Shown here piece by piece: positions 1 through 64,000 of a stretch of DNA of 64,000 nucleotides. The notes under the pieces were generated by a model. It was not told the DNA's origin, searched no databases, and saw only the letters and a program-made list of their open reading frames with translations. The translations under genes were made by a program, and so were the position numbers. How positions within the stretch are numbered: position 1 is the first letter of the stretch; every line of letters starts with the position of its first letter. This DNA is from Roseomonas sp. (lineage in GTDB: Bacteria > Pseudomonadota > Alphaproteobacteria > Acetobacterales > Acetobacteraceae). The stretch spans positions 1 to 64,000 of the forward strand of contig JADCFA010000013.1 of NCBI GenBank assembly GCA_020249775.1, written 5' to 3'.

Positions 1-200
1 AACAGGGCGCGGATCAGCCGCTCCGGCGGGATGGATTCACGACCGAATGGCGAATGGAGCGCGTCAAAGGCTGAAGAAAGATCAGCTAATGCACTATTCA
101 CTAGGCCGCGAATAACGCGCAGCGGATGGTCAGGACGGACCCGCTTTTCAAGATCAACATAGCTGAACAGGGAACCAGGCACCGCGTCATTGCCACGTAT
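1..200 (-). pseudogene. IS1182/IS5-like transposase, N-terminal fragment running off the window
   Basis: Reading the minus strand from about position 200 to 1 gives an open frame with the typical N-terminus of IS1182-type transposases: a SYVDLEKRV segment, then RPDHPLRVIR, then FDALHSPFGR and IPPERLIRAL. This is the DUF772-like domain that precedes the DDE domain. The usual start ATG (M-R-G-N-D) reads ATA here (complement 198-200), and an in-frame stop lies further upstream, so there is no ordinary start codon. The rest of the gene, including the catalytic domain, is outside the window. Bases about 240-300 (GAATTTCAGCAGCGTGCTAA) look like the terminal region of such an element, but its exact end cannot be fixed. 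Probably an inactive copy. Confidence 0.7.
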
Positions 201-289
201 TGCAACCTCGATCAAATGCGAGGGCAGTGAATCATAAATGCAGGGATCAGGCTACGAATTTCAGCAGCGTGCTAATCCAACTGGCGTTT

Positions 290-668
290 GGTTAGAATAT
301 CAAACAGTGTGGCCGTGGGGCGGAGCCGTGTTCGGGCATGCGGCGGTACGGGGGGTGCTAGATGTGCCATGAAAGGCGTCCGACCATGTCTCCGGCGAGT
401 AGCCGCGTCCATTGCTGCCAGTGCTGGTCGGTTCGATGGACCGTCACATCGCATACCAGCTCACTGCCGCGGCGGCTTTTTTTTTATGGAGCAAGCTCAC
501 ATCCGGCACGCCGTGCTTGCAGCAGAGTTGAGATACCTTCGCCCGAGCTGCAAATTCCAGAAAATCTGGTCTTCCATGAAACGTAATCTACGCATTGCCT
601 GATTTCCATACTCTAAAGAACATTACGGTAACAAATTCTCTCGGTAAATGTCCCCATTTCGGTGCAGG
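290..668. other. Non-coding stretch between IS end and deacetylase gene
   Basis: No open frame here has recognisable protein character. The stretch holds a run of nine T at about 478-486 after a short GC-rich palindrome. It lies downstream of the deacetylase gene (minus strand) and behind the IS remnant. I see no convincing promoter or RNA gene. Confidence 0.4.
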
Positions 669-1574
669 TCACATCCCCGCCTGCACCTTGCACCAGCGCG
701 CCACTTCCTCATGTGTCGCGAACCAGACATCGCCAAAACTTTTCATATGCTGCACCAACCGATCGAGCAGCGCGATGCGGCTGCGATGGCCGATAACATG
801 CGGGTGCATGGTCAGCAGGAACAAGCCACCTTCGCGATAGGCGCCTTCAAATTCGGCGGTGAACACCTCCTCCACGCTTGAAGGGGGCGTATAGGGGCGG
901 AGTGCAGAAAAGCGCAGCATGTTGAAATAAACCGCATCATCACGGATCCATTCCGGTGGCAATTCCACAATGCCGGTCGCCTCGCCCTGATCGAGCAATT
1001 CATAGGCATCATCATCCGCCATCAGCGATGAGTCATAAAGCAAACCCAATTCGCGGATGATCGAAAGCGTATCCACCGAAAAATCCCAAGAAGCCGTGCG
1101 GATGCCCACGGGCCGCCGACCTGTCAGTTTTTCCAGCGTATCGGCAGCGCGGAAGGTCAGGTCACGTTCCACGCCTGGCGGCAATTGCGTATTGGCCTCA
1201 TGGATCCAGGAATGGATGCCGATTTCATGGCCCTCATCCGCCACACCGCGCACCTCATCCGGGTGCAATAGGGCCGAGACACCAGGGTAGAAGAAGCTTG
1301 CCTTGATGTCGTGGCGCGCGAGCAAGGCGCGGATGCGCGGCACGCCCTGGCGCGCGCCATATTGCCCCTGGCTGATGCGCATCGGGCTTTCATCGGCATC
1401 GCGCAGCGGAATGGTCTCATGATCCGCATCGAAGGAAAGCGAAACACAGCAGCGCGCCCCATTGGGCCAGGAAGCGGGCGCCAAGGATCGCCCGGCGCGG
1501 GCGCGGCCCACAATTTCGCGCCATTGTGCTTCGGGCCATTCCCAGGGGGCTGGGCGCTTGGTGTCATTTGTCAT
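669..1574 (-). CDS. Polysaccharide deacetylase family protein (carbohydrate esterase 4-like)
   Basis: A 301-residue protein of the NodB/CE4 deacetylase fold, which removes acetyl or similar groups from N-acetylated sugars; PuuE-like members of the superfamily act on small amides. The first metal-binding motif is SFDADHE near residue 45, and the second is HSWIHEA near residue 122. The GIRTASWDFS segment corresponds to the family's R-x-P/W motif. There is no signal peptide, so it probably acts in the cytoplasm, which favours a PuuE-like small-molecule role over cell-wall work. The start is at 1574 because AGGAG lies seven bases upstream; an ATG at 1598 has no such site. Substrate unknown. Confidence 0.8.
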   Translation of the reverse strand: MTNDTKRPAPWEWPEAQWREIVGRARAGRSLAPASWPNGARCCVSLSFDADHETIPLRDADESPMRISQGQYGARQGVPRIRALLARHDIKASFFYPGVSALLHPDEVRGVADEGHEIGIHSWIHEANTQLPPGVERDLTFRAADTLEKLTGRRPVGIRTASWDFSVDTLSIIRELGLLYDSSLMADDDAYELLDQGEATGIVELPPEWIRDDAVYFNMLRFSALRPYTPPSSVEEVFTAEFEGAYREGGLFLLTMHPHVIGHRSRIALLDRLVQHMKSFGDVWFATHEEVARWCKVQAGM

Positions 1575-1717
1575 GCTTTGCTCCTGCAACTGCGCCATTC
1601 AGGGCGGCGGCGTTATGGTGATCTGATGCTCATCGTGCGCCCATGGGACGCATCACGCCAGCCCCTCAAGACCGCGTCTTACATAGCTGCGAAGATCGCC
1701 GCCGCACGGGCGAAACG

Positions 1718-3034
1718 CTAAAAAGAAAGGCTGACTTGCAGGCCCACGGCCATCCCATTTACCGTATTGCCTGATTGGCGGATTTGCCGGGCGTCAATGA
1801 AGGCGCTGATGGGTTTCAGCGCCTTGACCCCGGTCAATTCCTCAAAATCCACTGAAAGATTGAGCACATTTTGCCGGATGGTCGCTTCCGATACGGATCG
1901 CGTATCATTTTCCCGGCGCGATAATGCGGCGTAGGTAATGCCAATCCCTCCGCGGGAGAGCGTGGCGGCGGCGGTGCTCCATGTGACAGTGAGCCCTTCA
2001 AGGCCGCCAGCCTGGTCGCGCTTGGCCAATTCCAGCACCGGTTCCAAGGTAACATCCCAGGGCAGAGGAAATTTCGCGAAGACTGTCCCGACAGCGCCGA
2101 ATTCAGTGGCGGGCCGGCCGAGGGAAGCGGCATCATCGCCTGGCTTCTGCCATGCCAGCGCGCCAGTATAGCCAAGCTGGCCGCCCGGTATCACGATCCG
2201 ATCCGCGCCAAGCGAGGCCACCATACTCCCAAGCGATCCGTTATTGCCTGCGCCGCCAACCTCCACCGAGGAAGTCCAACGCTGGATGTTATTGTAGCTT
2301 GTCTCGCCGCTTGTTGGGTCTGTCACGGCTTTGCTTTGCAGCCAACGCGGGTGAAAAGCGCCATAGGATAGTGGGGAGTTATCCGCGCCAAAGGCTTCAA
2401 GCTGAACACTCAGCCGGCCAAGCGCTTCCGGCAGGCCAAGGATCTGATGCAGCCGCAAGCGCGTGCCCGCGCCAAGCCTTTCGCGCATTTCATAATCAGC
2501 GGCGGCGGTTCCCGCATAAATTCCGGGAAGATTGTCCAAGGCCCAGCCAAAGCGGGGATGGATCTTGCCACCGAAGACATCCACAGCCCCATGCCGCCAG
2601 CGAAGCTGCAGCACTTCAAGATAGAGCGTTGATGGCGGCAGAAGCCCCTGCCCGGCCTCCAGCGCTGCAACAGGTTCAAAGCGCAAGCGCCCGGTCACGC
2701 TGAAGGCCTCATCCAGCCGCGCAAAGCCGGTCAGCGCGGAGGCGTTGTAGAGCGATTCAGCGGATTTCCCGCCCGGATCGGCGCCTCGATTTTCATAGGC
2801 GAATAGGCTTTCAAACAAATAGGTGACGGCCGGGGGCGCTGGTGGCGCTTCCTGCGGCGCGACTGGTGCGGCCTCGGCCCTTTCACGTTCCTGATCGAGA
2901 ATCTGCTGCTCGACAGAAGGCAGGCGCAAACGCGGGGAACTCCGCGCACGCGATTTCGCCCAGGCGTCCTCGCTGCAGAGCAACAACACCAGGCCGGAAA
3001 GCGCGACATGCCAGAACCGATTCGGCTTGGTCAT
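1718..3034 (-). CDS. Putative outer-membrane beta-barrel (porin-like) protein
   Basis: A 438-residue predicted exported protein. The chosen start at 3034 opens a clear signal peptide (MTKPNRFWHVALSGLVLLL, then SEDAWA and a cleavage-like site). The reading frame stays open for another 110 codons upstream, but that part is low-complexity and runs towards the divergent amidase gene. After a charged, proline-rich linker (residues about 30-70), the chain consists of alternating polar/hydrophobic stretches typical of beta strands and ends in SLSF, with the terminal Phe expected for BAM-dependent barrels. No specific porin family was recognised. The gene is divergent from the amidase, with about 95 bases between starts. 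Confidence 0.65.
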   Translation of the reverse strand: MTKPNRFWHVALSGLVLLLCSEDAWAKSRARSSPRLRLPSVEQQILDQERERAEAAPVAPQEAPPAPPAVTYLFESLFAYENRGADPGGKSAESLYNASALTGFARLDEAFSVTGRLRFEPVAALEAGQGLLPPSTLYLEVLQLRWRHGAVDVFGGKIHPRFGWALDNLPGIYAGTAAADYEMRERLGAGTRLRLHQILGLPEALGRLSVQLEAFGADNSPLSYGAFHPRWLQSKAVTDPTSGETSYNNIQRWTSSVEVGGAGNNGSLGSMVASLGADRIVIPGGQLGYTGALAWQKPGDDAASLGRPATEFGAVGTVFAKFPLPWDVTLEPVLELAKRDQAGGLEGLTVTWSTAAATLSRGGIGITYAALSRRENDTRSVSEATIRQNVLNLSVDFEELTGVKALKPISAFIDARQIRQSGNTVNGMAVGLQVSLSF

Positions 3035-3129
3035 ATGGGGAGCATAGAATGACCAACGGGCATGGTCAGCATCTTGCCGCGCCGAAGGGAGAAGCGCACC
3101 TTCGCCATCTGCCCCGATGGATATGTGCC

Positions 3130-4533
3130 ATGAGCGATACCGATCCCGCCTTGATGTCCGCCGAAACCCTGCTTGGGCTTTACGCGCGCCGGCGCCTTTC
3201 GCCGGTGGAGGCGCTGAAGGCCGTTTTGGAGCGCGTCGCGCGCTATAATCCTTGGGTGAATGCCTTTGCAGCGATGAACCCGCGTGCCTTGCAGGCAGCG
3301 GGCGAGGCGGAGGCGCGCTGGCAGGCGGGCAGGCCAATGGGCGCCTTGGATGGCGTGCCGGCAACGGTGAAGGATTTGCTGAACCTATCGGGTTTCCCCA
3401 CCAGGCGCGGCAGCCGCACCACAGATGCGACGCCGGCGACCGAGGACGCCCCCGCTGTGCTGGGGCTTAAGCAGTCTGGCGCGGTGATTATTGGCAAGAC
3501 CACCACCACGGAATTCGGCTGGAAATCGCCGGGCGATTGCCCGCTGCATGGCATTACGCGCAATCCCTGGAACCCCAAGCGCACGCCGGGCGGGTCATCT
3601 TCCGGCGCCGGGGCGGCGGGGGCGGCCTGTTTTGGGCCGCTCAATATCGGCACGGATGCGGGGGGTTCCATTCGCATCCCGGCGGCCTATTGCGGGCTGG
3701 TCGGCATGAAGCCTTCCTTCGGGCGCATTCCGCAATGGCCGCTTGGCGCCTTTGGCCATGTCGCGGTGGCCGGCCCCATGACGCGCACGGTGCGCGATGC
3801 CGCGCTGATGTTTGGCGCCATGGCGCGGCACGACCTGCGCGACCCCTATGCGTTGCCGGATGATCCGCGCGATTGGCTTGCTGGCATCGAAGATGGAGTC
3901 GCGGGGCTGCGTGTGGCTGTGGTGCGGCGGATGGGCTTCGCGCCTCCCCTGGATGCGGAAGGCGAGGATGTGCTGGCCGCCGCAGCGCGGCTTTTGGAGG
4001 AACAGGGCGCGATTGTGGAAGAAGCTGATCCCGGCCTGCCCGACACCCGCGCCATTTTCGGCCGCGTCTGGGGCGTGGCTTTGGCGCGCATCATCGCCAC
4101 TACGCCGGAAGACAAGCGCGATCTGCTCGATGCCGGCATTGCCGAGGTTGCGGCACGGGAAGGTGAAATGCTCGCCGTGGATTATTTGGTCGCCGAGGCG
4201 ATGCGCCTGGAAGCGGCCCATGCCATGGCGCGGTTCCATCAGCGCTATGATCTGGTGCTGACCGCCTGCACGCCAACGGCGGCCTTCGCCGCGGATCAAC
4301 CGACCATCCGCCCGGCGGAAGCGCTCTGGCGCGATTGGGCGCCCTGGACCTTCGCCTTCAACCTGACGCGCCAACCGGCGATTTCCGTGCCGGTGGCGCT
4401 GGACGCTGAGGGCATGCCACGCGCGGTGCAGATGGTGGCCGCACTCTACCGCGATGATCTGGCACTGCGCGGGGCGCGTGCCCTGGAACGCGCGGCAAGT
4501 TTCGCATCATTTGTGCGTGACATCGCGAGCTAG
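3130..4533 (+). CDS. Amidase, amidase-signature family (GatA/AtzF-like)
   Basis: A 467-residue amidase-signature enzyme that hydrolyses a carboxamide. The Ser-cisSer-Lys triad is visible: Lys81 in ATVKDLL, Ser156 in PGGSSSGAG and Ser180 in GTDAGGSIR. The 75- and 24-residue spacings match GatA. The start at 3130 (MSDTDPA) avoids overlap with the divergent porin-like gene; the open frame extends further upstream without amidase similarity. There is no gatB or gatC nearby, so a catabolic amidase is more likely than a tRNA amidotransferase subunit. Its stop codon is immediately followed, in the same frame, by an IS256 transposase remnant. The final residues could therefore have been altered by that insertion, although the length is normal. 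Confidence 0.85.
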   Translation: MSDTDPALMSAETLLGLYARRRLSPVEALKAVLERVARYNPWVNAFAAMNPRALQAAGEAEARWQAGRPMGALDGVPATVKDLLNLSGFPTRRGSRTTDATPATEDAPAVLGLKQSGAVIIGKTTTTEFGWKSPGDCPLHGITRNPWNPKRTPGGSSSGAGAAGAACFGPLNIGTDAGGSIRIPAAYCGLVGMKPSFGRIPQWPLGAFGHVAVAGPMTRTVRDAALMFGAMARHDLRDPYALPDDPRDWLAGIEDGVAGLRVAVVRRMGFAPPLDAEGEDVLAAAARLLEEQGAIVEEADPGLPDTRAIFGRVWGVALARIIATTPEDKRDLLDAGIAEVAAREGEMLAVDYLVAEAMRLEAAHAMARFHQRYDLVLTACTPTAAFAADQPTIRPAEALWRDWAPWTFAFNLTRQPAISVPVALDAEGMPRAVQMVAALYRDDLALRGARALERAASFASFVRDIAS

Positions 4534-5310
4534 CAGCCTGAGGCGGTTACCGAATGGCAGGGCCGCCCGCTTGATACTTGTTATCCGCTGGTCTTTTTCG
4601 ACGCGATCCGGGCAAAGATCCGCGATGAGGGCTTTGTTCGCAATAAGGCGATCTATATCGCGCTTGGTATCTTGCCAGATGGGACCAAGGAAATCCTCGG
4701 CCTCTGGATCGAACAGACCGAAGGGGCCAAGTTCTGGCTGCGCGTCATGAACGAGCTCAGGAACCGAGGTGTCGCCGATATCCTGATTGCCATTGTTGAT
4801 GGCCTCAAGGGCTTTCCGGAGGCGATCAATGCGGTGTTTCCACAAACCGTGGTGCAGACCTGCATTGTACATCTGATCCGCAATTCCATGAGCTTTGCGT
4901 CCTGGAAGGACAGGAAGGCGATTGCAGGGGCGCTGCGCGGCGTCTACCGGGCTGACAATGCCGAAGCCGGCCTGGCCGCCCTGGAGGCCTTTGAGGCGGG
5001 TCCATGGGGCCGAAAATACCCGGCCATCACGCAAAGCTGGCGCCGACATTGGGACCAGGTGATACCGTTCTATGCGTTCAGCCCGCCGATACGCCGGATC
5101 ATTTACACAACGAATGCGATCGAGGCCTTGAATTCAAGGCTCCGCCGGGCGGTGCGCGTGCGTGGCCATTTCCCGGGTGACGAGGCGGCGATGAAGCTGC
5201 TATACCTTGCTCTTAATCGAGCGGTCGAAGAATGGAAGCGGCCGCCGCGCGAGTGGTGCGAGGCCAAAACTCAATTCGCCATCCTGTTCGGCGATAGGTT
5301 CCTGGGCTGA
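4534..5310 (+). pseudogene. IS256 (mutator-type) transposase remnant, 5' truncated
   Basis: Open frame from just after the amidase stop codon to 5310. It encodes about the C-terminal 60 percent of an IS256-family transposase. The three DDE regions are present: VFFDAIRAK, then AIVDGLKGFPEA, then TTNAIEALNSRLRR, plus the family's QTCIVHLIR motif. The end (QFAILFGDRF) is normal for the family. The N-terminal DNA-binding part is missing; the first ATG is only at 4672, after the first catalytic Asp. The remnant is in the same frame as the amidase, separated by its TAG. The right end of the element probably lies near 5350 (ATGACGGATAGGCCC). It cannot encode a functional transposase. Confidence 0.85.
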
Positions 5311-5403
5311 TGAATAACACCGACCTCGCGCACAAAATGACGGATAGGCCCTACTATTCCAGCCTAAAGCGCCAGAGTTTTCCGACTGTGCCGACCATAC
5401 GCC

Positions 5404-6360
5404 TCACCCGCGCCATGCAAACAGCAGCAAAAGGCTCCGCTGCAAGATGCTTTCATTGTCATCGGATATCAGCGCCACCAGCGTCTGATCGCCAAAGCGC
5501 GTCACCGCCACGGCTTCCCAATTCTCGGCAGGCAAGGGCGCGTCATCAAGCATCAGGATTGGCTCGCCACGCAGCACCGTGCCTTCGCGGGCTGAGCGCA
5601 ACGCAGCGGGCGCGGTCAGCACCAGCCGGGCGCTGAAACCGCCCAAAAGGCTGAAGCGCCGTTCCAAGACCAGCGCGCTGCCATCGGGAAGGATCGCTGC
5701 ATCGGTTGGGTGAAAGCCAGGCGCGGGCTGCCAATAAAGTGGCACCCAACGCCCCGGCACCCCAAGCCAGGCATGGCGCAATTCAGGCCGCTCGGGCGGC
5801 GCGAAAGTCTCGGCAATGGCGAAAAGCCGGCCATCTTGCAGCACGGCCAGGCTCTCCAACCCGCCATTGGCTGGCGCGTTTTCCAAGCCCGGTGGCGGCG
5901 CGACATAGGCGCCCGGCCCATCCAGCCGGCGGAAGGCGCGGATGCGGTGCCGCCGTTCAAAGGCCACCAGCCAGGTGCCATCGGGCAGCCGCGCGAGCGC
6001 TTCGGCATCGGCATTGAAACCGCGCAGCAAAGCCCGCCCGGCCTCATCGCGCAAGGGCCCGTGGTGGAGCGGGTACAGGCCAATCGGCGTCAGTCCATCC
6101 AACACAAGCCGCGCTTCGGCCCAATGGCCGCGATCACTGATCAGCGTCAGCGTCAAATCCGGCGCCAGATGCGCCCCGGAAAAACCGCCACCGCCCAAAG
6201 CCTTGGCATCAATCACCAGCCCGCCAAGCGGGCGCAAAGGACCGGGGAGATCGGGCAGCGCGAAAGGCTGTGCGGCATTCTGCGCCGCCACCGGGGCAGC
6301 GCTGGAAGCAAGTAACGCCGCAAGCAGGGCGCGGCGCGACAGCAAAGGCGCCGGCCCCAT
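5404..6360 (-). CDS. Secreted esterase-like / phytase-like beta-propeller protein
   Basis: A 318-residue protein resembling the 'esterase-like activity of phytase' family. Visible features are GGLVIDAKALGGGGFSG near the N-terminus, DADAEALARLPDG, GGLESLAVL and ENWEAVAV near the C-terminus, the spaced acidic motifs of a calcium-binding propeller. The start at 6360 opens a Tat-like signal (SRRALLAALLASSAAPVAAQ); the frame's earlier start at 6438 would overlap cobT. It follows cobT by 16 bases and is probably the last gene of the J-domain-cobS-cobT operon. The actual substrate is unknown; phytase activity should not be assumed. Confidence 0.7.
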   Translation of the reverse strand: MGPAPLLSRRALLAALLASSAAPVAAQNAAQPFALPDLPGPLRPLGGLVIDAKALGGGGFSGAHLAPDLTLTLISDRGHWAEARLVLDGLTPIGLYPLHHGPLRDEAGRALLRGFNADAEALARLPDGTWLVAFERRHRIRAFRRLDGPGAYVAPPPGLENAPANGGLESLAVLQDGRLFAIAETFAPPERPELRHAWLGVPGRWVPLYWQPAPGFHPTDAAILPDGSALVLERRFSLLGGFSARLVLTAPAALRSAREGTVLRGEPILMLDDAPLPAENWEAVAVTRFGDQTLVALISDDNESILQRSLLLLFAWRG

Positions 6361-6376
6361 TGGTGTGTTCAGCGCG

Positions 6377-8251
6377 TCACGCCACCATGGCGGAACGCTC
6401 GGCGGCGCTGCGCTGCCAGGCTTCCGCCGCATCCTCATCGAAAAGCTCGGCCAGCTTCTTCATCATGGTGCCGCCCAATTCCTCGGCGTCCACAATCGTC
6501 ACCGCGCGGCGGTAATAGCGCGTCACATCATGGCCGATGCCAATCGCGACCAATTCCACCGCGCCGCGGCCTTCAATCTCACCAATCACCTTGCGCAAAT
6601 GCCGTTCCAGGTAATTGCCGGGATTGACCGAAAGCGTGCTGTCATCCACCGGCGCGCCATCGGAAATCACCATCAGGATGCGGCGATGTTCAGGCCGCGC
6701 GAGCAGGCGCTTATAGGCCCATTCCAAAGCCTCACCATCAATGTTTTCCTTGAGCAAGCCCTCGCGCAGCATGAGGCCGAGATTCTTGCGCGCGCGCCGC
6801 CAGGGCGCATCGGCGGGCTTGTAGATGACATGGCGCAGATCATTCAGCCGGCCCGGATTGCGTGATTTGCCTTCCGCCACCCAGCGTTCACGGCTTTGCC
6901 CGCCCTTCCAGGCGCGTGTGGTGAAGCCAAGGATTTCTGTTTTGACCGCGCAGCGTTCCAAGGTGCGCGCCAGGATATCGCTGCACATGGCGGCAACCGT
7001 GATCGGGCGCCCGCGCATGGACCCGGAATTGTCTATCAGCAGCGTCACCACCGTGTCGCGGAAATCCGTCTCCCGCTCACGCTTATAGGACAGCGAATGG
7101 GTTGGGTTGGCGACAATGCGCGCCAGCCGCGCGACATCCAGAATGCCTTCTTCCAGATCGAAATCCCAGGCGCGCTGCTGTTGCGCGAGCAAACGCCGTT
7201 GCAGCCGATTGGCGAGTTTGGAAACCACACCCTGCAAATGGGAAAGCTGCTGGTCAAGCTGTTGGCGAAGGCGCGTCAGTTCATCCGGATCGCAAAGATC
7301 ATCGGCGGCCACCACCTCATCGAATTGCGTGGTGAAGGCGTGGTAGCGGGTGGTGTCATCCACCTGCGGCACTTCGCGGCGCTGCTGCGGGCCGCCTGGC
7401 TTGTCATCGCCATCGGCTGCCGCGCCATCTTCTTCAGATTCTTCGGCTTCTTCTTCGGATGCTTCGCCCTGCATCTGCTCGGGCTGGGCGCCGAGCATTT
7501 CATCTTCCTGTTCGGATTGGCTTTGGCCTTCGCCGGATTGATCCTGCTGGGGTGTGCTTTCGCCGCCTTCTTCGCCTTCTTCGTCCTGCTGTTCGCTTTC
7601 CGCTTCCATCTCGGCCTCCGCGAGGTCGAGCGCGGTCAGCAGCTTGCGCGCGGCGCGGGCGAAAGAACCCTGGTCTTCGGCCGTATCGGCCATTTCCATG
7701 AGGGCCTTTTCCGCATCCTCACCAATCGTGTCGCGCCATAAATCCAGCACGCGATGCGCGGCTTCCGGTGCCGCTTCGCCAGTCAGGCGTTCACGCGCAA
7801 TCAGGCCCAGCGCCGCCGGCAGCGGCATCTGGTCCTTGCGCGTCATGCGGTCATAGCCTTCCGCTTCGCATTCTTCGATCAGCTTGGCGCGCAAATTGGC
7901 CGCAACACCGGCCATGTGGCGCGATCCCACTGCTTCCACGCGCACCTGTTCCAGCGCGTCAAACACTTCCTTGGCTTCACGCCGCGTCGGGATGCGGCTG
8001 GCATGCAGCGCTTCATCATGGTGGCGGAGCTTGAGCGCGGCGGCATCCGCCGCACCGCGGAGCTTCGCCATTTCATTGGCGGGCAGCGCGCGGGTTGGCA
8101 GCGGCAGGCGCACGCGCTTGCCGGCAACGCCGGAAGGCCCCGGCTGGAAAGCCACCTGCACTTCCGCATCGGCATGCGCCATGGCGCGCAACACGCCCGC
8201 GGTGGCGCGCTTGAATTCTTCCTGCCGGGTCAGATCCTGCTTGCCGCTCAT
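6377..8251 (-). CDS. cobT: Aerobic cobaltochelatase subunit CobT
   Basis: A 624-residue CobT. With CobS it forms the AAA+/VWA motor that drives CobN to insert cobalt into hydrogenobyrinate a,c-diamide in aerobic B12 synthesis. Residues 1-210 are the conserved N-terminal region. Residues about 215-285 are an extremely acidic Glu/Gln/Ser linker. The C-terminal third is a VWA domain with the MIDAS motif DNSGSMRG at 407-414 and a later SDGAPVDD. The start at 8251 (MSGKQDL) has AGAGAGAG upstream; an ATG at 8269 is less likely. It lies 58 bases after cobS. The cobN gene is not in the window. The acidic linker makes long spurious plus-strand frames. Confidence 0.95.
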
Positions 8252-8309
8252 GATTACTCTCTCTGGCATGCAATGGCGGCGTCAGGGGCTGACGCCGCCG
8301 TTACTGGGT

Positions 8310-9317
8310 TCAGCCCGCCTTGCGGAGCATGGAGCCCGAGGGCAATTCCTCATTGAAGCAGCGCTGGTAGTATTCAGCGACCGTGCTGCGTTCCGCCTCA
8401 TCGCATTTATTCAGGAAGGAAAGGCGGAAGGCGAAGCCGACATCACCGAAAATCTTGGCGTTATCGGCCCAGGTGATGACGGTGCGTGGCGACATAACAG
8501 TGCTGATATCGCCTGCGATGAAGCCGGCGCGCGTCAGATCCGCCAGCGCCACCATGGCTTCCACCTGCTTCTTCATCTTGGCGTCACCCTCGGCGCCAAG
8601 CTTGGCCAGCACGATTTCCGTTTCCTGCTTATGCGGCAGGTAGTTCAGGGTGGCGACGATGTTCCAACGGTCCATCTGGCCCTGATTGATCTGCTGCGTG
8701 CCGTGGTAAAGCCCGGTGGTATCGCCAAGCCCGACGGTATTCGCGGTGGCGAAAAGCCGGAAATACGGGTTGGGGCGAATGACGCGGCTTTGATCGAGCA
8801 GGGTCAGCTTGCCTTCCACTTCCAGCACGCGCTGGATGACGAACATCACATCCGGGCGGCCGGCATCATATTCGTCAAACACCAGGGCGCAGGGGTGTTG
8901 CAGCGCCCAGGGCAGAATGCCTTCGCGGAATTCCGTGACCTGCTGGCCATCCTTCAGCACGATGGCGTCCTTGCCGATCAGGTCAATACGGCTGATGTGG
9001 CTATCAAGGTTCACGCGAATGCAAGGCCAATTCAGCCGCGCCGCCACCTGTTCGATATGGGTGGATTTCCCGGTGCCATGATAGCCCTGGATCATGACGC
9101 GGCGATTGAAGGCAAAGCCCGCGATGATCGCCAGCGTCGTTTCCTTGTCGAAGCGATAGCTGGTGTCAATTTCAGGCACATGTTCCGTGCGCACCGAAAA
9201 GGCGGGCACATCCATATCCACATCCACGCCAAAGGCCTCACGCGCCTTGACGGTGGTATCCGGGGCAGAAATCGCCGAGGTCGGCTTGATATCGGCAATA
9301 GGGGCGATTTTGTTCAT
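8310..9317 (-). CDS. cobS: Aerobic cobaltochelatase subunit CobS
   Basis: A 335-residue AAA+ ATPase subunit of cobaltochelatase, of normal length. Walker A is GYHGTGKST at residues 78-86, and Walker B is ALVFDEY at about 144-150. A sensor-type ATAN ([11 protein letters not shown]) and an arginine-rich C-terminal region complete the module. The N-terminus carries the CobS-specific segment preceding the AAA domain. It is transcribed after a J-domain gene (59 bases) and before cobT, so assembly of the CobST ring is probably co-regulated. A cobalamin riboswitch was looked for upstream and not seen. Confidence 0.95.
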
Positions 9318-9376
9318 CGCGGCTCAGGTTCCATGCATTGGGAAGAGGGGAGTTTAGGCCGGTAATGCCAATCCGG

Positions 9377-9961
9377 CTACCCGGCGGCGGCAGGTTGTTT
9401 CGCCAGGCGATGACGCAACAGGCTATAGGCGCGGTTGATATCCTTCAAACGCTCCTCTGCCTGCTTGTCGCCGCCGGTGGCATCGGGGTGGTGCTGCTTC
9501 GCTAGATCCTTGTAGCGGGCACGCAATTCCGCCGAACCAAGCGGCCATTTGAGCCCCAAAAGGTCGAGCGCGGCGCGCAGTTCCGGGGGCACGACGCTTT
9601 CGGGCGGCTGGCGGCGCGGCGTTGGGGCTTCCGCGCCCAATACGCCCAAGGGGTCGCGCAGGATTTCGGGGTCAAAGCGGCCGGACCCGCCCACCCGCCC
9701 AAGCGGCCAGGTGGGGCGCTGCCAGGAGGTGTCGGCGCGCAGACAGGCTTCGATCTCATCCGGGCCCATGCCCTTATAGAAATCCCAACTGGCGTTGTAG
9801 GCGCGCACATGATCCAGGCAGAACCAGTGGAAATCGCGCAAGGACCGGTCCCGGGGGGCGCGATACTGCCCCGGTTCGGCGCAATCGGGCGCATCGCAAA
9901 GCCGCCCAGGGGGCGCTGCGTCATCAGGGGCATAGGCCTTGCGTCGTTTGCGCGCGAACAT
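9377..9961 (-). CDS. J-domain (DnaJ-like) co-chaperone with N-terminal Cys-rich segment
   Basis: A 194-residue protein with a C-terminal J domain (about residues 125-188) holding the HPD motif in KQHHPDATGG, which stimulates the Hsp70 ATPase. The N-terminal part has a CDAPDC pair and a CLDH motif that together look like a small zinc site, followed by a proline-rich linker. It lacks the Gly/Phe and zinc-finger repeats of DnaJ, so it is a specialised (type III) J protein. Its position directly ahead of cobS-cobT suggests a role in assembling or remodelling the chelatase, but that is inference. Divergent from bolA. Confidence 0.85.
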   Translation of the reverse strand: MFARKRRKAYAPDDAAPPGRLCDAPDCAEPGQYRAPRDRSLRDFHWFCLDHVRAYNASWDFYKGMGPDEIEACLRADTSWQRPTWPLGRVGGSGRFDPEILRDPLGVLGAEAPTPRRQPPESVVPPELRAALDLLGLKWPLGSAELRARYKDLAKQHHPDATGGDKQAEERLKDINRAYSLLRHRLAKQPAAAG

Positions 9962-10044
9962 CAGGGCTTTATGGGGGTGGTCGCGCCAAGCCGCAAGGCG
10001 GATAAGGGCTTGGCAAAAAAGTCACAAACACGGAAAAACACGCC

Positions 10045-10326
10045 ATGACCCAACGCGCCGACCGTATGCGGCAAACCCTGGAAGCGCGCTTCCAGCCAGC
10101 CTTGCTTGAAATCACTGACGATAGCGCCCGCCATGCCGGCCATGCCGGCGCAAGCCCCGGGGGTGAGACGCATTATTCGGTGCATATCGTCTCGGCGGCT
10201 TTTGCTGGGATGTCTCGCGTAGCGCGGTCCCGCGCGGTGCATGAGGCTTTGGCGGGGGAATTCGCGACTGGGCTGCACGCGCTGGCGCTCAGGCTGCAAA
10301 GCGCAGAGGAGGTCAATCAGGCCTAA
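10045..10326 (+). CDS. bolA: BolA family protein
   Basis: A 93-residue BolA-fold protein. BolA proteins pair with monothiol glutaredoxins around [2Fe-2S] clusters and influence iron and stress responses. The class-II KH-like core is visible: an N-terminal helix (RMRQTLEARF), a central THYSVHIVSAAF beta segment, and RSRAVHEALAGE with the conserved R-x-x-x-H. The gene starts 84 bases from the divergent J-domain gene. Its last four bases overlap the end of the convergent small secreted protein gene. No grxD lies adjacent. Confidence 0.9.
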   Translation: MTQRADRMRQTLEARFQPALLEITDDSARHAGHAGASPGGETHYSVHIVSAAFAGMSRVARSRAVHEALAGEFATGLHALALRLQSAEEVNQA

Positions 10327-10706
10327 AAGGGCACGTTCAACCTTGCGCCCGGCGCGGGTTGGCGGATCAGACGGTCTTCCTGCGCCTGCATGGCGAAGCC
10401 GGAGCGTCCAAGATGGGGTTGGGTCGGCGCGGGGTCTATGACGGCTGGGCTAAGCCGGGCTCGCGGCGCTTCAGCCAGTCCGCGCGGGGCTTCGATATCG
10501 CGATTGGGAACCGGGGCCGGTTTACCGGGCGGTTCTGGCGCAGTCACAGTCTTTTCTGCCTGGCGCTGGCGCCGGCGTTCTTCCGGGGTAGGGCGGCGCG
10601 GCGGCGCGGTGGGGCGGGGTGCCGCTGGTACGGCATTCTGCGCCGTGGCGTTACCAACCCCAAGGCATGTCAGCAGACCGGCAAATAGGGCGCGGCGCTT
10701 TATCAT
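10323..10706 (-). CDS. Small proline/arginine-rich exported protein of unknown function
   Basis: A 127-residue predicted exported protein. The start at 10706 gives a signal peptide (MIKRRALFAGLLTCLG, then NATAQ); the frame is open further upstream but overlaps the Nudix gene. The mature part is rich in Pro, Arg and Ala (APRPTAPPRRPTPEERRRQ) with no recognisable domain, and is probably disordered. Its start codon overlaps the Nudix stop by one base (TGATG), so translation is probably coupled. Role unknown. Confidence 0.6.
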   Translation of the reverse strand: MIKRRALFAGLLTCLGVGNATAQNAVPAAPRPTAPPRRPTPEERRRQRQAEKTVTAPEPPGKPAPVPNRDIEAPRGLAEAPRARLSPAVIDPAPTQPHLGRSGFAMQAQEDRLIRQPAPGARLNVPF

Positions 10707-11248
10707 CAGCCCGCCACCGGCAAGGGATGGACGCCGCGCCGATCTTCCGCGGGGTTCAGGACGGCGGCGGGCAGCGCGCCATGAGCCGTTTCCCGCCACG
10801 CCTTCAGCGCCCAATGGACGGAAGGGAAGGCAAGCTCATCCCAGGGGATGTCCGACCAATGGAAAGAAGCGACTTCCAGGCTTTCCGGCCCCGCCGCAAA
10901 GCCAGGTTCGGCAAAGCGGGCACGGAAGATAACCTGCACCTGCCCGATCCTTGCGATGGAATAAACCGCGAGCACCCCATCAAGCGCAATGCGGACCCGG
11001 GCTTCTTCCCAGGCCTCGCGCGCGGCACCTTCTTCCACCGTCTCCCCCATTTCCATGTAGCCGGCGGGAATGGTCCAGAAGCCGGCGCGCGGTTCAATCG
11101 CGCGGCGGCAGAGCAGGATGTTCTCCCCTTCCGCAATCACGCTGCCCACCACCAGTTTCGGGTTTTCATAGGCGACATGCCCACAATCGGGGCACATCAG
11201 ACGCTCTCGGTCGTCGCCTTCGGGTGTTTGGCGGATGAAGCGGGTCAT
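10706..11248 (-). CDS. Nudix hydrolase
   Basis: A 180-residue Nudix hydrolase that cleaves nucleoside-diphosphate-linked substrates. The Nudix box runs from GYMEMGETVEEG through REAWEEA; the canonical Gly after EE is Ala, which some functional members also show. A single CPDCGH pair near residue 18 resembles half of the zinc ribbon found in NudC-like proteins. The chosen start at 11248 (MTRFIRQT) avoids an unconserved extension; an ATG at 11272 is possible. The substrate could be NADH, ADP-ribose or another nucleotide. It forms a two-gene operon with the proline-rich exported protein. Confidence 0.85.
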   Translation of the reverse strand: MTRFIRQTPEGDDRERLMCPDCGHVAYENPKLVVGSVIAEGENILLCRRAIEPRAGFWTIPAGYMEMGETVEEGAAREAWEEARVRIALDGVLAVYSIARIGQVQVIFRARFAEPGFAAGPESLEVASFHWSDIPWDELAFPSVHWALKAWRETAHGALPAAVLNPAEDRRGVHPLPVAG

Positions 11249-11519
11249 CGGGTCCTTAGCTGCGAATCGATGCCTCTTCATATAAGTGCTTCGCGGCGGG
11301 ATTGCGACAAAAACCGCGCCGGCGCGGCCAGGCGGCCTGACTGGGCGATGAAGGGCCAAGCCCGAACCGTGCAGAGAGGGCGAAATTTCATCCCGGCATT
11401 CTACCAGGAGTAGGCTGCGAAAGAATTACCGCCGCTGTCATTTTTGGCGATGCGTGGTTTAGCATTTTCTTCACAGGCGTGCCCTTAGCCTCTCGCCTCT
11501 TTTCTTGGAGTTTGAGGTT

Positions 11520-13760
11520 ATGAGCTTGACCAATGGCATGATGCTTCGTCGCTTTCCAACGGGATTGCAGGATCAGGGCCTGTCCCAGGCGGATGAGGAT
11601 GCCGCGCAGGATGGTATTTGGCTGGCACCGATCGCCATTGCGGAAATCGCCGCTCCGCCGGTTTTGACGAGCGTCCCGGCTATTGCGGCCAGTGTGGGCG
11701 AGATCAGCATCGCGGTTGTCAGCAATGACGCAGGCTATACCAGCGGTATGCTCTGGGGGATGCTGGGTGATACCGGCGCCGTGCGAAATGCCTTTGGCAG
11801 TCAGGCCAATGAAGCCTGGGCGGAAGGGGTCACGGGTTCAACATCCAATGTCGTAGGCGTGATTGATACGGGAATTGATTACACCCACCCTGATCTTTAC
11901 CTGAATATCTGGCTTAATCAGCGCGAAATCCCGGTGAATTTGCGCGCCGGGCTTTCCGATATTGATGCCGATGATCTGATCACTTTCCGCGACCTGAATG
12001 GTACGGCGAATGCTTCTTATGTCATGGACTACAACCGCAATGGCTTCATTGATGCTGGTGATTTGCTGAATGATGCGCGGTGGGAAAATGGCACGGATGA
12101 GGATGGCAATGGCTATCGTGACGATTTGATCGGCTGGGATTTTGCCAATAATGATAATGATCCCTTTGACGATAATGGCCATGGCACGCATGTTGGCGGC
12201 ACAATTGGCGGCATGGGCGGCAATGATATTGGCGTTGCCGGTGTGAATTGGACCGTCCAAATGGTGGCGCTGAAGTTCCTCTCTGCCAGAGGTTCCGGTT
12301 CTTTCAATGGGGCGATCAATGCGGTGAATTACTTCACCGATGCCGCCATTCGCGCACGTGATGCCGAGGATTTCATCGCAACCAATAATTCCTGGGGCGG
12401 GGGTGGCTATTCCACGTTATTGAATGAAGCGATCGGGCGTGGCGCTCAACAGGATATTCTTTTCATTGCCGCAGCGGGAAATTCGTCCCGCAACAATGAT
12501 GTGCAGGCGACTTATCCCGCCAATTACACGACAAACGCGATAGCTGGATATGACGCGGTAATATCTGTCGCGTCACTCACCAATACCGGCAGTTTGTCTT
12601 CTTTTTCCAATTATGGCGCGACGACGGTGGATATCGCCGCGCCGGGGTCGGCCATTTATTCCACCCTGCCAGGTGGGCGTTATGGCACCTATAGCGGCAC
12701 TTCCATGGCGACACCGCATGTCACAGGCGCGGTGGCGCTTTATGCGGCGGAGCATCCTGATGCGACAGCGGCGGAAATCCGCGCAGCCCTGCTGAACAGT
12801 GCTGCAGCTACCCCATCCCTGGGCGATGTTATGGTGACCGGGGGCCGGCTTGATATTGGCGCATTCTTGGATACGGCGCCCGACCTGCCGACACCCATGG
12901 ACTTGATTGCGGGGAATACCGCAACCACGGCGACACTTTCCGCCGGCGCGGCGCAGGTTTCGAGTGTTGATTTTGCAGGGGACCAGGATTGGTTCCGCCT
13001 GACCCTGACTGCTGGCTGGCGTTATAGTTTCGCCATGGATGCCACAACAGGGTCATCGCTTGACGCCTATCTGCGACTATTGGCGACAACTGGCCAGCAA
13101 CTGGCCTTCAATGATGACGCCGTGGGCAATGATTCCCGGCTTTCCTTTCAGGCCATCACCAGCGGTACTTATTACTTGAGCGCGCAGGGCTTTGCCGCCA
13201 CCACGGGCAGCTATAGCCTGACGATGACCGCCGTTGAGGCGGACCGGGTGCTGAATGGCACTTCGGCCAATGACACGTTGAATGGCGCTGGTGGCAATGA
13301 CAACCTGAACGGCCAGGCCGGCAATGACCGGCTGCTGGGCTTCGCGGGCAATGACTCACTCTCCGGCCTGACCGGCAATGATACGCTTGATGGCGGCGCT
13401 GGGAATGATTTGCTGTTCGGCGGCGCCGGGAGGGACGTATTGACCGGTGGCCTGGGGGAGGATTTGTTTCGTTTCGCGGCGCATAGCGATAGCGCGCCCG
13501 GGACCAATCGCGACCTGATCACTGCTTTCAGCCAGGCCGAGGGGGATCGGATAGATCTGGCGGCGATTGATGCGAATACGCGGCTTTCGGGTGACCAGGC
13601 CTTTGCGTTTATCGGCGGCGCGGCCTTTGGCCGGATTGCCGGCCAGCTACGCTTTGCTGGTGGTGTACTGCAAGCCGATGTGAATGGCGATGCGCAGGCC
13701 GATCTGGAAATTACCATTCAGGGCGTTTCCACGCTTTTGGCGGTGGATTTCATCCTGTAG
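11520..13760 (+). CDS. Subtilisin-like (S8) serine protease with PPC and RTX domains, type I secreted
   Basis: A 746-residue modular protease. The catalytic triad is Asp116 (VIDTGID), His221 (NGHGTHVGG) and Ser395 (SGTSMATPHV). Between Asp and His sits an insert with EF-hand-like calcium loops (DYNRNGFIDAGD, then DEDGNGYRDD). A PPC beta-sandwich domain follows at about 455-575, then GGxGNDxLx RTX repeats at about 580-650. The tail (FRFAAHSDSAPG, DLITAFSQAEGD, RIDLAAIDAN) resembles the serralysin C-terminal secretion region. There is no Sec signal, as expected for type I export. The start is the ATG at 11520 with GGAG nine bases before it, not the in-frame TTG at 11505. The exporter genes follow, so this is their likely cargo. 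Confidence 0.92.
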   Translation: MSLTNGMMLRRFPTGLQDQGLSQADEDAAQDGIWLAPIAIAEIAAPPVLTSVPAIAASVGEISIAVVSNDAGYTSGMLWGMLGDTGAVRNAFGSQANEAWAEGVTGSTSNVVGVIDTGIDYTHPDLYLNIWLNQREIPVNLRAGLSDIDADDLITFRDLNGTANASYVMDYNRNGFIDAGDLLNDARWENGTDEDGNGYRDDLIGWDFANNDNDPFDDNGHGTHVGGTIGGMGGNDIGVAGVNWTVQMVALKFLSARGSGSFNGAINAVNYFTDAAIRARDAEDFIATNNSWGGGGYSTLLNEAIGRGAQQDILFIAAAGNSSRNNDVQATYPANYTTNAIAGYDAVISVASLTNTGSLSSFSNYGATTVDIAAPGSAIYSTLPGGRYGTYSGTSMATPHVTGAVALYAAEHPDATAAEIRAALLNSAAATPSLGDVMVTGGRLDIGAFLDTAPDLPTPMDLIAGNTATTATLSAGAAQVSSVDFAGDQDWFRLTLTAGWRYSFAMDATTGSSLDAYLRLLATTGQQLAFNDDAVGNDSRLSFQAITSGTYYLSAQGFAATTGSYSLTMTAVEADRVLNGTSANDTLNGAGGNDNLNGQAGNDRLLGFAGNDSLSGLTGNDTLDGGAGNDLLFGGAGRDVLTGGLGEDLFRFAAHSDSAPGTNRDLITAFSQAEGDRIDLAAIDANTRLSGDQAFAFIGGAAFGRIAGQLRFAGGVLQADVNGDAQADLEITIQGVSTLLAVDFIL
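13250..13464 (+). repeat. Tandem RTX nonapeptide-coding repeats
   Basis: The protease gene contains about seven successive 27-base units encoding GGxGNDxLx-type nonapeptides (for example GGNDNLNGQ, AGNDRLLGF, TGNDTLDGG). These bind calcium and fold outside the cell into a parallel beta roll. The units are diverged at DNA level, so they are an old protein repeat and not a recent DNA duplication. Confidence 0.85.
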
Positions 13761-14101
13761 CGGCGGCGCTGCGCCCAGCCATTGCGCCACCACCCGGGCG
13801 AGGCAAACCAGGTAGCGTGGTCCCTTCCCAAGGGGTCGCGCAGCCAGATAACCGAGTAGCCTATGCTGCCCGTTTTCCGAAACACAGGAAATTCGTGCGG
13901 TTTCTCGACAAGCTGTCTCAAAATCACTATAAATTAAGAGTTGTATTTTAAGGGCTTGTTCTTACCCGATGGTTGAGCGCGGGTGTGGTTTTCGACCTTG
14001 CGAAACCGCGTCATAGGCGCATGACTTGGTAGCGGCAGGCTTGCCAATGAGGCAAGAAGGGCGCCAAATTGAAGGGGGCGTAAAATGCGCGTCAGCGAGA
14101 A
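13761..14101 (+). other. Intergenic region between protease and exporter genes
   Basis: A 341-base spacer with no convincing gene except a possible six-codon leader (14085-14105). It holds an AT-rich patch at about 13915-13950, an imperfect inverted repeat at about 13988-14008 (GGTTTTCG with GCGAAACC), and a small perfect hairpin at 14040-14056 (CTTGCC, loop, GGCAAG). It could terminate the protease mRNA and carry the exporter promoter, but no -35/-10 pair stands out. Confidence 0.4.
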
Positions 14102-14105
14102 ATGA
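14085..14105 (+). CDS. Possible six-codon leader ORF coupled to the ABC exporter gene
   Basis: ATG CGC GTC AGC GAG AAA TGA (MRVSEK). A strong GAAGGGGG lies just before it, and its TGA overlaps the exporter ATG as ATGA. The exporter's own ATG has no separate good ribosome site, so ribosomes may load at the mini-ORF and re-initiate. It could be chance, and no regulatory content is visible in the peptide. Confidence 0.3.
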   Translation: MRVSEK

Positions 14106-15838
14106 AGGCAGGATTGCCGCCCAAGCGATCCGCTTCGCCCGTTTACGATATTTTGGTTGAAATGAAGGGCGCCTTGGCCCTGCTGTTCGCCGTTGGGTTC
14201 ATCGTCAACCTGCTGCAACTGACCGGTTCGGTCTATATGATGCAGGTCTATGACCGTGTGCTGGCCAGCCAGAGCGAAGCCACCCTGCTGGCGCTGACGC
14301 TGATTTCGCTTTTCCTGATTGCAATTTACGGTGTGCTGGAAGGATGCCGCAGCTTTGCGCTGATCGGCCTTGGGCGGCTGATTGACCGACGCCTCTCGTC
14401 CCGCGTGTTTGAGGCGCTGTTTGTGCAAGGCAGCTTGCGCGGCAGTGATCGTGTGGGCGCACAGCCGCTGCGCGATCTGGAACAGGTGCGATCCTTCATT
14501 TCAACGACGGGGCTGACAACATCACTCGATGCACCATGGATTCCCGTGTTTCTACTCATTCTCTACGTCATTCATCCCTGGTTTGCCGCCTTTGGCACGA
14601 TAGCGGTGCTGATGGTGATCGGCAGTGCGGTCTTGCAGGCTTTTCTCTCAACAAAAAAGCTGGCGGAAGCTTCCAATACAAATGTGCAGGCCTATGCCTT
14701 TGTGGAAGCCAGCATCCGCAATGCCGAAACAGCGGAAGCCATGGGCATGCGCCCCGGTGTTTGGCGGCGTTGGGAGCAGCGGCATTTGGCCATGTTGAAC
14801 CAGCAACAAACCGCGAGCCAGATTGCCGGCAGTTTTTCGGCAGTAATCCGGTTCCTGCAATTGGCGCTGACAGGGGTGCTGACGCTTGGGCTTGGCGCCT
14901 TGTTGGTGATTGAACAATCCATCACGGCCGGTGCGATGATTGTTGCGACCTTCATCCTGGCGCGCGCCTTGGCGCCCAGCATGCAGATAGTTGCGCTTTG
15001 GCAACAGGCGATGAATGCCCGTGCCGCGCATCGGCGGCTTTGTGAGTTTCTGGCCAATGCGCCGCGGGAAAAGCAGGGCATGGCGCTACCTGAACCGTTG
15101 GGTGCACTCACGGTTGAAAACCTGCTGCTGGCTGTGCCTGGCACCGATACGGTGGTGCTGCGCGGCGTCGGCTTCGCATTACAGCCTGGCGAATCCCTCG
15201 CGGTGATTGGGCCGAGTGCAGCGGGGAAAAGCAGCCTGGCGCGGGCACTTCTGGGTATTTGGCCGCCGCGTGCCGGCGCGGTGCGGTTGGATGGCGCGGA
15301 TATGGCGCGCATGCCACGCGACCAGGTGGGGCAGCGTCTGGGCTATTTGCCGCAGGATGTGGAATTGTTTGAAGGAACCGTGGCGGAGAATATCGCGCGG
15401 CTTGGCGTGGTGGATGCCGAAAAAGTGGTGGCCGCCGCCAAGGATGCCGGGCTGCATGATCTTATCCTGCATCTGCCAGAAGGCTATGATACGCCGCTTG
15501 GGCCCGGGGGGCGCGGGCTTTCGCCCGGGCAGCGCCAGCGCATCGGTCTTGCGCGCGCGCTTTACGGCGCACCGAAGTTGGTGGTGCTTGATGAGCCCAA
15601 TTCAAACCTGGATAGCGATGGCGAAGCCGCCTTGGCCGCGGCGCTTGGCCGGCTGCGCCAGGCGGGGGTGACCACGGTTATCATCACGCATCGCGCCAAT
15701 ATCCTGGCGGCGGTGGACAAGATCCTGCTGCTGCGCGCGGGTGCGGTGGAAGCCTTTGGTCGGCGTGATGAAATCCTGCCTCGGTTGACCCGCCCCGCCC
15801 AGCCGCCGCGCCCAGTCAGCGCGATTGCAAGTAATTGA
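14102..15838 (+). CDS. Type I secretion ABC exporter (PrtD/HlyB-like permease-ATPase)
   Basis: A 578-residue half-transporter fusing a six-helix membrane domain (about residues 20-310) and an ATPase domain. Walker A is GPSAAGKSS near residue 370, the signature is LSPGQRQR, Walker B is LVVLDEP, and the switch His is in IITHRA. There is no N-terminal C39 peptidase domain, so it belongs to the PrtD/RsaD type that exports RTX proteases and S-layer proteins with uncleaved C-terminal signals. It lies downstream of the RTX subtilase and two codons before the adaptor gene. The outer-membrane TolC-like partner is not in the window and is presumably encoded elsewhere. Confidence 0.93.
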   Translation: MKAGLPPKRSASPVYDILVEMKGALALLFAVGFIVNLLQLTGSVYMMQVYDRVLASQSEATLLALTLISLFLIAIYGVLEGCRSFALIGLGRLIDRRLSSRVFEALFVQGSLRGSDRVGAQPLRDLEQVRSFISTTGLTTSLDAPWIPVFLLILYVIHPWFAAFGTIAVLMVIGSAVLQAFLSTKKLAEASNTNVQAYAFVEASIRNAETAEAMGMRPGVWRRWEQRHLAMLNQQQTASQIAGSFSAVIRFLQLALTGVLTLGLGALLVIEQSITAGAMIVATFILARALAPSMQIVALWQQAMNARAAHRRLCEFLANAPREKQGMALPEPLGALTVENLLLAVPGTDTVVLRGVGFALQPGESLAVIGPSAAGKSSLARALLGIWPPRAGAVRLDGADMARMPRDQVGQRLGYLPQDVELFEGTVAENIARLGVVDAEKVVAAAKDAGLHDLILHLPEGYDTPLGPGGRGLSPGQRQRIGLARALYGAPKLVVLDEPNSNLDSDGEAALAAALGRLRQAGVTTVIITHRANILAAVDKILLLRAGAVEAFGRRDEILPRLTRPAQPPRPVSAIASN

Positions 15839-15849
15839 GGATGAGCGCC

Positions 15850-17172
15850 ATGGATCAGAACAAACCCGCGCTTGGGGCGGGAAGCACCAAGGCGCCGATC
15901 TGGCGGCCGCTCAGGCTCGCGCTTTTCACCATTTTGTTCGGTGTTGGCGGTGTTTTCGGCTGGGGCGCATTCGCCATGATTGACAGTGCCGTGGTTGCCC
16001 CCGGGACGCTGATGGTGGAGCTTAATCGTCGCAATGTGCAGCATCTGGAAGGCGGCATTGTCGGTGACGTATTGGTGCGCGAAGGTGCCATTGTGGCGGC
16101 GGGCCAGCCGCTGATCCGGCTGGATGATACGCGCGTGCGCGCTGGGCTGAATGTGGTGCAGGATGAAACGGACCGCACGCGCGCGCGCATTGCAGTCCTG
16201 ATCGCCGAACGTGAGGATGCGCCGGCGCCGAATTTTCCGCCTGAGCTGATGGCGCGGCGGGCTGAAGCGAAGATCGCGGAGATTCTTGCCGTTCAGAATG
16301 AGGAATTCATTGCCCGCCGGATTTCACTGCAAGGCCAGACGGAAATCCTGACCCAGCGCGCCATGCAGTTGCAAAAGCAGATTGACGGTTTGAATGTGCG
16401 GATCGAATCGAATGATCGGCAGCTTGCCCTGGTGCGCCAGGAAATCATTGGTGTGGAAGGGCTGGTGCGGATGGGGCTGGAACGCCTGCCGCGACTGCTT
16501 TCCCTGCAACGCGAAGAAGCCCGCCTTATTGGCGAAAGGGGTGAGGCGATCGAGAATGTCGCACGTACCCAGCAGGCGGTAGGTGAGGCGGAAATGCAGC
16601 GCGCCCAATTGCTGCGCAGCCGCCAGGAAGACAATGCCAAGGAATTACGTGAATTGCAGGGTAAGTTATTGGAATTGCGCGAGCGTGAAATCAGCGCCAA
16701 TGATCAGTTGATGCGTCTTTCCATAGATGCGCCCGAAGCCGGGATGGTGATGGATTTGCGCTTTAGCACCCGTGGCGGCGTGATCGCGCCCGGTTCCCAG
16801 GTTGCTTCCATTGTGCCGCAGGAAGAAAGGCTGGTGGTGGAAGCGCAGATCACGCCGATTGATGTGGATACGGTGCGCGCGGGTATGCCGGCTTCCATTC
16901 GGCTTTCCCATGCCGCGGCGCGCACCACGCCCGTATTGGAGGGGATGGTGGAGCGTATTTCGCCGGACCGCATGACGGATCAGCGCACCGGCATGCCTTA
17001 TTTCGTGGCCCGGATTTCCTTCGCGGCTGATGAACTTACGCGGTATGAGCATTTGCGCCTGCAGCCGGGCATGCATGCGGAAGTGCTGATCCGGCGCGGG
17101 GAAAGATCCTTTGCGTCCTATCTGGCGCGGCCATTGGCGGACCGCTTCGCCAAATCCATTCGCGAATTCTAA
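15850..17172 (+). CDS. Type I secretion membrane-fusion adaptor (HlyD/PrtE-like)
   Basis: A 440-residue periplasmic adaptor that links the inner-membrane ABC exporter to a TolC-like channel. A short cytoplasmic N-terminus precedes one membrane helix (about residues 20-45). Then come a lipoyl/barrel half (GGIVGDVLVREGAIV), long coiled-coil helices (about 95-290), and the second barrel half (IDAPEAGMVMDL, LQPGMHAEVLI) typical of HlyD. The start at 15850 has GAGG nine bases upstream; the ATG at 15841 and TTG at 15835 have no room for a binding site. It follows the exporter gene by 11 bases. Confidence 0.92.
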   Translation: MDQNKPALGAGSTKAPIWRPLRLALFTILFGVGGVFGWGAFAMIDSAVVAPGTLMVELNRRNVQHLEGGIVGDVLVREGAIVAAGQPLIRLDDTRVRAGLNVVQDETDRTRARIAVLIAEREDAPAPNFPPELMARRAEAKIAEILAVQNEEFIARRISLQGQTEILTQRAMQLQKQIDGLNVRIESNDRQLALVRQEIIGVEGLVRMGLERLPRLLSLQREEARLIGERGEAIENVARTQQAVGEAEMQRAQLLRSRQEDNAKELRELQGKLLELREREISANDQLMRLSIDAPEAGMVMDLRFSTRGGVIAPGSQVASIVPQEERLVVEAQITPIDVDTVRAGMPASIRLSHAAARTTPVLEGMVERISPDRMTDQRTGMPYFVARISFAADELTRYEHLRLQPGMHAEVLIRRGERSFASYLARPLADRFAKSIREF

Positions 17173-17216
17173 CCGATGAGCGACGCGGGATCACCGCGCC
17201 GGTTCAGGAGGATACC

Positions 17217-17855
17217 ATGATTTTTCGCCGGTTTCTGGGTGCCATGGCGCTCTGCCTTTTTGGTCTTTCGGCCGCGCCAGCCCTGGCGCAGCAGGGCGAT
17301 CCATCCTTCAACCTGGTCAATCGTTCCGGACGCTTGATTTTTGAGGTTTATGCCTCACTCGCTACAGATCAGGATTGGGGCCGTGATCGGTTGGGTGATA
17401 ACGCGCTGCCCAATGGGCGGAGCTTTACGGTGCGCCTGCCGCAAGGGCCCTGCCGTTGGGATTTGCGTGTGGTCTATGAACGCTCGGGCGGGCCAACTGA
17501 AGATAAGCGCAACATCAATCTCTGCGCGGTGACGGAGGTGGTGTTTGATGGCCGCCAAATTGGACAGGCGCAGCGCGGCTCTGGCCCTACCGGCAATCCG
17601 TCTTTCAACCTGGTCAATCAATCGCGCGTGGCGGTGATGGAAGCCTATGTATCGCTTTCGACCGAGCAGGAATGGGGCCCCGATCGGCTGGGCAATGAAG
17701 TCGTGCCGCCTGGGCGCAATTTCGCCATTCGCCTGCCGGAAGGCCCTTGCCTGCACGATGTGCGCTTTGTCTATGAAAATGGTCAGGCGGATGAACGCCG
17801 TGGTGAGAATCTCTGCGATGTCACCAATCTGATCCTGCCCTTGCAGCGCCAATAG
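17217..17855 (+). CDS. Exported protein made of two tandem ~85-residue repeats, unknown function
   Basis: A 212-residue exported protein with a classic signal peptide (ending in APALAQQ) and a strong AGGAGG five bases before ATG. The mature part is two copies of one domain. Each begins PSFNLVN, contains a D/E-W-G-x-D-R-LG motif, a PNGRSF/PPGRNF motif, and LP-x-GPC, and ends at N-LC-x-VT. Each copy keeps two Cys, suggesting one disulfide per domain in the periplasm. It comes 44 bases after the type I adaptor gene. By position it could be an accessory or inhibitor for the protease, as Inh proteins are in serralysin operons, but it does not look like Inh. I do not recognise a function. Confidence 0.8.
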   Translation: MIFRRFLGAMALCLFGLSAAPALAQQGDPSFNLVNRSGRLIFEVYASLATDQDWGRDRLGDNALPNGRSFTVRLPQGPCRWDLRVVYERSGGPTEDKRNINLCAVTEVVFDGRQIGQAQRGSGPTGNPSFNLVNQSRVAVMEAYVSLSTEQEWGPDRLGNEVVPPGRNFAIRLPEGPCLHDVRFVYENGQADERRGENLCDVTNLILPLQRQ

Positions 17856-17867
17856 GCGCGGCAGGGT

Positions 17868-19949
17868 TCATCCAGGCAGGCTGACATCCAGATTAAGCGC
17901 GGTGTCGCAGCGCGCTGTGGCGCCGGGCGGCAGCACCAGCGTGCATTCGCGTTCTTCGATCAGTGCGGGGCCTTGCACGCTTTCTCCGGGACGCAGCGCT
18001 AAGCGATTGACCACGGGCGCCTCGACATAGGCGCCGCCAAACCAGGCGCGGCGCGTGCCGCGATGTAGCGCGCCTGCCCCAGTTGCGCCTTGCTGCGTGA
18101 GGTCCACCACCGGGCGCGGCCCCGCGACAATCACCTGCCAGGAAACGCATTCCACCGGAAGCGCGGGTTCGGTGCGGCCGTATAGCGCCAGATAGGCGGC
18201 TTCGAATTTCGCGCGCAGCACTGCCGCATCGCCATGCGTGATCGCTTCCGCCGGGATTTCCGCTTCCACCTGAAAACCCTGCCCGGCATAGCGCATGGCG
18301 CCCAGGATGCGCGCTGAGGCCGCTTCCGGCGCGACACCCGCCGCCGCTGCCATGGCTTTGCCTTGGGTGGTCATGGCGCCAGTAATCTCACGCAGCTTGG
18401 CGAAATCAAGCCCGGCAAGCGGCGCCACCCAGCCCTGCACAAAGGCGAAAGAAATCGGCGCGGCCAGAAAACCAAAAGCCGAGGCAACGCCCGCCCCCAA
18501 CGGCACAATGATGCGACGAAGGCCAAGCTTCATGCCGATATGGCAGGCATGTACAGGGCCCGCACCACCAATCGGGACCATGGCATAGGCATCAATGCGC
18601 TTCGCCTTTTCCAAAGCATGGATCGCCGCGGCCTGTGCCATATTGCCATTGACGGTTTCATGAATAGCCCAGGCTGCTTCCGGCACGGAAAGGCCAAGCG
18701 GCTTGCCGATATGCTCCGCCAGCGCCGCTTCCGCCGCCGCAATATTCAGCTTCATCGCGCCACCCAGGAAGCTTTCAGCACCAAGATAACCCAGCACTAA
18801 ATCCGCATCCGTCACCGTGGGCCGCGCGCCACCCAGCCCGTAGCAGGCGGGGCCGGGATCGGAACTTGCACTCTCAGGCCCCACCCGCACGAGGCCGAGG
18901 CGATCCACGCGCGCAATGGAACCACCACCGGCGCCGATTTCGATCATGTCAATGACCGGCACCTTGAGCGGCAAGCCGCTGCCCTTGCGGAAGCGATCCA
19001 CACGCGCGACTTCGAAATCAAGGCTGCGCTGCGCTTCGCCATCATCAATCAGCGCGGCCTTGGCGGTGGTGCCGCCCATGTCAAAGCACAGGATATCGCG
19101 CGCGCCGGCCGCCGCGCCATAAATGCCGGTGGCCTCCACACCACCTGCGGGGCCGGATTGCACCAGGCGGATCGGGTGACGCGCGGCGGTTTCTTCCGCG
19201 ACGGTGCCGCCATCAGACAGCATCAGGAAAAGCGGGCCGGTCAGGCCAAAGCCGCGCAAGCCATCACTCAGCCGGCGAAGATAGCGTTCGAAAACCGGCT
19301 GCACATAGGCGTTGCAGACGGTGGTGGAGGCGCGTTCATATTCGCCAATCTCCGGCACCACTTCGGATGACAGACAGATGGTGAGCTCGGGCGCTTCTTC
19401 CGCCAGAATATCGCGCATGCGGAGTTCATGCGCTGGGTTGCGGAAGGCGTGCAGGAAACACACAGCGACAGCCTTGGCCCCAGCTGCGTGCAAGGCCTGC
19501 ACCGCTTCGCGCGCGCCGGCTTCATCCAATACTTCGCGGACCGAGCCATCCGGCAGCAACCGTTCCGCGACGCCAAGCCGGCGATGGCGCGGCACCAGCG
19601 GTTCCGGCACGCGCATGAACAGATCATAGGTATCGTGGCGGAGTTCGGTGCCGATTTCCAGGATATCGCGAAAGCCCTTGGTGGTGATCAGGCCCGTGGG
19701 CACGCCGCGCCGTTCGATCAGCGCATTGGCGACCAGCGTGGTGCCGTGAATCACGTGCCGCACCTGATCGGCCTGCGCGCCAGTGCGCGCCAGCAAATCG
19801 CGCACACCTTCCAGCACGGCTTCTTCCGGCGCGTGCGGCGTGGTGAGCACCTTGCCATTGAAGATGCGCCCGTCACGCGAATCGAGCATCACCAGATCAG
19901 TGAAGGTGCCGCCAATATCAACACCAATGCGCCAGGGGGCCGTATTCAT
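17868..19949 (-). CDS. Hydantoinase/oxoprolinase subunit A (HyuA-like)
   Basis: A 693-residue protein of the HyuA/AcxA/5-oxoprolinase A family: ATP-dependent enzymes that open cyclic amides (hydantoins, 5-oxoproline) or carboxylate ketones. The N-terminus has the ASKHA phosphate loop VDIGGTFTDLVM, and the second phosphate motif is CFDMGGTTAK near residue 295. A further glycine-rich segment (EIGAGGGSIA) follows. The length is normal for a separate A subunit. Its ATG overlaps the stop of the B-subunit gene (ATGA), so the two are translationally coupled. Substrate cannot be read from the sequence; a neighbouring gamma-glutamyltransferase makes 5-oxoproline or gamma-glutamyl compounds plausible. 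Confidence 0.88.
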   Translation of the reverse strand: MNTAPWRIGVDIGGTFTDLVMLDSRDGRIFNGKVLTTPHAPEEAVLEGVRDLLARTGAQADQVRHVIHGTTLVANALIERRGVPTGLITTKGFRDILEIGTELRHDTYDLFMRVPEPLVPRHRRLGVAERLLPDGSVREVLDEAGAREAVQALHAAGAKAVAVCFLHAFRNPAHELRMRDILAEEAPELTICLSSEVVPEIGEYERASTTVCNAYVQPVFERYLRRLSDGLRGFGLTGPLFLMLSDGGTVAEETAARHPIRLVQSGPAGGVEATGIYGAAAGARDILCFDMGGTTAKAALIDDGEAQRSLDFEVARVDRFRKGSGLPLKVPVIDMIEIGAGGGSIARVDRLGLVRVGPESASSDPGPACYGLGGARPTVTDADLVLGYLGAESFLGGAMKLNIAAAEAALAEHIGKPLGLSVPEAAWAIHETVNGNMAQAAAIHALEKAKRIDAYAMVPIGGAGPVHACHIGMKLGLRRIIVPLGAGVASAFGFLAAPISFAFVQGWVAPLAGLDFAKLREITGAMTTQGKAMAAAAGVAPEAASARILGAMRYAGQGFQVEAEIPAEAITHGDAAVLRAKFEAAYLALYGRTEPALPVECVSWQVIVAGPRPVVDLTQQGATGAGALHRGTRRAWFGGAYVEAPVVNRLALRPGESVQGPALIEERECTLVLPPGATARCDTALNLDVSLPG

Positions 19950-21544
19950 GGCGTGACGTAGCCTTCCTTGATATCGCAGGCGATGGCAGCAGGGTCGCGT
20001 TCGGCTGACGGTCCCATGCCGCCACCGCCGGGCGTTTCATAGGTAATGACATCGCCTGGTTGCAGCACGATACGCGCCTTGGCAGGAACGGGCTTGCCAT
20101 TCACTAGGCCACGCCCGCCGCGCCCAGGCGCGCCACCTAAAACGCCGCGCGGCGGGTGCTGCACGCGTTCATGGCGATAGGTGGCGGTTACGGGTTTTTC
20201 GCCGACCACTTCGAAGGAAAGCCGTTGCGAAAGCCCACCGCGCTTACGCCCCGCGCCGCCGGAATTGGGAATGAGTTCTTTTTCCGTTATCAGCATGGGG
20301 ACAGCGTTTTCAAACTGCTCCACGGATTGAGTCGCGACATTGGATGGGAAGGAAAGGCAGGCGGGGCCATCATGGGCGGGTGCGGCGCCATGACCACCAT
20401 TCATGAAGAACATACGCACATAGCGCCGGCCCTCGGCATTCTCGCCCGTGAAATACACATTCCACAACGGGCTGCCACTTTCCGCGATCACACGATCCGG
20501 GATAAGTTTCGCGAGTGCTGCCAGCACCAGCATCGGCAAATAATGGCCCGTCAGATGCCGGCCCCAAACCGGCGCGGGGCGGCGCGGATTCACGATGGAG
20601 CCTTCCGGCGCAATGAAGGTGATCGGCCGGAAGGAACCATCATTATTTGGTGTCGCGGGATCAAACGCGCATTTCACCGCGTAATTGGAATAGGCGCGCG
20701 TGAAATTGAGCGGCGCATTCACCGGCCGCGCAATCTGCCCATCCGTGCCGCTGAAATCGAGCGTGAGGTCACTGCCCTTGATGGTCAGTTTCAGGCGAAT
20801 GGTGACGGGGTGTTCAAAGCCATCAGCGGTGACTTCATCCTCCACCACGCCATCAGGCGCGGCGGCAATTGCATCACGCATGGCGCGTTCGGAACGGGTG
20901 AAGATTTCGCTGGCCAGGGCATCCAGATCATCAATGCCTTCTTCCGCCATGATGCGCGCCAGGCGCTTTTCTGCCTGTTCATAGGCCGCGAATTGCGCGC
21001 GGATATCGCCGAGTGTTTCATCGGGTTGGCGCAAATTCGCTTCCAGAAAGGCGATCACATCCTCATTTTCCTCACCACCCTTCAGGATACGGGTGATGGG
21101 GATGGTCAGGCCCTCTTCCCAGGAATCGCGCGCTTCAACGGAAGGTGCGCCGCCGATATCGGTGGAATGGAAGGTGCTGCCCAGCCAGGAAATCACGCGG
21201 CCCTTGGCGAAGATGGGCTTGATCATGGTGATGTCATTCAAATGGCCGGTGCCGTAATAGCCATCATTGGAAATCAGTACATCGCCAGGCGAAAGCCGCG
21301 CCACCGGGTAGCGTTGCAGCATGACCGCGAGTGTGCGCGGCATGGTGCCGACGAAGGATGGCACGGAACGAGAGGATTGCGCGAATTGCCGCCCGGCGCT
21401 GTCCATCAGCCCAATCGCCATATCCCAGTTATCGCGGACAACGGAGGAGAAGGAGGTACGGACAAAACTCTGCGCCGTTTCATCCATCAGCCCAGCAATG
21501 CGCTGCCAGGCGGTGCCAAGCCGAAGGGCGGAAAAGCTGGCCAT
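19946..21544 (-). CDS. Hydantoinase/oxoprolinase subunit B (HyuB-like)
   Basis: A 532-residue HyuB-family subunit that partners HyuA. Family marks are the N-terminal RIAGLMDETAQSFVRTSFS segment, GDVLISNDGYYGTGHLND near residue 85, DFSGTDGQIARPVNAP in the middle and a C-terminal ITYETPGGGGMGP. The start at 21544 has AAGGAG eight bases upstream. It is preceded by the ThDP-enzyme gene with a 13-base gap and overlaps hyuA by four bases. These proteins work only as A/B complexes. Confidence 0.88.
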   Translation of the reverse strand: MASFSALRLGTAWQRIAGLMDETAQSFVRTSFSSVVRDNWDMAIGLMDSAGRQFAQSSRSVPSFVGTMPRTLAVMLQRYPVARLSPGDVLISNDGYYGTGHLNDITMIKPIFAKGRVISWLGSTFHSTDIGGAPSVEARDSWEEGLTIPITRILKGGEENEDVIAFLEANLRQPDETLGDIRAQFAAYEQAEKRLARIMAEEGIDDLDALASEIFTRSERAMRDAIAAAPDGVVEDEVTADGFEHPVTIRLKLTIKGSDLTLDFSGTDGQIARPVNAPLNFTRAYSNYAVKCAFDPATPNNDGSFRPITFIAPEGSIVNPRRPAPVWGRHLTGHYLPMLVLAALAKLIPDRVIAESGSPLWNVYFTGENAEGRRYVRMFFMNGGHGAAPAHDGPACLSFPSNVATQSVEQFENAVPMLITEKELIPNSGGAGRKRGGLSQRLSFEVVGEKPVTATYRHERVQHPPRGVLGGAPGRGGRGLVNGKPVPAKARIVLQPGDVITYETPGGGGMGPSAERDPAAIACDIKEGYVTP

Positions 21545-21557
21545 CGCGTATTCTCCT

Positions 21558-23156
21558 TCAGCCGCGCATGGCTTGCAGTTGCGCGGGATACCCGGCGGGG
21601 TTCACCATCACATCAATCAGGCTTGGGCCTTTATGGGCGAAGGCGGTATCGAGTGCGGCGATATAGTCAGCCTCAGTCGCCGCAGCGAAACCCTTGGCGC
21701 CAAACCCTTCAGCAATGGCGGCGAAATCCGGCCGCGCCCAGCGCACGCCTTCGGGCGGCAATTGCCGTTGCTGCTGCTTGATATCAATCAGCGATAGCGC
21801 GCCATCATTGAAGACAATGGTGATGCAGGGCGCGCCCGCTTCAGCTGCGGTGGCGAGTTCGGCCACGCACATCATCAGCCCGCCATCACCGGTAAAGGCA
21901 ATGGCACCATCAGCAGGGTTTTCCAACGCCGCAGCCAGCGCGGCGGGTAGCGCAAAACCCATGGAAGCAAGGCCGTTCGAGATCAGCACATCGCGCGGTG
22001 CCGCGCATTCCCAAAAGGCGGTCGCTGAAAACATATGCGCGCCCGCATCCACGCTGATACGCGGGCGGCGCCCAGCGCGGCGGGCGGCCTCCTGCGCCAG
22101 GGTCACGATACGCGGCGGCGCAACACCGCCCGAGCCTTGCCAAGTCAAAGCCGCGCGCATCGTATCCCGATGCGTAGCGATTTCCTCAGTCTTCCAAGAA
22201 TTACGCGGGGCGTCTTGTGCCAGCGCGGTGAAGGCCGGCGCCAACGCGCCATGCAAGGCGGCGCTGGGTGTAACGTAATGCACCGGATGTGCGCGTAGGC
22301 CGATATCCAAAACCGGCGCCTTGTAGCGCCAAGGTTGCAGGATCAGTTCTACGGGATCGAGGCCCGCCAGGATGATCAAATCCGCATCCTGCACGCAGGG
22401 CGCTTCCAAGGAACCGCCGGTGAAAATGCCCACAAAATGCGGATCGGCATCCGCAATCACGCCCTTGGCCTTGTAAGTCACCAATGCGGGGCAACCGAGG
22501 GCTGCGACCAAAGCGCGCAGTGGTTCGGCTGCTGCCACGGCCTCGACGCCCGCCAGGATCACGGGTTTGCGCGAAGCTGCCAGCATGGTGCGTGCCGTCG
22601 CCAGCGCTTCAGCATCAAGCGGTTTGGCTGTGTTTGTCGGCAAAGGTAGCAATTCGCCCGCCGAGCGGCGCGCGGCTTCGCTGGTCAAATCCAGATGCAC
22701 CGGGCCGATGGGCGCTTGCATCGCAAGATCAAGCAGCGCTTCGATCTCAGCGGCCGGGTTGTCGCCGCGCGCTTGCGTATAGCCCTTCACCAACTCCGCG
22801 CTGGCGGCGCGCTGATCAAACACCTGATGTGTGATGTAGCTGAGTTGCTTTTCGGTGAAGCCATCGGTCAGCAGCAGTACCGGCGCGCGTTCCAGCGCGG
22901 CGCAGGCAATGCCATTCAGCGCATTCATCAGCCCCGGGCCTTTGGTGGTCAGTACCACGCCAGGCGCGCCGGTTACTTCCGCATCCGCCACCGCCATCAT
23001 CGCCGCATTGCCTTCGTGACGGGCGAGGATGAAGCGAATGCCAAAACGCTCAGCGGCTGCGATAATGTCCAGCGAAGAACCACCCCCCGGCACGCCATAG
23101 ATGCGCTTCGTGCCACGCCGCGCCAGCGCTGCCAGCACATACGCCGCGGTATTCAT
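21558..23156 (-). CDS. Thiamine-diphosphate-dependent enzyme (acetolactate synthase-like large subunit)
   Basis: A 532-residue ThDP enzyme of the pyruvate oxidase/acetolactate synthase/benzoylformate decarboxylase superfamily. The activating glutamate is in ARHEGNAAMMA (about residue 47). The ThDP-binding motif begins TGDGGLMM and ends IVFNDG. The central transhydrogenase-like domain is present, but no FAD-specific motif is evident. There is no small regulatory (ilvH-like) subunit nearby, so branched-chain amino-acid synthesis is unlikely; a catabolic 2-oxoacid decarboxylase or ligase role fits the operon better. It overlaps the preceding gamma-glutamyltransferase gene by four bases. Confidence 0.85.
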   Translation of the reverse strand: MNTAAYVLAALARRGTKRIYGVPGGGSSLDIIAAAERFGIRFILARHEGNAAMMAVADAEVTGAPGVVLTTKGPGLMNALNGIACAALERAPVLLLTDGFTEKQLSYITHQVFDQRAASAELVKGYTQARGDNPAAEIEALLDLAMQAPIGPVHLDLTSEAARRSAGELLPLPTNTAKPLDAEALATARTMLAASRKPVILAGVEAVAAAEPLRALVAALGCPALVTYKAKGVIADADPHFVGIFTGGSLEAPCVQDADLIILAGLDPVELILQPWRYKAPVLDIGLRAHPVHYVTPSAALHGALAPAFTALAQDAPRNSWKTEEIATHRDTMRAALTWQGSGGVAPPRIVTLAQEAARRAGRRPRISVDAGAHMFSATAFWECAAPRDVLISNGLASMGFALPAALAAALENPADGAIAFTGDGGLMMCVAELATAAEAGAPCITIVFNDGALSLIDIKQQQRQLPPEGVRWARPDFAAIAEGFGAKGFAAATEADYIAALDTAFAHKGPSLIDVMVNPAGYPAQLQAMRG

Positions 23157-24841
23157 GCGCGCGCCCGATCTGGCCAGAAACGCACACCAGAGCGCGCAAG
23201 GCCGCCGCCAAGGCCAATCGCCGTGCCATCAGCGCGCCAGCAGGCCGCGCCTTGCATGCTGCCATTGGCGTGGAAGGCGATGGCATTCATCCCGCCACCG
23301 ACATGCGGCATGGACGAAACCTGATGGCCGCGCTTGGCCAAAGCTTCCAACACAGATGCATCAAAGGCTGGTTCCACTTCCACCGCCGCGCCCTGTGTCC
23401 AAAGCCGCGGCGCTTCCACGGCTTCCTGCAGCGACATGCCGTGATCCACCAGATTGAGGAAACCCTGCATGACCGAACCAAAAATCCGCAAACCTCCCGG
23501 CATGCCCAGCGCATAGGCTGGCTTGCCATCGTGCAGCGCAATCAGCGGCGCCTGGGATGTGGTGATGCGCTTGCTGGGGGCCACTGACAAAGCCTTGCCG
23601 GGGCGCGGATCAAACAGCGCCATGTAATTATTCGGGATCAGCCCCGTGCCCGGTACCAGGAAGCGCGCACCAAAAAGCGAATTGATGGTCTGCGTCGAGC
23701 AAACAATATTCCCCTGATCATCCGCCACCGTGACATGGGTGGTATTGGCGCTCTCGCCCGGGCTGACGCCTGGCCCCCAGGCTTGCGCGCGCGCCATGTC
23801 CAAGGCGGCGCGGCGTTCATCGCTATAGGCACGCGAAATCAGCCGTGCCACCGGCACATCCACAAAGGCCGGGTCGGCGGTGGCGGCGGCGCGATCAGCG
23901 AAGGCAATTTTCAACGCCTCGGCCAGCACATGCAGCGTATCGGCGCTACCAAAACCCATCCCGCGCAGATCGAAGCCTTCCAGGATATTCAGCATTTGCA
24001 GCACATGAACGCCGGACGATGCTGGGGGCGGTGGCAGCAAAACCTCATAGCCACGATAGGGGCCGCGCAGGGGTGCCCGTTCAATCGTTGCGAAATCCGC
24101 GATATCGGCCGCCGAGACAATGCCGCCGGCCTTCCGGATACCATCGGTAATCGTGCTGCCCAAGGCGCCGTTCAATACACCCGGCCCTTCGCGCGCGATC
24201 AGCGTGAGGGTTTCGGCATATTCGGCCTGGATCAGTCGCGCCCCTGGCTTGATCGGCGCGCCATCAGGCAGCAGCAGTGCGGCAATGGCGGGATCGCGCG
24301 CCAGATCATGCGCGGCTTCCTTGATGCATTCGGCGAGGTATGGCGTCACGGCAAAACCCCGTGCCGCATGGCGTATGGCCGGCGCCATCACATCCGCCAA
24401 GGGCATGCTGCCGAAGCGCGCGAGGGTTTCGCACCAGGCGCGCAAATTGCCCGGCACCGCAATAGAAAGTGGCCCGACGATATTGGCGCGGCCTGTCGCT
24501 TCGAAATTCATCGCATTGGCAGGTTCGGCGGGCGCGAACATATCGGCGCGCGCTGCGGCCGGCGCGGTGGAAAGCCCATCAATCACGGTGTGCCGTCCGT
24601 CTGGCAGGCGCAGATGCGCCATGCCGCCGCCCAATATGCCGACCATCATGGGTTCCACCACCGTCAGTGCAAACAACGCGGCAATGGCGCCATCCACCGC
24701 ATTGCCGCCGGCTGCCAGCATTTCCGCCCCCGCAGCCGAGGCAAGCGGATGGTTCGTCACCACCATGCCGCGCGTGCCAATGGCAGGGCGCTTTTCCGTG
24801 GTGAAGCGCGAACCCGCGCGAGCAAGCCAATCCTGAGTCAT
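23153..24841 (-). CDS. Gamma-glutamyltransferase family protein (N-terminal nucleophile hydrolase)
   Basis: A 562-residue gamma-glutamyltranspeptidase homologue, made as a proenzyme that cleaves itself before a threonine. The nucleophile is probably Thr367 in ANTTHVTVADDQG. Other family marks are NHPLASAAGAEMLAAGGNAVDGA near the N-terminus (shown here in part) and a C-terminal MPGGLRIFGSVMQ. The start at 24841 (MTQDWL) is chosen because the longer frame to 25063 overlaps the MFS gene and has no family character. There is no signal peptide, unlike periplasmic Ggt, so it resembles cytoplasmic YwrD-type enzymes. Part of the hyu operon; it may act on gamma-glutamyl amides or related lactams. Confidence 0.85.
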   Translation of the reverse strand: MTQDWLARAGSRFTTEKRPAIGTRGMVVTNHPLASAAGAEMLAAGGNAVDGAIAALFALTVVEPMMVGILGGGMAHLRLPDGRHTVIDGLSTAPAAARADMFAPAEPANAMNFEATGRANIVGPLSIAVPGNLRAWCETLARFGSMPLADVMAPAIRHAARGFAVTPYLAECIKEAAHDLARDPAIAALLLPDGAPIKPGARLIQAEYAETLTLIAREGPGVLNGALGSTITDGIRKAGGIVSAADIADFATIERAPLRGPYRGYEVLLPPPPASSGVHVLQMLNILEGFDLRGMGFGSADTLHVLAEALKIAFADRAAATADPAFVDVPVARLISRAYSDERRAALDMARAQAWGPGVSPGESANTTHVTVADDQGNIVCSTQTINSLFGARFLVPGTGLIPNNYMALFDPRPGKALSVAPSKRITTSQAPLIALHDGKPAYALGMPGGLRIFGSVMQGFLNLVDHGMSLQEAVEAPRLWTQGAAVEVEPAFDASVLEALAKRGHQVSSMPHVGGGMNAIAFHANGSMQGAACWRADGTAIGLGGGLARSGVRFWPDRARA

Positions 24842-24854
24842 GATAAGTTTCTTT

Positions 24855-26018
24855 CTACTGACGCACCCGCATAAGCATAAGCGCGCCAACCGCCGCCACA
24901 CCCAGCAAGGCCGTGAACCACAAGGAAGCCGCGCCGAAATCATCCAAGAGCAGCCCGAACAACAAGGGCGCGAAAGCCTGTGAAGCCCGCGCCGGCGCCG
25001 TGATGAAGCCCTGGCGCTGGCCATAGCCAATGGGACCAAATAGCGCCAATGGCAGCGTGCCACGCGTAATGGTCAGCAAGCCATTCCCGGCGCCATGGAT
25101 AATCACAAACAGCGCCGCAAAGGGCGCGCCCAGTGCCATCAGCACCACCACCGCCAGCGGATGCGCGCCCGCGGCAAAGCGCGCGGAGAAAAGCGGGTTC
25201 ATCTTGCGCATGATGGTGAATTCCACCACCCGCGCCGCCACCTGCGCCGGGCCCATCAAAGCACCGGCGGCAATCGCTGCGGCCAACGATGTGCCGGCGG
25301 ATTGCAACAAGCCCGGTAGATGCGCGCCAAGCGCGGTGGAGCTGAAACTTGCTGTCGCTAAAACGAAAGCGAGCAGGATCATATCGCGCTTCTGTTCGCG
25401 CGTTTCCTCGGCGGATAAGGGCGGCACGGCTACCTTCGGTGGTGGCGGCGGCGCCTTCGGGATCAGCAAGCGATTGAGTGGCAGGCAGATGAAAAGATGC
25501 AAGGCCACCCAGCCAAGGCAGGCGCCGCGCCAGCCCCATTCGGCTTCCATCAGCGCAGAAAGCGGCCAGCCAACCGTACTGGCAAAACCCGCAATCAGTG
25601 TAATGCCTGTGATACTGTTGCGCGCATCCTTGCCGTAAAGCCCGGCAAGCGTCGCAAAGGCAGCATCATAAAGCCCCATCGCCATGGCGATGCCGATGAT
25701 GAACCAACTCAGGATCAGCAAAGGCAGACCATTGGCGAAGGCCATGATCAGCAGGCCGAGGATGAAAATCAGATTGGAAATCGCCAGCACATCGCGACCG
25801 CCGCGCTGGTCAATCGCGCGGCCCGCTGCGGGGCCAAGTAGCGCGGTCAGCAGCAGGGAGCCCGAAAACACGCCAAACACCATGGCGCGTGACAGGCCCA
25901 GATCTTCTGCAATCGGTGCAGCCAGAATTGCCGGTAAATAATAGGAAGACCCCCAGGCCAGGGTCTGGGTGGTGCCAAGCACCGTCACCACCCTGGCCTT
26001 GGAAGCGGTCGCGCTCAC
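24855..26018 (-). CDS. Major facilitator superfamily transporter
   Basis: A twelve-helix MFS permease of about 387 residues. The first helix begins at VVTVLGTTQTLAWGSSYYLP, and a loop 2-3 motif GRAIDQRGGRDVL matches the MFS signature region. A charged central loop with a proline run (PKAPPPPPK) separates the two halves. The start is uncertain: GTG at 26018 follows the dehydrogenase stop by 22 bases but lacks a clear ribosome site. TTG at 26087 has a weak one and would overlap the dehydrogenase by 47 bases. Substrate unknown; probably imports the compound handled by this operon. Confidence 0.8.
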   Translation of the reverse strand: MSATASKARVVTVLGTTQTLAWGSSYYLPAILAAPIAEDLGLSRAMVFGVFSGSLLLTALLGPAAGRAIDQRGGRDVLAISNLIFILGLLIMAFANGLPLLILSWFIIGIAMAMGLYDAAFATLAGLYGKDARNSITGITLIAGFASTVGWPLSALMEAEWGWRGACLGWVALHLFICLPLNRLLIPKAPPPPPKVAVPPLSAEETREQKRDMILLAFVLATASFSSTALGAHLPGLLQSAGTSLAAAIAAGALMGPAQVAARVVEFTIMRKMNPLFSARFAAGAHPLAVVVLMALGAPFAALFVIIHGAGNGLLTITRGTLPLALFGPIGYGQRQGFITAPARASQAFAPLLFGLLLDDFGAASLWFTALLGVAAVGALMLMRVRQ

Positions 26019-26040
26019 GAAAAAAGGCCCAAGCGCGCGA

Positions 26041-27099
26041 TCAATCCGTAATGGCGCGGCCACGCGCTGCGGCGTAGCGCTCCGCAAACCGGCCCTTCAC
26101 TTCCGGATTGATGATACGCGGCGGCATCTTGCCGGCAGCGCAGGCGGAAAAGGCCTCTGCCGCAATGCGCGTGATCATGGACCGGCTTTCATGCGTGACC
26201 CCCGCCGTGTGCTGCGTGCAGATCACTGCCGGGTGCCACAAAAGCGGGTGATCCTTGGGCGGCGGTTCCTGTTCCCAAACATCCAAACCGGCCGAGGCCA
26301 ATTGCCCGGATTCCAGCGCCGCCAACACGGCGTTCTCATCATGGATGGAACCGCGCGCCGTCGTCACCAGAATGGCGCCCTTCTTCATGCCGGCAAGCGC
26401 CTTGGCATCAATAATGGCGCGGCTTTCGGGCGTTAAGGGGCAATGCACACTAACGATATCGGATTGCGCCAGCAATTCGGCCAATTCCACCTTTTCCGCA
26501 CCGCGCTTGGCGATGGTTGCGGCATCCACATAGGGATCATAGGCCAGCACGCGGCAATTAAAGGCGGCCTTAACAATGGCGGTGGTGCGCGACCCCACAT
26601 TGCCAATGCCAATCACGCCAACCGTCTTATCGAGCAGATTATTGCCCATGAAGACCTCGCGGCGCTTGGCTTCGCCTGCGCGCATGGCGGCATGGGTCTG
26701 TGGCATTTTCTTGATCAGCGCCAGCATCATGCCAACCGCGTGTTCCGCCACGGCTTCAGCATTGCCGCCCGCCTGGTTCACCAGCAGCACGCCGGCCTTG
26801 GTGCAGGAATCCGGATTGATCGTGTCATACCCCGCTCCCTGGGATGCCACCATCAGCAGATTGGGCAGGCGCGCCAGCAGCGCATCATTCACATGAAACG
26901 CCTTTGGCAATTCATCGCGCGACGCGCGCACATAATAGCCATCACAGCTGGCAAGTTCCGCAAGCGCGGCTTCTTCCCCACTTTCCAGCGAAAGCCGCAC
27001 CACTTCCAAGGCGGGATCGGCGGTGGCGGTTTCCAGAAAGCTTGGATGCGGCACGCGTTCCAGATAGGCGACGCGGAATGGTTTATTGACTGCGGACAA
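26041..27099 (-). CDS. D-2-hydroxyacid dehydrogenase, NAD-binding (SerA/phosphoglycerate dehydrogenase-like)
   Basis: A 352-residue NAD(P)-dependent dehydrogenase of the D-isomer-specific 2-hydroxyacid family, which interconverts 2-oxoacids and D-2-hydroxyacids. The dinucleotide fold has GVIGIGNVGSR. The catalytic Arg is in TTARGS, the Glu in WEQEPPP and the His in TQHTAGVTHES. There is no ACT domain, so it need not be serine-biosynthetic. No ATG lies before the conserved region. TTG at 27099 has AAGGGGGAAG just upstream and is preferred over TTG at 27120. First gene of the minus-strand hyu operon. Confidence 0.85.
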   Translation of the reverse strand: MSAVNKPFRVAYLERVPHPSFLETATADPALEVVRLSLESGEEAALAELASCDGYYVRASRDELPKAFHVNDALLARLPNLLMVASQGAGYDTINPDSCTKAGVLLVNQAGGNAEAVAEHAVGMMLALIKKMPQTHAAMRAGEAKRREVFMGNNLLDKTVGVIGIGNVGSRTTAIVKAAFNCRVLAYDPYVDAATIAKRGAEKVELAELLAQSDIVSVHCPLTPESRAIIDAKALAGMKKGAILVTTARGSIHDENAVLAALESGQLASAGLDVWEQEPPPKDHPLLWHPAVICTQHTAGVTHESRSMITRIAAEAFSACAAGKMPPRIINPEVKGRFAERYAAARGRAITD

Positions 27100-27166
27100 G
27101 TGCGCTTCCCCCTTGCTCAAGACAAGGGATGCTAGACCCGGTTTTGCGCAGACGCCAAGCCGGGGC

Positions 27167-27484
27167 TTAACGCCTGACCGTCAGCAGATACGCCACGATG
27201 TCGTCCAATTCCTCTCGGCTTAGGCGGTAATCCGGCATATTCGCATGCGGCGTGCGTAAATAGGCGCGCAAGGACATGGAAGTTGTGGAAGGCAGCGCGG
27301 CAATGGCGGCAAAGCTTGGCGCAATATCCGTGGCTGGCCCTGGGCCGCCAGGCGCGATGCGATGGCAATTGGCGCACCAGCTGGCCGCCAGGCGCTGGCC
27401 GGCGATGGGGTCCCCGGGTTCCATCTGCGCCAGTGCCGCACCCGGCAAAGCCGCCAATATGCATGCGATCAGCCAATGGCGCAT
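27167..27484 (-). CDS. Small periplasmic class I c-type cytochrome
   Basis: A 105-residue monohaem cytochrome c. A signal peptide occupies residues 1-20 (ending GAALAQ). The haem attachment motif is CANCH at residues 37-41, and the likely distal ligand is Met82 in ANMPDYRLS. The C-terminal helix (ELDDIVAYLL) is typical of short cytochromes. An AGGAGG lies seven bases before ATG. It lies 36 bases after an SDR gene on the same strand and may carry electrons from a dehydrogenase, but no clear quinoprotein partner is adjacent. Confidence 0.88.
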   Translation of the reverse strand: MRHWLIACILAALPGAALAQMEPGDPIAGQRLAASWCANCHRIAPGGPGPATDIAPSFAAIAALPSTTSMSLRAYLRTPHANMPDYRLSREELDDIVAYLLTVRR

Positions 27485-27520
27485 TTTGATCCTCCTGCTT
27501 TTGGCTGGCCCCGCCCTGCC

Positions 27521-28270
27521 TCAGGCCAGGTAATTGCCGCCGTTGATGTGATAAACCTGACCCGTGATCCAGCCGGCTTGATCAGACGCAAGATAAACCA
27601 TGAGGCCGGCGATTTCTTCTGGCCGCCCCATCCGGCCCAGCGGGATTTGCTGCGCCATTGCCGCAAGCTCGGCTTCCGTATTGCCGTAGCGCGGCTGCGC
27701 GGTATCGGTCAGGCCGGGCGCAATAGCGTTCACGCGAATGCCCTTGGCGGCCAGGGATAGCGCCATGGACCGTGTCATGCCGATAATGCCGGCCTTGGTC
27801 GCGGTGTAATGCACGCCAAGCGGCGCTCCCCTGACGGAGGAGGAGGAGAGATTGATGATCACCCCCTTGATCCCCGCCGTCACCATGGCCCGCGCCGCTG
27901 CCTGGGCGCAAAAGGCGCTGCCCTTCAGATTGACGGCAATCACCCGGTCCCATTCGGCTTCCGTCATTTCAAGGAAGTCAACGCGCGGGAAAATGCCGGC
28001 GTTGTTCACCAGCACATCAATCCGCCCGAGTGCCGCGATGGTCTGTTCCACCAGGGCGGCAGCACCTGCGGCGGTGCCGACATCGCCCCGGATCAGCGCG
28101 GCGCGGCGGCCAGAAGCGCGGATATCTGCCGCCACGGCCTCGGCCTGGGCCTGATCATCCAGCCAATTGATCGCGACATCATGTCCCGCCGCCGCCAGGG
28201 CGCGCGCCACCGCTGCCCCGATGCCCTGCTGCGCGCCGGTTACCAGCGCCACCCTTGTTTCGCCCGCCAT
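27521..28270 (-). CDS. Short-chain dehydrogenase/reductase (FabG-like)
   Basis: A 249-residue classical SDR. The cofactor motif TGAQQGIGAAVA lies at about residues 11-22, NNAG at about 88-91, and the catalytic Ser-Tyr-Lys as INLSSSS, HYTATKAG. The C-terminal GGNYLA is family-typical. The WLDDQAQ segment after beta-2 has no obvious NADPH arginine cluster, so cofactor preference is open. It probably acts on a ketone or secondary alcohol. It is transcribed with the small cytochrome c gene. Divergent from the next SDR, with about 113 bases between the starts. Confidence 0.85.
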   Translation of the reverse strand: MAGETRVALVTGAQQGIGAAVARALAAAGHDVAINWLDDQAQAEAVAADIRASGRRAALIRGDVGTAAGAAALVEQTIAALGRIDVLVNNAGIFPRVDFLEMTEAEWDRVIAVNLKGSAFCAQAAARAMVTAGIKGVIINLSSSSVRGAPLGVHYTATKAGIIGMTRSMALSLAAKGIRVNAIAPGLTDTAQPRYGNTEAELAAMAQQIPLGRMGRPEEIAGLMVYLASDQAGWITGQVYHINGGNYLA

Positions 28271-28383
28271 GGTCCGAACCCCTCATTTTCAGGGGGAGGC
28301 TAGGCGCAAAAACCCCGCTTGTCTTGAGGGCTTGCCCCGGGGCGCGCCCGGTGGCACCCCTTGGCAGAGAGGGAGGCGGCGCT

Positions 28384-29151
28384 GTGGATATTGCTGGGAT
28401 GTTCTCGTTGCAGGGTCGCGTGGCGCTGGTGACTGGTGCGTCCGGCGTTTTGGGCGCGCATTTCGCGCGTGTGCTCCATGGTGCGGGGGCTTCGGTGGCG
28501 CTGGCCGCGCGGCGCGAGGCCGCAACCGCCGCGCTGGCGGCGGAATTGGGGTCCCGCGCCGTGTCCGTGCCCTTGGATGTGACGGCGCCGGCGAGTATCG
28601 CGCCCGCCTTTGCCGCCGCGGAAGCCGCTTTCGGTGCGCCTTGCGATATTCTGGTCAATAACGCCGGCATCGCGGTGACCAAGCCCGCCTTGCAGCAAAG
28701 CGCCGAGGATTGGGATGCGGTGCAGGATGTCAATCTGCGCGGCTGCTTTCTGGTGGCGCAGGAAGCCGCCAAGCGCCTGGTGGCCGCGAAGCGTCCGGGT
28801 GTGGTTGTGAATATCGCCTCGGCGCTTGGCGTTCGGATCATTCCTGGTGTGGTTGGCTATACCGCCGCCAAGGCCGGGCTATTGCACGTGACGCGCCATT
28901 TGGCGGTGGAATGGGCGCGGTATGGCATTCGGGTGAATGCGATTGCGCCTGGCTATATCGCCACCGATATCAATCGTGAGTTCTTCGCCTCCGATGCTGG
29001 GCAGGCGATGGTCAAGCGCATACCGCAGCGCCGGCTTGGCGCTGCCGAGGACCTTACCGGGCCGCTTTTGCTGCTCGCTTCCGATGCCGGGGCACATATG
29101 ACCGGCGCGGTGGTGACGGTGGATGGCGGCCATTCGATCAACCCGCTTTAG
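28384..29151 (+). CDS. Short-chain dehydrogenase/reductase, first gene of acyl-CoA operon
   Basis: A 255-residue SDR with TGASGVLGAHFA (cofactor motif, about residues 17-28), NNAGIAV, and the catalytic segments VNIASALG and YTAAKAG. The GTG at 28384 is chosen because GGGAGG lies seven bases before it; ATG at 28399 has no good site, and the long upstream extension overlaps the divergent SDR. It stands ten bases before an acyl-CoA dehydrogenase gene. In the P. putida lva operon an oxidoreductase (LvaD) reduces the 4-keto group of levulinyl-CoA, so this SDR could make or consume a hydroxyacyl-CoA. That role is inferred from context. Confidence 0.85.
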   Translation: MDIAGMFSLQGRVALVTGASGVLGAHFARVLHGAGASVALAARREAATAALAAELGSRAVSVPLDVTAPASIAPAFAAAEAAFGAPCDILVNNAGIAVTKPALQQSAEDWDAVQDVNLRGCFLVAQEAAKRLVAAKRPGVVVNIASALGVRIIPGVVGYTAAKAGLLHVTRHLAVEWARYGIRVNAIAPGYIATDINREFFASDAGQAMVKRIPQRRLGAAEDLTGPLLLLASDAGAHMTGAVVTVDGGHSINPL

Positions 29152-29161
29152 GTTTGCTGTC

Positions 29162-30373
29162 ATGGAATTTTCTCTGCCCCCCGAAATAGATGATATGCGC
29201 CGGCGCATTCGCCGCTTTGTGGATGAAAAGCTGATCCCGCTGGAATCCGACCGCGCGAATTTCGATGAGCATGAAAATATCGCGCCGCATGTGCTGGAGG
29301 AAATGCGCAAGGCCGCCAAGGCAGAAGGGCTTTGGGCGTTGCAAATGCCAAAGCGCTTGGGCGGGCAGGAATTGCCGCGCATTGGCATGGCCGCCTGTTA
29401 TGAGGAAATGAACAGGTCCATCTTCGGGCCGGTGGTGTTCAATAGCGCCGCGCCGGATGACGGCAATATGATGATTCTGGATCGCGTTTTGCCGGAAGCA
29501 ATGAAGCCGCGCTGGTTGCAGCCGATTGTGGATGGCGATGTGCAATCCGCCTTCGCCATGACGGAACCGGATGGCTGCGGTTCAGACCCCAATCTGACCT
29601 ATACCAAGGCCGAACGCGTTGGGAATGATCGCTGGCGCATCACCGGGCGCAAATGGTTCATCACCGGCGCCGGCAATGCCAAGATTTTCATCATCATCGC
29701 GCGCACATCGGATGATTCGCGCAAGGGACTTTCCGCTTTTCTGTTCAGCGCCGATCAGCCGGGCTGGAAGATTGTGCGCCGCATCCCGATCATGGGGCCG
29801 GAAGAACATGGCGGGCATTGCGAATTGGTATTCGATGGCCTCGAAATCCCCAATGAGCATTTGCTGATGAGCGAAGGCGATGGGCTGAAGCTCACGCAAA
29901 TGCGGCTTGGCGTAGCGCGGCTGACGCATTGCATGCGCTGGCTGGGCTTGTCTCGGCGTGCCTTGGAAATCGCCATGGAACGCATCGGGCAGCGTGATTC
30001 CTTCGGCATGAAGCTGATTGATCGCGAAAGCGTGCAAGGGCTGGTCGGCCAGGCGGCGATGGAGATTGAGATCGGCCGGCTGCTGACCATGAAGGCGGCT
30101 TGGGTGCTGGACCAGGGCGGCTTTGCGCGGAAGGAAGTTTCCATGGCGAAGATCGTGGTCGCGGATGCCTTGCATAAATCCGTGGATACGGCGCTGCAAT
30201 TGCTCGGCGCGCGCGGCTATTCCAAGGATACCGTCATTGAATGGATGTATCGCTATGCCCGCCAGGCGCGGCTGGTGGATGGCGCATCCGAAGTGCATCG
30301 CATGGTGCTGGCCAATACCTTGCGGGCGGAGGGTTCTTCCTTCTTCGCCTGGGGTCCGCCCAAGCATGGATGA
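29162..30373 (+). CDS. Acyl-CoA dehydrogenase, ACAD10/11-like subgroup (LvaC-like)
   Basis: A 403-residue flavoprotein of the acyl-CoA dehydrogenase family. N-terminal helices are followed by FAMTEPDGCGSDP and WRITGRKWFITGAG (FAD/substrate region). The C-terminal helical domain ends with VDGASEVHRMVLA, where MCAD-type enzymes have G-T-x-Q-I; the D-G-x-x-E-V-H form is typical of the ACAD10/11 group. Those enzymes handle 4-hydroxyacyl-CoAs after phosphorylation by an APH-like kinase, and such a kinase gene overlaps this gene's last eight bases. The start is ATG 29162 (MEFSLPP). Likely partner of the kinase and small protein that follow. Confidence 0.88.
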   Translation: MEFSLPPEIDDMRRRIRRFVDEKLIPLESDRANFDEHENIAPHVLEEMRKAAKAEGLWALQMPKRLGGQELPRIGMAACYEEMNRSIFGPVVFNSAAPDDGNMMILDRVLPEAMKPRWLQPIVDGDVQSAFAMTEPDGCGSDPNLTYTKAERVGNDRWRITGRKWFITGAGNAKIFIIIARTSDDSRKGLSAFLFSADQPGWKIVRRIPIMGPEEHGGHCELVFDGLEIPNEHLLMSEGDGLKLTQMRLGVARLTHCMRWLGLSRRALEIAMERIGQRDSFGMKLIDRESVQGLVGQAAMEIEIGRLLTMKAAWVLDQGGFARKEVSMAKIVVADALHKSVDTALQLLGARGYSKDTVIEWMYRYARQARLVDGASEVHRMVLANTLRAEGSSFFAWGPPKHG

Positions 30374-31373
30374 GGCGCGGCGCGCAAAACTGAAGGATTG
30401 GCTGCGCGGGGCGACCGGCGCGGCTGATCTTGAACTTGGTGCCATGGCGCTGCTTTCTGGCGGCGCCATTCAGCAGAATTGGGCTTTGGATGTTAAGCGC
30501 GCCGGGCGGGATGAGGCCTGGGTGCTGCGCACCGATAATGCCGCGACCTTGGCCGTTTCCCTGCCGCGATCGGCAGAATTCGCGTTATTGAAAGCGGCCT
30601 TTGGCGCAGGCGTGACAGTGCCTGAGCCGCTTTATTTGTGTGACGATGCCGGCATTTTGGGCGCGCCATTTTTCATCATGCGTCGCGTGCTGGGCATTGC
30701 GGCGGGGCATCGCGTCGTGAAAAGTGAAACGCTCTGCGCTGGGCGGGATGCGGCGGTGCAGGCGCTTGGGCGCGAATTGGCGCGCATTCATCGCATCACG
30801 CCGCCGCGCGCGGATTTGGCGTTTTTGGGCGTGCCGCCCGATGATGCCTGCCTGGCCTTTGTGGGTGAACAACGCCGCGCACTGGACCGGCAAGCGTTGC
30901 CGCGCCCTGTGCTGGAGTGGGGCTTGCGCCATTTGGAACGCACCGCGCCGCCGCCGCTACCGCCCGTGCTCAACCATAATGATTTCCGCACCGGCAATCT
31001 GATGCTGGCGGAGGCGGGAGTAACCGCCGTGCTGGATTGGGAATTCGCTGCCTGGGGCGAACCGCATGCGGACCTCGGCTGGTTCTGTGCCAAATGCTGG
31101 CGCTTCGGCAGCGCCCATGAAGCGGGTGGCATTGGCGGGCGTCATGCCTTCTATGCCGGCTATGCGGCGGAAGCCGGCCATGCGGTGGATGCCGCGCGCG
31201 TGACCTGGTGGGAATTGGCCGCACATATTCGCTGGGCGGTGATTGCGATTGACCAGGCAGCGCGGCATCTCTCTGGCAAGGAAACCAGCCTGGAACTGGC
31301 ACTTACCGGGCACATCGTGCCGGAGCTTGAATGGGAAATCCTGAATATGACGGGGGTGCCCGATGTGGCGTGA
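30366..31373 (+). CDS. APH-like phosphotransferase (LvaA/ACAD11 kinase-like)
   Basis: A 335-residue kinase-fold protein of the aminoglycoside phosphotransferase family. The ATP-binding N-lobe includes WVLRTDN. The catalytic loop is NHNDFRTGNLML (about residues 200-211), with the Asp as catalytic base, and LDWEFAAWGEP is the Mg-binding DxD-like segment. The gene overlaps the acyl-CoA dehydrogenase gene by eight bases and the small-protein gene by 11, so the three are probably made together. In this genetic setting such proteins phosphorylate the hydroxyl of 4-hydroxyacyl-CoA; an antibiotic-resistance role is unlikely. Confidence 0.87.
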   Translation: MDEARRAKLKDWLRGATGAADLELGAMALLSGGAIQQNWALDVKRAGRDEAWVLRTDNAATLAVSLPRSAEFALLKAAFGAGVTVPEPLYLCDDAGILGAPFFIMRRVLGIAAGHRVVKSETLCAGRDAAVQALGRELARIHRITPPRADLAFLGVPPDDACLAFVGEQRRALDRQALPRPVLEWGLRHLERTAPPPLPPVLNHNDFRTGNLMLAEAGVTAVLDWEFAAWGEPHADLGWFCAKCWRFGSAHEAGGIGGRHAFYAGYAAEAGHAVDAARVTWWELAAHIRWAVIAIDQAARHLSGKETSLELALTGHIVPELEWEILNMTGVPDVA

Positions 31374-31722
31374 AGCCCCGGAAGGACCCAATCTTCTGGC
31401 AACCGCCCGAGACGCGTTGTTGCAGGAAATCCTGCCGAAACTTTCCGGTACGGATGCCTTCACTGCGCGCATGATCGCCAATGCCATGGCGATCGCCGCG
31501 CGTGAGGCTGTGCAGGGTGATGCATGGGTCGAAGAAACACGCGCCACGATGCAGCGCCTGACGGGTGCTGCTGACGCATCGGACCGTGCCTTGGCTGCCG
31601 CAATTCGCGCGGGCGCCTATGATCCAGGCAGCGCGCATCACGCCGAAGTGGTGGCGCTGCTGCGGGAGGCAACACGAATGCGCTGCGCCATCAGCGCGCC
31701 TCGGGTTTTGGGAAAGGGTTGA
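31363..31722 (+). CDS. Small conserved protein next to APH-like kinase (DUF6285/LvaB-like)
   Basis: A 119-residue mostly helical protein (RDALLQEILPKLSG, FTARMIANAMAIAAREA) with no catalytic motif. It resembles the DUF6285 family of small proteins usually encoded beside APH-like kinases and acyl-CoA dehydrogenases. In P. putida the similar-sized LvaB is required with LvaA for 4-hydroxyacyl-CoA phosphorylation. The 11-base overlap with the kinase gene fits an obligate partner or stabilising subunit. Family assignment is from memory of its appearance and context. Confidence 0.75.
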   Translation: MWREAPEGPNLLATARDALLQEILPKLSGTDAFTARMIANAMAIAAREAVQGDAWVEETRATMQRLTGAADASDRALAAAIRAGAYDPGSAHHAEVVALLREATRMRCAISAPRVLGKG

Positions 31723-31725
31723 AGC

Positions 31726-33336
31726 ATGCAGGATGATCTGCCGAAAACCGCGGCCAATCATGTGCCGCTTTCCCCGGTTTCCTTCCTGCCGCGTGCGGCA
31801 CATATCTGGGGCAAGCGTATCGCCATTATTCATGGCGCGCGGCGCATTACCTATGCGCAGTTTCTGGAGCGCAGCCGCCGCCTGGCTTCGGCCTTGCGCG
31901 ATGCTGGCATTGCGCCGGGCGATGTGGTGGCGGCACTGCTGCCGAATATCCCGGAAATGCTGGAAGCGCATAATGCCGTGCCTATGGCGCATGCCGTGCT
32001 CTGCCCCATCAATACGCGGCTGGATGCGGCCACTGTGCGCTTCATCCTTGCCCATTCGGGCGCGAAAATCCTGCTGCTGGACCGCGAATTCGCCGCGTTG
32101 GTGAATTCAGCCTTGGACGGGATGGAAAACCCGCCGCGTATCATCATCATTGATGATCCCGAAGGCCCGGGTGGTGCCGCGATTGAAGCGACCCCCTATG
32201 AGGATTTCATCGCGGGCGGTGACGTGGCTTTTCCGGTGACGCAACCGACAGATGAATGGGCGGCGATTTCGCTTTCCTACACTTCTGGCACCACGGGCGA
32301 TCCCAAGGGCGTGGTCGCGCATCATCGCGGCGCTTATCTGAATGCCTGCGGCAATGCGCTTTCCTTTGGCTTGACGGCACAAAGCGTCTATCTCTGGACG
32401 CTACCGATGTTTCACTGCAATGGCTGGACTTATACCTGGGCGGTCACGCTGCAAGGCGGTACCCATGTCTGCTTGCGCCGTGTGGAACCTGCGCGGATTT
32501 TCGCGCTGATTGCCGAACATGGCGTCACGCATCTCTGCGCCGCGCCGGTGGTCCTGACCATGCTGATCCATGCGCCGGAAGATCAGCGCCGCCGCTTCGC
32601 GCATCGTGTTGGGATTGCGACTGGTGGTGCGGCGCCGCCTTCACCCGTCATCGCGGCGATGGAGAAGCTCGGCTTTGATGTCACGCATCTTTATGGGCTG
32701 ACGGAATGCTATGGCCCTTCGTTGCTATGTGCCTGGCAGCCGGGCCTGCATGATTTGCCGCTTGCGGAAAAAGCCGCCTTCATGGCGCGGCAGGGTGTGG
32801 CGTTACCCACGCTGGAAGAAGCGAGCGTGATCGATACGGAAACCGGCGCGCCTGTACCCGCCGATGGCGCAACAATTGGTGAGATTGCCATTCGCGGCAA
32901 TACCGTGATGAAGGGCTATTTGCGCAATCCCAAGGCCAATGCTGCGGTCTTTGTGGATGGCTGGTTCCGCACCGGTGATTTGGGCGTGCTGCATCCGGAT
33001 GGCTATATTGAGGTGAAGGACCGCGCCAAGGATATTGTGATCTCGGGCGGGGAGAATATCAGCAGCCTGGAAGTGGAAGAAGCGCTCTATCGCCATCCGG
33101 ATGTCATGGAAGCCGCCGTGGTGGCACACCCGGATGAAAAATGGGGCGAGGTGCCGCATGCCTTCATCACGCTGAAGCCGGGGGCAGCGGAAAACCGTGA
33201 TGGCATTATTGCCTTCTGCCGCGCCAATCTGGCGGGGTATAAGGTGCCACGGCACATTACCTTCGGGCCGCTGCCCAAAACTGCCACGGGCAAGATCCAG
33301 AAATTTGAATTGCGCGCCCGGGTGCGCGGTGGCTGA
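31726..33336 (+). CDS. Acyl-CoA ligase (AMP-binding, ANL superfamily)
   Basis: A 536-residue adenylating enzyme that activates a carboxylic acid to its CoA thioester through an acyl-AMP. The P-loop-like motif is YTSGTTGDPKGVV (about residues 185-197), the A5-type motif is YGLTECYGP, the hinge Asp is in WFRTGDLG, and the C-terminal catalytic Lys is in PKTATGKIQK. Length is normal for medium/short-chain ligases. It follows the small-protein gene after three bases. In the lva-like model it would activate the entering acid, as LvaE does. Confidence 0.9.
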   Translation: MQDDLPKTAANHVPLSPVSFLPRAAHIWGKRIAIIHGARRITYAQFLERSRRLASALRDAGIAPGDVVAALLPNIPEMLEAHNAVPMAHAVLCPINTRLDAATVRFILAHSGAKILLLDREFAALVNSALDGMENPPRIIIIDDPEGPGGAAIEATPYEDFIAGGDVAFPVTQPTDEWAAISLSYTSGTTGDPKGVVAHHRGAYLNACGNALSFGLTAQSVYLWTLPMFHCNGWTYTWAVTLQGGTHVCLRRVEPARIFALIAEHGVTHLCAAPVVLTMLIHAPEDQRRRFAHRVGIATGGAAPPSPVIAAMEKLGFDVTHLYGLTECYGPSLLCAWQPGLHDLPLAEKAAFMARQGVALPTLEEASVIDTETGAPVPADGATIGEIAIRGNTVMKGYLRNPKANAAVFVDGWFRTGDLGVLHPDGYIEVKDRAKDIVISGGENISSLEVEEALYRHPDVMEAAVVAHPDEKWGEVPHAFITLKPGAAENRDGIIAFCRANLAGYKVPRHITFGPLPKTATGKIQKFELRARVRGG

Positions 33337-33339
33337 GGC

Positions 33340-34566
33340 ATGATGACAGAACCCCTAAAGCCTGGCGCGCTGACCGGGCTTCGCGTGATTGACCTGACTC
33401 GCGTCGTAGCCGGCCCGCTTTGCGCGCAAATGCTGGGCGATCTTGGGGCGGAAATTGTTAAGCTGGAACGCCAAGGCAATGGGGATGATCTGCGCGCACT
33501 CGGCCCGCCCTTTGTTGCTGGCAGTGATGACAGCACCTATTTTGTCTCGCTCAATCGGAACAAGCGCTCACTCAGCCTGGATTTCACGCAAGCGGAAGGT
33601 GCCGCGATTCTGAAACGCATGGTGGCGAAGGCGGATGTGCTGATCGAGAATTTCCGCACCGGCACGCTGGCGCGCTATGGCCTGGGCTATGAGGATTTGC
33701 GCGCCATCAATCCACGGCTGATCTATTGTTCCGTGACCGGCTTTGGTCAGGATGGGCCTTACGCGCATCGCTCGGGCTATGATTTTGTGGCGCAGGCCAT
33801 GGCCGGGCTGATGGAAGTGACCGGTGAGGCTGATGGCAAGCCAGGCGGCGGCCCGCAGCGTGTTGGCGTGCCGGTAGCGGATATGTTCACAGGCTTCGCG
33901 GCAGCGGTTTCCATCCTGGCGGCGCTGCGCCACCGTGACCAGACGGGTGAGGGGCAATATTGCGAAGTCTCGCTCTATGAGACGATGGTGTCATTGATGC
34001 AGGCGCCAATGGCCTCCTGGCTGAATGCGGGCAAGCTGATGCAGCGCACCGGCAATGATGCGGTTGTGGCGGTGCCTTATGGCGTGTTCCAGGGCTCGGA
34101 CGCGAAATTCGTCATTGGTGTTTTGAATGACCGTGAGTTCGTCAGGCTTGCGGCGGCGCTGGGCCATCCTGAATGGTCGGAGGATGAACGTTTTCGCCGC
34201 GCGCGCGACCGTGCGGCCAATCGCGATCTGCTGCTTGGCATGATGAATGATGTGCTGCGCCAAAGGCCAAGGGCTGAATGGTTGGCAGTGTTGGAGGATG
34301 CCAAAATCACCTCTGGCCCCATCAATACGGCCGCCGATGTGGAAGCTGATCCGCATACCAAGGCGCGAGGCTTGATTGTGGAAGTGCCGCATCATGCGGG
34401 TGGGCGCGTGCGCGTGCCAGCATCACCGCTGCATCTTGCAGCGACGCCGGTGACCTATCGCTACGGCATTCCGGCGCCTGGTGAGCATACGGATGCGGTG
34501 CTGCGCGAATTTGCCGAGATGACAACAGAAGAAATCGCCGCGGCGCGTGCCGCTGGCGTCTTGTAA
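33340..34566 (+). CDS. CaiB/BaiF-type CoA transferase (class III)
   Basis: A 408-residue class III CoA transferase, which moves CoA from one acid to another through an aspartyl-CoA intermediate. The N-terminal segment is RVIDLTRVVAGPLC with DLGAEIVKLE, and the catalytic Asp is probably in VADMFTG (about residue 185). NLNRNKR-like SLNRNKRS and GYDFVAQAM are further family marks. It starts three bases after the ligase gene. A ligase and a transferase together could serve two acids, or let the acid be activated without ATP. Confidence 0.9.
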   Translation: MMTEPLKPGALTGLRVIDLTRVVAGPLCAQMLGDLGAEIVKLERQGNGDDLRALGPPFVAGSDDSTYFVSLNRNKRSLSLDFTQAEGAAILKRMVAKADVLIENFRTGTLARYGLGYEDLRAINPRLIYCSVTGFGQDGPYAHRSGYDFVAQAMAGLMEVTGEADGKPGGGPQRVGVPVADMFTGFAAAVSILAALRHRDQTGEGQYCEVSLYETMVSLMQAPMASWLNAGKLMQRTGNDAVVAVPYGVFQGSDAKFVIGVLNDREFVRLAAALGHPEWSEDERFRRARDRAANRDLLLGMMNDVLRQRPRAEWLAVLEDAKITSGPINTAADVEADPHTKARGLIVEVPHHAGGRVRVPASPLHLAATPVTYRYGIPAPGEHTDAVLREFAEMTTEEIAAARAAGVL

Positions 34567-34578
34567 GGGGGCTGCGCC

Positions 34579-35718
34579 ATGGCTGGGCTTCGTTTTGATT
34601 TGCGCGATGCGCCTGAAGGCGCGGCGGCGCTGCGCACGGAACTGCGCGGATTTCTCGCGGAACATGCGCCGAATTTTACGCCGGAAATTCGCGCCCGATC
34701 CTGGATGGGGTTTGACCGTGATTTCACCCGCGCTGTCGGCGCCAAGAGTTGGATTGGCATGTGCTGGCCGCGCGAATATGGCGGGGGCGAAAAAAGCTTT
34801 CTGGAACGCAATATCGTGCTGGAAGAAATGCTCGCCGCCGGCGCGCCGGTGGGCGCGCATTGGATCGGGGATCGGCAATCCGGCCCGTTGATCCTGAGAC
34901 TTGGGACGGAGGAACAGAAGCGCCATTTCCTGCCGCGGATCGCGAGTGGCGAATACGCTTTTTGCATCGGCTTGTCGGAACCTGATTCGGGAAGCGATCT
35001 GGCGTCGCTCCGTACCAAGGCGGAAAAGGTAGATGGCGGCTGGAAGCTGAATGGGCGCAAGATTTGGACCACCTTCGGGCATCTTTGCGATTGGATGATT
35101 GCGCTGGTGCGTACCTCTCCGGCGCCGGAAGGGGGCGCGCGGCATATTGGGCTTTCGCAAGTGCTGGTCAATTTGCGCGCGCCGGGTGTGCATATTCGCC
35201 CAATCCGCGACTTGGTGGGTGAGAAGGGTTTCAATGAAATCACCTTCGATGATGTGATGCTGCCGGAAGATGCGCTGGTCGGTCAGGAAGGTGCGGGCTG
35301 GGCGCAGGCCACGAGTGAATTGGCCTTTGAACGCAGCGGGCCGGATCGGTATTTGTCATCGCATCCCTTGCTGGAAGCGGCGATGACGACGTTGAAGCAG
35401 GATGGCGCGGCGGCACCCGCATTGGGGCGCCAAGTCGCGCGGCTTTGGGCTTTGCGCAATATGTCAGTCGCAGTGGCTGGTATGTTGGAAGATGGGCAGG
35501 ACCCTGTGCGGCAAGCGGCGCTGGTCAAGGATTTGGGCAATGATTTCGAACAGGCCTTGCCCAATGTGGTGCGTGATCTGATCGCGACTGAAGACATGCC
35601 AGAGGATATGCGCCGCATGCATGCCTATCTGACGCAGATTGTGCCGACCTTCTCCTTGCGCGGCGGCACGCGGGAAATCATGCGTGGCATTATCGCGCGC
35701 GAATTGGGGCTGCGCTGA
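34579..35718 (+). CDS. Acyl-CoA dehydrogenase (larger/FadE-like partner)
   Basis: A 379-residue acyl-CoA dehydrogenase with IGLSEPDSGSDLAS (about residues 133-146) and WKLNGRKIWTT typical of the FAD/substrate site. The C-terminus ends with LRGGTREIMRGIIARELGL, the usual G-T-x-E/Q-I motif. AGGGGG stands upstream of the ATG. It is followed one base after its stop by a second, shorter acyl-CoA dehydrogenase gene. Such adjacent pairs commonly form alpha2-beta2 enzymes (as in steroid and branched acyl-CoA catabolism), so a heteromer is plausible. Confidence 0.88.
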   Translation: MAGLRFDLRDAPEGAAALRTELRGFLAEHAPNFTPEIRARSWMGFDRDFTRAVGAKSWIGMCWPREYGGGEKSFLERNIVLEEMLAAGAPVGAHWIGDRQSGPLILRLGTEEQKRHFLPRIASGEYAFCIGLSEPDSGSDLASLRTKAEKVDGGWKLNGRKIWTTFGHLCDWMIALVRTSPAPEGGARHIGLSQVLVNLRAPGVHIRPIRDLVGEKGFNEITFDDVMLPEDALVGQEGAGWAQATSELAFERSGPDRYLSSHPLLEAAMTTLKQDGAAAPALGRQVARLWALRNMSVAVAGMLEDGQDPVRQAALVKDLGNDFEQALPNVVRDLIATEDMPEDMRRMHAYLTQIVPTFSLRGGTREIMRGIIARELGLR

Positions 35719-35719
35719 C

Positions 35720-36730
35720 ATGGCAAGCGAAATCGCAATCGAACTCGCCGAACAGGCCGATCGCGCGCTGACGGCTGCGGCGGATGTGGCGGTGCTGCGC
35801 AGCCTGGAAGCGGGCGATTGGCCGGCTACCACCTGGGATGCCATGGCTTCACTCGGCCTGAATGGCGCGCTGGTGCCGGAAGAAGCGGGCGGCGTCGGGC
35901 TTGGCTTTGCGGATGTCGCGCCCTTGTTGGAAGTGTTGGGCCGCCATGCCGCGCCGGTGCCGCTGGCGGAGAGTATTTTTGGCAGTGCCTTGCTGGCGGC
36001 GGCGGGCATCACGCCGCCCGATGGTGCGCTGAGTTTTGGTGCGCGCAATGGCGCCATTCCCTGGGGGCGACACACTGGCCATGTCGCGCTTTTGGATGGC
36101 GCACGCATTGCGGTTTACCCGGCAGCGGCGCTCGCCTGGGAACAAGGCGGCAATATCGGCCATGAAGCGCGGGATCGTGCGCGCATCATCGGCGTGCCGA
36201 TCACGGAAGCGGTGTTGCCAAATGGCTGGGGCGCGGAAGCGGGTTTGCTGTGCACAGCACTGATGCGCGCGGCGCAGACCGCGGGTGCGATGCAGGCGGC
36301 GCTGGCGCTGGCGGTGGATCACGCCAATACGCGCAAGCAATTTGGCCGGCCGATTGGGCGCTTTCAGGCTATTCAACAGCAACTCGCGGTTTTCGCGGCA
36401 GAGACTTCGGCCGCGTCCGTTGCCGCTGCTGCGGCCGCGCGCGCGGTGGATCGGCGTGGCCTTGCGGCAGCGGCGTTTGAGATCGGTTGCGCCAAGATCA
36501 CAGCCGGTGAAGCCGCCACGCGTGGCGCCGCCATCGCGCATCAGGTTTTCGCCGCCATGGGCATTACGGAAGAACATCAACTGCATCATTTCACCCGCCG
36601 GCTTTGGTCTTGGCGCGAGGAAGGTGGCAGCGAAGCCTTTTGGGCCAAGCGAATCGGGCAGGAAGCGCAAGCGCTGCCGGGTGCCCTTTGGCCCTTTATC
36701 ACTGCGCGCGAGGAGGAAATCGCCCCATGA
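35720..36730 (+). CDS. Acyl-CoA dehydrogenase-like protein (smaller partner)
   Basis: A 336-residue acyl-CoA dehydrogenase relative. It keeps the N-terminal (WDAMASLGLNGALVPEEAGG) and C-terminal helical domains (DHANTRKQFGRPIGRFQ, a typical FAD-contact segment). The central T/S-E-P motif region is shortened and unlike active enzymes, and the end reads GITEEHQLHHFTRRLW instead of the G-T-x-E-I motif. It may therefore be the non-catalytic subunit of a heteromer with the preceding protein. ATG at 35720 follows the previous stop by one base; the stop overlaps the next gene by four bases. Confidence 0.82.
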   Translation: MASEIAIELAEQADRALTAAADVAVLRSLEAGDWPATTWDAMASLGLNGALVPEEAGGVGLGFADVAPLLEVLGRHAAPVPLAESIFGSALLAAAGITPPDGALSFGARNGAIPWGRHTGHVALLDGARIAVYPAAALAWEQGGNIGHEARDRARIIGVPITEAVLPNGWGAEAGLLCTALMRAAQTAGAMQAALALAVDHANTRKQFGRPIGRFQAIQQQLAVFAAETSAASVAAAAAARAVDRRGLAAAAFEIGCAKITAGEAATRGAAIAHQVFAAMGITEEHQLHHFTRRLWSWREEGGSEAFWAKRIGQEAQALPGALWPFITAREEEIAP

Positions 36731-37530
36731 CCCCTTTCCTGAATATCGAACATGATGGCGGCATCGTCACCCTTACGCTGAACCGCCCGGACAAGCGCAA
36801 TGCGATTTCCACGCGCGCAGAATGTGAGGAAGTGGAAGCCGCCTGCCGCCGCCTGTCGCGTGATGACAGCGTGCGCTGCGTGATTGTGACCGGTGCGGGT
36901 TCCGCTTTTTGCGCCGGCGGTGATTTGAAGGGCATGCGTGACAAAACCGGCATCACAGGTGGCGGCACGGGGGCAGAAATTCGCGAATCCTATCGCCGTG
37001 GTATTCAATTGATTCCGCTGGCACTTTATGAATTGGATATTCCAACCATCGCGGCGGTGAATGGGCCGGCGATTGGCGCGGGGCTTGATCTTGCGTTGAT
37101 GTGCGATATTCGTGTTGCCAGTGAAAAGGCGCTGTTTGCTGAAAGCTTCGTCAAGGTTGGCATTGTGCCGGGTGATGGAGGCGCCTATTTGCTGCCGAAG
37201 GTCGTTGGCATGTCGAAGGCTCTGGAATTGTCGCTGACGGGAGAAACTATCGGTCCCGCCGAAGCGTTGGCCTGCGGCATGGTTTCGAAAGTGGTGGCGC
37301 CGGAAGCGCTGTTGGATGCGGCGCGCGCCATAGCTGCGAAAATTGCCGCCAATCCGCCGCAAGCGGTGCGGCTGACCAAGCGCCTGTTGCGCGAAAGTCA
37401 GCATACACGGTTGTCCACGCTACTTGAAATGTCGGCAGCCTATCAGGCGCTTGCGCATGGCACGCGGGATCATCGCGAAGCAGTGGATGCCATGCTCGAA
37501 AAACGCGCGCCAAGTTTTGAGGGCAGATAA
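36727..37530 (+). CDS. Enoyl-CoA hydratase/isomerase family protein
   Basis: A 267-residue crotonase-fold enzyme. NRPDKRNAIS is the N-terminal CoA-binding segment. AFCAGGDLKGM and VNGPAIGAGLDLALMCD form the two oxyanion-hole regions. The Glu expected in hydratases may be in FAESFVKVGIVPGDGG, where the second Glu position is Asp-Gly, so isomerase or hydrolase activity is also possible. It is the last gene of the 28.4-37.5 kb operon and overlaps the preceding gene (ATGA). Confidence 0.88.
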   Translation: MTPFLNIEHDGGIVTLTLNRPDKRNAISTRAECEEVEAACRRLSRDDSVRCVIVTGAGSAFCAGGDLKGMRDKTGITGGGTGAEIRESYRRGIQLIPLALYELDIPTIAAVNGPAIGAGLDLALMCDIRVASEKALFAESFVKVGIVPGDGGAYLLPKVVGMSKALELSLTGETIGPAEALACGMVSKVVAPEALLDAARAIAAKIAANPPQAVRLTKRLLRESQHTRLSTLLEMSAAYQALAHGTRDHREAVDAMLEKRAPSFEGR

Positions 37531-37534
37531 GATT

Positions 37535-37548
37535 GTGATGTAGATCAA
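37535..37548 (+). promoter_or_regulatory. FNR/CRP-type binding site upstream of 37603 gene
   Basis: GTGAT-GTAG-ATCAA, nine of ten core bases matching the FNR/FixK consensus TTGAT-N4-ATCAA. Its centre is about 62 bases before the ATG at 37603. If the site sits at -41.5, as in class II activation, transcription would begin about 20 bases before the ATG. The palindrome upstream of the universal stress gene has nearly the same distance. Confidence 0.6.
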
Positions 37549-37602
37549 GAACGCGTCTCGGGCCCTGGTGCAATAAGGCACAACAGGAACAAGGACGCGA
37601 TC

Positions 37603-38058
37603 ATGACCTTATCTGCTCAGAGTTTCAGTGCCCAATCCATTTGGGATTATGTGGATGGCAAGAAGCGCGCCGCTGAGGCCGCTGAGCGGGCTGAGGCCGC
37701 CACGCGCCGTGCGGAACAGGAAAAGCTGCGTGAGGCGTTTGAGGCACGGGATGTCGCACCTGATGCCTTAGACCGCATCGCAACCCTGGTGCGCCGCGCC
37801 GTGGATGCCGGCGAAAAGGAAGCGCTGGTTATGCGCTTTCCATCGGAGTGGCTGCCTGATCAGGGGCGGTCCATCACCAGCCACGATCCTGCCTGGCGTG
37901 AAAGGCTGGGCGGCTTTCCGAAGCGCGCCTATGATTTCTTCGAACGCGAATTGGCGCCGCGTGGCTTTCAGATCAAGGTGCAAATCCTTGATTGGCCCGG
38001 CGGAATGCCCGGGGATGTCGGTTGGTTCATCACCTGGAAGCGTCCGGAGGAGGATTGA
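37603..38058 (+). CDS. Conserved hypothetical protein, probably FNR-controlled
   Basis: A 151-residue soluble protein that I do not recognise. Residues about 18-50 form a charged Ala/Glu/Arg helix, likely coiled coil (KKRAAEAAERAEAATRRAEQ). Residues 52-150 form a compact domain with LVMRFPSEWLPDQG, FPKRAYDFFERELAPRGF and GDVGWFITWK. There is no signal peptide or membrane helix. An FNR-type box lies about 62 bases before the ATG, and an FNR-boxed universal stress protein gene follows, so it is probably induced at low oxygen. Confidence 0.7.
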   Translation: MTLSAQSFSAQSIWDYVDGKKRAAEAAERAEAATRRAEQEKLREAFEARDVAPDALDRIATLVRRAVDAGEKEALVMRFPSEWLPDQGRSITSHDPAWRERLGGFPKRAYDFFERELAPRGFQIKVQILDWPGGMPGDVGWFITWKRPEED

Positions 38059-38066
38059 AGCGCGCT

Positions 38067-38088
38067 TGACTTGACATTGATCAAGTCA
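38067..38088 (+). promoter_or_regulatory. Extended FNR-type palindrome upstream of universal stress gene
   Basis: TGACTTGA-CATTGA-TCAAGTCA: a perfect 8-base inverted repeat around a 6-base spacer, containing TTGAC-ATTG-ATCAA, which matches nine of ten FNR core bases. Its centre is about 62 bases before the ATG at 38140. It lies just after the stop codon of the 37603 gene, giving the stress gene its own promoter. Confidence 0.75.
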
Positions 38089-38139
38089 GCACCGAACGAT
38101 CCCACCTATTCAGACGCCATTCCTCGGGAGGAAGCTGAG

Positions 38140-38979
38140 ATGAAGCTCTGTGAAATTCTCGTTCATTTGGATCAATCGCCGCGCGCACAGGTGCGGCTTG
38201 ATATCGCGGCGTCGCTCGCGCGGCAGCATGGCGCGCATTTGACCGCGCTGCAGGTCATTGATGTTGCGATTCCCGTCATGGCTATGGGTGATGGCGGTGG
38301 TGGTGGCGCTGTGATTGCGGAATTGATGGAACAGATGCGCCAATCTGCCTTGGCTGCCGGCGTGAAGCTGAAAGCGGGTTTCGAAGCCGCGCTGGCGCGT
38401 GAAGGTATCATGGGTGAATGGCGGCAGGTGGAAGGCACCACGCCGGAAATCCTGGCGCTGCATGGCCGTTACGCCGATCTGATCGTGCTTGGCCAGGATG
38501 ATCCGGAAAGTGATAATGTGGGGCTTCTGGAGGCGGTGGTGTTCGATTCCGGGCGGCCCGTTTTGGCCATTCCCTTCGCCGGCAATTTCAAATCCATCGG
38601 CAAGCGCGTGCTGGTTGGCTGGAATGCAAGCCGCGAAGCCTCTCGCGCGCTGCATGATGCCTTGCCACTGATTGCCAAGGCGGAAACAGCCACGATCTTC
38701 CTGGCCAATCCCAAGCGCGGCCTGGATGGGCATGGTGAAGAACCGGGTGCCGATATCGCGCGGCATTTGGCGCGCCATGGGCTGAAAGTTGAGGTAGCCA
38801 AGGCGGTTGCGGATGATGTTTCAGATTCGGCGCTATTGCTCAATCACGCCAGCGATATGGGCGCGGATTTGCTGGTGATGGGCGCTTATGGCCATTCGCG
38901 CCTGCGTGAATTCATTCTAGGTGGAGTGACGCGCAGCCTGCTTCGCGAAATGACGATACCGGTGTTGCTTTCGCACTAG
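38140..38979 (+). CDS. Tandem-domain universal stress protein (UspA family)
   Basis: A 279-residue protein with two Usp domains. Domain 1 (about 1-145) begins KLCEILVHLDQS and ends PVLAIPFAG. Domain 2 (about 150-279) begins KRVLVGWNASREA and carries the nucleotide-binding motif GAYGHSRLREFILGG-TRSLL, ending MTIPVLLSH. Domain 1 lacks a full ATP motif. The ATG at 38140 follows GGGAGG; an earlier in-frame TTG at 38071 lies within the FNR palindrome. In other bacteria such proteins help survival under oxygen limitation. Confidence 0.9.
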   Translation: MKLCEILVHLDQSPRAQVRLDIAASLARQHGAHLTALQVIDVAIPVMAMGDGGGGGAVIAELMEQMRQSALAAGVKLKAGFEAALAREGIMGEWRQVEGTTPEILALHGRYADLIVLGQDDPESDNVGLLEAVVFDSGRPVLAIPFAGNFKSIGKRVLVGWNASREASRALHDALPLIAKAETATIFLANPKRGLDGHGEEPGADIARHLARHGLKVEVAKAVADDVSDSALLLNHASDMGADLLVMGAYGHSRLREFILGGVTRSLLREMTIPVLLSH

Positions 38980-39185
38980 AGCATGTTGCGTTCACATGGG
39001 TTCACGCAACCTACTCTAAATTGTTGTTTTTCGAGCATCTTCACACGTTCAGATGATTCCATCTGAACGTGATCTGCTCTGGGGCGGTTGGCGTCCACAA
39101 GCATTCACTGGAATCGCTCTCAGCCATGGTTTTTTCGCATTTTCTGAGGCGTCAAGTGATTCCGCTTGGCTCGAAAATGCGATGA
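38980..39185. repeat. Block of inverted repeats (possible intergenic repeat/MITE-like element)
   Basis: Three successive palindromic structures fill this gap. First, 38980-39018, with GTTGCGT and ACGCAAC arms inside GAGCAT and CTACTCT. Second, a perfect 12-base inverted repeat at 39044-39055 and 39060-39071 (CACGTTCAGATG, loop ATTC, CATCTGAACGTG), again bordered by GAGCA and GCTCT. Third, about 39134-39182, with CGCATTTTC and GAAAATGCG arms. The first two units look like relatives of one motif. They lie between the convergent ends of the stress protein and methyltransferase genes and could also end transcription. Confidence 0.7.
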
Positions 39186-39800
39186 TCATTCAGCCAACCG
39201 GCGGAAAATCAACGATAGATTATTCGCCGGCATCGCTTCTACTATCGGCGTGGCGAAACCTGCCGCGTTCGCGGCATCAGTAACCGCTTCTAGGTTACGC
39301 ACACCCCAACGCGCATCCTGGGCGCGCAAGCTGCTATCGAATTCCGCGTTGCTGGGTGCCGTATGCTGCCCATCGCGTGCGAAGGGACCGTAGAGAAACA
39401 GCACCCCATCGCGCGGCAGAAGCCGCGCCGCACCGCGCATCAGCGCGCCGGTTGCTTCCCAGGGCGCGATATGGATCATGTTGATGCAAATGACAGCATC
39501 GGCATGGTTCAGCGGCCAGGCATCAGCCATGACATCCAGCGCCAGGGGCCGCAGCAGATTGGAAAGCTGCGCGTCACGCTGCCACGCCGTGATGCTGGCA
39601 CGGGCAGAGGCATCAGAATCAGTCGGCTGGAAAGTTAGTCCCGGGAAATGTGCCGCGAAATGCAATGCATGCTCGCCGGAACCGCTCGCGATTTCCAGCA
39701 CCAGACCTGATACGGGCAAATGACGCGCCAAGACTTCCGTGATCACGGCCTTATTGCGCGCGACCGCGGGTGCGAAGCGCCGGGCATCGTCATAAGACAT
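39186..39800 (-). CDS. Class I SAM-dependent methyltransferase-like protein (DUF938)
   Basis: A 204-residue protein with the methyltransferase motif I VLEIASGSGEHALHFA (about residues 33-48) and the N-terminal RRFAPAVARNK typical of DUF938 proteins. The ICINMIHIAPW segment resembles motif IV. The fold suggests S-adenosylmethionine binding, but the family's substrate is unknown. It lies four bases after the exostosin-like gene on the same strand. Confidence 0.82.
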   Translation of the reverse strand: MSYDDARRFAPAVARNKAVITEVLARHLPVSGLVLEIASGSGEHALHFAAHFPGLTFQPTDSDASARASITAWQRDAQLSNLLRPLALDVMADAWPLNHADAVICINMIHIAPWEATGALMRGAARLLPRDGVLFLYGPFARDGQHTAPSNAEFDSSLRAQDARWGVRNLEAVTDAANAAGFATPIVEAMPANNLSLIFRRLAE

Positions 39801-39803
39801 CGG

Positions 39804-40760
39804 TCAGGCCATGCATTTATCCAATTCCGCAAATAGCCCATTGGAAGTGATTTTTTCCAGAGAGCTGAAATACCGCTGATAAATATCCAGCACCTTCTGT
39901 TTACGTTCCAGCACTTCCCGATCTGTCAGGCGTTTCAACAGTGTTGTGAAGGGCATGATGTCGTCTTCCCGTGGCCTAAGACTGCAGGAGCGCCAATCAA
40001 TCAAGCGATCAAAGGGAAGTATCCAATTATCAGAAAGAATGATGGGAATGCAGCCAAAGGACATGGCTTCCAATAACCGATAGGAAAACAAGGCATCACC
40101 CCTTGGGATGAAGGCGAAATCGGCATTTTCCATGACGTCGCGATAGTTCTGATCGGCACGGCCCATCGTAGCATCAAGTTTCAGTTTGTCATGCTGGGAT
40201 GCCTGGATGATCTGGATCAGGAATTTCTCTCCATCATGGCATTTCTGCGGGGCAGCTCGCACGGGATGGGAGAGCACGCCCTGGAAACCGGCAAGATGCC
40301 GCCGGCGACCTTCACCCCAATAATCCCGGTCGGAAACCTGAATCGGGAGCGCCGGCATGGATATGCTGCGTGGATTAAGCGAGCGATCAAGTTCAGAAAG
40401 GCAGCCATCCGCGACAAAAATATTTCGATATGCGCGCAGCATGCTCGAAACCCGAACAAATGGATTCATGTTGATGACAAGCAGTTTTTCCTGCGGATGG
40501 GATTGCGCCCAGGCGATGATACGATCGAAATATCGTTTTACGGTTCCATTCGCGGAAACATCATGTCCCATACCGCGAGTATAGCTGGAAGCCCTATCCC
40601 GATAGCGCGGCCAATTTGTCTCCATGGCCATATCTTCCTGCGGTAGGAAGATGGTGCGCGCACCCGTAGCGCCCACCGTTTGCAGTACAGCCAACAGCTT
40701 TTCCCAGAAGACAGTGCGCGGCATTCCCGCATCTTCCAGGACCAGGGCTAGGCGAAACAT
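39804..40760 (-). CDS. Exostosin-like glycosyltransferase family protein
   Basis: A 318-residue protein resembling the exostosin (GT47-type) domain. A central AGFQGVLSHPVR segment and a C-terminal FAFIPRGDALFSYRLLEAMSFGCIPIILSDNWILPF (in pieces) are the nucleotide-sugar region with the conserved G-D/E and E-A-M-x-x-G-C-I-P marks. There is no signal peptide. Codons use noticeably more A and T in third positions than the neighbours (many AAT, TTT, ATA), suggesting recent acquisition. It probably modifies a surface glycan; acceptor unknown. Confidence 0.78.
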   Translation of the reverse strand: MFRLALVLEDAGMPRTVFWEKLLAVLQTVGATGARTIFLPQEDMAMETNWPRYRDRASSYTRGMGHDVSANGTVKRYFDRIIAWAQSHPQEKLLVINMNPFVRVSSMLRAYRNIFVADGCLSELDRSLNPRSISMPALPIQVSDRDYWGEGRRRHLAGFQGVLSHPVRAAPQKCHDGEKFLIQIIQASQHDKLKLDATMGRADQNYRDVMENADFAFIPRGDALFSYRLLEAMSFGCIPIILSDNWILPFDRLIDWRSCSLRPREDDIMPFTTLLKRLTDREVLERKQKVLDIYQRYFSSLEKITSNGLFAELDKCMA

Positions 40761-40787
40761 GCGGCATCTTGTGCGCGAAACGACATA

Positions 40788-41747
40788 TCAGGCCGCACTT
40801 GCGCGAAACCGCGCCAGCGTTCCGCCGCGCAAGACAGCGCTTGGCAGGCGCCGGTCCAGGATGCGTTCTGCAAGCCTGCCCGCTTCCACCAAGGCTTCAA
40901 GATCAATGCCGGTTGCAATGCCAAGTTCCGCGCAGAGTAGTGCCAATTCCTCGGTTGCGATATTGCCCGGCGCGCCTGGTTGGCCAGCAAAGGGGCAACC
41001 GCCAAGGCCACCCACCGCGGCATCAAAACGCGCCACACCCATGCGCAGCCCCGCCATGGCATTGGCAATGCCAAGGCCGCGCGTATCGTGCAAATGCAGC
41101 GCAAGCCGCAATTCCGGCCAGCGATTGCGCACCCCACCCACCACGGTTTCGATCTGGTGCGGATTGGCCCAGCCCATGGTGTCCGCCAGGGTCAAGTCAC
41201 GGATCGCGACTCCCGCTTCAGCGGCAATTTCCAAGCCATCCGCAATCGCTGCCATCACCCGCGCGGGGGCGACATCGCCGGCGTAATTGCAGCCAAAGGC
41301 CGCTTGCAGTCCAATCCGCGTCACCGGCACGCCAGCGGCGATATGTGCGGCGGTTTGCTTGCGCATAGCCTCAATTTGCCCGGCGCGATCACGGTTCAGG
41401 TTCTTCAGCGAAAACGCCTCAGACGCCGCAAGGCTGATGGAACCGAAAAGATGGAGCCGGTCCTTGAAGGCAAGCGCGCGATCCAGCCCCGCCGCGTTGA
41501 ACCAAAGCGCAGTGTAGTGAATATCAGGCTTAGGCATGAAGCCCGCGACCACGGCTTCCGCATCGGTCCAGCCTGGCACCAGCCTAGGCGAGACAAAGGA
41601 CGCTACCTGAATATGCTTGAGGCCGGTTGCCGAAAGCGCATCAATCAGCGCGATCTTGTCCGCGCTTGGGATGGGCTTTTTTTCGATCTGAAAACCCTCA
41701 CGCGGGCCTTCTTCGGCGATATCCACCTGGCGTGGCAAATCAGACAT
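40788..41747 (-). CDS. Hydroxymethylglutaryl-CoA lyase-like enzyme
   Basis: A 319-residue TIM-barrel lyase of the HMG-CoA lyase family, which splits 3-hydroxy-3-methylglutaryl-CoA to acetyl-CoA and acetoacetate in leucine and related catabolism. The N-terminal catalytic Arg is in EEGPREGFQ, the metal ligands include HLHDTRGLG, and the catalytic Cys loop is GGLGGCPFAGQPGAPGN. The start is ATG 41747; the frame's earlier TTG has no better site. No other leucine-degradation genes are adjacent, so related acyl-CoA substrates remain possible. Confidence 0.88.
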   Translation of the reverse strand: MSDLPRQVDIAEEGPREGFQIEKKPIPSADKIALIDALSATGLKHIQVASFVSPRLVPGWTDAEAVVAGFMPKPDIHYTALWFNAAGLDRALAFKDRLHLFGSISLAASEAFSLKNLNRDRAGQIEAMRKQTAAHIAAGVPVTRIGLQAAFGCNYAGDVAPARVMAAIADGLEIAAEAGVAIRDLTLADTMGWANPHQIETVVGGVRNRWPELRLALHLHDTRGLGIANAMAGLRMGVARFDAAVGGLGGCPFAGQPGAPGNIATEELALLCAELGIATGIDLEALVEAGRLAERILDRRLPSAVLRGGTLARFRASAA

Positions 41748-41810
41748 GGGCAAACCCCTTTTTCGCCCATAAGCTATCGCAGCATCACGCGGCCGTGAAT
41801 GTAGCGTAGT

Positions 41811-42563
41811 TCAGGCCGCGTCTTCACCTTCGCCAGTGCCAAGGGCGGTCAGCGCGTCTTCATTCAGGATTTCAATGCCGCTCTGGCCATGCAGGCGGAT
41901 GAAATTGCGGCGGCGGAAGCTGGAAATGGCGCGGCTGACGGTTTCAAGCGTCAGGCCCAGGAATTCGCCAATATCGGCGCGGGTCGCCGGTAGGTCGAAG
42001 ACGGGTCCCTTATGGCCGCGCCGGCGCTGCGCATCCACGAGCGAAAGTAGAAAGGCGGCGACGCGTTCTTCCGCAGTAAAGCGGCCCAGCGCCATGATAT
42101 GTTCCTGGCTTTGCGCCAATTCCCGCGCGCAAAGGTCAAGAAAGCGGCGTTCCAGCAACGGGTAGCGACGGAATAATTGTTCAAGCTTGCGCCGTTCCAT
42201 CCGGCAGACCTTGCCGCCAGTCAGCATTTCAGCGCCAAAGGCGTGCTCTTCGGCTGGCGTGAAGCCCAGAATATCGCCAGCGAAACGAAAGCCAATCGCG
42301 GCCTGCCTGCCATCCGGCAGCACGCGCATCAGCCGGGCCATGCCTTCCGTCAGCGTATAGACATAGCGTGCATCATCGCCCTGGTGAAAAATGGGCGCGC
42401 GCGCTTCAAGCGATACTCTTTCGCTATCGGCGGCTACATCATCCAGCGCGGCGGCGTCCAGCGGCGCGCATAAGCCAAGGGAGCGTGATCCGCATTTCAT
42501 GCAGACATCGCCCTCGGCCCCAAGGCCATCCATCATCGAACGGGTGACATCAAGCGGGTTCAT
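41811..42563 (-). CDS. FNR-type oxygen-sensing transcription regulator (Crp/Fnr family)
   Basis: A 250-residue regulator. Cys21, Cys24 and Cys32 (CMKCGSRSLGLC) plus Cys120 (GGKVCRM) match the four ligands of the oxygen-sensitive [4Fe-4S] cluster in FNR/FnrL/FnrN. A cyclic-nucleotide-binding-like barrel, a long dimer helix (ARELAQSQEHIMALGRF) and a winged helix-turn-helix follow. The recognition helix has LTLETVSRAISSF, the E-x-x-S-R pattern that reads TTGAT half-sites. Three matching sites lie within 5 kb, one 80-90 bases before this gene, so autoregulation is likely. Activator or repressor sign cannot be told. Confidence 0.92.
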   Translation of the reverse strand: MNPLDVTRSMMDGLGAEGDVCMKCGSRSLGLCAPLDAAALDDVAADSERVSLEARAPIFHQGDDARYVYTLTEGMARLMRVLPDGRQAAIGFRFAGDILGFTPAEEHAFGAEMLTGGKVCRMERRKLEQLFRRYPLLERRFLDLCARELAQSQEHIMALGRFTAEERVAAFLLSLVDAQRRRGHKGPVFDLPATRADIGEFLGLTLETVSRAISSFRRRNFIRLHGQSGIEILNEDALTALGTGEGEDAA

Positions 42564-42643
42564 GCTCGCCTGCCTTTTCGCTTTGCCTTCTGGGCGGCGA
42601 TCCCGTCTTGGATCCTCGCCTTTTAACCATTGTCCGCCTCTTT

Positions 42644-42657
42644 TTGCTTTTTATCAA
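42644..42657 (+). promoter_or_regulatory. FNR-type binding site between regulator and beta-CASP nuclease genes
   Basis: TTGCT-TTTT-ATCAA, nine of ten bases of the FNR consensus. It lies about 87 bases before the regulator's ATG (minus strand) and about 103 bases before the nuclease ATG (plus strand). It could mediate regulator autocontrol, control of the nuclease, or both. Confidence 0.6.
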
Positions 42658-42753
42658 TAGAAATTTCCAGTGCTGTGGCGGCGCTGGACAAAGCCCCGCC
42701 AAGGGACAAGGCTTCCTTCGAATCGGCCCTAGCCAGACGCTGGAGAGTGAAAA

Positions 42754-44346
42754 ATGGCCTTATCCGTCAGGGTGTGCGGCGCGGCGCGCACGGTGACCGG
42801 CTATTGCCTGGTGTTTGACACTGGGCAAAGCCGCTTCCTGGTGGATTGCGGCATGTTCCAGGGACCTAAGACACTGAAATCCCTGAATTGGGAGGAGTTC
42901 CCCTTCAACCCGCGTGAGGTTGACGCGGTGCTGCTGACCCATGCGCATATTGACCATTCTGGCCTGCTGCCCAAGCTGAAGGCGGCCGGCTTCAAGGGGG
43001 TGATCCACGCCACCGCCGCGACGGCGGACCTTTGTGCTGTCATGTTGCCGGATTCCGGCCATGTCCAGGAAATGGAGGTAGCGCAGCTTAATCGCCGCAA
43101 CCGCCATCGGGGGCGCGCGCCAGTGCATCCAATCTACACCGTCGCGGATGCGGCGGCGGTGCTTTCGGCCTTCCATGCGGTTCCCTTCGGGCGCTGGGTG
43201 GAACCTGTGCCGGGGGTGCGGGCGCGCTGGTGGAATGCGGGGCATATGTTGGGCTCGGCCTCGATCGAAATTGAATGTGCGGATGGCACGGATGCGCCGG
43301 TGCGCGTGCTCGTCTCGGGTGATTTGGGGCCGGATTGTTCGGTGTTTCATCATGAATCCGAAGCGCCAGCGGCGCTTGATCATGTGTTCATGGAAAGCAC
43401 CTATGGCGATGAGGACAAGCCCTGCGTGGATCATGTGGCGCGGCGGGAAAAACTGGCGTCTATTGTGCAAGCGGCGGCGAAGCCGGATGGCGTATTGTTG
43501 ATTCCAGCGTTTGCCGTGGAACGCACCCAGGAAATCTGTTGGGATTTGGTGACGCTGATGCAGGCCGGCACCATTCCTGAAGTACCGATTTTCATGGATA
43601 GCCCGCTTGCGATCCACGCGACGGAAGTGTTTTTGGAACATGCGTCGGCGCTGGAAAATGGTTCTTCCGTCAGCCGTGCCTTACGTTCGCCACTGATCCG
43701 CCCAACGGAAAGCGGGGAAGCGAGCCGCCGTATCGCAGAAGCCGAAGGCTTTCACATCATCATCGCGGGTTCGGGCATGTGTGATGCCGGGCGCATCCGG
43801 CATCATTTGAAGCGCTGGCTCTGGAGCCCCGCCGCTACGGTGATGCTGACGGGCTATCAGGCGGAAGGCACGCTTGGGCGGCTATTGCAGGAAGGCAAGC
43901 GCGAAGTGCGCATCCAGGGTGAGACGATCCGTGTGGAGGCAACAATCACGGAAATTCGCGATTTCTCCGGCCATGCCGATGCGGCGGAATTGGCGCGCTG
44001 GCTTGCAGCGCGCGGGAAAGTCATGGGCGGCGTCTTCCTGGTACATGGCGAAGCACCCGCGATGGAAGCGCTCGCCAAACGCCTGACCGAAGGCGGGATT
44101 GCTACTGCGGATCAGGTCATCATGCCGGTTCTGGATGAAGGCTGGGCCTTGCCCAAGGCTGCGCGCCCGAAGCGCCTTGAAAGCAAGGCGCGCCGCGCCG
44201 ATCCGGTGCGCAGCGTAAGGCCAGATTGGCATAATCAGCGCGCCGCATTGATGCTTGCGATCGAAAGTGCCACGGAAAACGCGCGGGATGACGCAGCGCG
44301 CGAAGCCTTGATGCATAAACTGCGCGCTGTGTTGGAAGCGCGTTGA
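42754..44346 (+). CDS. Metallo-beta-lactamase / beta-CASP ribonuclease (CPSF-like)
   Basis: A 530-residue metallo-nuclease. The MBL domain has HAHIDHSG (about residues 63-70) and other zinc ligands in HMLGSAS and SGDLG. The beta-CASP domain contains PAFAVERTQE and the later SGSGMCDAGRI-like IIAGSGMCDAGRI. The C-terminal RNA-specificity part has FSGHADAAEL and HGEAPAMEAL. Such proteins (CPSF73/RNase J relatives) cut or trim RNA. It lacks the RNase J C-terminal domain. An FNR-type box upstream and an FNR regulator next door suggest low-oxygen control of RNA turnover, which is inference. Confidence 0.88.
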   Translation: MALSVRVCGAARTVTGYCLVFDTGQSRFLVDCGMFQGPKTLKSLNWEEFPFNPREVDAVLLTHAHIDHSGLLPKLKAAGFKGVIHATAATADLCAVMLPDSGHVQEMEVAQLNRRNRHRGRAPVHPIYTVADAAAVLSAFHAVPFGRWVEPVPGVRARWWNAGHMLGSASIEIECADGTDAPVRVLVSGDLGPDCSVFHHESEAPAALDHVFMESTYGDEDKPCVDHVARREKLASIVQAAAKPDGVLLIPAFAVERTQEICWDLVTLMQAGTIPEVPIFMDSPLAIHATEVFLEHASALENGSSVSRALRSPLIRPTESGEASRRIAEAEGFHIIIAGSGMCDAGRIRHHLKRWLWSPAATVMLTGYQAEGTLGRLLQEGKREVRIQGETIRVEATITEIRDFSGHADAAELARWLAARGKVMGGVFLVHGEAPAMEALAKRLTEGGIATADQVIMPVLDEGWALPKAARPKRLESKARRADPVRSVRPDWHNQRAALMLAIESATENARDDAAREALMHKLRAVLEAR

Positions 44347-44366
44347 ATCCTTGGAAGTAGTGTATT

Positions 44367-46397
44367 CTAGGTTACTGACGCCGTTCGGATGGATTTACGC
44401 CAATTCCATAGAATGACCGGCAGCGCCAAGGCGGCACCCGCCAGGGTCATCTGGAGATTGGGTGAAATCATCAATAATGCGGATGCAACAAGCAATGCCT
44501 TCGCGCCAAGCCCCATATGGGTGAAGGCGTAACCAGTAGTGCCGATCCCCAATAGCAGAACACCCAGCGCGCAGGTGCCAGTGGTGATGAAGAAATCAGC
44601 CCAGGTGAAACCATCCACCATGATCAGCATGGCTGGCGAATAGGCGAACACAAAAGGCACTGTTGCCTTCGCCAGACCAAGCCGAAAGGCCGTATTGCCG
44701 GTCTTGAAAGGATCAGCGCCCGCAATGCCGGCGGCGGCATAGGCAGCGATACAAACCGGTGGCGTTAGGTCAGCAAGCACGCCGTAATAGAGAATGAACA
44801 AATGTGCAGCCAGCGGCGGTACACCAAGCTGAATCACGGCGGGTGCCGCAATGGCGGCAAGCACGATGTAAAGCGCGGTTGTCGGAATGCCCGTGCCCAT
44901 CGCAATGCACACCAGCGCCACGAAAAGCAGCGTCAGAAACAGCGTAAGAGATTTCATATCCACCACGCTCTCGGGCAGGATGGATAGGATCGGCGACAGC
45001 CAGGCGGCCAAGGATGCTGCGGCTTGTGTCACCATGAAGCTTACGCGAAAGCCAGCGCCAGTCAGCGTAATCACTCCGACCACAACACCAACTGCCGCAG
45101 CCGCAGCGCCGACGGCAATCGCGTAGCGTGCGCCGATATCGAAGGAATCCCACAAATCACGCAGCGTCAGCCGATGGCGCGGATTGAGAAAGCCAACCAC
45201 GATGCAGGCAGTGATGCCGTAGAATGCGGCCAGATATGGGGTATTGCCCTGAATGATCGCGCCTAGCAGCAGCACCAGCGGGATCATGGTAGGCCAACCT
45301 TCGCGGAGCGTCTTGCCAAAGCTTGGAATTTCCTCAGGCGGCAAGCCCTTCAGGCCGAATTTCTTCGCTTCAAAATGCACCTGAACAAAGACACCCCAGA
45401 AATGCATGAAGGCCGGCACGGCGGCCGCAATCAGCAGGGTTGTGAGTGGGATATTCAGGAATTCAATCATCACAAAGGCAGCGGCCCCCATGATGGGCGG
45501 TGTTATCTGCCCGCCGGCACTGGCCGCCGCTTCCACGGCGCCAGCGAATTGTGGGCGATAGCCAACGCGCTTCATGGCGGGAATGGTCAGCGTGCCGACG
45601 GTGACGGTATTGGCAATGGCTGAACCGCTGATCATGCCGAAAAGCGCCGAGCCAAACACCGAAACCTTCGCCGGCCCACCCGCAAATCGCCCCGCGGCGA
45701 TGGATGCCATGTCAATGAAAAACTGCCCAAGCCCCATGCGTGTAGCCAGCACGCCGAACAGTACGAAGTGAAAAACATAGGTCGCAACAACCATGACCGG
45801 AATGCCGAATATGCCTTCCTGCGTCAGGTAGATATGGCTGATGAAGCCGGCCCAATCAGCACCAGGATGCGCCAATACGCCCGAAAGGTGATTGCCCCAT
45901 AGCCCATAGGCGACACAGATCAGCACAATGATGGGCAGGGCCCAGCCCATGCTGCGCCGCGCCGTTTCCAGCGTCAGCACCAGCATCAGCGTGCCCATGA
46001 TCACATCATTCGTATTGGGGCTGCCGATACGAAAGGTCAGATCATCAAACACCAGCGGCAGGTAAAGACAGGCCGAAACCATCAAGGCGGCAAGCAGCCA
46101 ATCATACCAGGGCACGCCGCCAAAGGCTGGCCCCGGAATACGGGGGCCAGCAGGAAACATCAAAAAAATCAGCCCTAGCACAGCGGAAAGATGGATCGCC
46201 TTATGCCAATGCTCAGTCAGAATGCCGAAGCCAGCCGTATAGTAATGAAAAACGGAAAGCGCCACGAGCAGCGCCGGCACCAGCCGGGCCGCGAAGCCCG
46301 ACAGCGTGCGAAAGCGCATTTCCGCATCATAGGTGCGTTCAAGCTCCGCCGCGCGGGCCAGATCAACCTGGCGGGCGGCTTCGGTTTTCTCGGTCAC
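44367..46397 (-). CDS. TRAP transporter fused permease (4TM/12TM)
   Basis: A 676-residue membrane protein in which the small (DctQ-like) and large (DctM-like) TRAP subunits are fused, as is normal for TAXI-type systems. More than a dozen hydrophobic helices are visible, with PPIMGAAAFVM and LTPPVCIAAYAAAG as conserved substrate/Na+ loops. It uses an ion gradient and the binding protein encoded ten bases upstream to import an organic acid, probably a C4-dicarboxylate, glutamate or related acid; the exact substrate is unknown. Confidence 0.92.
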   Translation of the reverse strand: MTEKTEAARQVDLARAAELERTYDAEMRFRTLSGFAARLVPALLVALSVFHYYTAGFGILTEHWHKAIHLSAVLGLIFLMFPAGPRIPGPAFGGVPWYDWLLAALMVSACLYLPLVFDDLTFRIGSPNTNDVIMGTLMLVLTLETARRSMGWALPIIVLICVAYGLWGNHLSGVLAHPGADWAGFISHIYLTQEGIFGIPVMVVATYVFHFVLFGVLATRMGLGQFFIDMASIAAGRFAGGPAKVSVFGSALFGMISGSAIANTVTVGTLTIPAMKRVGYRPQFAGAVEAAASAGGQITPPIMGAAAFVMIEFLNIPLTTLLIAAAVPAFMHFWGVFVQVHFEAKKFGLKGLPPEEIPSFGKTLREGWPTMIPLVLLLGAIIQGNTPYLAAFYGITACIVVGFLNPRHRLTLRDLWDSFDIGARYAIAVGAAAAAVGVVVGVITLTGAGFRVSFMVTQAAASLAAWLSPILSILPESVVDMKSLTLFLTLLFVALVCIAMGTGIPTTALYIVLAAIAAPAVIQLGVPPLAAHLFILYYGVLADLTPPVCIAAYAAAGIAGADPFKTGNTAFRLGLAKATVPFVFAYSPAMLIMVDGFTWADFFITTGTCALGVLLLGIGTTGYAFTHMGLGAKALLVASALLMISPNLQMTLAGAALALPVILWNWRKSIRTASVT

Positions 46398-46407
46398 TTA
46401 TGTCGGC

Positions 46408-47421
46408 TCAGCGGATCAGGCCGGCTTCGCGATAAAAGCGCTCCGCCCCGGGATGAAGGGGAACCACGCCGCGCCCGTTGATGGCCTCACGCAAGACGAT
46501 TTCCTTGCCCTTGGCATGGCCGCGATCCATCAGCCCGCGGCTGACATCGGACCAAAGCGATTTGGTAATGGCATAGACAAGCGGTTCAGGCACGCTATCG
46601 CGCACCAGCCATAGCGCGCCGACGGTAAGCGTTGGTGTATCGCCTTCCAGCCCTTCATAGGCATTGGCTGGAATAACACCAAAGCTATAGAAAGGAGCGC
46701 GTTCGATCACGCGCAGGCCCTGCTCCCGCGGGATGGGCAGCATGCGGCAACCGGTGCGGCTGCAGAATTCGGTAATGGAGGAAGCCGGGTAGCCAGTGAC
46801 GGTCAGCGCCGCATCCAAGTTGCGGTCCTGCATCCGTTCCACGCCCTGCTGCTGACTAAGGTATTCCGCGGTATATTCGCGGCCCGCGCGCAGGCCATGC
46901 GCCTCAAGAATCAATTCTGAACCGATGCGTGCGCCGGAAGCTTGCAAGCCGATGGCAATACGCTTGCCGCGCAAATCTTCAAAGCTGCGAATGCCGCTAT
47001 CGCGGCGCACCGTGGCGTGGATATGTTCCGGGAAAAGATGAGCCAGGAAGCGCACGCGATCTGTCTTGGGGCGCCCTTCAAACAGGCCCGTGCCAGTGAA
47101 GCCCCAATGCGAAATATCTGATTGCACAAAGCCGCTTTCAGCATTGCCTGACTGGACCATATTGATGTTTTGCAGACTGCCCTGGGTGGCCTGCGCCACT
47201 GCCACCAGCCCTGGCACGCCGGCCGTGCCGCCGCCTTCGCCGCAAGGCGCGCCGGGCGGGCAGGAAATGGCGTTCGCCAGCACACCACCCACGGGATAAT
47301 AGGTGCCGCCGGCGCTGCCTGTGCCGATGCGGAAAAATTGCGGCGCCTGGGCCTGTGCAAGGCCCGGCAAGGCCAGGCCGAAAACAGCCGCGGCGGCAAG
47401 AAGGTGTTGGCGTTTCAGCAT
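46408..47421 (-). CDS. TAXI-family TRAP transporter solute-binding protein
   Basis: A 337-residue periplasmic binding protein with a signal peptide (ending GLAQAQA). The TAXI marks are FFRIGTGSAGGTYYPVGG near the N-terminus and GIRSFEDLRGKRIAIG further on. A Cys pair (CPPGAPCGEGG, about residues 55-65) is unusual and may form a surface disulfide. It is transcribed just before its fused permease gene. Ligand unknown. Confidence 0.92.
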   Translation of the reverse strand: MLKRQHLLAAAAVFGLALPGLAQAQAPQFFRIGTGSAGGTYYPVGGVLANAISCPPGAPCGEGGGTAGVPGLVAVAQATQGSLQNINMVQSGNAESGFVQSDISHWGFTGTGLFEGRPKTDRVRFLAHLFPEHIHATVRRDSGIRSFEDLRGKRIAIGLQASGARIGSELILEAHGLRAGREYTAEYLSQQQGVERMQDRNLDAALTVTGYPASSITEFCSRTGCRMLPIPREQGLRVIERAPFYSFGVIPANAYEGLEGDTPTLTVGALWLVRDSVPEPLVYAITKSLWSDVSRGLMDRGHAKGKEIVLREAINGRGVVPLHPGAERFYREAGLIR

Positions 47422-47493
47422 GGAAGCCCTCCGTTCCCGATCAAATCCACGAAGATGCTAGACGCGGGCGATGGCCGCGTAAACCAAGCCTGG

Positions 47494-48780
47494 TTACGCT
47501 GCCGCCATGCCCCGCCGCCAGCGCAGCAGCAGAAAGACAATCAGCACGAATTGCAGCAGGTTGAAGCCAATGCCGGCCCACCAGGCGGCAGCGTAGAAGC
47601 CAAGCCAGTCATAAATATATCCAGCAAGCCAGGCACCGGCGGCCATGCCTGAAAGGCTCAGGAACAACAGCGTTGGCACGCGCCAATGCGCCTCAGACGC
47701 CGGAAATAGCGCGCGCAAGGTCAGCACATAAGCGGGGATGATGCCGCTAAAGCCAAGCCCGTAGGCAGCAGCGACGAAGAACAACCCGGCCTCATCTTGC
47801 GTTGCCAGAAAGCCAAGCATGCCCAAGATTTGCGCGAGCGATCCGAAGACAATCGTCCATAACCCGCCGATCTTATCCGAAAGCCAGCCCCAGAATTGCC
47901 GCGCCATGAAGGCGGCGAAGGTCAGTACGGAAAGCATCAGCGCGCCGCGGGATGCCGTGATACCCAAATCACCACAAAAGGCGACAAGATGCGCCGCCGG
48001 CATGGCCATTGGAATGCAGCACAGGAACGAACAGAAAGCCAATAGGAAGAAGGCCAGATGCCCATTCATGCCAAGCACGCGCGCACCTGGCTTCATTTTC
48101 TCGGCAAAATTGCCGGTGGTGGGTTGCGCCGGCGGCGGGCGCAGCACGAGTGCAGCAAGCGGCACCGCAATGGCCGCCACCAAAAGCCCATAGCCGAACA
48201 TGGTGCGCTGCCAGCCATAATTGGCAATGGCACGCTCAAAAATCGGCGGCCACAAAAAACCCGCGACATATTGCCCGGAAGCAACCAGCGCGAGTGCCGT
48301 GCCGCGGCGCCGATCAAACCAAAGCGAGACATAAGCAAGCATCGGCGGAAACAGCGCACCATTACCAAACAACCCGACGCCAAGCCCAAGCCCAACCAGC
48401 AGCGCCCAGCTTTCGCCGAAGGACGCGAGCATCAGCCCAAGCGCGACGGCGATGCCGCCAATCATCGCGACCAGCCTTTGGCCAAAGCGCGCCACCATCA
48501 CGCCGCAGACCATGCCGCCAATGGCGGTGCCAAAATAGGCAAGTGAATTCGCGAGCGATGGCAGGGAACGCCCGCCGCCAAAATCCTCGGCGATCTGCAC
48601 CAGACCAACCACCACATTGATAGGGCCGCCGGCAGCAAGCGAGAGCATGGTCACCGCCGTCATGGCGACAATCCAGGAATAGCGCGAATCGATACTGCCC
48701 TGATGCGTTCCGGCCACGCGCTGTTTCCCCGCTGCTTCTGGGGTTACACTCCCTGAGGAAGCGCAGTATTGCAAGCCCAT
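47494..48780 (-). CDS. Major facilitator superfamily transporter (monocarboxylate/oxalate-formate type)
   Basis: A 428-residue twelve-helix MFS permease. The loop 2-3 motif is VMVARFGQRLVAMIGG, and loop 8-9 has GWLSDKIGG. The layout, with a large cytoplasmic loop (RPPPAQPTTGNFAEKMKPG), is like oxalate/formate antiporters and MCT-type carriers. ATG 48780 starts a hydrophilic N-tail of about 35 residues before helix 1. It stands alone between the TAXI system and the restriction gene. Substrate unknown; a carboxylate is the best guess. Confidence 0.82.
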   Translation of the reverse strand: MGLQYCASSGSVTPEAAGKQRVAGTHQGSIDSRYSWIVAMTAVTMLSLAAGGPINVVVGLVQIAEDFGGGRSLPSLANSLAYFGTAIGGMVCGVMVARFGQRLVAMIGGIAVALGLMLASFGESWALLVGLGLGVGLFGNGALFPPMLAYVSLWFDRRRGTALALVASGQYVAGFLWPPIFERAIANYGWQRTMFGYGLLVAAIAVPLAALVLRPPPAQPTTGNFAEKMKPGARVLGMNGHLAFFLLAFCSFLCCIPMAMPAAHLVAFCGDLGITASRGALMLSVLTFAAFMARQFWGWLSDKIGGLWTIVFGSLAQILGMLGFLATQDEAGLFFVAAAYGLGFSGIIPAYVLTLRALFPASEAHWRVPTLLFLSLSGMAAGAWLAGYIYDWLGFYAAAWWAGIGFNLLQFVLIVFLLLRWRRGMAAA

Positions 48781-48913
48781 TTTGCCGTATAAGGGTAGCT
48801 TCGAAACCGTTGTCAGTAACGCGCGGCGCCGCTATTTGAGTCGGAAACACCCTGTGGTCTGACTTCGCCGGGTAACAATCAATCAAGATAAACCATTGTG
48901 GGGACCTGACCGG

Positions 48914-51900
48914 ATGAATATCGTCTCAGAATTTGTTGCCCGGATCAAGGCTATTCACGCAACGGGCAACGCAACGGAACATTCCTACAGATCGGCCTTC
49001 GAGCGTCTATTTGCCGACCTTGGCGTCACGGCATTGAACGAGCCAAGGCGCATCCGCTGCGGTGCGCCCGACTTCATTGTCTCCCACGGTGAGATCGTAA
49101 TTGGGCATCTGGAAGCCAAAGACGTACCCGTTTCCATCCGCGGCATGAAGGACAATAACAAGGAACAACAGGAACGCTATCGCGCCGCGCTGCCAAACCT
49201 GATCTATTCGAACGGGCTTGATTGGGATTTCTACCGTGACGGCGCGCTTCTGGCATCCGTGACCATCGCCGATTTTTTGATGGGCATCCAGCCGCGCCCT
49301 GTTCAATATGCAGCGCTTGAAAATCTACTGCGAGACTTCATAGCGCAGAGACCTCAATCCATCACTTCGCCCAAGGAACTTGCCGCAAGGATGGCCGGCA
49401 AGGCCAACCTTATCAAGGACGTGCTGCGCAGGACACTTCGCGAAGACGCGGATTTCCAGACTGAACTTGCCGCGCAGTATCACGCTTTCAAGGAACACCT
49501 GATCCACGACATTACGCCGGAGGATTTCGCCGATATCTACGCCGAAACCATCGCCTATGGCATGTTTGCGGCGCGGTTGCATGATACGACGCTTGACACC
49601 TTCAGCCGCCAAGAAGCGCTGGAGCTTCTGCCGAAATCAAACCCCTTCCTGCGCGCATTATTCGGCTATGTTGCCGGCCATGACCTTGATGACCGGATCG
49701 CCTGGATCATTGATGATCTCGCGCGTGTTTTTCAAGCCTCTGACATTGCCAGCATCATGCGGGGCTTTGGCAAATTGACCGGCCAGAATGACCCATTCTT
49801 GCATTTCTATGAAACCTTCCTTGCCGCCTATAACCCTGCTAAGCGCAAGGCGCGTGGCGTTTGGTATACCCCCGAACCCGTGGTGAATTTTATCGTCCGC
49901 GCAGTAGATGAAGTGCTGCAAACCGAATTCGGCCTGCCCGATGGCCTGGCCGATACATCCAAGGTCACGATTGACTGGGATAGCGGCCAGACCGACAAGA
50001 AGGGCAAGCCGATTATCAACCGGAAGGAAGTGCATCGCGTTCAAATCCTTGATCCCGCCACCGGCACCGGCACCTTTCTTGCCGAAGTCATCAAGCAAAT
50101 TGCGCCCAAGGTGAAGGGCGTCGCCCCCGGCATGTGGTCCCGCTATATTGAAGCGGATTTGATCCCAAGGCTGCATGGGTTTGAACTGCTCATGGCGTCC
50201 TACGCCATGTGCCACATGAAGCTGGATATGATCCTGACTGAATTGGGCTATAAGCCCACCGGCAATCCCCCGCGCCTTTCGGTTTATCTGACGAATAGCC
50301 TGGAAGAGGGGGAACCGGTGAACCAGACCCTGCCCTTCTCCCAATGGCTTTCGCGGGAGGCGAAGGGGGCCAATAGCATCAAGCGCGATACGCCCATCAT
50401 GTGCGTGATTGGAAATCCGCCTTATTCGGGCCATTCGTCCAATAAGGGCAAGTGGATCAGCGGCCTGATGGAGGCCTACAAGCAAAGCCCCGAGTTGAAG
50501 CGGCCGGCGCAGGCGAAGTGGCTTTCCGATGACTATGTGAAATTCATCCGTCTCTCCGAACACCTGATCGACCGTAATGGCGAAGGCGTTCTCGGGTTCA
50601 TCACGAATCACTCCTATCTCGACAACCCAACCTTTCTGGACATGCGCGAGCACCTGATGCGGACTTTCGACCGCATCTATGTCATGGATTTGCACGGAAA
50701 TGCCAAGAAAGAGGAAGTCGCTCCGGACGGATTGCCCGACAAGAATGTCTTCGACATTCAACAGGGCGTAGCCATAATTATCGCGATTAAGAAAATACCG
50801 ACGAGTAAGGCTAAGAAACTCGCGAAAGTATATCATGCCGACCTATGGGGCAGCCGAGCGGCGAAGTATACAGCCCTTGGAACGGCGACAATAGCCAGCG
50901 CAGGTTTTAGCGATGTTACGCCTTTGAAGAGCCCCTGGCCGTTTAAGCCAAGCAACTGGAATCTGCATGAAACCTACTATGGATTTCCCAGTATCCCTCA
51001 TTGGTTTTCACCGAGCGGGCCGCCTGCTCCTGGCATTGTCACGACCCATGATCAATTTGCGATCTCTTGGTCGGAAGGCGAGGCTTGCGCCAAAGTTGAG
51101 CAATTTCTCAAGACGCAGACTGAGCAAGAGGCGCGTTCTATCTGGAAGTTGTGCTCCCAAGAGCAGTGGAATTACAACCGTGCCATGAAGGGATTGGCGA
51201 ATGGTGCATGGCGCGAACTAGTCAAACCGATAAGTTACCGGCCATTCGACATTCGCTATACGGTCTATGATCCTAACGTTGCTGTTCATCGTCGCGAACG
51301 AGCATCACGCCATATGCTCGATGAGAATATTGCGTTGCTCACCACTAAGGCAAATAGAGACTCAGAATTTGCGCACGCTTTGGTTTGCTCTGGTCTCTCC
51401 GAGGTAATTGGGTTGTCGCCAAAAACAGCTTCCAACTCGATGCATATTCCTCTCTACCTCTATCCTGAGGAGCAGGATCTCGAGAAAAATCGTCGCATTA
51501 ACCTGGACCGCAAGCTATGGGACGAACTGAAGAAACGAGCGGCACACCCCAGCCACGGCACCCCTGATGAAGTCCAGGTCTTCGACTATATCTATGGCGT
51601 GCTGCATTGCCCCGCCTATCGCGCAACCTATGCGGAATTTCTGAAAATTGACTTCCCCCGCATCCCCTGGCCCGCCAGCCCGGATGAATTCTGGGATGTC
51701 TCAGCCAAAGGCACGCAACTCCGCAAACTCCATTTGATGGACCCTGCCACCATCGGCCCCACCCCCTATCCCTTCATTGGGGAAGGCGACAATCTGGTGG
51801 ACAAGCCCGATTTCCGCGATGGCAAGGTCTGGATCAACAAGACGCAGTATTTTGATGCCGCACCGAAAATCTCATGGGGCTTTTATATCGGTGGCTATCA

Positions 51901-52045
51901 GCCCGCCCAGAAATGGTTGAAAGACCGCAAGGGCCGGGCGCTCAGCTTTGATGACGTCAAACATTATCAGCGCATCCTGAAAATCCTGTCGGAGACGGAC
52001 CGCATCATGAAAACAATAACCATGACGCTGCCAACCGCTGCATAG
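48914..52045 (+). CDS. Single-chain restriction-modification enzyme, type ISP/IIG-like
   Basis: A 1043-residue fusion. The N-terminal nuclease-like region has GAPDFIV and HLEAKD (about residues 51-68, a PD-(D/E)xK pattern). A helical connector follows, then an N6-adenine methyltransferase core: GVWYTPEPVV, motif I DPATGTGTFL (about 379-388) and motif IV NPPYSG (about 502). The C-terminal part, ending with WINKTQYFDA and WGFYIGGYQPAQKWLKDRKG (in pieces), resembles the type ISP specificity domain. No helicase motor was seen, unlike LlaBIII. ATG 48914 is preferred to TTG 48896. Bases about 50750-51500, coding the probable target-recognition region, are visibly more AT-rich. Stand-alone defence gene. 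Confidence 0.87.
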   Translation: MNIVSEFVARIKAIHATGNATEHSYRSAFERLFADLGVTALNEPRRIRCGAPDFIVSHGEIVIGHLEAKDVPVSIRGMKDNNKEQQERYRAALPNLIYSNGLDWDFYRDGALLASVTIADFLMGIQPRPVQYAALENLLRDFIAQRPQSITSPKELAARMAGKANLIKDVLRRTLREDADFQTELAAQYHAFKEHLIHDITPEDFADIYAETIAYGMFAARLHDTTLDTFSRQEALELLPKSNPFLRALFGYVAGHDLDDRIAWIIDDLARVFQASDIASIMRGFGKLTGQNDPFLHFYETFLAAYNPAKRKARGVWYTPEPVVNFIVRAVDEVLQTEFGLPDGLADTSKVTIDWDSGQTDKKGKPIINRKEVHRVQILDPATGTGTFLAEVIKQIAPKVKGVAPGMWSRYIEADLIPRLHGFELLMASYAMCHMKLDMILTELGYKPTGNPPRLSVYLTNSLEEGEPVNQTLPFSQWLSREAKGANSIKRDTPIMCVIGNPPYSGHSSNKGKWISGLMEAYKQSPELKRPAQAKWLSDDYVKFIRLSEHLIDRNGEGVLGFITNHSYLDNPTFLDMREHLMRTFDRIYVMDLHGNAKKEEVAPDGLPDKNVFDIQQGVAIIIAIKKIPTSKAKKLAKVYHADLWGSRAAKYTALGTATIASAGFSDVTPLKSPWPFKPSNWNLHETYYGFPSIPHWFSPSGPPAPGIVTTHDQFAISWSEGEACAKVEQFLKTQTEQEARSIWKLCSQEQWNYNRAMKGLANGAWRELVKPISYRPFDIRYTVYDPNVAVHRRERASRHMLDENIALLTTKANRDSEFAHALVCSGLSEVIGLSPKTASNSMHIPLYLYPEEQDLEKNRRINLDRKLWDELKKRAAHPSHGTPDEVQVFDYIYGVLHCPAYRATYAEFLKIDFPRIPWPASPDEFWDVSAKGTQLRKLHLMDPATIGPTPYPFIGEGDNLVDKPDFRDGKVWINKTQYFDAAPKISWGFYIGGYQPAQKWLKDRKGRALSFDDVKHYQRILKILSETDRIMKTITMTLPTAA

Positions 52046-52113
52046 CGCCGCTCTGCAATTCCCGCATTGCGCAAGGGCCAGGCTTTGTGCTGAATTTGTG
52101 CCAGGAGGCTGCC

Positions 52114-52272
52114 ATGCTGATCATGCTCGCCCTGCTTGCCCTTGGTCCCTGCCTTGAAGCGCCCGTGATCTCGGCGCCGCAGCAAAGCGAAAATCCAGCG
52201 CCACCGCGCCCGGACCAACCCTTTCCACGCCCGCCACGTAGCTGCACGCCGCCAGCGCCGCCCACAAGCTGA
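52114..52272 (+). CDS. Small hydrophobic/proline-rich ORF coupled to the sirtuin gene
   Basis: A 52-residue ORF with an exact AGGAGG six bases before ATG. Its TGA overlaps the sirtuin ATG by one base (TGATG), which strongly suggests coupled translation. The N-terminal 15 residues are hydrophobic (MLIMLALLALGPCLEAP), with a Cys that could act as a lipobox-like site; the rest is Pro/Ser-rich (RPDQPFPRPPRS). It may be a tiny exported protein or only a translation leader. Confidence 0.5.
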   Translation: MLIMLALLALGPCLEAPVISAPQQSENPAPPRPDQPFPRPPRSCTPPAPPTS

Positions 52273-52979
52273 TGGTGCCGCCTGTTGTGATCCTCACCGG
52301 CGCGGGGATTTCCCGCGAATCCGGCCTTGCCACGTTTCGTGATGCCGATGGCATTTGGGCGCGCCACAGGATTGAGGATGTGGCAACGCCGCAGGCCTTC
52401 GCGCGCAATCCGGAATTGGTGCAGGGTTTTTACAATGCGCGTCGCGCACAGTTGCGTGATCCCGCCATTCAGCCAAACGCAGCACATCTTGCCTTGGCGC
52501 GGCTGGAAGCCGCCTGGCCCGCGCCAGTGACGCTGGTGACACAGAACATAGATGGCCTGCATCGGCGCGCGGGATCGCGCAATGTGATCGCCATGCATGG
52601 CGAATTGCTGAAGGCGCGCTGCCTTGCTTGTGGTGGTGTCAGCGAATGGGCGCAGGACATCACCGCCCATGCCGCCTGCCCGGCTTGCGGCACAACGGGA
52701 CGGCTGAGGCCTCATGTCGTCTGGTTTGGCGAAATCCCGCTGGAGATGGAAAGGATAGAGGCCGCGCTGGATGATTGCGGTATATTTGTTTCCATCGGCA
52801 CATCCGGCCAGGTCTATCCCGCCGCCGGTTTTGTGCGAGCGGTGCGCGCGCGGGCGCGCTGCGTGGAATTGAATCTGGAAGAAACGGAAGGCACCGCCTT
52901 GTTCCATGAAGCGCAGCACGGCCCGGCAACCGTCACTGTGCCAGCCTTTGTGGAGCACATGCTGGCTTCATGCGGCTGA
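52272..52979 (+). CDS. cobB: NAD-dependent protein deacylase, sirtuin (CobB/SIRT5-like)
   Basis: A 235-residue sirtuin that removes acetyl or acidic acyl groups from lysines using NAD+. The NAD motif is GAGIS (10-14), then TQNIDGLH (90-97), and the catalytic base is His109 in MHGE. The zinc site is Cys117/Cys120 and Cys136/Cys139. Tyr54 and Arg57 in FYNARR are the pair that favours succinyl/malonyl groups in SIRT5-type enzymes. Acetyl-CoA synthetase, the classic CobB substrate, is encoded about 1.5 kb away on the other strand. The last ten bases overlap the protease gene. Confidence 0.92.
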   Translation: MVPPVVILTGAGISRESGLATFRDADGIWARHRIEDVATPQAFARNPELVQGFYNARRAQLRDPAIQPNAAHLALARLEAAWPAPVTLVTQNIDGLHRRAGSRNVIAMHGELLKARCLACGGVSEWAQDITAHAACPACGTTGRLRPHVVWFGEIPLEMERIEAALDDCGIFVSIGTSGQVYPAAGFVRAVRARARCVELNLEETEGTALFHEAQHGPATVTVPAFVEHMLASCG

Positions 52980-53659
52980 TCCTGGCGGTAGTGCTGTGTT
53001 TGACATGGCCAGCTTCGGCGCAGATGCCGGGGATGAACCCAGGGCCTGATCCGCGCCTGCCCGTGCCGGCGGCGCATCCGCCCTGGCATGCGGTGGCCTT
53101 GATTGAAGCGGAAGGGGCGGGGCTTTGCACCGGTGCCATGGTGGCGCCCGCAATCGTGCTGACCGCAGCGCATTGCGTGAAGGATAAACCAGGCACCGCG
53201 CTGCTACCGCCACCACAGATTCGTGTTTCCATCGGAGGCGCGGAGGCGCGCGGCGTTGCACTGCGTGTCGGTGCTGGTTTTGATCCGGTGCGGGAAGCGC
53301 CCTGGGCTTCGGATTGGGCAATGGTTTCGCTGAACGCGCCGATTGGCGCGGGCCGCGTCTTGGCCCTGCTGCGGGAAACACCGCCGGCAGGCAGCATCCT
53401 GGCGCTGCCCGGCTTTCAGCAGGATGAACGCGGCGCTCTGCTGGTGGACCCCGCTTGCCGCTATTTGGGCCTGCGCCGGGTTGAAGGGGAAGGCGTGATG
53501 CTCGCGCATGATTGCGCCGGCACCACCGGGTCTTCCGGCGGGCCATTATTGCTGCGCGGCGCTGATGGCGCCTTTGCCATCATTGGTGTGCAAAGCAAGG
53601 GAATTTTGGGCCGCGCTGGTGGGCTCGCCGTGCCTGCGCTCGTTATCCCCTCTCCCTAA
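52970..53659 (+). CDS. Exported trypsin-like (S1) serine protease
   Basis: A 229-residue protein with a signal peptide (ending WPASAQM) and a chymotrypsin-fold protease domain. The catalytic His is in VLTAAHCVKD (about residue 64), the Asp probably in ASDWAMVSL, and the Ser in TTGSSGGPLLL. It lacks a PDZ domain, so it is not DegP-like. Its start overlaps the sirtuin gene by ten bases, and its end overlaps the convergent SDR gene by four. Probably periplasmic; target unknown. Confidence 0.87.
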   Translation: MRLILAVVLCLTWPASAQMPGMNPGPDPRLPVPAAHPPWHAVALIEAEGAGLCTGAMVAPAIVLTAAHCVKDKPGTALLPPPQIRVSIGGAEARGVALRVGAGFDPVREAPWASDWAMVSLNAPIGAGRVLALLRETPPAGSILALPGFQQDERGALLVDPACRYLGLRRVEGEGVMLAHDCAGTTGSSGGPLLLRGADGAFAIIGVQSKGILGRAGGLAVPALVIPSP

Positions 53660-54492
53660 CGAAGCGCCCCTGCCGGTTTTGGTGAGGCCCCCGCGGCATT
53701 GCCCGCTGAACGCCCAGCATCCACCGGTAGGGTCTGACCCGTGATCCAGCGTGCTGCGGGTGAGGCCAAAAAGCACGCGGCTTCCGCTACATCCCAGGCG
53801 CTGCCTTCGATTTTCAACATGCCAGATTGCGCACGCTGCTGGCGCAATTCTTCCGTCATGCCGCGTGATGCCACCATGGGCGTATAGACATAACCAGGCG
53901 CCACAGCATTGACGCGGATATTATCAGCCCCGTGATGTCCGGCCATGGCGCGTGTCATTTGCACAATCGCACCCTTGGTGGTGGCGTAGAGCAAACCGGG
54001 ATGCCCCGCGCGCAGCCCGGCAACCGATGAAAGGTTCACAATCGCGCCGCCGCCCGATTTGCGCATTTCCGGCACGGCATATTTCGCCATCAGCATCACG
54101 GATTTCACATTGACCTGCATGGCGTAATCCCAGGCATCCGGGTCCACGCCCTCCGCATTGCCAGGCGGGCCGCTGATACCGACATTATTGACCAGAATAT
54201 CCACGCGCCCCCAAAGCCGCATGGCTTCCGCGACCGCCGCCGCGCAATCATCGGCCTTTGAAACATCGGCTTCCGCCAGGGCGCAAATATCACCTTCAGC
54301 GGCGATCATCTGCGCGGTTTCTTCCAAGGCGGCGCGGTCCACATCCAACAGCAGTACCTTGGCACCGCGCGCGGCCATGAGCACGGCAATGGCGCGGCCA
54401 TTGCCGATAGTGGTGGCACCCGCCCCAGGATTGCGCGAACCAGCGCCAGTGACGATCGCGACCTTGCCGGTCAGGCGCGTATTGTCTTGCAT
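53656..54492 (-). CDS. Short-chain dehydrogenase/reductase with extended glycine motif
   Basis: A 278-residue SDR. The cofactor loop TGAGSRNPGAGATTIGNGRA is longer than the usual TGxxxGxG, a form seen in some SDR subgroups. NNVGISG replaces NNAG, and the catalytic residues appear as VNLSSVAG and LYATTKGAI. The C-terminal tail after VDAG is about 20 residues longer than usual. The gene follows acs by 36 bases on the same strand and may be co-transcribed. Substrate unknown. Confidence 0.85.
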   Translation of the reverse strand: MQDNTRLTGKVAIVTGAGSRNPGAGATTIGNGRAIAVLMAARGAKVLLLDVDRAALEETAQMIAAEGDICALAEADVSKADDCAAAVAEAMRLWGRVDILVNNVGISGPPGNAEGVDPDAWDYAMQVNVKSVMLMAKYAVPEMRKSGGGAIVNLSSVAGLRAGHPGLLYATTKGAIVQMTRAMAGHHGADNIRVNAVAPGYVYTPMVASRGMTEELRQQRAQSGMLKIEGSAWDVAEAACFLASPAARWITGQTLPVDAGRSAGNAAGASPKPAGALR

Positions 54493-54528
54493 TGGTAACC
54501 CTTCATGCCATTGGGCAAAGTGCTGGCG

Positions 54529-56460
54529 TTACCGCACCCTATTCGCTACCAGCTCATCCACCACAGCCGGATCAGCGAGGGTGCTGGTATCGCCCAACCC
54601 ATCCACCTCATTCGCTGCGATCTTGCGCAGGATTCGGCGCATGATTTTACCGGAACGGGTTTTCGGCAGGCCGGGCGCCCATTGAATGGCATCCGGTGTC
54701 GCGATGGGGCCGATTTCCTTGCGCACCCAGGCAACCAATTCCTTGCGCAGCACATCAGTGGGCTCAATGCCCGCCTTCAAGGTCACATAGGCGTAAATGC
54801 CCTGGCCCTTGATGTCATGCGGCATGCCAACCACCGCGGCTTCGGCAACAGCGGGGTTCGCGACCAACGCGCTTTCAATCTCAGCCGTGCCCATGCGGTG
54901 GCCGGCGACATTGATCACATCATCCACGCGCCCCGTGATCCAGTAATAGCCATCGGCATCACGCCGTGCGCCATCGCCGGTGAAATACATGCCCTTGAAG
55001 GTGGAAAAATAGGTCTGCACGAAGCGTTCATGATCGCCATAAACCGTGCGCATCTGGCCAGGCCAGCTATCCAGAATCACAAGGTTACCCTCGGTCGCGC
55101 CTTCCAAAAGCTTGCCCTCACCATCCACCAGCGCGGGCCGCACACCCGGCAGCGGCAGCGTGGCGGAACCTGGCTTTTGCGCGACCGCGCCCGGCAGCGG
55201 CGAGATCAAAATGCCGCCGGTTTCCGTCTGCCACCAGGTATCCACAATCGGGCAGCGGGTATCGCCCACCACGCGATAATACCAAAGCCAGGCTTCGGGA
55301 TTGATCGGTTCACCCACGCTGCCCAGGATGCGAATGCTTGAGCGATCATGCTTCTTCACCGGTGCCTCACCATCGCGCATCAAAGCGCGAATCGCGGTGG
55401 GTGCGGTGTAGAAGATATTCACCTTGTGCTTTGCCACCACCTGCCAGAAGCGCCCGGAATCTGGCCAGCTTGGCACGCCTTCAAACATCAAGGTGGTGGC
55501 ACCATTCGCGAGCGGTCCATAAACAATATAGGTATGCCCGGTCACCCAGCCGACATCAGCCGTGCACCAATAGATTTCGCCATCGCGGTAATCGAAGACT
55601 TTTTCATGCGTATAGGATGCCCAGACCATATAGCCGCCGGTCGTGTGCAAAACGCCCTTCGGCTTGCCTGTGCTGCCTGAGGTATAAAGGATGAAAAGCG
55701 GGTCTTCCGCGCCCATCGGCTCGGGCTCACATGTTTCGGGCTGGCCGGCGGTGATCGCATCCCACCAATGATCCCGGCCGGACATCATTTCCACAGTGCC
55801 GCCGGTATTGCGCGCCACAATGACGTTCTTGATCGAAGGGCAGGTCAGCAGCGCTTCATCCGCATTTACCTTGAGCGGCACGCGCCGCCCGCCGCGCCTT
55901 CCTTCATCGGCGGTGATCAGCATGACACATTCGGCATCCTGAATGCGTGATGCGAGGCTATCTGGTGAAAACCCGCCGAAGACAATGGAGTGAATGGCGC
56001 CAACCCGCGCGCAGGCCAGCATGGCGACCGCCGCTTCCACAATCATCGGCAGATAGATGCAAACACGATCGCCTTTTTTCACGCCAAGCTTGCGCATGGC
56101 ATTGGCCAATTTGCAGACGCGCGCATGTAATTCGCGGTAGGTCACCTTGGCATCCGCGGCCGGGTCATCGCCTTCCCACAGGATCGCCACCTGATCGCCG
56201 CGCGTGGCAAGATGCCGGTCAAGGCAGGAAACCGAGGCATTCAGCACCCCATCCTCGAACCATTTGATTGAGACATTGCCGTTGAAATCGGTATTCTTGA
56301 TTTTCGTGGGCGCCTTCATCCAGGCGATGCGGCCGGCTTCTGCGCGCCAGAAGGCATCCGGGTCTTTCGCCGCGGCGTCATACATGGTCGCACGCTGCGT
56401 TTCCGTCACACGCGCCTTGGCGACGATTTCGGGTTTCAGCGCGATCAATTCATCAGCCAT
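54529..56460 (-). CDS. acs: Acetyl-CoA synthetase (AMP-forming)
   Basis: A 643-residue acetate-CoA ligase of normal length. It has an N-terminal [11 protein letters not shown] cap, the P-loop motif [12 protein letters not shown], an acetate-pocket segment [10 protein letters not shown] and WFRTGD-like [10 protein letters not shown]. The regulatory/catalytic lysine is in [16 protein letters not shown] near residue 612, the site acetylated and released by CobB in other bacteria. GGGGAAGGA lies about eight bases before ATG. It converts acetate, ATP and CoA to acetyl-CoA in the cytoplasm. Confidence 0.95.
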
Positions 56461-56567
56461 GCCTGGGTCCTTCCCCTTAATTGAGCCTTTCTATCGGGGG
56501 GAATGTGCGTCCGGGATTTGCGAAACGTCAATCTTTGCGGTGGGCTGAGGCCGCCCCAAACAACAAA

Positions 56568-56590
56568 GCCCGCCCCCTTTAGGGGCGGGC
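56568..56590 (-). terminator. Rho-independent terminator of the small secreted protein gene
   Basis: Inverted repeat GCCCGCCCC (56568-56576), loop CTTTA, GGGGCGGGC (56582-56590). On the minus strand the stem is followed by TTTGTTG. It lies about 55 bases past the stop of the gene ending at 56644. Confidence 0.65.
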
Positions 56591-56601
56591 CTCGCGCTTG
56601 G

Positions 56602-56634
56602 CCGGCGGGCAGGGCGTAACCGCCCGCCGGTTTT
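56602..56634 (+). terminator. Second hairpin with T tail, possible bidirectional terminator
   Basis: CCGGCGGGC (56602-56610), an 11-base loop, GCCCGCCGG (56622-56630), then TTTT on the plus strand. It immediately follows the stop codon of the minus-strand gene and, together with the adjacent hairpin, makes a double stem. No plus-strand gene ends here, so its role in that direction is unclear. Confidence 0.5.
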
Positions 56635-56643
56635 GCTGTCAGC

Positions 56644-56883
56644 TCAGCGGGTTGCGCCGGCCGAGGGGGCCGCCGGCGTCACCGTGCGGGCCTGGCCATT
56701 CCCCTGATGGCCGCGCACCTGGCCCGAGGTGGCTTCACCGGGCTTGGCCCCTGCCGGCGCCTGGGCGGCGGGGCGGCTGCCCTGGGCGGGGGCGGTGCTT
56801 GCCGTCCCCTGGGCGAGCGCCGCGCCTGTCAGCGCGAAAGCAAGGCCGGTAGCGAGAAGAGAGGTCTTGGTCATGTAGCGCAT
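56644..56883 (-). CDS. Small exported Ala/Pro/Gly-rich protein, unknown function
   Basis: A 79-residue protein with a signal peptide (TSLLATGLAFALTGAALAQ) and a short mature tail rich in Ala, Pro, Gly, Gln and Thr with no domain. AGGAGG lies five bases before the ATG at 56883. It is a single-gene unit with a strong terminator. The composition suggests a disordered periplasmic peptide. Confidence 0.65.
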   Translation of the reverse strand: MRYMTKTSLLATGLAFALTGAALAQGTASTAPAQGSRPAAQAPAGAKPGEATSGQVRGHQGNGQARTVTPAAPSAGATR

Positions 56884-57082
56884 CTTGTCCTCCTATGGTT
56901 GAACTGTGCGCAGGGAGATATGACCCCATCGGCAAGGCGGCTCTGCGTCTTTCGCAAGGTATTTTCAGGACTTTTGCGGCGGCGCCATGGCGGGCATGGC
57001 GGGATTGCGGCGGAACACACAGTTTAACCTGAAATGTTTACCAAAAACACACGCGTCGAATACTAATATTATTGGGATTTAT

Positions 57083-57964
57083 ATGACCAAGGCCATGACG
57101 CTTCGAATAATCCTGAACCCTGCCGCCTTCCTGCTGGTGCTCGCAGTATTATGCGGTCAGGTCAGAGATGCCCAGGCTCAGTCGCCCCCTTCGTCCCCGC
57201 AGGCGCGTAACGCGAGCATGCCTACGGGGATCGGCTTCCCCGTGCGGTTGGGGGACAGTTTCCGCGACTGTTCTGACTGCCCGGAATTGGTGGTGATCCC
57301 GCCCGGCCGATTCCTGATGGGCAGCCCCGCGACCGAAAAGGGGCGCTACTCCAATGAAGGCCCCCAACGGGATGTCGTGCTCCGCGCGCCCCTAGCGGTA
57401 GGCAAGTTTGAAGTAACCTTCGCCGAATGGGATGCCTGCGTGGCAGCCGGCGGCTGCAGTCATCGCCCCAATGACCGGGGCTGGGGCAGGGGGTTCCAGC
57501 CGGTGATTGACGTGAGCTGGGAAGACACGCAGCAATACATTCTCTGGCTCAAACAGCGTACCGGTAAGCAATATAGACTGCTGACGGAAGCGGAATGGGA
57601 ATATGCGGCCAGGGCAGGCACTACGAGCGCCTTTGTGACTGGCCATGCAATCAGCGAAGCGCATGCCAATCATAATTATCTGGCCAATCGGCCGCGCCCC
57701 ACCGGCAGTTATGCGCCAAATCGCTTCGGGCTCCACGATATGCATGGCAATGTCTGGGAATGGGTGCAGGATTGCCTTGAACGCAATTACGTAAATGCGC
57801 CCGGCGATGCCTCTGAACCGGTGGTCACGCAGGGCTGCGCATGGCGCGCGACGCGGGGCGGATCCTGGAGCAATGCCAGTTCATTTCTACGTTCGGCTAT
57901 GCGCTACGGAATTCCTGCCACGAACCGACGAGACGATACCGGCTTCCGTGTTGCTCGCTGGTGA
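57083..57964 (+). CDS. Exported formylglycine-generating-enzyme-like (SUMF1/FGE fold) protein
   Basis: A 293-residue protein with a signal peptide (residues about 1-30) and the FGE-sulfatase fold. Marks are VVIPPGRFLMGSPATEKGR, FEVTFAEWDACVAAGGC, YRLLTEAEWEYAARAG, LHDMHGNVWEWVQD and a C-terminal TRGGSWSNAS...DDTGFRVAR. Several Cys are present, but the paired active-site Cys of true FGE are not evident, so it may be a binding or other modifying protein. No sulfatase gene is nearby. The chosen ATG 57083 has only a weak GGGA upstream. Bases just before the gene (57040-57080) are unusually AT-rich. Confidence 0.8.
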   Translation: MTKAMTLRIILNPAAFLLVLAVLCGQVRDAQAQSPPSSPQARNASMPTGIGFPVRLGDSFRDCSDCPELVVIPPGRFLMGSPATEKGRYSNEGPQRDVVLRAPLAVGKFEVTFAEWDACVAAGGCSHRPNDRGWGRGFQPVIDVSWEDTQQYILWLKQRTGKQYRLLTEAEWEYAARAGTTSAFVTGHAISEAHANHNYLANRPRPTGSYAPNRFGLHDMHGNVWEWVQDCLERNYVNAPGDASEPVVTQGCAWRATRGGSWSNASSFLRSAMRYGIPATNRRDDTGFRVARW

Positions 57965-58439
57965 ATTCCGGTAGGGAAGATTTGGCGAATCACACCAAGA
58001 ATGTGTTTTGAAAAGCAGCCCCTACCTTCTTTGCGTCGTCATCTTCGTTGAAGATGCGCTGATGCTCAAGGATTTTCGAGCCACGTGGAGTGACTTTGGC
58101 GGCTCGGGAAATGCGACAAAACGGTGGTCTAGGGCGTGCCCGGTTCAGGTTGGTTCAGCGCGCAGTCACTAGACAACCACCTGGTCGCATGTCCCGCTTC
58201 GCCAAGTCATTCCACGTGGCTCGGAGATGGCCTCGCTTAGGGTCAGTCGTACCGCCAGCTTTGTCTAAACATCGCAACGCTATCAGCCCCGCTTCTGTCC
58301 TTTGAGAGTGGATCGCTTTCCCTTGGCTGGCACGCAGGCAAGCCTACTGTTCACGCCACAGGCAATATCTGTTGTCGGCCGCCATCGGTCAAAATCCGAC
58401 CAGCTTGAGGCAAGGGTGATTGCCCACTAGGGTGCGCTC
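57965..58439. other. Non-coding stretch with hairpins
   Basis: A 475-base gap without a credible gene. It holds a small perfect hairpin at 58040-58056 (CATCTTC, GTT, GAAGATG), the large palindrome listed separately (58077-58223), and a weak GGCAA/TTGCC stem near 58412-58428. Base composition is less GC-rich than in the genes. Confidence 0.5.
58077..58223. repeat. 147-base imperfect palindrome
   Basis: Two arms of about 55 bases (58077-58132 and 58169-58223) are near-perfect reverse complements around a 36-base loop. The outermost 13 bases match exactly (CGAGCCACGTGGA with TCCACGTGGCTCG). Further in, TGACTT, GGCG, ATGCGAC and CTAG also pair, with a few mismatches and small gaps. No ORF spans it convincingly. 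It could be a MITE-like element, a recombination site, or the gene of a highly structured RNA. Confidence 0.75.
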
Positions 58440-59519
58440 GTGACCCAACCCTCAACGAACCGAACCCCTCTGCTGTTCATCCTGGCACCCTTGGCAGGAA
58501 TCGCGGCCTGGCTTGGCATTGGCAAGGTAGAGCTCGAGCTGCTGGCCCTGCTCACGCTGGTGGCTCTGCTCTGCAATGTGGTGGCGGCGGTGCATCACGC
58601 CGAAATCGTCGCGCTGCGCGTCGGCGAACCCTTTGGCGGCTTGATATTGGCGCTTTCCGTCACGGTGATCGAAGCCGGTCTGATTATTTCCCTGATGTTG
58701 AGCGGTGATGAGAACCCGAATCTGATGCGCGATACTTTGCTCGCCACCGTCATGCTCGTACTGCATGGGATTGCCGGGCTGGCGATCCTGGTGGGCGGTA
58801 TTGTGCATCGGGAAAACCAATTCCGAGTCGCAGGCGCCAATGCGCTACTGGCGGTATTGATGCCAATGGCGGTGCTGGTGCTGATCGTGCCCAATCATGT
58901 GGTCTCGGCGCCCGGCCCCTATTACAGCGCGGCGCAATTGGCCTTTGTTTCGCTTGTTTGCCTTGGGCTTTATGGCGCCTTCCTGTTTGTGCAGACCAAT
59001 CGCCACCGGGAATATTTCCTGCCGGAAGACAGCGCGGTTGGTGAAGGCCATACCCGGCCAAGCGGGCGCTTGGCGCTGCTATCCTTCGCCTTGCTGTGTC
59101 TGTGCCTGCTTTCGGTGGTGATGCTTGCCAAATGTCTGGCGCCGGCGCTGGAAGATGCGGTGGTGGCGGCCGGTGCGCCGGCGGCGATTGTCGGCGTGAT
59201 TGTGGCGGCGATTGTGCTGATGCCCGAATCGGGCGCGGCGCTGCGGGCCGCGGCGCATAACCGGATGCAATCGGCCATCAATCTGGCGCTTGGCAGTGGC
59301 GTTGCCTCGATTGGCCTGACTGTTCCAACCGTTGCAGCCGTGACGGCGTGGCATGGCCAACCCCTTGCCCTTGGCATTTCGCCGGGGCATTCCGTTTTAT
59401 TGGCCCTTGGCTTTGCTGTCGCCATGCTGACCTATGGCACGGGGCGAACCAATATTCTTTCCGGCATTGTACATCTGATCCTGGCAGCAACCTTCGTTTT
59501 CACGATTTTCGCGCCGTGA
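58440..59519 (+). CDS. chaA: Calcium/proton antiporter (ChaA/CaCA family)
   Basis: A 359-residue membrane protein with about 11 hydrophobic helices in two similar halves. The alpha repeats of cation/proton exchangers are visible: GEPFGGLILALSVTVIEAGLI (in part) in the first half, and VLMPESGAALRAAAHNRMQSAIN followed by GSGVASIGLTVP in the second. The glutamates in VTVIEAG and MPESGAA are the expected ion-binding residues. The start codon is GTG. It exports Ca2+ (possibly Na+/K+) in exchange for protons. Confidence 0.88.
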   Translation: MTQPSTNRTPLLFILAPLAGIAAWLGIGKVELELLALLTLVALLCNVVAAVHHAEIVALRVGEPFGGLILALSVTVIEAGLIISLMLSGDENPNLMRDTLLATVMLVLHGIAGLAILVGGIVHRENQFRVAGANALLAVLMPMAVLVLIVPNHVVSAPGPYYSAAQLAFVSLVCLGLYGAFLFVQTNRHREYFLPEDSAVGEGHTRPSGRLALLSFALLCLCLLSVVMLAKCLAPALEDAVVAAGAPAAIVGVIVAAIVLMPESGAALRAAAHNRMQSAINLALGSGVASIGLTVPTVAAVTAWHGQPLALGISPGHSVLLALGFAVAMLTYGTGRTNILSGIVHLILAATFVFTIFAP

Positions 59520-59624
59520 AGCGGCTACGCAGCCTACCCCGTCCCCAGCCCGCCGGTTGCCTGAGGCCGCCTCGCGCCCTATAGCGCCCAGGGTCCAGTC
59601 ACAGCCATCAAGGTTCCCCCACAC

Positions 59625-61664
59625 GTGGCCACCATCGCCGCCCCCGACGCGCCAAACCCCGCGCTCGCCGCCCAGGCGGCCATTCTTGCACGCCCCCTCG
59701 ATGATCCTCGCCGCATGGCCAATGCCATCCGGGCCTTGGCGATTGACGCGGTGGAACAAGCCAAATCCGGCCATCCCGGCATGCCCATGGGCATGGCCGA
59801 TGTGGCGACTACGCTCTTTACCGGTTTCCTGAAATACGACGCCGCCGACCCGCGCTGGCCGGATCGGGACCGCTTTGTGCTGTCTGCCGGCCATGGGTCC
59901 ATGCTGCTTTACGCCCTGCTCCATCTGACGGGGCATGAGGGCATGGGGGCGCATGAGCTTCGCCGCTTCCGCCAGCTCCATTCGCCGGCCGCCGGCCACC
60001 CCGAATTTGGCGAGCATCCGGGGATTGAGACGACCACCGGCCCGCTCGGTCAGGGGATTTCGACCGCCGTTGGCATGGCCATGGCGGAACGCATGATGGC
60101 GGCGCGATTTGGTGCCTCCTTGGTGGATCACCGCACCTGGGTCATCGCATCAGATGGTGATTTGCAGGAAGGGGTGGCGCATGAAGCCGCTGCCCTGGCC
60201 GGACATTACGGGCTGGCCAAGCTGACGGTGCTTTGGGATGACAATCACATTTCGATTGATGGCGACACGGCGCTGTCATTCTCGGAAGATGTGCTGAAGC
60301 GCTTCCAGGCCTATGGCTGGGCCGTCAGGCGCGTGGATGGGCATGATGCGGGCGAATTGGCCGCCGCAATGTCCTGGGCCATGCGCAACCGCAAGCCGAC
60401 CCTGATCGCCTGTCGGACCATTATTGGCCTTGGTGCGCCGACCAAGGCGGGCACGGCGGGCAGCCATGGCTCGCCTTTGGGCGCCGCTGAAGCCGCCGCC
60501 GCGAAGCAGGCTTTGGGCTGGACAGCCGCGCCCTTTGAAGTGCCGGCGGATATCAAGGCGCTGTGGGAGGCTGCCGGGCGGCGCGGCGCGGGCGCGCGGC
60601 GTTCCTGGCTGAAGCGCATCGCGAAACACCCGCAGCGCGCCGAATTTGAACGCGCCATGGCCGGGCGCCTGCCGGAAGCCTGGAATGAGGCGCTGTCGGC
60701 ACTCCGCGTCCAAATCGCCGCTGACAAACCGAAGCTCGCAACCCGCGTGTCCAGCCAGAAGGCGCTGGAAGCGCTGGTGCCATCCGTGCCGGAAATGGTC
60801 GGCGGTTCGGCGGATTTGACCGGTTCCAACAATACCAATGTGAAGGGCGTGCCGGCGATTGCGCCGGGTAATTTCAGCGGCCGTTTCGTGCATTGGGGTG
60901 TGCGGGAACATGGCATGGCGGCGGCCATGAATGGCATGGCGCTGCATGGTGGGATCATTCCCTATAGCGGCACCTTCCTGGTCTTCAGCGATTATCTGCG
61001 CCCTGCCGTGCGCTTGGCCGCGCTGATGCGCCAGCGCGTCATTCATGTGCTGACGCATGATTCAATCGGCCTTGGCGAAGATGGGCCGACGCACCAGCCG
61101 GTAGAGCATATCGCTTCCTTCCGCGCCATGCCGAATGTGCATGTGTTCCGCCCGGCGGATGCGATGGAAACCGCCGAATGTTGGGAATTGGCTTTGCGCC
61201 GCGCCGATGGGCCATCCTTGCTCGCTTTGTCGCGCCAGAACCTGCCGACGCTGCGCACCGATGCGGCGGAAAATCGCTCGGCCCGCGGTGGCTATGTGCT
61301 GGCGGAAGCCGATGGCGCGCGGCAGGCGACGCTGATTGCGACCGGCAGCGAAGTATCACTGGCGATGACCGCGCGGGATAGCCTGCAAGCGGCGGGCATC
61401 CCGACCGCTGTGGTATCCTTGCCGTGCTGGGAATTGTTTGCCGCGCAGGATGACGCCTATCGCGCCAGCGTGCTGGGCAGCGCGCCGCGTTTTGGCATTG
61501 AAGCCGCGGTTGGCTTTGGCTGGGAACGCTGGCTGGGCGCGGATGGGGTTTTCATTGGCATGGCGGGCTTCGGTGCCTCGGCGCCCGCCGATGATCTCTT
61601 CAGGCATTTCGGCATTACGCCGGAAGCGGTGATGGAAGCCGTGCGCAAGCGGCTTGGCGATTGA
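59625..61664 (+). CDS. tkt: Transketolase
   Basis: A 679-residue ThDP enzyme that moves two-carbon units between sugar phosphates in the pentose-phosphate and Calvin cycles. Marks are [13 protein letters not shown], the ThDP motif [14 protein letters not shown] ending in WDDNHIS, and the C-terminal pyrimidine-binding part with [16 protein letters not shown]. The GTG at 59625 gives about 29 residues before the conserved [14 protein letters not shown]; a shorter ATG start (about 59715) is possible. It is followed 29 bases later by gap and then pgk. Confidence 0.95.
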
Positions 61665-61693
61665 GTTCAGGTTTTTCGGGGAAGGAAAATATC

Positions 61694-62710
61694 ATGGCCG
61701 TGAAGGTTGCCATCAATGGGTTTGGGCGCATCGGGCGCCTGGTGCTGCGCGCGATGATTGAAAGCAATCGCCGCGATGTGGAATGCGTCGCGATCAATGA
61801 TCTTGGCAGCGTTGAAGCCAATGCGCATCTGTTCCGTTATGACAGTGTGCATGGCCGCTTCCCCGGTGAGGTTGCGGTGGATGGCAACAAGATCATCATC
61901 ACCGCCAATGGCCGCATTTATGCGCCGATTATTGTCAGCGCCGAACGTGACCCGACCAAGGTGCCCTTCCAGGGTGTTGATGTCGCCATGGAATGCACCG
62001 GGATTTTCACCAGCAAGGAAAAGGCTTCCGCGCTGATCACGGCAGGTGCCCGCAAGGTGGTGATCTCCGCCCCTGGCGACAATGCGGATGCGACCATTGT
62101 CTATGGTGTCAATCACAAGACGCTGACGAAAGACATGACGGTGATTTCCAACGCGTCCTGCACGACCAATTGCCTCGCACCCGTGGCCAAGGTGCTGCAT
62201 GAGAATTTCGGCATTCTGCGCGGCTATATGGTGACGATCCATGCCTATACGGGTGATCAGAACACCGTTGATACGCTGCACAAGGATCTGCACCGCGCCC
62301 GCGCCGCGGCGGTTTCCGCGATCCCGACCTCGACCGGCGCGGCCAAGGCAGTGGGCCTGGTGATGCCGGAATTGAAGGGCAAGCTGGATGGCACGGCCAT
62401 TCGTATCCCAACGCCCAATGTCTCGCTCGTGTCGCTGGATTTCGTCCCCGCCAAGGAAGGTGTGACGAAGGAGGCTGTGAATGCGGCGATGAAGGCAGCG
62501 GCTGAAGGGGAACTCAAGGGCATCCTCGGCTACAATACCGAACCGCTGGTCAGCATTGATTTCAACCACAACCCGGCGTCTTCCACCTTTGATGCGACGC
62601 AGACGCAAGTGGTGGATGGCGGGCTGGTGCGCGTCCTGTCCTGGTATGACAATGAATGGGGTTTTTCGAACCGCATGAGCGATACCGCCGCGCTGTTCGG
62701 TTCCCTTTGA
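61694..62710 (+). CDS. gap: Glyceraldehyde-3-phosphate dehydrogenase, type I
   Basis: A 338-residue GAPDH that oxidatively phosphorylates glyceraldehyde-3-phosphate. The cofactor fold is [14 protein letters not shown], with AINDLGS at the end of beta-2 (an Asp that favours NAD+). The catalytic Cys is in [12 protein letters not shown] (about residue 154), with His in TIHAYTGDQ. The start at 61694 (MAVKVAING) follows GGAAGGA; an upstream ATG-less extension was ignored. The gene lies between tkt and pgk. Confidence 0.97.
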
Positions 62711-62721
62711 TTTAGCTTTGC

Positions 62722-62747
62722 GGGGCAGCGCGGAGAAGTGCTGCCCC
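62722..62747 (+). other. Intercistronic hairpin between gap and pgk
   Basis: Perfect 8-base inverted repeat GGGGCAGC (62722-62729) and GCTGCCCC (62740-62747) in the 56-base gap. There is no T tail, so it is not a simple terminator. It may stabilise the gap mRNA end or set relative expression of the two genes. Confidence 0.55.
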
Positions 62748-62766
62748 ACCTGCCCGAGGTTCCATC

Positions 62767-63954
62767 ATGGCTTTCAAGACGATTGATGCGCTGCCTGCCA
62801 AGGGTCAGCGCGTATTGCTGCGTGCCGATTTGAATGTGCCGGTCAAGGATGGCCGCATCACGGATCGCACGCGCATCGAAAGGCTTTGCCCGACCATCGC
62901 CGAATTGGCGCATAAGGGGGCGCGCGTTGTGGTGCTGAGCCATTTTGATCGGCCCAAGGGCAAGCGCGTGCCGGAAATGTCCCTGAAGCCGATGCAGGAA
63001 GCGCTGGCCGCCGCGCTACATCGCCCGGTTGCCTGGTGCGATGATTGCGTGGGGGATGCCGCGGAAGCGGCGGTCGCGGCTTTGCCCGAAGGTGGCGTTC
63101 TCCTTCTGGAAAACACGCGCTTTCATGCCGGTGAGGAAAAGAATGACCCGGCCATGGCGGCGGCCCTTGCCAAGCTTGGCGATGCCTTTGTGAATGACGC
63201 GTTTTCGGCAGCACACCGCGCCCATGCCAGCACGGAAGGTGTCGCGCGCCTGCTGCCCGCCTATGCCGGGCGGCTGATGGAAGCGGAATTGAAGGCGCTG
63301 GATGCGGCGCTCGGCAATCCCGCGCGGCCGGTGGTGGCGATTGTGGGGGGTGCCAAGGTTTCGACCAAGCTTGAATTGCTCGGCAATCTTTGCAGCAAGG
63401 TGGATGTGCTGGTGATTGGCGGTGCCATGGCCAATACCTTCCTCGCCGCGCAAGGCCATGGCATGGGCAAATCCCTGCAAGAAGCCGAAATGCACGAAAC
63501 GGCGCGCCAGATTCTGGAGCAGGCCAAGGCCGCGAATTGCGAAATCCTGCTCCCGGTTGACCTGGTGGTGGCTGAGGAATTCCGCCCCAATCCGCCTACC
63601 CGCACCGTCGGCGTGGATGATGTGCCTGAAAATATGATGGCGCTGGATGTTGGGCCGGAAACCGAGGCCATGTTGGAAGCGCGGCTGCGCACCGCTTCCA
63701 CCCTGGTCTGGAACGGTCCGCTCGGCGCGTTTGAAACCACGCCCTTTGATGCGGCGACGGTTGCGGCAGCGCAAACCGTTGCGGCGCTCACGCAATCCGG
63801 CGCGCTGAAATCCATCGCGGGTGGCGGCGATACGGTGGCAGCACTCCGCCATGCCGGCGTGTTGGAGCGGATGAGCTATGTCTCGACCGCCGGCGGCGCC
63901 TTCCTGGAATGGCTGGAAGGCAAGGAATTGCCGGGGGTTGCCGCGCTGGGTTGA
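62767..63954 (+). CDS. pgk: Phosphoglycerate kinase
   Basis: A 395-residue phosphoglycerate kinase, which transfers phosphate between 1,3-bisphosphoglycerate and ADP. Marks are [15 protein letters not shown] at the N-terminus, [24 protein letters not shown], the hinge [13 protein letters not shown] and the C-terminal nucleotide site [11 protein letters not shown]. Length is normal. It completes a tkt-gap-pgk block; fructose-bisphosphate aldolase often follows in relatives but would lie outside the window. Confidence 0.97.
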
Positions 63955-63965
63955 ATACAACGTAA

Positions 63966-63984
63966 GGGCAGGTTGACGCTGCCC
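63966..63984 (+). other. Hairpin after pgk
   Basis: GGGCAG, loop GTTGACG, CTGCCC just past the pgk stop codon at the window edge. It shares the GGGCAG/CTGCCC core with the gap-pgk hairpin. There is no T run within the window, so it is not clearly a terminator. Confidence 0.35.
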
Positions 63985-64000
63985 GCCAAGGTGCAAAACT

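Follow-up and report, generated by a model that had tools for sequence, protein, structure and literature searches.

A gene cluster for probable Lva-type isomerization of 4-hydroxyacyl-CoA in Roseomonas sp.

A 64,000-nucleotide stretch of Roseomonas sp. DNA (the window) carries a tight row of genes that, judged by sequence comparison, very likely encodes an Lva-type module for the isomerization of 4-hydroxyacyl-CoA. Phosphorylation and dephosphorylation of 4-hydroxyacyl groups are known from Pseudomonas putida and from ACAD10/11. In the proposed pathway, the ligase would convert the free acid to its acyl-CoA, the SDR would reduce a 4-keto group where present, and the kinase together with the DUF6285 protein would phosphorylate the CoA ester at its 4-hydroxyl. 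Removal of the phosphate by the ACAD10/11-type flavoenzyme would then yield a 2-enoyl-CoA, which crotonase and general beta-oxidation could take onward. Such addition and subsequent removal of phosphate would very probably let 4-hydroxy and 4-keto acids enter ordinary fat breakdown. That these window proteins perform Lva chemistry, and on which acid, is inferred.

Table 1. Genes of the cluster, in window coordinates.
Feature	Position	Strand	Evidence
SDR oxidoreductase, LvaD-like, proposed 4-ketoacyl-CoA reductase	28384..29151	+	Pfam adh_short; LvaD match
ACAD10/11-type acyl-CoA dehydrogenase, LvaC-like	29162..30373	+	Pfam Acyl-CoA_dh; LvaC match; phosphate-site residues; own tree lineage
APH-fold kinase, LvaA-type, proposed 4-hydroxyacyl-CoA kinase	30366..31373	+	Pfam APH; LvaA match; LvaA clade
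DUF6285 protein, LvaB-like, proposed kinase partner subunit	31363..31722	+	Pfam PF19802, E 6e-20; LvaB match
Acyl-CoA ligase, LvaE-like, proposed free-acid activation	31726..33336	+	Pfam AMP-binding; NCBIfam PRK08162 above cut-off; LvaE match
CaiB/family III CoA-transferase	33340..34566	+	Pfam CoA_transf_3; gap of 3 after ligase
Acyl-CoA dehydrogenase, PimC-like, ordinary kind	34579..35718	+	Pfam; best NCBIfam pimC_large, below cut-off
Acyl-CoA dehydrogenase-like partner	35720..36730	+	Pfam C- and N-terminal domains matched, middle domain unmatched; longer frame 35639-36727
Enoyl-CoA hydratase (crotonase)	36727..37530	+	Pfam ECH_1 and NCBIfam PRK09245 above cut-off, both on longer frame 36604-37527

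All five frames of the core, from the SDR gene to the ligase gene, are open, and their junctions consist of a gap of 10 bases, overlaps of 8 and 11, and a gap of 3, in agreement with a sequence-only reading that had described five genes with gaps of 3-10 bases. The motifs named in that reading are likewise present, HNDFRTGN in the kinase and D-G-x-x-E-V-H, as DGASEVH, in the dehydrogenase. Its five genes are real, but the cluster was ended too early: the row continues past the ligase to 37530 with genes for CaiB, two further acyl-CoA dehydrogenases and a crotonase, none of the gaps or overlaps between them exceeding 12 bases. For the dehydrogenase-like gene (~35720) and the crotonase gene (~36727), both listed with TTG starts, we took the first Met that follows as the start. 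A scan of 20 frames around the cluster (21558-42563) revealed no LvaR-, LvaF- or LvaG-like gene, nor any gene for a sigma-54 regulator, a DUF485 protein or an acetate symporter.

The lva operon on the Pseudomonas aeruginosa plasmid p12939-PER (L041) served as reference, standing in for P. putida lva. The SDR is 49-52% identical to LvaD and tops 34 own-genome matches at 1e-20; the dehydrogenase is 42-43% identical to LvaC and tops 10 at the same threshold; and the ligase, at 60-61% identity to LvaE, ranks first of nine own-genome places at 1e-30. Identity and genomic rank thus place an SDR and a CoA ligase of the LvaD/LvaE kind in one cluster. The kinase, 46% identical to LvaA, is the sole LvaA match among the six APH loci of the genome, and the 119-residue protein, 40% identical to a protein annotated LvaB, is the only DUF6285 copy. 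With these best or only matches, the phosphate-site residues of the dehydrogenase and the placement of the kinase in the LvaA clade, the earlier proposal of an lva-like module gains support.

Alignment of the window dehydrogenase with ACAD11 showed that the equivalents of H597, R626, R631, H634, R637 and D753 are all kept, including the Arg/His/Arg of the phosphate site and the catalytic Asp. The pattern RRHRD (R626, R631, H634, R637, D753) occurs in 112/112 distinct rows of the window subfamily and in 32/32 distinct high-scoring LvaC-like rows, whereas the full phosphate-site pattern is missing from the ordinary acyl-CoA dehydrogenases of the sample. Kinase and dehydrogenase rows below 100 bits, among them 17 low-scoring dehydrogenase rows, were excluded from the residue and neighbourhood counts. 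Among PDB matches ACAD11 ranks best (1e-70), followed by 4hr3 (2e-61) and short-chain acyl-CoA dehydrogenase (3e-43). 4hr3 is a putative acyl-CoA dehydrogenase, to which most of the ACAD11 phosphate-site residues also align. The suggested kinship with LvaC is borne out in identity and phosphate-site residues, but in the tree the window dehydrogenase forms a third lineage of its own outside the LvaC lineage (SH-aLRT 99). Since its identity to the three LvaC-lineage proteins in the comparison also reaches only 37-42%, its substrate may differ. Published identities of ACAD10/11 to LvaC are 62% and 56% (PMC11342911); our alignment disagrees, with 34% between plasmid LvaC and mouse ACAD11.

The sampled kinases split into two clades, an LvaA type that includes the window kinase and another that includes the kinase of mouse ACAD11. 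DUF6285 nearly always adjoins LvaA-type kinases and is sometimes fused to them, with fusions seen in several lineages, including Roseococcus and Aquibaculum genomes, whereas the ACAD11-type kinases of the sample (19 rows) have no DUF6285 neighbour. In three kinase frames (L156, L163, L165) the domain is recognized by the Pfam model but went undetected with our in-house DUF6285 profile. For the fused proteins, an alignment that included separate kinase and DUF6285 rows (A2) was dropped, as short DUF6285 rows strayed outside the DUF6285 part, and was replaced by one without such rows (A4). ACAD11-type kinases are marked by an Arg before the alphaC Glu and by an Arg in RQ..RW; the window kinase reads SAEF and has no RQ..RW. 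The first arginine, numbered 84 here, is taken with some doubt as R86 of the published numbering; the offset used reproduces R176, D220 and N225. The second is the weaker marker, with an Arg aligned in 23/124 distinct LvaA-clade rows, in printed rows always outside an RQ..RW context.

LvaA-type kinases lack the first arginine, a residue implicated in CoA binding, and LvaB may therefore supply substrate binding. The DUF6285 protein is predicted to be helical (pLDDT 93), and a Foldseek search of its predicted fold found no convincing counterpart among solved structures (11 matches, best E 3.5). A bolder reading, rather unlikely as a whole, would make LvaB/DUF6285 an obligate substrate-binding subunit replacing the CoA-anchoring arginines of ACAD11-type kinases, with the two kinase classes swapped between dehydrogenase lineages and the window operon giving Roseomonas-like bacteria their main entry route for 4-hydroxy acids, with a substrate other than levulinate. 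The role of this small protein is made testable by the fact that in the sample it nearly always adjoins one kinase type, to which it is fused in several lineages, and was not seen beside the other.

Homologues of lvaABCD in Alphaproteobacteria have already been reported. Among 33 genomes of the genus that carry DUF6285, we compared 17 loci, each 13-20 kb long. The same-strand order SDR, dehydrogenase, kinase, DUF6285 is kept in all 17 and the ligase follows next in 16, so the grouping reflects more than chance. CaiB lies no more than 6 kb from the kinase in 12/17 loci, a PimC-like dehydrogenase within 8 kb in 10/17 and a crotonase within 9 kb in 9/17. At two loci (L059, L062), the genes between ligase and CaiB include an opposite-strand LprI-domain gene, and two frames after the ligase in L053 have no Pfam match; neither set gave a clue to the substrate. 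Across 80 named loci, the best 80 of 504 found with the kinase, DUF6285 is present in 78, and in 62/62 where 2.5 kb is available on each side.

The cluster could also be the plain levulinate pathway of the genus, with the substrate and physiological role of P. putida lvaABCDE and the genes rearranged, a real but lesser possibility. It draws on the SDR (52%) and ligase (61%), the genome's top LvaD and LvaE matches in a single row. Against it stand the lack of LvaR, LvaF and LvaG neighbours in the scanned frames, a dehydrogenase of another lineage than LvaC, and the additional CaiB, dehydrogenase and crotonase genes in many relatives. The ligase leaves the substrate unfixed, because the purified LvaE enzyme accepts acids from C4 to C6 and growth on levulinate persists in an lvaE mutant. 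The downstream CaiB, paired dehydrogenases and crotonase suggest an acid needing extra CoA-transfer and dehydrogenation steps, and levulinate is therefore one candidate among several.

It is improbable that the kinase targets another alcohol for ATP-driven side-chain dehydration, as 25-hydroxysteroid kinase does, next to a normal dehydrogenase. Such APH-type kinases exist, and in a fold search with the Roseococcus fusion model 25-hydroxysteroid kinase (9fsg/9ft5) occupied ranks 2-4; the paired dehydrogenases and CaiB downstream also resemble side-chain degradation. In the sequence search with the window kinase, however, 9fsg was the weakest of eight matches listed (E 0.00098), after 9o56, 3dxp and ACAD11, and the adjoining dehydrogenase carries the very phosphate-site pattern that ordinary ones in the sample lack.

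DUF6285 kinases of a distant clade adjoin ordinary dehydrogenases without the phosphate residues (seven rows, FRQSE), so that a DUF6285-kinase pair alone is no proof of 4-hydroxyacyl chemistry, and among 37 dehydrogenase-subfamily loci picked regardless of kinase, 11 have neither kinase type within 6 kb, some of these stretches being short, with no kinase-alignment match at 1e-20 in two of their genomes. A general acyl-CoA kinase of unspecified position, linked to the dehydrogenase by loose clustering of fatty-acid genes, is nevertheless very unlikely, as an RRHRD dehydrogenase lies within 4 kb in 74 of those best 80 of 504 loci, a nearly constant pairing.

The Lva-type module proposed here shares with P. 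putida lva, as represented by p12939-PER, the five protein types: an LvaA-type kinase with its small partner, a phosphate-site dehydrogenase, and an SDR and ligase of the LvaD/LvaE kind. The gene order is D-C-A-B-E compared with A-B-C-D-E, as the sequence-only reading had held in calling it rearranged. It is not an lva operon in the strict sense, which would have the lvaABCDE order with LvaR and LvaFG and a dehydrogenase of the LvaC lineage (42% identity here); CaiB, the paired dehydrogenases and crotonase are extra. The lva variants of Pseudomonas citronellolis and Stutzerimonas have an LvaA-type kinase and LvaC- and LvaD-like genes as in the window, and the Stutzerimonas plasmid variant also has DUF6285, although a histidine phosphatase gene, absent from the window cluster, lies there between DUF6285 and the dehydrogenase. 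The parallel drawn earlier with mammalian ACAD10/ACAD11 is sound for the dehydrogenase, in which R626, R631, H634, R637 and D753 are conserved, but fails for the kinase: that of the window belongs to the LvaA clade, has a DUF6285 partner and is encoded by a separate, overlapping gene, whereas the kinase of mouse ACAD11 clusters with kinases lacking DUF6285 and is fused to its dehydrogenase. By analogy, kinase and dehydrogenase chemistry on 4-hydroxyacyl-CoA is expected to be common to both, which would make the cluster a testable and widely conserved bacterial counterpart of mammalian 4-hydroxy fatty acid handling.

All five genes proposed by the sequence-only reading, encoding an SDR, an acyl-CoA dehydrogenase (ACAD), an APH kinase, a DUF6285 protein and a ligase, are open, lie on the plus strand and are tightly packed, and the row continues unbroken after the ligase as far as a crotonase gene. 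The window is part of one contig in a 4.07-Mb genome.

Genes of the cluster and its upstream flank
Feature	Position	Strand	Remark
SDR, upstream	27521-28270	minus	upstream of the cluster
SDR	28384-29151	plus	open frame, Pfam
ACAD	29162-30373	plus	open frame, Pfam
APH kinase	30366-31373	plus	open frame, Pfam
DUF6285 protein	31363-31722	plus	open frame, Pfam
Ligase	31726-33336	plus	open frame, Pfam
CaiB	33340-34566	plus	follows ligase in unbroken row
ACAD, downstream	34579-35718	plus	unbroken row after CaiB
Second ACAD-like gene	~35720 to 36730	plus	unbroken row
Crotonase	~36727 to 37530	plus	end of unbroken row

Beyond the minus-strand SDR lie a 2-hydroxyacid dehydrogenase and then an MFS transporter, also on the minus strand; the minus-strand row at 17868-27120 (hydantoinase A and B, TPP enzyme, gamma-glutamyltranspeptidase, MFS transporter and 2-hydroxyacid dehydrogenase) is possibly a separate catabolic operon. 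Elsewhere in the window we observed a TRAP transporter DctM component ~7 kb past the cluster (44367-46397, minus strand), a possible carboxylate importer; one restriction-modification-like protein with Type ISP specificity and N6-methylase domains (48896-52045, plus strand); and a subtilase with RTX repeats that has an ABC transporter and a HlyD-type protein after it (11505-17172, plus strand), possibly a type I secreted protease with its own exporter.

The reference lva operon was located on P. aeruginosa plasmid p12939-PER, where a PrpR-type regulator, a phosphotransferase, LvaB (so named in the record), an ACAD, an SDR, an acyl-CoA synthetase, a DUF485 protein and a cation acetate symporter form the set given for P. 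putida in PMC6692424. The proposed correspondence of kinase, small protein and ACAD to LvaA, LvaB and LvaC was borne out by BLASTP against the plasmid proteins (46%, 40% and 42% identity), which also paired the SDR with LvaD (49%) and the ligase with LvaE (60%). Genome-wide, the window genes rank first among nine matches to LvaE at 1e-30 and, at 1e-20, among 34 to LvaD and ten to LvaC; LvaA is matched by the window kinase only, among six APH loci, and DUF6285 is single copy. The closest named matches of the kinase, among those listed, are Roseomonas-like MAGs, then Neoroseomonas. According to PMC6692424, lvaA and lvaB mutants do not grow on levulinate and LvaB is pulled down with LvaA. Homology strongly supports an Lva-type mechanism for the cluster.

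The dehydrogenase carries the diagnostic ACAD11 residues. ACAD11 R626, H634 and R637 are tied to 4-phosphoacyl-CoA handling and adjoin catalytic D753, whereas R631 is common to ACADs (PMC12440821). Equivalents of these five (RRHRD) and of H597 are all kept in the window ACAD and 11 aligned bacterial relatives. Its top PDB matches are ACAD11 structures (2wbi, 1.2e-70; 8v3u, 8v3v), followed by the putative ACAD 4hr3 (1.8e-61) and a short-chain ACAD (3.3e-43). Counted as distinct rows across all fetched loci, RRHRD is present in 112/112 members of the window subfamily (>500 bits), 32/32 high-scoring LvaC-like rows and 9/9 intermediate rows, and in none of 17 low-scoring rows (100-250 bits), which comprise seven FRQSE, six QRIRG, three others and one LvaC-like gene truncated at a contig end, with D the sole visible pattern residue.

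An ACAD match at 1e-75 or better was found in 68 of 289 alphaproteobacterial genomes (own included); identity is 58-71% at 38 places besides the window's own, one a partial gene, and at most 42% thereafter. ACAD and kinase trees were quick searches without bootstrap, and in the 72-ACAD tree three groups stand apart: the window subfamily with 43 rows (SH-aLRT 99), the LvaC lineage with 16 (100) and the mouse ACAD11 lineage with eight (98). Each lineage has some rows near DUF6285-associated kinases and some near ACAD11-type kinases; in the mouse ACAD11 lineage the former (loci L075 and L235) belong to a distant DUF6285 clade.

The 70-kinase tree splits in two, each side at SH-aLRT 100. One side has 20 rows: mouse ACAD11 plus 19 bacterial kinases, none of which has DUF6285 as a neighbour. 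LvaA and the window kinase both fall among the 50 rows of the other. On the 50-row side our own DUF6285 profile placed the domain beside the kinase in 36 rows, in the same frame in nine and nowhere in five; the Pfam model recovered it within the kinase frame in three of these five, and neither detected it at L200 and L208. Across 161 distinct kinase rows, an arginine preceding the alphaC Glu occurs in 19/19 ACAD11-type, 2/124 LvaA-clade and 0/18 distant rows, and a second arginine in 19/19, 23/124 and 1/18. Two such arginines are placed at the CoA moiety by modelling (PMC12440821), and DUF6285 may have replaced a substrate-binding element. Because the two kinase types are two clades, this correlation counts as a single evolutionary event and not as repeated independent evidence. 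The ACAD10 kinase part is reported to be replaceable by a B. pseudomallei LvaA orthologue in PMC11342911, the main text of which yielded no mention of LvaB in a term search. Distant DUF6285 kinases, some fused to DUF6285, adjoin FRQSE ACADs at seven loci (L156, L159, L161, L162, L165, L174, L175); these ACADs are without the phosphate-site residues.

Kinase and DUF6285 form a single open frame in Roseococcus (L101, L107), Aquibaculum (L131) and L157, L160 and L190, with both domains confirmed by Pfam in L107 and L131; the L188 fusion has a weak DUF6285 score (24 bits). To account for the five LvaA-clade fusions, the 70-kinase tree requires fusion to have been gained or lost four times in all. 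AlphaFold predicts five helices and a short sixth for the window DUF6285 protein (pLDDT 93, pTM 0.74), and a fold search returned no solved structure better than E 3.5. The Roseococcus fusion model (pLDDT 88, pTM 0.84, low-confidence linker) has as top fold matches 3dxp and 25-hydroxysteroid kinase.

DUF6285 is present in 33/34 same-genus relatives, 41/59 genomes of the same search and 48/396 phylum-sample genomes (own included in the last two). At the 17 same-genus loci retrieved as long stretches, SDR, RRHRD ACAD, kinase and DUF6285 keep one order throughout, accompanied by a ligase in 16, CaiB in 12, a second ACAD in 10 and a crotonase in nine. Among 80 named loci chosen by kinase (the best 80 of 504), 78 have DUF6285, 74 an RRHRD ACAD, 59 an SDR and 32 a ligase. 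We also surveyed the ACAD subfamily irrespective of kinase at 37 of the 38 places, omitting the partial gene: an LvaA-type kinase occurs with DUF6285 at 19 and without it at two, an ACAD11-type kinase at five, an SDR at 25 and a ligase at eight. Neither kinase type lies within 6 kb at the remaining 11 (L176, L177, L178, L180, L181, L189, L194, L196, L199, L202, L205), seven of which have an SDR near the ACAD. These ACADs would depend on a kinase encoded at some other place in the genome; in nine of the 11 genomes the kinase alignment does find a distant match at 1e-20, which is strong in one (a fusion in genome G302), intermediate in one and weak in seven.

In clusters of Stutzerimonas, Azospirillum and Azoarcus (L248:3832-9751; L038:10237-11360; L042:9017-10065), a histidine phosphatase gene comes directly after DUF6285, and our guess is that it might clear stranded 4-phosphoacyl-CoA. 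P. citronellolis is described in PMC6692424 as having the phosphatase and no lvaB, whereas both are present in the Stutzerimonas operon, so P. citronellolis may have a DUF6285 gene that went unrecognised. The same source, citing Rand et al. 2017, reports homologues of lvaABCD from Alpha-, Beta- and Gammaproteobacteria, so clusters of this kind are already known to exist. Searches of open-licence papers yielded no paper on DUF6285, one review for levulinic acid together with Roseomonas, and no print record of what is added here, a separate ACAD lineage, an extended operon and a two-kinase pattern. The cluster is a variant of the known pathway.
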